Below are positions 1 through 16,220 of a DNA stretch of 16,220 bases, piece by piece. The stretch covers positions 1 to 16,220 of the forward strand of contig JASHYS010000275.1 of assembly GCA_030042915.1 (NCBI GenBank). The letters run 5' to 3'. The notes beneath the pieces were generated by a model. The model was given only the letters and a program-made list of their open reading frames with translations, did no database searches and was not told the DNA's origin. The DNA is from Acidobacteriaceae bacterium (lineage in GTDB: Bacteria > Acidobacteriota > Terriglobia > Terriglobales > Acidobacteriaceae). How positions within the stretch are numbered: position 1 is the stretch's first letter; each line of letters begins with the position of its first letter. Made by a program: the position numbers and the translations under genes.

Positions 1-208
1 TAGTTCCTACTCCCAGGCTCCTTACAATAGGAACTATAACATAATCTTGCGGAGGCCGACGGACGAGGCTTGCCACTCTGCATCACGCATGTTTGCTTTG
101 GGTCCCAAGCACAAACTTATCCAATTCGCGGAGCGCCAGAGCAGGTCGGGCGCATGTATCAATTCATATCACGACTGCGTTGTTATTGTTGCGCAACCCC
201 TAAGGGCC

Positions 209-224
209 TGCCGCAAAATAACAT
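209..224 (+). repeat. Left inverted repeat core of the IS
   Basis: The 16 bases tgccgcaaaataacat recur as an exact reverse complement at 1501-1516. They flank the transposase gene by 34 bases on this side. Confidence 0.85.
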
Positions 225-258
225 CTACTATTAGAATGTTTTATGCGATCCTGGTTGT

Positions 259-1482
259 ATGAATGCGACCAGGGTCAAGGAAGATATCGGCGTGTTCCGG
301 AAGGTCCTGGCCACTCTCAACGAGGCGCAACGGCGCTGGTTGGTGGGGCGTGAAGCGCTCCGGTTGGGACGCGGGGGCATTCAGCGCATGGTGGGAGCCA
401 GCGGTCTTTCGAAGCCAACCATCCTGAAGGGAATCCGTGAACTTCATGGCCAGCAAAGACTCTCTGCGGAGGAGGGGAGAGTACGGCAGCCCGGCGGAGG
501 GCGGAAACCGATTGAAGAGGGTGATCCGGGTTTTACGCGAGCACTGGAACGGGTGATGGATGAAAGCACAGTTGGCGATCCTATGTCTCCGTTGAAGTGG
601 AACAGCAAGTCGACCTACCAAATCCGGCAATACCTGGCAAGCCATGGTCATCGGGTCAGTGAGGACACCATCCAGCGACGACTTCGGAAACTCGACTACT
701 CGCTGCAGGCCAACCGGAAGGACAAGGAGGGCGAATCGCACGCCGACCGGGACCGGCAGTTTCGTTATATCAACGAGACCGCCAAGCGGTTTCTGAGGCG
801 CCGAGAGCCAGTGATTTTGGTGGACACCAAAAAGAAGGAGCGGGTAGGGAACTTCAAGAATAACGGGCGGAAATGGCGGAAGAAGCGTCAGGCGCCGAAG
901 GTAAACGTGTACGATTTCCCAAGTTTGGCCGAGGGCACGGCTATTCCCTACGGCGCCTACGACGTGCACCGCAATGAAGGGCTAGTGAACGTGGGAATGA
1001 CACACGACACGGCGGAGTTTGCCGTCGAAAGCATCCGGCGCTGGTGGCGGCAGTTCGGAGTTCGTCACTATCCCAATGCGAGGCGGTTGTTCATCTGCGC
1101 GGACAGCGGAGGAAGCAACGCTGCACGGAACCGGGCCTGGAAATATCACCTGCAAGAGTTCAGCGACGAGGCGGAATTGGAGATCGTGGTGGGGCACTAT
1201 CCGCCGGGGACGAGCAAGTGGAACAAGATCGAGCACCGGATGTTCTCCTTCATCAGCATGAACTGGAAAGGAGAGCCGCTGGTCAGTTTCGAAATTGTGG
1301 TCAACCTGATCAGCGCCACGAAAACGAACCAGGGGCTGCGCGTCAAAGCAGTCCTGGACAAGAGACGCTATGAAACCGGTGTCAAAATTAGCAGGGACCA
1401 GATGAAGACGCTGAATCTTCAGCCACACCGGCAGAACCCGGAGTGGAACTATTCGTTCTTCCCTCACGTCGGTCACTCGTAA
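259..1482 (+). CDS. ISAzo13 family transposase
   Basis: A 407-residue DDE transposase that would cut and rejoin the ends of its own element. The N-terminal third holds helix-turn-helix-like DNA-binding sequence (around residues 40-60, GASGLSKPTILKGIRELHG) followed by a basic linker with RQPGGGRK. The catalytic domain shows the expected acidic residues: D189 in VILVDTKKKE, D282 in LFICADSGGSN and E325 in SKWNKIEHRMFS. The last is a hallmark arrangement of the ISAzo13 group. Length matches the family and the frame is intact from the ATG at 259, so the element may still be active. No strong ribosome binding site precedes the ATG. The gene fills nearly the whole IS and has no operon partner. Confidence 0.93.
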   Translation: MNATRVKEDIGVFRKVLATLNEAQRRWLVGREALRLGRGGIQRMVGASGLSKPTILKGIRELHGQQRLSAEEGRVRQPGGGRKPIEEGDPGFTRALERVMDESTVGDPMSPLKWNSKSTYQIRQYLASHGHRVSEDTIQRRLRKLDYSLQANRKDKEGESHADRDRQFRYINETAKRFLRRREPVILVDTKKKERVGNFKNNGRKWRKKRQAPKVNVYDFPSLAEGTAIPYGAYDVHRNEGLVNVGMTHDTAEFAVESIRRWWRQFGVRHYPNARRLFICADSGGSNAARNRAWKYHLQEFSDEAELEIVVGHYPPGTSKWNKIEHRMFSFISMNWKGEPLVSFEIVVNLISATKTNQGLRVKAVLDKRRYETGVKISRDQMKTLNLQPHRQNPEWNYSFFPHVGHS

Positions 1483-1500
1483 ACCCTCAAAAAACGGTAA

Positions 1501-1516
1501 ATGTTATTTTGCGGCA
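1501..1516 (-). repeat. Right inverted repeat core of the IS
   Basis: The bases atgttattttgcggca are the exact reverse complement of the left core at 209-224. They start 18 bases after the transposase stop codon. Confidence 0.85.
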
Positions 1517-1620
1517 ATGCCTAAGTCAGTTGACGCGGCATGAACACACCTGGGGGTCTCACAGTCAACGTGGCGAGAAGAACCGGGATCACTTCCAGAA
1601 GCCCTGCAAAAGGAGGAGAG

Positions 1621-1642
1621 GATCACTCTTTCTCGAGTGATC
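1621..1642. other. 8-bp hairpin right of the IS
   Basis: GATCACTC and GAGTGATC form a perfect 8-bp stem around a 6-base loop. It lies about 100 bp downstream of the minus-strand PEP-CTERM gene, where a terminator could sit, but no T-tract follows on either strand. Apart from this hairpin I see nothing between 1525 and 1741. Confidence 0.3.
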
Positions 1643-1741
1643 TAGGGAATCAGCCGAGACCACGATCGCGACGGCCGGACCCGAGTGCCCATCGCTGAAT
1701 ATCCGAGAAAGTCGATCTCGGTTAAAACCGTTGCGAATTTG

Positions 1742-2437
1742 CTAGGCGCGGCTCCGGCGCTTCCGGAGGAGAAGACCGGTGAACAGGAGAACGGAGCCGA
1801 CCATCACGATGGAGCTAGGCTCAGGGATGTGGGGTGGGGGTGGCCCCGCCGGCGCAAAAGTATAGATAGCCTCGACGGTGCCGGATGCAGTCGTCGCCTC
1901 CGAAGCAGCTAGGTTGTTGCCACCACCCACGAAGGAGAATCCGTTCAATGTAGTGAAGCCGAGAGTGAACGTCCCCGTGGTGTCGTAAGGACTAATCGAC
2001 TCGCTGACAAGACCAGAGTCGAAAGCGGTCGATACGGGTGGAGGAATGGGAGCAGTTGAGCCGCCACCAGCGATCGTAAAAGTCGTTGGTCCAAAGGTAT
2101 TTAAGGCTATTGCAGGAATGGAAGAGGCGCCCGGTGCTGTGCCCGCACCACTAACTGTCCCGTCGGAGGTAAATATGAACGTCTCGGAGCCTGCGGCATT
2201 GTTTGTGATTGTGAGCGAGCTGATGGTTTCCGTAGCGTCAAACTCTATCTGGACGCCAGTCAAGACGTCGCCCGCCACAAATCCCGGCGCGCTCTCAAAG
2301 AAAGGGAGACTCGCGGTTTCGGTATTGTCCGTTGTAAAAGTGGGGATGGTATTTGTTACCGTGATCGTGCTCGCGATTGCCGTGCTCGCCAGACCGCTGA
2401 CCAGAAGTCCTGTCGCCAATAACTGTGTGAGTCTCAT
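1742..2437 (-). CDS. PEP-CTERM sorted surface protein, choice-of-anchor E-like
   Basis: A 231-residue exported protein with a PEP-CTERM sorting tail. A signal peptide (MRLTQLLATGLLVSGLASTA, cut after about residue 22) is followed by a Ser/Thr/Gly-rich beta domain. The C-terminus has IPEPSS at residues 204-209, then a hydrophobic segment and the basic tail RKRRSRA. That is the signature read by an exosortase, which would process the protein for surface or matrix display. The domain, with LTGVQIEFDATETISSLTI and TASGTVEAIYTF, resembles choice-of-anchor E proteins from memory of that family, not from a search. The ATG at 2437 puts the signal peptide at the N-terminus. An upstream TTG at 2467 would add ten unlikely residues. 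No clear Shine-Dalgarno is seen. No exosortase gene is in the window. Function is unknown. Confidence 0.85.
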   Translation of the reverse strand: MRLTQLLATGLLVSGLASTAIASTITVTNTIPTFTTDNTETASLPFFESAPGFVAGDVLTGVQIEFDATETISSLTITNNAAGSETFIFTSDGTVSGAGTAPGASSIPAIALNTFGPTTFTIAGGGSTAPIPPPVSTAFDSGLVSESISPYDTTGTFTLGFTTLNGFSFVGGGNNLAASEATTASGTVEAIYTFAPAGPPPPHIPEPSSIVMVGSVLLFTGLLLRKRRSRA

Positions 2438-2467
2438 AATCGTAATTCGGCCTATCCGCCCCCTCAA

Positions 2468-2986
2468 AGTTTCTGGTTACCCAAGCCCTCTCACTTTGAG
2501 GCAAATTTCAGCCACTTGCAAGGCTTAGTTGAAATAATACAAGGCCGTGGTGTAATAAAGATCACAAAACCATCTGTTAATTCTCAGAAATTGACTAAAA
2601 TTTGGTAACAATTGGCGGACACTTCGCCATTCCATCGCAACGATTATCTAAAGCTGTTTGCGACGGTTTTCGGTTCAGTGTACGAAAGAACAGCCCAGAG
2701 CAGCGTCAGGACGGCTACTTGATTTCCGCCCCTTCCCCTGACATTCCGGCTCCTATGAGGGCAATCGGCCACGGGACAAGCAAAATAGACCACAGCGTCA
2801 GCATGGATTTCACCCAAGTCTCTAGCGGGGGCGGGTCCACGGTTTGAAACATCTGTCTGGCTTAGCGTATCAAAAATTCTGAAAGACCCCATATCAATGC
2901 AAGCGGCCTCGCGAGATTTCCGAAATGCCGGTCTATCGCCCCTCACCCTAAGAACCCGAGCGAGGCAGGGCGATAGCGATGCCACG
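2468..2986. other. Spacer, AT-rich near the PEP-CTERM gene
   Basis: No supportable gene is seen in these 519 bases. Short open frames exist on both strands, but their translations lack any motif and overlap each other. Bases 2520-2620 are much richer in A and T than the rest of the window and lie upstream of the minus-strand PEP-CTERM gene, so its promoter is probably here. A TATTAT -10-like hexamer lies on the minus strand at 2539-2534, but no good -35 partner is found at 16-18 bases. Confidence 0.5.
2933..2976. repeat. 9-bp inverted repeat
   Basis: CTATCGCCC (2933-2941) and GGGCGATAG (2968-2976) are exact inverted repeats around 26 bases. They lie just beyond the stop of the minus-strand reading frame ending at 2987, in the position of a terminator, but no T-tract follows. 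Confidence 0.35.
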
Positions 2987-3242
2987 CTACGCCTTATTCT
3001 TAGCCTGCGCCTCCGCTTGGGCCGCCTGAAACAACGCCTTCATGTATGCAAACCCATACGCACGCTTGCAGTCTAACCGAACCCCGGGGCCGTCCGGGTC
3101 GGCCGACCCGATGACCAAGCAAGCCCGCGGTGCCCTTCCGCAGCGTGCTCGCATCGCCAGGCGCTAAGCGCAGATCGATGCGCGGATCAGCAACCGCGGC
3201 CTCAGTAGTGGAGAATTCTGGAATCTCAAGCCTGATGAGCAC
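2987..3242 (-). pseudogene. Frameshifted small gene of unknown function
   Basis: Two overlapping minus-strand frames join into one plausible protein of about 84 residues. The first part starts at a GTG at 3242 with AGGA about 7 bases upstream. It reads MLIRLEIPEFSTTEA through STLRKGTAGLL. Skipping one base near 3113 continues as VIGSADPDGPGVRLDCKRAY and ends in QAEAQAKNKA before a stop at 2987-2989. The joined C-terminal part has the charged, helix-like composition of a real protein. I do not recognise the family. It lies downstream of a terminator for the neighbouring secreted-protein gene, so it would be a separate transcription unit. A sequencing indel is the alternative to a broken gene. 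Confidence 0.45.
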
Positions 3243-3268
3243 AACGAAGTCCTATCAATTCGGCTCAC

Positions 3269-3302
3269 AAAAACGGAGGCCGCCTCCTCAAGGGGGGCGG
3301 CC
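3269..3302 (-). terminator. Rho-independent terminator of the secreted repeat protein gene
   Basis: On the minus strand a GC-rich hairpin pairs ggccgccccc with ggaggcggcc (one G-T pair) around a 5-base loop at 3302-3278. It is followed by tccg and five T residues (3273-3269). It starts about 65 bases after the stop codon of the minus-strand gene ending at 3368. The 4-base gap before the T-tract makes it slightly atypical. Confidence 0.6.
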
Positions 3303-3367
3303 CGCATGTGTTCGCTCGTGGGAATCTAACCTGCCGAAGGGGCACTGCTGAGTGCGTTCTCGATCTG

Positions 3368-4582
3368 TTACTTCCCGATCAGGTGGCCAAACCAGTATTC
3401 CGTCGTCGTGGCACTCCCGCAAGCGGTTTCATGCGTCTCGGTTACGCTCACCTGCGAGGGAGGAGCGTGTCCGTCCCAGGCAAGCGCAACCGACGGGTAA
3501 CAGCCAGTGCCATAAGCAATGTTCGTGTTAAGTGTCCCGGAAGTTGTCGCGCTCCAGGTGATTGAGGTGGGCGAGGCTCCGTCCAAAAAGCCGACACTGT
3601 ACACCAGCGACCCCGTGCCCTCGTCCACCTGGTGCGCCTCCACCAGGACTCGACCGGGGACCCACAAGTCGGTTCCGTCTCCATATACCGAAACAGTCGG
3701 ATTGTAGCCGCTGCCGTAGGTGCTCGGTGCGGTCCAGGCGATGGTCGACGTGGCTGTGTTCACGGCCCCGATTGCATACCACAGTGTTCCCCCGCCGCCC
3801 TGGGCAACCAAGACCACCTGGTTGTCGGCAATCGAGACGGTCGGCGCATAGCCCTGGCTCACGCCGCTGCTGTCGAACGGAAGCGATGGGCCCCAGCTGA
3901 TCGATGGCGAAGCACCGAGAGTGAGAATGCCAACGTGGTAGTAAAGAGTGGACAGGCCTGCCCCTGTTTGATGGACTTCCACGACGGTCGCGCGGGCGAG
4001 GTCCGTACCGGCCGGCCCTAAATTGTTGTCGGCGGCGACGGTGGGATTATAACCGGTGTCGACTGGCCACGCGCCGCAACCTCTGGGATATGGGCCACAG
4101 GTCCAGGGGCCTGGAGCCAACTGACTTGCGGAACCCCAGTTGATATCGGTCGCCGAAGTAACCGGGTTGCCAATGCTGCCGATCTGAAACCACAAGGAGC
4201 TTCCGCTGTCTTGCCCGCCCTGATGCACTTCGATTGCCCTGTCATAGTCGTTCGCGCCGCTAAAGGCCAGCGCGATCGATGGTGCTTCGCCGATCTGCAG
4301 CGAGGGGCCATAAATAGGGTAGATATCGCCCGTCCAGGCCACCTTTTCGGGTGAGGTGGGTTGATACGGTCCAAGCTCGTTTTCGAATGCGCTGAAGCCG
4401 GTGCCCGTCCCGGCGATCGTCGCAACAATATTCTGGCCGTCCGAAGCGACTTTGGGTATATAGCCGGTGAAACCACCGATGCTCTTTCCGGGCACCCCCC
4501 AGTAGATCGTGACGTCTTGTGCCTTGATTCCACCTGCCAGCAGCAGCGCCGCCAGGCCCATTGTTAATGCAACGTTCTTCAT
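3368..4582 (-). CDS. Secreted protein with propeller-like repeats
   Basis: A 404-residue exported protein of unknown function. The signal peptide is MKNVALTMGLAALLLAGGIKA, ending before about residue 22. The mature part has about five degenerate repeats of roughly 60 residues. Each runs as G-Y-x-P-T-V, a short strand pair, (V/I)EVHQ or similar, a Gly/Ser turn, LWY-x-(I/V)G, then ITWG/ISWG. Copies include IEVHQGGQDSG, VVEVHQTGAG, VLVEAHQVDEGTG and VTETHETACG. Such strand-rich repeats with Trp and Gly suggest a beta-propeller, perhaps a binding protein, but no ligand can be named. The start is well supported: GGAGG lies 9 bases before the ATG at 4582. Four Cys residues (two in the CGPYPRGC stretch, two near the C-terminus) could form disulphides outside the cell. 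A terminator lies downstream. Confidence 0.8.
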   Translation of the reverse strand: MKNVALTMGLAALLLAGGIKAQDVTIYWGVPGKSIGGFTGYIPKVASDGQNIVATIAGTGTGFSAFENELGPYQPTSPEKVAWTGDIYPIYGPSLQIGEAPSIALAFSGANDYDRAIEVHQGGQDSGSSLWFQIGSIGNPVTSATDINWGSASQLAPGPWTCGPYPRGCGAWPVDTGYNPTVAADNNLGPAGTDLARATVVEVHQTGAGLSTLYYHVGILTLGASPSISWGPSLPFDSSGVSQGYAPTVSIADNQVVLVAQGGGGTLWYAIGAVNTATSTIAWTAPSTYGSGYNPTVSVYGDGTDLWVPGRVLVEAHQVDEGTGSLVYSVGFLDGASPTSITWSATTSGTLNTNIAYGTGCYPSVALAWDGHAPPSQVSVTETHETACGSATTTEYWFGHLIGK

Positions 4583-4758
4583 AAGAGTGTTCCTCCGTTG
4601 ATTCTTTCAGGACAAACCGAGCGAAGGTGCGCACCGCTTAAGTGGCGCCGCCCTGGAACTGCCCTCATCTTCAAGGGCGGAAAACGCGGGCGAAAACTGT
4701 AAGGGCAGGAAAAGCATTCATCGGTGCCACGGCATCGCATCTGCCACGAAAAGTGGGC

Positions 4759-5451
4759 TTATCGAAAACCATTCGCCACGCTCGCCGATGCAAGCGACTC
4801 AGATTCACGTTGCGAACTACGGCTACTCGCGGGCGGCTTCGGCATTCCCGCCTGGCACACGCGCCGCACCGTGCGCACTGTGGTGCCCAACTCGGCCGCT
4901 ATCTGGCGCCAGCTACGGCCTGCCTCACGCAGCTCGAGTACCCGTGCTCGGTTAAATACAGCCCTGGGCCGGCCGATCGCTCTCCCGGACTTCGTGCCGT
5001 GCGTGCGGGCGTAGTCCATTCCCGAAACCACGCCCTCGCGAATGACATTCCGTTCCAGCTCGGCCATGGCGCCGATAATCGTGAACATCGCCTTACCCAT
5101 GGGCGTGCTGGTGTCCAAGGCCTCCTGGTGGCTGACGAAATCGATACCGAGGCTGCGAAATTCTGCGAGAGCCGTGACAAGCTGCTCAACGCTGCGCGCG
5201 AATCGATCGAAGCGCCAGACCAGCACCACATCGAACGCGCCGCGGCGCACATCGGCCATCAGGGCCTTTAGGCCTGGCCGGTCGGCCTTGGCGCCGCTCA
5301 TGCGATCGCTGTACACGCGCTCGACACTCCAGCCCCGCTGCTCTGCCATCTGACGCAGCGGCACTTCCTGGACCTCAGGATTCTGCTCGAAGGCGCCGGC
5401 ATCGCGCGTGCGAAGGTTCGTCGACACGCGGACGTACAGAGCGGCGCGCAT
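4759..5451 (-). CDS. Small serine recombinase (resolvase/invertase family)
   Basis: A 230-residue site-specific recombinase. The catalytic domain opens with MRAALYVRVS, with the nucleophile expected at S10. It continues through MSGAKADRPGLKALM and the arginine motif WRFDRFARS (R80, D82, R83, R86), DTSTPMGKAMFTIIGAMAELER (E helix) and GRPRAVF. A C-terminal helix-turn-helix follows (about residues 170-198, LREAGRSWRQIAAELGTTVRTVRR). Order and length match DNA invertases/resolvases. The frame runs open far upstream, but the family N-terminus begins exactly at the ATG at 5451, so the extension is not coding. No strong ribosome binding site is seen. It is transcribed away from the phage-like genes at 5725 onward and may be a second recombination module of the island or a separate insertion. 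Confidence 0.93.
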   Translation of the reverse strand: MRAALYVRVSTNLRTRDAGAFEQNPEVQEVPLRQMAEQRGWSVERVYSDRMSGAKADRPGLKALMADVRRGAFDVVLVWRFDRFARSVEQLVTALAEFRSLGIDFVSHQEALDTSTPMGKAMFTIIGAMAELERNVIREGVVSGMDYARTHGTKSGRAIGRPRAVFNRARVLELREAGRSWRQIAAELGTTVRTVRRVCQAGMPKPPASSRSSQRESESLASASVANGFR

Positions 5452-5724
5452 GCAGCCTGGCGTCACTGCGCTGAACTCCGCGGCCGGCAGTTCACCACGT
5501 GCAGCCCGGAACGCGTTTCCGCGGCGACCGGCCTTCGGCGAAGCTGCGCGTGAGCTGCTTCGCGGTTCCGCAGCACAGCCAGCACGCGGGCCCGGGTCGC
5601 CGGCGCGCCGTAGCTCGCTAATGACACACGGAAACGAAATCAAAACTTCCAATTTTTCGCAGCGGTTTTTGCTCGCGCGGATGATACCATCAGTTCCGAT
5701 GAGTGGGCGTTTTCGGTGGAAAAT

Positions 5725-6243
5725 ATGGCTCCTTTGAAAAACTCCAGGCACGAGCATTTTGCACAGCTTGTTGCATCCGGCCAAAGTCCAACAAAAGCTT
5801 ACACTTTGGCGGGCTACTCCGAGAAGGGCGCACACGCCAGTGCTAACCGACTGCTACGCGTTGCTACAGTCAGCGCAAGGGTCACTGAGCTTCAAAAGGC
5901 AGTGTCGGAGCGCGCCGTCGAAAAGGCCTCTGTTGATCGCGCCTGGGTACTCGCCCAACTCCGCGAGAACGCCGAACGGGCGATGCAGGCGGTCGAAGTG
6001 CTGGACAGCAAGGGCAAGCCGACCGGCGAATTCCGCTACGAGGGTGGAGTCGCAAACCGGGCCCTTGAGCTAATCGGGAAAGAACTCGGCATGTTCCGCG
6101 AGCGTCTGGAGATTAACTTCCTGGACAAGTTATTCGAGCGCATGACAGCCGATGAGCTCGATCTCTACGCCCGGACCGGCGCGCTCCCTGTGTGGTTCCA
6201 GTTCGCAACGTCTGGCACGGGAGCAAGCGATGCAGCAGCATGA
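5725..6243 (+). CDS. Terminase small subunit-like protein
   Basis: A 172-residue protein. The N-terminal 60 residues follow the Terminase_2 small-subunit pattern: HEHFAQLVASGQSPTKAYTL, then AGYSEKGAHASANRLL and VATVSARVTELQ. This is the helix-turn-helix that lets the small subunit recognise phage DNA and recruit the large packaging ATPase. A helical middle and a C-terminus with DELDLYARTGALP follow. The ATG at 5725 has GGTGG a few bases upstream; a GTG at 5716 is an alternative. The gene starts a plus-strand run and overlaps the next gene by 14 bases. No large terminase gene follows, which is unusual for a prophage but is known for phage satellites that carry their own small subunit. The family call is from pattern memory and is strong at the N-terminus only. 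Confidence 0.75.
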   Translation: MAPLKNSRHEHFAQLVASGQSPTKAYTLAGYSEKGAHASANRLLRVATVSARVTELQKAVSERAVEKASVDRAWVLAQLRENAERAMQAVEVLDSKGKPTGEFRYEGGVANRALELIGKELGMFRERLEINFLDKLFERMTADELDLYARTGALPVWFQFATSGTGASDAAA

Positions 6244-6607
6244 GCATCAGAATCGCGGGCGGCAGCTTTCAGGACCGCGACCGGGTGAGTTTCCTATCGG
6301 GTCGGAGCTTTCCCGAGCCCCGGCGCGGGCCATGCTCGATGCAAGAGCGGCAGTGTCGCAGCAAGAGCAACAGCTCGTGCTCGTGACGAGAATGGACCGC
6401 GAACTCGCACTGGATGGGGACGCGTGCGTCCAGATCCTCCGTGAGTGCGGCTTCATGCCCGCCGGCCCCATCGGTGTTGTGAGGTTCGATAAGATCCCGG
6501 ACGGCCTGAACGCGGAGGAAACGGAGAAATTTCTGACGGAGAAGGGCAAGGAGATCTGCTCACCATCGGGCGAGGCCACCACGGTGGTGTACCAAAAAGC
6601 ATTATGA
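6230..6607 (+). CDS. Hypothetical protein coupled to the terminase-like gene
   Basis: A 125-residue protein without a family I recognise. The ATG at 6230 lies inside the end of the upstream gene (14-base overlap), with GGGAG 6 bases upstream, so a start here is well supported and translation is probably coupled. An upstream start in the same frame at 6152 would run through the terminase-like gene and is rejected. The first 35 residues are Gln/Arg/Gly-rich and probably disordered. The rest has helix-forming stretches (AAVSQQEQQLVLVTRMDREL) and a compact end around GPIGVVRFDKIPDGL and AEETEKFLTEKGKEI. Its stop overlaps the next start as ATGA. Confidence 0.7.
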   Translation: MQQHEHQNRGRQLSGPRPGEFPIGSELSRAPARAMLDARAAVSQQEQQLVLVTRMDRELALDGDACVQILRECGFMPAGPIGVVRFDKIPDGLNAEETEKFLTEKGKEICSPSGEATTVVYQKAL

Positions 6608-6735
6608 AAACGAACAAACCGACGATTGAAAACATAGCCGCTTTTCTTCGCAAAAAGATTGACGCAACGGGAAGCAAACCGCGCCAAGGTGGCCTTAAGC
6701 TGCTTCCAGCGCCAACGAAATCCAACGGGGACTGA
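6604..6735 (+). CDS. Small basic protein, ATGA-coupled
   Basis: A 43-residue open frame starting at the ATG in ATGA at 6604, which overlaps the stop of the gene before it. It begins MKTNKPTIENIAAFLRKKID and ends in KLLPAPTKSNGD, with many Lys residues and one amphipathic helix. The exact stop-start overlap is the main evidence that it is translated. The next coding-like frame begins one base out of phase at the stop codon, so this may be the N-terminal half of a single protein of about 109 residues split by an indel. No family recognised. Confidence 0.5.
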   Translation: MKTNKPTIENIAAFLRKKIDATGSKPRQGGLKLLPAPTKSNGD

Positions 6736-6932
6736 CCCGCCGGCCTGACCTCCAACCACCAGCCGCGCCCGCAGAGCCAGCGCAAGTCGCTACCCAGACC
6801 TGGCTCGTATGCTCAGCGTGCAACCAGCAGTTACTGGACACCGAGTTCAAGTCGGAGGCTCGGAGCGCATTCGAGGCGTATCAGCAGGCCCAGCGCGGTG
6901 GCCGGCAGATTGCGCTGGGGTTCGGCGCGTGA
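6732..6932 (+). CDS. Coding-like frame without a normal start codon
   Basis: This frame reads a Pro/Ala-rich linker (DLQPPAAPAEPAQVATQ), then WLVCSACNQQLLDTEF and a charged helix (SEARSAFEAYQQAQRGG), stopping at 6930-6932. It looks real in composition and has one CxxC pair that could be half of a metal site. No ATG, GTG or TTG occurs in frame after the preceding in-frame stop. The only near-cognate start at the right place is CTG at 6732, which overlaps the TGA of the 43-residue frame (CTGA) and follows GGGG. Either it is translated by reinitiation at CTG, or it is the C-terminal half of the preceding small gene after a one-base frame change. Confidence 0.4.
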   Translation: MTRRPDLQPPAAPAEPAQVATQTWLVCSACNQQLLDTEFKSEARSAFEAYQQAQRGGRQIALGFGA

Positions 6933-6981
6933 ACTACGCTCCAGGCCGGGAGCACCTTCCCACTGGTAAACTGGTAACGCC

Positions 6982-7230
6982 ATGGCCCTCGAACAAGAGC
7001 TGAACACTTTTGAGGCGCTCAAAGCCGAGTTACTGAAAACGCATTCTGGCAAGTTTGCGCTAATCAAGGGCAACGAGTTTGTTGGCGCATTCGACACCGC
7101 CGCAAATGCCTACGAGGCCGGCGTTAAGCGCTTCGGCCGGGAAGCATTCCTTGTAAAGCGCATCAGCACGGAGGAAGAGGTCTACCATAACCAGGCGCTA
7201 GCGTTGGGGCTCATGAATGCCCGTATTTAG
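6982..7230 (+). CDS. Small conserved-type protein paired with an aspartic protease gene
   Basis: An 82-residue protein. Residues 10-60 carry LKAELLKTHSGKFALIKGNE, FVGAFDTAANAYEAG and REAFLVKRIS. This is a beta-alpha-beta pattern like small domains such as DUF5678, in which a strand is followed by a helix ending near a second strand. That resemblance is loose. The ATG at 6982 is the only good start. Its end overlaps the start of the next gene, an aspartic-protease remnant, by 14 bases. From memory, proteins of this size often precede retropepsin-like protease genes in soil bacteria, so the two may work as a pair. Here the partner is broken. Confidence 0.65.
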   Translation: MALEQELNTFEALKAELLKTHSGKFALIKGNEFVGAFDTAANAYEAGVKRFGREAFLVKRISTEEEVYHNQALALGLMNARI

Positions 7231-7601
7231 TTTCTTTCATTGGGAAGCAGAGGGCGGCGATCAGCTCGAACCCCACGGGCCACTTATTCAGGTGGAGATT
7301 GGGCTTCCTGGTGCATTGGACAGCCGTTCATGAGCAAAGTTTGCTGGATCTCGGAGTGCAGCCAATCGATGCCATCCCGACACGAACTCCAGCCGGCGCC
7401 GGGCGCTCTTTTGTCTACCCAACCAAGGTTTCATTTCCAGGACTGCAGGTGGCCGGGTTGCCAATGGACAGGGTAATAGGTAGCGAGCTTAAGTGGCACC
7501 TCCCAGACGGACGTGATGTCATAATGCTGCTAGGCCGCGATCTGCTTAAGTATTTCCTGCTGATTTATAACGGTAAAACATCCGAGGTGACTCTGGCGTT
7601 C
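7217..7601 (+). pseudogene. Retropepsin-like aspartic protease remnant, active site deleted
   Basis: Two frames together cover a retroviral-like aspartic protease of the single-domain bacterial type. From the ATG at 7217 the first frame reads MPVFSFFHWEAEGG through PLIQVEIGLPGAL, then stops at 7333. From about 7317 another frame continues TAVHEQSLLDLGVQPIDAIP, VYPTKVSFPGLQV and VIGSELKW. It ends with the family C-terminus VIMLLGRDLLKYFLLIYNG and SEVTLAF. In the family a linker and the catalytic D(T/S)GA motif stand between these halves. Here the strand before it joins directly to the residues just after it, so roughly 25 residues including the catalytic Asp are missing and the frame is shifted at the junction. 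The frame also runs on past the usual end at 7601 without a stop. The product cannot be an active protease. Confidence 0.65.
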
Positions 7602-7631
7602 TTCTCCTACTGGGATGGTGCGAACGAACCG

Positions 7632-7806
7632 ATGGCTAGACCTCGCGAGCAAACCGACGCGGCCGAGGTCGTTCGGCTACACCGGAGGCCTCAGCTTCCC
7701 GGCCATTGCGGAACGGCTAGGACTCGGCGTGGCCACGGTTCACCGGGCTTATCGTGCCGCCGTCGGTGGGCCGCGGCCGCGTTTCCAAAATCCCCTCAGC
7801 CCGTGA
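7632..7806 (+). pseudogene. Detached recombinase-type helix-turn-helix, frameshifted
   Basis: The frame starting at the ATG at 7632 reads MARPREQTDAAEVVRLH. After one extra base at about 7683 the next frame continues GGLSFPAIAERLGLGVATV and HRAYRAAVGG to a stop at 7804-7806. Joined, this matches the linker plus helix-turn-helix tail of serine recombinases: the intact recombinase at 4759-5451 has GRPRAVFNRARVLELREAG followed by RSWRQIAAELGTTVRTVRR. The catalytic domain is absent. It may be the leftover tail of a second recombinase or a small HTH regulator of the same origin. A plus-strand open frame starting at 7615 covers the HTH part. Confidence 0.5.
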
Positions 7807-7933
7807 TCGAGGCGGAGGTTATGCGGCCGCCTGCCGATCGTGGCGCGCTTCGAAAATGGCCGGTGGACATACCGCCGGTGAACAGGTTTTGGAAAGGCGG
7901 AGCGTTGCCGGAGCCGGCCACGCGGCCGGTGGC

Positions 7934-8461
7934 TCATCGAGAGGGTGCAGGGGTTTCACTCTTGATATCACACGCGAGGTCCGGTTTCATTCGCGGATCG
8001 TCCGTCACATTCTGGAAAACCATCATCCTGTATGCCCGTCCTCGCGTGCTCTGGCCCGGCGGAAGATTGAGGTTCTTCTTTTCTTCGGGCCAGAGGTGAA
8101 GCCATGACAGGGAACCATCTAAGTAATCAATGCTGACCGTGTACGTGCGCCCAGCCTGAGAAGCCTTTTTTACGCAATACACAGAATAGTCAGCGTCCGG
8201 TCCAGACACGGATACGTGATAAACAGTAAGGGTCTTGCTAAAGCCAACGCGCTCTTCAGTCGATACAGGTCTGACCTGCGTCGCTCTCGCGGAAAATGGA
8301 TCACCAATCTTCACAATCATTTTCATGGCGAGGCGATCGTCCGCACTCTTTTTGTCGCCGCCGAAGGCGAAGACGGCAACGCCGAACAACAATAGCAGGA
8401 GGCCCGGGTCCCTGAAGACCCGGGATTCACCGGCCATCCAGCCCCTACGCTTTCTTGGCAT
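7934..8461 (-). CDS. Membrane-anchored or exported hypothetical protein
   Basis: A protein of 175 residues from the ATG at 8461, or 167 from the ATG at 8437, which has the better ribosome binding site (AGGGG 4 bases upstream). The N-terminus carries a hydrophobic segment GLLLLLFGVAVFAFG after basic residues, a signal peptide or membrane anchor. The rest should lie outside the cytoplasm. It contains alternating strand-like stretches (KTLTVYHVSVSGPDADYSVY, TYTVSIDYLDGSLSWLHLW) and ends in a probably flexible SETPAPSR. No lipobox and no family recognised. It follows the gene ending at 8471 by 9 bases, so the two form a minus-strand operon inverted relative to the surrounding island genes, as is usual for cargo. 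Confidence 0.65.
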   Translation of the reverse strand: MPRKRRGWMAGESRVFRDPGLLLLLFGVAVFAFGGDKKSADDRLAMKMIVKIGDPFSARATQVRPVSTEERVGFSKTLTVYHVSVSGPDADYSVYCVKKASQAGRTYTVSIDYLDGSLSWLHLWPEEKKNLNLPPGQSTRGRAYRMMVFQNVTDDPRMKPDLACDIKSETPAPSR

Positions 8462-8470
8462 CCGAGAGAC

Positions 8471-8890
8471 CTACAGGGTTCCGCCGCTAACACACCGCCA
8501 GCCCCGTCGCGACAATTTGCCCGGCCACGCCGGGTCAGCTTTTGGAGCCGGAGAAAACAGGCGTACGCAGAAATACTGCGGCTTCTTGCCGCGTGGTTTT
8601 GGTGAAAAGCCGTTCCACTTTGCGCTGTCATACTGTCGGACCAACGAAAGAGTTTGATCGGCGCATCTTTCCAGGCCTCTTGTTACCGCGTGGATATCCT
8701 GCTCGAACCAATATTCCGACAGCCACGCCTCCAGGGCTTCGCGTGGCAGTCCCTCATTGCAGAGGTCGGATTCCTCAAGTACGGTACCTCCGCGTTCTTG
8801 GGCAATCGCGATCTCATCAGACTCCCGCCATGGCCCGAGAATAGTTGATCCCTTAAACCGCGGTCCGCTCCATCTTGTATCCATAGTCAT
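8471..8890 (-). CDS. Hypothetical protein, first gene of the inverted cassette
   Basis: A 139-residue, apparently cytoplasmic protein without a recognised family. GGGAG lies 4 bases before the ATG at 8890, and a second ATG two codons in (8884) is equally possible. It is rich in Trp, Glu and Arg: GPWRESDEIAIAQERGGTVL and EALEAWLSEYWFEQDIHAVT suggest alpha-helices. A basic region (GFSPKPRGKKPQYFCVR) and an Arg/Trp-rich tail (LSRRGWRCVSGGTL) follow. It is transcribed divergently from the excisionase-like gene at 9034, and the exported hypothetical protein lies 9 bases downstream. Confidence 0.6.
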   Translation of the reverse strand: MTMDTRWSGPRFKGSTILGPWRESDEIAIAQERGGTVLEESDLCNEGLPREALEAWLSEYWFEQDIHAVTRGLERCADQTLSLVRQYDSAKWNGFSPKPRGKKPQYFCVRLFSPAPKADPAWPGKLSRRGWRCVSGGTL

Positions 8891-9033
8891 CAGTCTCCCT
8901 TCGGCCAACGCTGCTGACGAATCTGCCGGCTCAAAACTCCGCCACGGGGGGATTTGGCCGGTGTAGGTGTATATAGATGCTCCATCCAATCAACCTCACC
9001 AGGCGCTGAAGTTGAACACAGCGGTGCCTGGCC
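8891..9033. promoter_or_regulatory. Divergent promoter region
   Basis: This spacer separates the minus-strand cassette (start 8890) from the plus-strand Xis-like gene (start 9034), so it must carry promoters in both directions. A TATATAG stretch at 8970-8976 could serve as a -10 box for the plus strand. No matching -35 box is clear. Confidence 0.35.
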
Positions 9034-9261
9034 ATGGAAGATAGAGCATTTCTCTCCACTCGCGCAGCGGCGAAGGAGTACGGAATCCCCTATTGGCTGC
9101 TGCTGGAAGGCGTACGAACCGGTCGCATCAAGACTGTGACGCTCTCGAAACGGCGATTGATTCCGGCCGAGGGCCTGCGGGCGTTTCTCGCCGAAGCCAA
9201 TCGACCGCACGTCGTCGGCCAACAGGCAATGGATTCAGCAGAAACTGCGGTCTCAGCTTGA
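9034..9261 (+). CDS. Excisionase/AlpA-like helix-turn-helix protein
   Basis: A 75-residue DNA-binding protein. It has the HTH_17 layout: LSTRAAAKEYGIPYWLLLEG (residues 7-26, helix-turn-helix), then VRTGRIKTVTLSKRRLIPAE (winged hairpin with Arg/Lys contacts) and GLRAFLAEA (closing helix). Proteins of this type act as excisionases that bend DNA at attachment sites, or as AlpA-like activators in phages and phage satellites. The start is the ATG at 9034; no strong ribosome binding site is seen. It stands at the head of the plus-strand replication-integration block, as expected for a regulator/excisionase. Confidence 0.8.
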   Translation: MEDRAFLSTRAAAKEYGIPYWLLLEGVRTGRIKTVTLSKRRLIPAEGLRAFLAEANRPHVVGQQAMDSAETAVSA

Positions 9262-9280
9262 ATGCAGGCCCTAAAAGAAT

Positions 9281-9311
9281 CGAGCCCACCGGCGCATTCC
9301 GTGTGGGCTCG
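9281..9311. other. 9-bp hairpin between the Xis-like and 50-residue genes
   Basis: CGAGCCCAC (9281-9289) pairs exactly with GTGGGCTCG (9303-9311) around 13 bases. On the plus strand only a weak T-containing tail (gtgttgtt) follows. On the minus strand the hairpin is followed by attctttt, which is closer to a terminator, yet no minus-strand gene ends here. It may be a terminator or attenuator between the Xis-like gene and the replication genes. Confidence 0.5.
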
Positions 9312-9330
9312 GGTGTTGTTGGGATGAGAC

Positions 9331-9483
9331 ATGAAAACTATAACATACATCGATGCGAATTCAGTCCGAGCCACCGCACGCCTCGTAGCAATCTGCTGGG
9401 CCTGGCAACTCCGAGACGCCGGCGAGCCTGCGCCCGACTTGCGCAAGTTGACGGCGCAAGTACTCCGCGAGGTGCGGCGGTGA
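9331..9483 (+). CDS. Small protein upstream of the replication gene
   Basis: A 50-residue open frame, MKTITYIDANSVRATARLVA followed by ICWAWQLRDAGEPAPDLRKL, ending in VLREVRR. It begins with a clear ATG, has a purine-rich GGGATGAGAC upstream, and is helix-rich and basic at the end. Its TGA overlaps a GTG (GTGA at 9480-9483), the same stop-start arrangement seen at 6604 and 11480, which points to coupling with the replication gene. Family not recognised. Confidence 0.55.
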   Translation: MKTITYIDANSVRATARLVAICWAWQLRDAGEPAPDLRKLTAQVLREVRR

Positions 9484-10060
9484 CTCGCGGTTCCCGCTGC
9501 AAGCACGGGATTACGAGGCCCTAAACGCCCGCTGGATAACGGGCGAACTGGCGGACTTGGCACAGATACGCCGCGTTTCTGATGCCGAGGGCGCGCTGAT
9601 TGTGGGGAAGAACGGATCCGGCAATTATGCTGGCCTGCTGATTCCGTATACTCTACCTGGTTCGTTTGATGTCCGCGGTTACCGCCTGCGAGTCGACCAT
9701 CCCGAGATGGACGAACACAATAAGCCCCGCTATAAGTACCTCGCCGAGCCCGGCAGCGCAAATAAGCTGTACTTCGCTCCAGTCACAGACCGGGCCTGGC
9801 TGCAAGACCCGAGCATCCCCATCGTTATCACCGAGGGCGAGTTCAAAACTATCAGCCTGTCGCGACTCGCACAACATAATTTGGGCGATGCAGCGGACCG
9901 GCCGGGGTTTCTTGCGCTCGGGTTGAGCGGAGTGTGGAATTGGCGCGGAACGATCGGCAAGACGGTGGATGCAAGCGGTACTCGCGTCGACCAGAAAGGC
10001 CCGATCGCGGACCTGGCTCTGGTTGAGTGGAAGCAACGCACCGTCACTATTTTTTTTTGA
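9480..10060 (+). CDS. Replication protein, N-terminal part (DUF3854/Toprim-like), frame interrupted
   Basis: This frame encodes the N-terminal half of a primase-like replication protein. Family-like sequence begins around 9485 with SRFPLQARDYEALNARWITG and ELADLAQIRRVSDAEGA. It continues with GNYAGLLIPYTLPG, VRGYRLRVDHPEM, the conserved PIVITEGEFKTISLSRLAQ and LGLSGVWNWRGTIGK. It then stops at TGA 10058-10060. TEGE is the expected first acidic motif of a Toprim fold. In the conserved frame no standard start occurs before a TTG at 9557, which would cut off family-like residues. The likely start is the GTG at 9480, which overlaps the upstream stop but needs a one-base frame change near 9485. 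The second Toprim motif lies in the next frame. Confidence 0.65.
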
Positions 10061-11483
10061 TGCCGATGTTGAGGGCAACCCAAAAGTCCGGCAGGCGCGC
10101 CATGGTCTTACCGATGAACTGAAAAGCCGCGGCGCCAAGGTGAAATGGGTCTTCTGGCCGAAAAAGCTTCCGGCTAGCGTCAAGGGCATCGACGATTACC
10201 TGGCGGCCCTGGGGCCGGAAGCCGCGCTCGAAATGCTGGGGAATGCACGAGCGGAAAAGGTCACGGCCGAGCACCAGGCGAAAGCAGCCAGGCAGTTCAC
10301 GGCATTGCGCGAGGATCTGTACCGACTCGATATTCCGGACCTTGGCATCACGTTTGAAATCGACCGGCTACGGCGTGAGCACCAGGAACTCATCGGCGAA
10401 CTGTGTGTGCGCTGCGACTTACCCGGGGCCCGTTCTTACGATGGAAACCTGAGCATCGCGGACTTTAACCTTTCATCCGCCAGAGCGAGGATTGATCGCG
10501 CCAAGCTCCTCAAGGACCGCGGCAAGGCGGCTGAGTTGGACTGGCTGCAAATGCTGGAAGAGTTTTGCCAGCGAGTTCTACAGGCCGAACGCCAGGGCAA
10601 GCCGGGCGTAGACCTGAGAACATTACCCCAACCGGAGGCAGACGATGCCGTGAAGGTCGTAGGCTTCACGCTGCCCAAGCGGCATCCCACGCTGTTCTTC
10701 GGTGATGGTGGCGCGGCGAAATCGTATTTTGCCCTTTATCTCGCCGGCTTACTTTCGAAACAGGGCACGGCCGTAGCATTCTTCGATTGGGAGCTCGCCG
10801 GCGAGGATCACCGCGACAGGCTTGAGCGGCTGTTTGGAAATCAGCAAATGCCGCGGATCATTTATGCGCGCTGCGACAGGCCGTTAGTCTCCGAGGTCGA
10901 CCGGCTGCGTCGTATCGTGCGCGAGCATGGCATCGAGTATTCGTTTTTCGATTCGGTCGCGTTTGCGTGCGATGGGCCGCCGGAGTCTGCAGAAGCCGCC
11001 GGCCGCTACTTCCGGGCCGTGCGACAGATCGGCGGCGGGTCGGCCCATTTAGCGCACATCACGAAGGGCGAGAACGGCGACCGGAAGCCGTTTGGCTCCA
11101 GTTTCTGGCACAATGGCGCGCGCTCGACGTGGTTTGTCGAGAGAGCCGAATCGGCCAGCGATCAAGTGATTGACGTTGCTTTCCATCACCGCAAGGCCAA
11201 CCTGGGCCGCCTGCACGCTCCCATTGGGTTTCAGATCACGTTTACCAATGACTGCACCGTGTTCAAGACCTCGGACGTTGCCGATAATCCCGACCTTGCG
11301 GTGAAAATGAGCATCCGCCAGCGAATGGCGTCTCTGTTACGCAGAGGCGCTATGACGCCGGAAGCGATCGCGGATGAGCTCGAAGTTGAAGTCGAAACCA
11401 TAAAACGGACAGTCCGGCGCTACAAAGCCATTTTCACAACAGTGAATGGCAGGTTTGCCTTGCTTGAAAAGGAGATAGCGTGA
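9969..11483 (+). CDS. Replication protein, C-terminal part: RecA-like helicase ATPase with winged helix
   Basis: The open frame runs from an ATG at 9969, but family-like sequence begins only at the T9 run (10050) with FFDADVEGNPKVRQARHGL and KKLPASVKGIDDYLAALGPE, the end of the DUF3854/Toprim domain. The first 27 residues are out-of-frame sequence. A helical linker leads to an AAA_25/RepA-type ATPase: Walker A GDGGAAKS at 10701-10724, Walker B around YSFFDSVAFACDG (about 10937-10975), and AHLAHITKGENGDRKPFGSS as sensor loop. The C-terminus holds a winged helix (RRGAMTPEAIADELEVEVET, IKRTVRRYKAIF). Joined to the upstream part, this makes a primase-helicase initiator of about 665 residues, the likely replication protein of the element. 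Its TGA overlaps the next start as GTGA. Confidence 0.8.
   Translation: MQAVLASTRKARSRTWLWLSGSNAPSLFFFDADVEGNPKVRQARHGLTDELKSRGAKVKWVFWPKKLPASVKGIDDYLAALGPEAALEMLGNARAEKVTAEHQAKAARQFTALREDLYRLDIPDLGITFEIDRLRREHQELIGELCVRCDLPGARSYDGNLSIADFNLSSARARIDRAKLLKDRGKAAELDWLQMLEEFCQRVLQAERQGKPGVDLRTLPQPEADDAVKVVGFTLPKRHPTLFFGDGGAAKSYFALYLAGLLSKQGTAVAFFDWELAGEDHRDRLERLFGNQQMPRIIYARCDRPLVSEVDRLRRIVREHGIEYSFFDSVAFACDGPPESAEAAGRYFRAVRQIGGGSAHLAHITKGENGDRKPFGSSFWHNGARSTWFVERAESASDQVIDVAFHHRKANLGRLHAPIGFQITFTNDCTVFKTSDVADNPDLAVKMSIRQRMASLLRRGAMTPEAIADELEVEVETIKRTVRRYKAIFTTVNGRFALLEKEIA
10050..10060 (+). other. T9 run with UUU-UGA: frame change site in the replication gene
   Basis: Nine consecutive T residues (10050-10058) are followed by GATGCC. 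In the upstream frame they read ATT TTT TTT TGA. Skipping one T gives TTT TTT GAT GCC GAT, restoring FFDADVE, the Toprim DxD motif. A +1 slip at UUU-UGA, slippage of RNA polymerase on the T run, a real mutation or a homopolymer error would all fit. Confidence 0.6.
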
Positions 11484-11556
11484 GCGGACAAAGTGTCCGG
11501 ACATTTCGGACACATCCAGCGGCGGACACACTCTCTCTCTTAGAGAGTGTCCGTCC
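11406..11556. repeat. Cluster of CGGAC/GTCCG inverted repeats at the end of the replication gene
   Basis: CGGAC or GTCCG occurs about eight times here. Ordered palindromes include CGGACaGTCCG (11406-11416), CGGACAaagTGTCCG (11485-11499) and GTGTCCG-N7-CGGACAC (11493-11513). A large hairpin joins CGGAC at 11523-11527 with GTCCG at 11549-11553, enclosing ACTCTCT/AGAGAGT. The read-out alternative is a perfect 9-bp stem at 11528-11550. Such a cluster next to an initiator gene could be a replication origin or the protein's operator. Confidence 0.55.
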
Positions 11557-11665
11557 GGTGTCATGGCCTGAATGGAAAGCCACAGCCGCGCTCGTGATCC
11601 AGTGGAAAGCCGCAAACGCTGAATTCGTCCGCAGCAAGAGTCAGGAGGCGACACCCGCGCCGTGA
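11480..11665 (+). CDS. Small protein coupled to the replication gene
   Basis: A 61-residue open frame starting at the GTG of a GTGA overlap with the stop of the helicase. It begins MSGQSVRTFRTHPAADTLSL, has a Trp-containing helical centre (SWPEWKATAALVIQWKAANA) and ends SKSQEATPAP. The stop-start overlap supports translation. The first third is formed by the palindrome cluster, so the DNA structure may matter more than the protein there. Family not recognised. Confidence 0.45.
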   Translation: MSGQSVRTFRTHPAADTLSLLESVRPVSWPEWKATAALVIQWKAANAEFVRSKSQEATPAP

Positions 11666-11733
11666 CGCCTTGCGATCCCAGTTCCGATATAATCCGACTC
11701 CTCCTCAACCACGAGGACGGAGAAGGAGATTTC

Positions 11734-12938
11734 ATGGCTGGACAGCGCTATCAGGATCCGAAAATTCAAACCCGGACGGACGTGGACCGTCCGTTCTACT
11801 TCATCCGCCCATACGTGCCGGTGATCACCAGCGACCGAATCGAGAGAAAGCAGAAATCTATCCCGATCGGCTTCTGCGATGAGACTTCGATGCGTGAAGC
11901 GAAGGCCCGTAAACAACAGGTCATGGCGACGGTAAACGCTGGCCGATTTGTGCTCCAGTCTCAAATTCAGTTCGGGGTCATGGCTCAGAAGTTCCTCGAT
12001 GCCCGTGTTCCCCAGCTCGGTAGTGCCACGCAAGACAAATACCGCACACACATCGCGAACCACATCCTGCCGGTGTTCGGCCCGCTCCAAATGTGCGACA
12101 TCGACAGGCCAACAGTGGAAGCCTGGCTGAGCGAGAAGGCGAAGCCGCACGTCGTGACTCTGAAGGGCGGAAAGACCGTGGAGCGCGAAGGCCTTGGATG
12201 GTGGGCGCGTCAGGATTTGCGGAATATCCTCAGCGCGATTTTCACTTACGCGAAGATTGCAGACTCTCGCAGGGTGAGAACCCGTGCACAGGTATCGACG
12301 CTGGGCAGAAGTGCTTCAAACGCAGAAAGCGAATTCCGAAAGCCGAAGACCTGGCCCGTTTTCTTGCGGCGCTCCCCGACACCTCGGTGTGTTCAGCCGA
12401 GGCTGCGCGCCTGATGGTGCTCACCGCGGTTGTAGCTGGACTGCGAATTTCCGAAGTGCTCGCACTAAAGCCTGAGGCCATCAGCCTGAAAGCTCAGATC
12501 CTCGACGTTCAGCGCCGTTGGCATCGCGGAGATGAGAGCGTTCCGAAATCCGAGAATTCCCAGCGGCGCCGGCAGATTGGTCCACTCGCCGCGGACTTAC
12601 TCCGGTTCGCGCACGGCAAGGCATCGGATGAATTCATCTTTGCCGGCGCCGACGGTAATCCGCCTGATGACCGCGATCTCCAGCATTACGTTTTCCGTCC
12701 GGCCGCCGAAGCCACGGGCATTTACTTCGAAGGATTCGGCATGCACACGTTCCGGCGCCTGAATATCACATGGCGGCAGGACGCCGGAGCCACGCCGTTC
12801 GAAGCGCAAAAAGCCGCGGGGCACGCGAAGCCTGATACAACCTGGCTCCACACCGTCACCGACGAGGCGCGCGAGCGTCAACACGTTCAACGGATCTGGG
12901 ACCGCATCACGGGACGGCCCACGGGAGGTGTCCAGTGA
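11734..12938 (+). pseudogene. Tyrosine recombinase (integrase), frameshifted, catalytic Tyr replaced
   Basis: This is the element's integrase, about 400 residues if joined. The ATG at 11734 has an excellent GGAGAAGGAG a few bases upstream. The first frame gives the N-terminal and core-binding domains (VMAQKFLDARVPQLG, YRTHIANHILPVFG, RQDLRNILSAIFTYAKIAD). Around 12265 one base appears to be missing, and the catalytic domain continues in another frame: QGENPCTGIDAGQK, then RIPKAEDLARFLAALPD. Catalytic residues seen are the Arg in VVAGLRISEVLALK and HTFRR (His and Arg). The GHAKPDTTWLHTVTDEARER segment has His where the family has the nucleophilic Tyr (LYT to LHT). The frame break and the lost Tyr both suggest the integrase is inactive. 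It lies directly next to the tRNA-derived attachment site. Confidence 0.85.
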
Positions 12939-12948
12939 TCAGACGTCC

Positions 12949-12998
12949 CCGTGCTTATCCGTGCTTAGTTGCCCCGTTCCGTGCTCAATCCGTGCTTA
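12949..12998 (+). repeat. Four CCGTGCTTA-type direct repeats, candidate integrase arm sites
   Basis: CCGTGCTTA occurs at 12949-12957, 12959-12967 and 12990-12998, and CCGTGCTCA at 12979-12987. Start-to-start spacings are 10, 20 and 11 bases, so the copies lie on one face of the helix. They begin 10 bases after the integrase stop and end about 60 bases before the tRNA fragment, where tyrosine integrases of phages and islands have arm-type binding sites. Confidence 0.6.
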
Positions 12999-13056
12999 AT
13001 CGGGTTTTCGTAAGTGCTTTGTTTTCAGTAAAAGTAGCGGTAACTCTAGGCTCTAG

Positions 13057-13106
13057 CTACCTTGACACGGTAGAGGTCACAGATTCGAGTTCTGTCGGGC
13101 CCACCA
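13057..13106 (+). other. attR: 3' half of a tRNA-Val(GAC) gene
   Basis: The sequence folds as the 3' part of a tRNA. The anticodon stem ctacc/ggtag encloses ttgacac (anticodon GAC, Val). Variable bases aggtc follow, then the T stem acaga/tctgt around TTCGAGT, the acceptor strand cgggccc, discriminator A and an encoded CCA ending at 13106. Upstream of 13057 there is no D arm and no matching acceptor strand, so the 5' half is absent. A 3' half next to an integrase gene is the standard scar of integration into a tRNA gene. The intact copy should lie at the other end of the element, to the left, and is not in this window. Confidence 0.8.
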
Positions 13107-13320
13107 TCTACGTCGCAATAACTCAACACTTAGCACGCTTGCCATTCACTTACGCCGTAAGGTACCTCGCCGTCTGGAGTCCAAACGGTAGCAGCCATCG
13201 ATGGCCGTTCGAGAAACGATTGAAGGGTGACGGCTTGAGCCGCAATAGATTCGAGATTCAGTTCGCCAGGCCGGCGCCTCGGGCGCAGCGTGCGAACGAG
13301 TCCTCGACCAATGGTGAGGC

Positions 13321-13584
13321 ATGACTTCGCAAGCGACGGCAACACGCCCCAAATCCAAACTTGGCCGATCGATCGGCTCGTTTTCTACGCCCGCAACCCC
13401 CGCAAGAATGACGCCGCTGTCGATCGAATGCTCCGACAGTTCGGATTCAAAATCCCAGTGCTTGCCCGCAGCGATGGCGAGGTTGTCGATGGCCACTCGA
13501 CGCCCGAAGGCTGCCTGCAAGCTCGGTATCAACGAAGTTCCCGTCATCCTCTGTGACCCCGGCGGCCAATGCCAATCCAGTTGA
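13321..13584 (+). pseudogene. ParB/Srx-like N-terminal domain fragment, multiply broken
   Basis: The conserved block of this domain is recognisable: QTWPIDRLVFYARNPRKND, FGFKIPVLARSDGEVVDGH, then KAACKLGINEVPVILCD. It is spread over two frames, changing near 13353 (start ATG at 13321 with MTSQATATRPK) and again near 13500. It also appears to lack a few residues between AAVDRM and QFGFKIP and ends abruptly after LCD. In phages and islands this domain often heads a protein with a DNA methyltransferase, or sits beside packaging genes; none of that remains. Between the tRNA fragment and this remnant (13107-13320) I see no convincing gene. Confidence 0.65.
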
Positions 13585-13631
13585 TACCTTATTCCATCCT
13601 TAAGCCAGGGCGAGTGTGAAATACTTGGGAC

Positions 13632-15110
13632 TTGCCTCATTCGTCAACACGCTCGCAAATCCATGCTCTGGAGTTCTGCTGCCGATCTCACTGCCGGCCC
13701 ACGCCGCGCAGCCTGCCTTTCCTCTTGTGCGTCCTAGCCATAGCTGCCTCAGCCCAGCAGTACGAAACCGTCATTGCGCACGGCCGTGTTATTGACCCGG
13801 AAACACGTCTCGATGCTGTACGCGATGTCGGTATCCAAAATGGCAAAATCGCTGCTATCTCTGAAACCCCGCTTGCAGGCGGCAGCGTTGTGGATGCCGG
13901 TGGGCTCGTCGTCACCGCCGGTTTCATTGACCTCCATCAGCATGGCCAGACGCCTGAAAACTACGCGTTCAAAGCGCGTGATGGCGTCACCACGGCTCTC
14001 GAGATGGAAGTCGGCGTCTCGCCCGTCGACGCCTGGTACCGCACGCGTGAAGGGAAGTCACTCATAAACTTCGGTGCAAGCGTCGGGCACATTCCCGTTC
14101 GTATGGCTGTGATGCACGATAGCGGTACATTTCTGCCGCACGACAGCGCCGTCAATACAATAGCTACTCCGGAACAGCTCGCAGCCATCCTTTCTCTGTT
14201 GCGCCAAGGTCTCGATGAAGGGGCCCTTGGTATCGGCATGGGCATCGCTTACGTGCCCGCTGCCACGCGCGATGAGATCTTTCGCGTCTTCCAACTCGCG
14301 GCCGAGCGCAAGACGCCCGTTTACGTCCACCTGCGCAGCTCGGGCCCTGTAGAGCCAGGCGGAATCGATGCCTTGCAGGAAGTGATGGCCGACGCTGTCG
14401 CAGCGGGCGCCTCGCTGCATGTCGTACACATCACCAGCACTGAGCTCCGCCAAACTCCGCTCGCGCTCAACCTGATCCACAGCGCTGCCGGTCACACTCT
14501 CGACTTTACAACCGAGGCCTATCCTTACACCGCCGGTATGACGGATATTGGCTCGGCCATTTTTTCGGAAGGTTGGCAGGACCGCAACGGTGGCATCAGT
14601 TACAACGACCTGCAATGGGCGGCCACGGGCGAACGCCTTACCGCCGAAACGTTCGCACGCTATCGCAAACAGGGCGGCATGGTTGCTATCCATGCCATTC
14701 CCGAAGATGTTGTCCGCGTCGCAATCGCCGACCCGGAGGTGATCGTTGCGAGCGACGGCATTCTGGATCATGGCAAAGGTCATCCGCGCGCCGCTGGAAC
14801 CTACGCGCGCGTCCTGGGCAAATATGTTCGTCAAGAGCACTTGCTTTCGCTTATGGACGCGCTCCGCAAAATGAGTTTCTTGCCCGCTCAGCGATTAAAT
14901 CTCTCCACTAAAGGCCGCCTTCAGATCGGCGCCGACGCGGACATCGTTGTTTTTGATCCGCAGCGCGTCATCGATCGCGCCACCTTTGAGAATCCCGCTC
15001 AATACTCCGAAGGCATCCCGCACGTCATGGTGAACGGCGTATGGGTGGTGAAAGACAGCCGTATCCAGGAAAACGTCTTTCCCGGTCGCGGTCTGCGCCG
15101 GGGTCAGTAG
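13632..15110 (+). CDS. Secreted amidohydrolase, D-aminoacylase / N-acyl-D-amino-acid deacylase type
   Basis: A metal-dependent amidohydrolase of 492 residues from the TTG at 13632. Expected metal ligands are visible: HxH in FIDLHQHG (residues 102 and 104), an acidic residue in LEMEVG (about 124-126), His in VYVHLRSSG (233), His in SLHVVHITST (263/266) and Asp in IVASDGILDHGKGH (375). The last segment, with GKGHPRAAGTYARVLGKYVR, is typical of the D-aminoacylase group, which removes acyl chains from N-acyl-D-amino acids. A hydrophobic stretch (SLPFLLCVLAIAASA) marks a signal peptide, so it probably acts outside the cytoplasm. The true start is unclear: the TTG has a poor ribosome binding site, no ATG or GTG lies in frame before the signal peptide, and an out-of-frame ATG lies near 13662. 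The 5' end may be damaged. The rest is intact. Confidence 0.88.
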   Translation: MPHSSTRSQIHALEFCCRSHCRPTPRSLPFLLCVLAIAASAQQYETVIAHGRVIDPETRLDAVRDVGIQNGKIAAISETPLAGGSVVDAGGLVVTAGFIDLHQHGQTPENYAFKARDGVTTALEMEVGVSPVDAWYRTREGKSLINFGASVGHIPVRMAVMHDSGTFLPHDSAVNTIATPEQLAAILSLLRQGLDEGALGIGMGIAYVPAATRDEIFRVFQLAAERKTPVYVHLRSSGPVEPGGIDALQEVMADAVAAGASLHVVHITSTELRQTPLALNLIHSAAGHTLDFTTEAYPYTAGMTDIGSAIFSEGWQDRNGGISYNDLQWAATGERLTAETFARYRKQGGMVAIHAIPEDVVRVAIADPEVIVASDGILDHGKGHPRAAGTYARVLGKYVRQEHLLSLMDALRKMSFLPAQRLNLSTKGRLQIGADADIVVFDPQRVIDRATFENPAQYSEGIPHVMVNGVWVVKDSRIQENVFPGRGLRRGQ

Positions 15111-15146
15111 CGCCTCGCTCCCAGGCCGCGAGGTAAGACGCTACGC

Positions 15147-15506
15147 TTAGTTGCTTCTGCCGGTTCCTCCGTGAAACGGGCGCACCTCGACCGGCGCCCG
15201 ACAGGCGACGGCGGCTTTGCGCCCCCACGCCAGCGCCTCGTTCAGGTCAGCAACCTCCAGCACCCAGAAGCCGCCGACATGCTCTTTGGTCTCCAGGTAT
15301 GGACCGTCGGTGATGAGCACATCACCAGCGGGCTGCACCCGCAGAGACTTCGCGCTGCTTGGCGGCTGCAGACCGCCAACGAAAATCCTGACACCAGCAG
15401 CCTTCATCTCGTCGTTGAGCGCATCGATATCGCGGGACATCGCTTCGTCCTCTGTGGACGCGTCGTAGTCGTCGGGGCGGTGAATAGCAACCAAATACTT
15501 CTTCAT
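15147..15506 (-). CDS. DGPF / YciI-like (YCII-related) family protein
   Basis: A 119-residue cytoplasmic protein of the YCII-related group. It begins MKKYLVAIHRPDDYDAS. The family centre is clear: VRIFVGGLQPPSSAKSLRV, then VLITDGPYLETKEHVGGFWV (the DGPF-type motif) and LEVADLNEALAWGRKAA, ending in PVEVRPFHGG. These proteins adopt a ferredoxin-like fold. Their chemistry is mostly unproven, and they often accompany ECF sigma factor genes, which are not seen here. The ATG at 15506 is preceded by GGAGA 4 bases upstream and matches the family start, so a longer frame upstream to 15800 is rejected. It converges with the amidohydrolase gene across a 36-base gap. Confidence 0.9.
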   Translation of the reverse strand: MKKYLVAIHRPDDYDASTEDEAMSRDIDALNDEMKAAGVRIFVGGLQPPSSAKSLRVQPAGDVLITDGPYLETKEHVGGFWVLEVADLNEALAWGRKAAVACRAPVEVRPFHGGTGRSN

Positions 15507-15934
15507 GACTTCTCCTGTAATGGTCTTCTGGAAGGCCGCTTGTTGGTCTCCCTTCATTATCTCGACGAACGGGCGGCCCGGGAATCGACAGATGGTCCAG
15601 GAAATTATTCCGGCTGCACCGTTGAAGGAGTTGCGAACGGGTTCGTACGCCATCTCGGGCGAGTCGTCCTGCTGGCCGAGGGTTTGGGCCGAGCTGCCGG
15701 GAAGCCCGATGAGCAGGCGATGAGGAACAGGTTGAGGGAATTGCTGCGGGGCTGAGTGCAATCCCTGAAAGACCGTTCGCAGCCGTTTGCAGTTGGCCAA
15801 GACGCTATCGGCCGGGCTTTGGCGAATTTAAGAAAGCGGGCTACAAGGAGTGGCTGACGATCGAATCGAAATTCGACCCGGAAGCGGGCGAGTGTTGCAA
15901 TACCTGGAACAGCAGTGCGCCGAGGCTTGAAGCC
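15507..15934. other. Spacer with possible gene remnants
   Basis: No intact gene is seen. A plus-strand frame at about 15815-15915 reads GFGEFKKAGYKEWLTIESKF, resembling the last strand-helix of sugar-phosphate-isomerase-type TIM barrels (GY-x-GWLTIE). It is followed by residues without clear homology and has no start. It may be the worn end of a lost gene. Other frames here are antisense to each other and lack motifs. Confidence 0.3.
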
Positions 15935-16220
15935 CTAACGAATCGTCACCGTCTCCACACGCATCAGCTCGCAAGCGCCTGCGCCAGTGTCCGTGCGGCT
16001 GAGTGAGCTGCGCCAACTGAACCCGTCAGGGCCGTCGACCTGCACGAGATCGCCGTCCATCTCAATCAGATTTCCAGCCCTGACCGACCTTAATGCGCGC
16101 TTTACTTCGTCGTTTGCCGGGATCAAGTGCATGTTGGCGCTGTGCGAATTCATTTCGTCCGCCGAAAGCGGAAATCTGGAATTCCGTGGCCAATAGCGAT
16201 ACCAGCGCTGCCCCTGCCAG
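15935..16220 (-). CDS. Conserved hypothetical protein, C-terminal part (runs off the window)
   Basis: The minus-strand frame is open from the right edge to a TAG at 15937-15935, giving the last 94 residues of a longer protein. Key segments are GQRWYRYWPRNSRFPLSADE, SANMHLIPANDEVKRALRSV, RAGNLIEMDGDLVQVDGPDG and a C-terminal SRTDTGAGACELMRVETVTI. The order of N-x-H-L-I/L-P/A-A, then a strand with R/G-x-L-V, then TDTGxGACE, agrees with a family of conserved hypothetical, often membrane-anchored proteins. That is from memory and I cannot name it. The ATG at 16153 is internal, since the frame and the conserved Trp/Tyr residues continue beyond it. Confidence 0.7.
   Translation of the reverse strand, partial: WQGQRWYRYWPRNSRFPLSADEMNSHSANMHLIPANDEVKRALRSVRAGNLIEMDGDLVQVDGPDGFSWRSSLSRTDTGAGACELMRVETVTIR

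What the first reader, a model, noticed from the sequence alone, without database searches (positions are those of the whole stretch)
5725..13106. Satellite-like integrated island: TerS-like, Xis-like, primase-helicase, integrase and tRNA att site without structural phage genes
The sequence shows, mostly on one strand, a terminase-small-subunit-like gene, small coupled genes, an AlpA/Xis-like HTH, a Toprim plus RecA-ATPase replication gene, a tyrosine integrase and a tRNA-Val 3' half. Known phage satellites (SaPI/PICI types) combine integrase, Xis/AlpA, primase-replication genes and their own small terminase, and lack capsid and large terminase genes. That an acidobacterium-like host carries such an element is inference. 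The left end is not in view, so missing structural genes could lie further left.
Basis: partly seen in the sequence, partly recalled or inferred. Interest (0 to 1): 0.72.

Follow-up and report, generated by a model that had tools for sequence, protein, structure and literature searches.

The report
Decayed phage-satellite-like island in acidobacterium
This stretch holds the right end of a decayed mobile island that looks like a phage satellite (a parasite of bacterial viruses) sitting in a tRNA gene of an acidobacterium, and apparently complete relatives suggest that such satellites occur in this bacterial phylum.

Summary
The observed parts are real: a phage small-terminase gene (TerS, 5725-6243) overlapped by a small gene, a Toprim plus RecA-type replication gene, a tyrosine integrase, and a tRNA-Val(GAC) 3' half (13056-13106). 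A sister genome (G220) shows the right boundary: 90% identity right of the tRNA half, 59% left of it, intact tRNA-Val on another contig, a related integrase at the same site. The left end is outside the window. No structural gene or remnant was found in the visible 13 kb. Related phages mostly have a large terminase after this TerS. Relatives in the phylum form units between perfect tRNA repeats: 8.4 kb (TerS, primase, helicase, resolvase, integrase; the window's order) and 8.2 kb (integrase, the window's replication family, TerS, capsid). Each shares only one gene family with the window by BLAST. Best reading: decayed TerS-encoding phage satellite (0.55); rivals: prophage remnant, helper-independent element. 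Not filed as a PICI: phage records carry the same tRNA-Val half, and helper dependence is untestable here. No paper in the searched library holds both 'phage satellite' and 'Acidobacteri'.

The parts
5611..5724 (+). leader upstream of TerS; read in frame it matches the N-terminal extension of the TerS homologue P0124 at 36 of 37 residues, more than TerS itself (83%); possible promoter or packaging site
   Evidence: function is inference
5725..6243 (+). phage terminase small subunit (TerS), 172 aa, frame open
   Evidence: PF03592 3e-8, phrog_51 5.5e-21; 164 homologues
6230..6607 (+). 125-aa gene overlapping the TerS stop, unknown function; probably paired with TerS on two other contigs
   Evidence: pairing inferred from equal contig length and source
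6982..7230 (+). small gene, DUF5678-like, below cut-off
   Evidence: E 0.0018
9034..9261 (+). small HTH-like protein, possible Xis/AlpA
   Evidence: HTH_17 E 0.091, not significant; position only
9482..11483 (+). replication gene: DUF3854 Toprim part plus AAA_25 RecA-type ATPase and C-terminal winged-helix-like part; frame broken near 10,050 and start codon unclear
11734..12938 (+). tyrosine integrase, frame broken near 12,253; intact relatives L273 928-2199 and L289 4331-5512
13056..13106 (+). tRNA-Val(GAC) 3' half (anticodon arm to CCA) = right attachment site; right end of the element
   Evidence: 51 nt, 100% to the intact tRNA-Val region of G220; identity to G220 59% left, 90% right of it
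4759..5451 (-). serine recombinase (resolvase/invertase type), probably accessory
   Evidence: PF00239 9.3e-41, phrog_125 4.3e-50
13725..15110 (+). host flank: amidohydrolase, 93% to the G220 orthologue

Best explanation
The region is the int-proximal part of a phage-satellite-like island inserted in tRNA-Val(GAC) of an acidobacterium, probably of the order Bryobacterales. In a working relative the integrase (with an excision factor) would cut the island out of the tRNA gene, the Toprim/RecA-type protein would replicate the circle, and the island's TerS would bind its own packaging site and direct the large terminase, heads and tails of a helper phage onto satellite DNA. This copy is decayed: the replication and integrase frames are broken. 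Shown: gene identities, right boundary, broken frames. Inferred from relatives: the satellite status of this copy. Inferred from the known role of satellite TerS proteins: helper dependence and redirection of packaging.
For: Of 2440 proteins (60 aa or more) called on IMG/VR phage-record loci, those matching the window left of its att at E<=1e-3 hit only the TerS (77 proteins), serine recombinase (2) and replication (56) genes and one 27-residue stretch (1, an 81-aa protein). Of the first 40 of 80 IMG/VR TerS loci, 35 have 1.5 kb or more downstream and 34 of those have an ORF of 300 aa or more within 2.5 kb; of 35 such ORFs scanned, 19 match phrog_2 and 14 phrog_38, both large terminase. The window has a 125-aa gene there. 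L222: 47-bp perfect tRNA-Arg repeat, 8.4 kb, TerS-primase-AAA_25-resolvase-int as in the window's order. L008: 46-bp perfect tRNA-Lys repeat, 8.2 kb, int, primase-like gene, same Rep family (58%), weak TerS, capsid. PHROG scan of 41 proteins called in L008, L222, L239 and L013: phrog_1 integrase 4, phrog_66 excisionase 3, phrog_51 TerS 2, capsid 1, and no large terminase, portal or tail among the 25 of 43 families shown; control, 29 length-picked proteins from two of three pieces of phage record G267: large terminase, portal, protease, capsid, tape measure. L247: TerS of the same PHROG family (phrog_51 7.5e-33) again not followed by a large terminase. Same tRNA-Val site in G220: intact tRNA-Val, TerS (phrog_83 3.5e-15), capsid start (weak, phrog_10 0.0021), integrase and att half, on two contigs.
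Against: No left att in the window, so structural genes further left are not excluded. Two frames are broken. By tblastn at E<=1e-3 L222 matches the window in TerS only (35%; its helicase and integrase do not), L008 in Rep only, G220 in the integrase only on the island side. No locus of 184 matched both the window's TerS and Rep; the single-sequence TerS query also matched 0 of 10 Rep-bearing genomes, though a TerS is present in L013, so these queries are insensitive. The Rep family is also a phage gene: 16 of 28 IMG/VR Rep records examined (of 59 loci) hold a phrog_2 large terminase, and a tree mixes satellite-like and phage copies. The tRNA-Val half occurs in phage records L290 (large terminase phrog_15 3.2e-212) and L291. 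The Xis gene is not significant. In L013, L008 and L016 Rep precedes TerS, so of four relatives with both genes recognised only L222 has the window's order. L241 has a large terminase.
Confidence: 0.55

Rival explanations
1. Cryptic prophage remnant: a temperate phage in tRNA-Val that lost its structural genes by deletion, with the surviving early genes decaying.
For: Two broken frames; an IS element in the visible left part; phage records share the replication family, the TerS family and the tRNA-Val half; left end unseen.
Against: No structural remnant in the visible 13 kb. TerS is followed by a small gene that seems paired with TerS on two other contigs, so probably not a deletion scar. In 12 of 16 phage records with both genes the large terminase lies downstream of Rep on the same strand (2 upstream, 2 opposite), whereas here TerS lies upstream of Rep; a like order exists in an 8.4-kb unit with both att repeats (L222).
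Confidence: 0.28
2. Integrative element that moves or replicates without a helper phage (integrated plasmid or IME-like), in which TerS is a captured gene, perhaps a DNA-binding regulator.
For: The replication protein family is common (at least 1147 homologues at E<=1e-3), has exchangeable N-terminal parts and gave no match in 50,697 phage records of INPHARED; secreted-protein cargo on the left.
Against: TerS genes of different PHROG families recur in such units (phrog_51, phrog_2538, phrog_1496, phrog_83) and capsid genes in three (L008 and L289 clear, G220 weak), which points to packaging. No relaxase or conjugation family was matched in the ORFs scanned, but none was searched for by name.
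Confidence: 0.13

Closest known systems
Phage-inducible chromosomal islands (PICI/SaPI)
   Same: Integrase, own replication gene, own TerS, no structural genes in view, small att-delimited relatives (8-14 kb)
   Different: Replication protein is a DUF3854 Toprim plus RecA-type ATPase family shared with phage records; phage records carry the same tRNA-Val half; host is an acidobacterium; no helper known; this copy decayed
Capsid-forming PICI (cf-PICI)
   Same: Relatives L008, L289 and (weakly) G220 carry capsid genes (with TerS in L008 and G220, with a prohead protease in L289)
   Different: No capsid gene in the visible window; no portal or large terminase recognised in L008, whereas cf-PICIs are recalled (no call) to carry a fuller head set
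PICMI, VEIME, Tycheposon and Streptomyces satellites
   Same: Small elements that rely on phage particles
   Different: Other hosts; named from the introduction of PMC10803314 and passages of PMC11389934; gene-level comparison not done
IMG/VR phage records L021 (51.6 kb) and L291 (39.8 kb)
   Same: Replication family (L021); integrase (39-44% to the window's pieces) plus tRNA-Val half (L291)
   Different: L021 has large terminase, portal, capsid and tail genes; L291 is longer, but no portal was found in it (PF04860) and its terminase-sized gene matches only phrog_5902 of unknown function

Membership tests
[quoted passage not shown]
   no structural match in the visible 13 kb; left end not in view; lysis genes not searched for separately
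PICI | att sites never occupied by prophages (PMC6092414) | tested here: not met
   the same tRNA-Val 3' half lies in IMG/VR phage records L290 (with large terminase) and L291 (with integrase); indirect, as integration of these phages was not seen
PICI | own integrase | tested here: met
   PF14659 and PF00589; frame broken; intact at the same site in G220
PICI | AlpA/Stl-type regulator or excision factor | tested here: inconclusive
   9034-9261 HTH_17 E 0.091
PICI | own replication module | tested here: met
   Toprim plus AAA_25; homology to PICI Pri-Rep not tested; broken here
PICI | TerS or helper cos/pac site for packaging | tested here: met
   TerS by Pfam and PHROGs; cos/pac site not identified
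PICI | size around 15 kb | tested here: inconclusive
   at least 13.1 kb if one unit; left end unseen; relatives 8.2-14.4 kb
PICI | interference with and dependence on a helper phage | not testable with these tools
   needs culture
cf-PICI | own capsid genes | tested here: not met
   none in the visible part; present in relatives L008, L289 and weakly G220
complete or remnant prophage | large terminase, portal, capsid or tail genes or their remnants | tested here: not met
   visible 13 kb only
ICE/IME | relaxase or conjugation genes | not tested
   no such Pfam match in ORFs scanned, no dedicated search; left end unseen

The most novel reading that the evidence does not exclude
Acidobacteriota carry an undescribed assemblage of tRNA-integrated phage satellites (about 8-14 kb) that trade replication genes with phages and carry TerS genes of several kinds; some add a capsid gene without a recognised portal or large terminase, and some (L241, L247, L012) carry a tape-measure gene, with TerS or large terminase, without recognised head genes. 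The window is a decayed member.
Probability: 0.5. Interest if true: 0.68.

Novelty: new variant of a known kind. Interest (0 to 1): 0.5.

Why it matters
The introduction of PMC10803314 places PICIs in Firmicutes and Gammaproteobacteria, and passages of PMC11389934 name Cyanobacteria and Actinobacteria for newer satellites. Satellites in another large phylum, with different replication genes and small capsid or tail modules, would suggest that TerS-based hijacking is general, and would give concrete loci (L008, L222, G220, L247) to test. The window itself only points to the family, because it is broken and incomplete.

Tried and rejected
Own genome: none held. Left att copy in the window: none. 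The tRNA-Val that ARAGORN reports in L273 was rejected: its 5' half does not pair well and only the 3' half is conserved; the real tRNA-Val of G220 is on contig C264. My first idea of a second frame break near 9,490 was dropped after P0003 aligned in one frame from 9,482. Rep as a marker separating satellites from phages failed: labels, which I set myself for 26 of 59 rows, partly by eye and partly without att repeats, are mixed on the tree (8 changes; shuffled mean 8.3, as low in 113 of 200). A degenerate search for the TerS leader in IMG/VR gave 0 matches. A search for the L273 integrase in IMG/VR gave no relatives, although L289 and L291, found through the tRNA pattern, carry relatives; so that scan misses relatives. 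Portal PF04860 in L289, L290 and L291: 0 of 3. Defence genes among 10 proteins: only one marginal hit, of the serine recombinase. Att repeats: none convincing for L013, L016, L009, L007, L015, L023, L224, L238 and L251; L242 has 17-24 bp only. The amidohydrolase orthologues of G043, G045, G048, G044, G208, G206, G145 and G052 were fetched; ARAGORN finds no tRNA-Val in those stretches, so they give no empty site. Rfam: 0 matches in the window. A class-wide survey did not complete.
Full report
What is there. The window is listed as a contig of 16,220 bases without a held genome. TerS lies at 5725-6243 (PF03592 3e-8, phrog_51 5.5e-21). Its stop is overlapped by a 125-aa gene (6230-6607). Small genes follow, then a weak HTH gene (9034-9261; HTH_17 E 0.091), a DUF3854 Toprim plus AAA_25 replication gene (9482-11483), a tyrosine integrase (11734-12938) and a 51-nt tRNA-Val(GAC) 3' half (13056-13106). 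The replication gene is split between two frames near 10,050 (P0002 aligns at 82% and 81% in two frames). The integrase is split near 12,253. Intact relatives of both exist. To the left lie a serine recombinase (4759-5451), two secreted-protein-like genes, one with a weak PEP-CTERM match, and an ISAzo13-type element (200-1525, 29-nt inverted repeats).

The right boundary. An amidohydrolase search over 257 genomes of the order of G003 found a 93% orthologue in G220. G003 holds L008, whose record is titled Solibacteraceae, a family that NCBI places in Bryobacterales; so the host order is an inference. Window 13010-15579 aligns to G220 at 90.7%. Around the tRNA half the identity is 59% for 100 bp to the left, 100% over 52 bp, and 90% for 100 bp to the right. 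G220 has a whole tRNA-Val on another contig. Next to that tRNA follow element genes including a P27-type TerS (phrog_83 3.5e-15) and the start of a capsid gene (phrog_10 0.0021, weak, cut by the contig end). On the contig with the tRNA half there is an intact integrase, 54-55% identical to the window's pieces. That the two G220 contigs are the two ends of one element is inference. The site is therefore an integration site occupied by related but different elements in two close hosts. The tRNA half lies at the right end, so the intact tRNA and the left end should lie left of position 1; no second att copy is in the window.

Satellite or prophage. The replication family is large (at least 1147 homologues) and belongs to phages as well: of 28 IMG/VR records examined, out of 59 loci, 16 carry a phrog_2 large terminase, and the record of L021 has large terminase, portal, capsid and tape measure. 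A tree of 59 copies does not separate the two kinds. The decision rests on content and order. Of 2440 phage-record proteins, those matching the window left of the att hit only TerS (77), the replication gene (56), the serine recombinase (2) and one 27-residue stretch (1). In phage records this TerS family is mostly followed by a large terminase: 34 of 35 loci with enough sequence, out of the first 40 of 80 listed, have an ORF of 300 aa or more within 2.5 kb. Of 35 ORFs scanned (those 34 and L127), 19 match phrog_2 and 14 match phrog_38, both large terminase; the tool does not give the union, and at least one (L105) matched nothing. In the window the next gene is the 125-aa gene. In 12 of 16 phage records the large terminase is downstream of Rep on the same strand, in 2 on the opposite strand and in 2 upstream.

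Relatives. L222 (1.03-Mb contig): 47-bp perfect tRNA-Arg repeat, 8.4 kb, TerS, primase (phrog_239 2.9e-19), AAA_25 helicase (1.6e-22), resolvase (phrog_95, phrog_125), integrase (PF00589 8.7e-20). Its TerS is weak in Pfam (E 0.0092) but was found with the TerS profile and matches the window TerS at 35%; its helicase and integrase do not match the window at E<=1e-3. L008 (Solibacteraceae): 46-bp perfect tRNA-Lys repeat, 8.2 kb, integrase, a CHC2-like gene (by eye), the window's Rep family at 58%, a weak TerS (phrog_1496 3.7e-4) and an HK97 capsid gene (PF05065 5.1e-30); only Rep matches the window. L239: 45-bp perfect tRNA-Phe repeat, 10.8 kb, with the Rep family, integrase and two proteins of 515 and 522 aa without PHROG match; no TerS recognised. 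L013: Rep, TerS (PF03592 2.9e-14), excisionase (phrog_66) and integrase beside tRNA-Ala, host-like genes on both sides by eye, no att repeat found. L016: Rep, TerS (phrog_2538 5.4e-9), serine integrase (phrog_95 3.2e-81) overlapping tRNA-Glu, no repeat found. L241: 29-bp 96.6% repeat, 14.4 kb, with large terminase (phrog_9) and tape measure, so 'no large terminase' does not hold for all relatives. L247: 24-bp repeat of tRNA-Leu, 14.2 kb, TerS (phrog_51 7.5e-33) directly followed by a tape-measure gene (phrog_3779 3.9e-15), then an integrase at the tRNA; a second integrase inside means that the interval may be two elements. In the PHROG scan of 41 proteins called in L008, L222, L239 and L013, the 25 of 43 families shown include no large terminase, portal or tail family; 18 families were not shown.

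How it likely works. Shown: gene identities, right boundary, broken frames, att-delimited relatives. Inferred: excision by the integrase, replication by the Toprim/RecA-type protein, and redirection of a helper phage's large terminase by the island's own TerS, as described for SaPI TerS proteins (passages of PMC6092414). This copy is probably immobile.

Comparison. Criteria for PICIs were seen in passages of PMC6092414, the introduction of PMC10803314 was read, and passages of PMC11389934 were seen. One criterion, att sites not used by prophages, is not met on indirect evidence: L290, a phage record with large terminase, and L291, a 39.8-kb record with an integrase 39-44% identical to the window's pieces, carry the same tRNA-Val half; a portal was not found in either. 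The element may work like a satellite but is not filed as a PICI. Literature: no paper holds 'phage satellite' together with 'Acidobacteri'. A whole-word search with 'Acidobacteri' is uninformative for the phylum, because the stem is not a whole word. One paper held Acidobacteri, prophage, integrase and terminase small subunit together and concerns a Paenarthrobacter (listing only). A search for phage satellite, satellites, soil and metagenom gave 21 papers, of which I saw the listing of 10. The soil satellites that PMC11389934 cites are those of Streptomyces. These searches cover open-licence PubMed Central papers only.

Frequency. In the order, 28 of 257 genomes match the Rep query at E<=1e-3, but only 7 at 1e-20 or better; many of the others match only in the Toprim part. 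In a phylum sample, 9 of 396 match at 1e-20. The TerS profile matches 13 of 257.

Change of odds. After rechecking I added results that I had left out: that each of L222, L008 and G220 shares only one island gene family with the window by BLAST, and that no locus of 184 matched both the window's TerS and Rep. I lowered the satellite reading from 0.60 to 0.55 and raised the prophage-remnant reading from 0.25 to 0.28 and the helper-independent reading from 0.12 to 0.13 for that reason.

Noticed in passing
L241 60-14500, L012 10028-21297, L247 339-14652: Three elements with a 1000-1300-aa tape-measure gene and an integrase but no portal or capsid recognised: L241 and L012 with the Rep family and a large terminase, L247 with TerS directly before the tape measure. 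L241 and L247 lie between tRNA-Leu repeats (29 and 24 bp). Possible tail-type satellites.
   Followed up: partly
L289 140-5646: IMG/VR record with prohead protease and capsid genes near an integrase (59-63% to the window's) and an intact tRNA-Val(GAC): capsid-carrying element at the same kind of site.
   Followed up: partly
L239 3278-14152: 10.8-kb unit between perfect 45-bp tRNA-Phe repeats with two proteins of 515 and 522 aa that match no PHROG family.
   Followed up: partly
window 5611-5724: Region upstream of TerS is more conserved (36 of 37 in-frame residues against P0124) than TerS itself (83%); candidate promoter or packaging site.
   Followed up: partly
window 9482-11483: The replication ATPase family has exchangeable N-terminal parts in relatives (precomputed Pfam: DUF3854, DnaB N-domain PF00772, PF01807, PF09250, or none).
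   Followed up: no
window 7218-7584: Pieces in two frames that look like a broken retropepsin-type protease gene (recalled resemblance; no family match for the piece scanned).
   Followed up: no
window 200-1525: ISAzo13-type insertion sequence with 29-nt terminal inverted repeats (83% complementary) and an open transposase frame.
   Followed up: no
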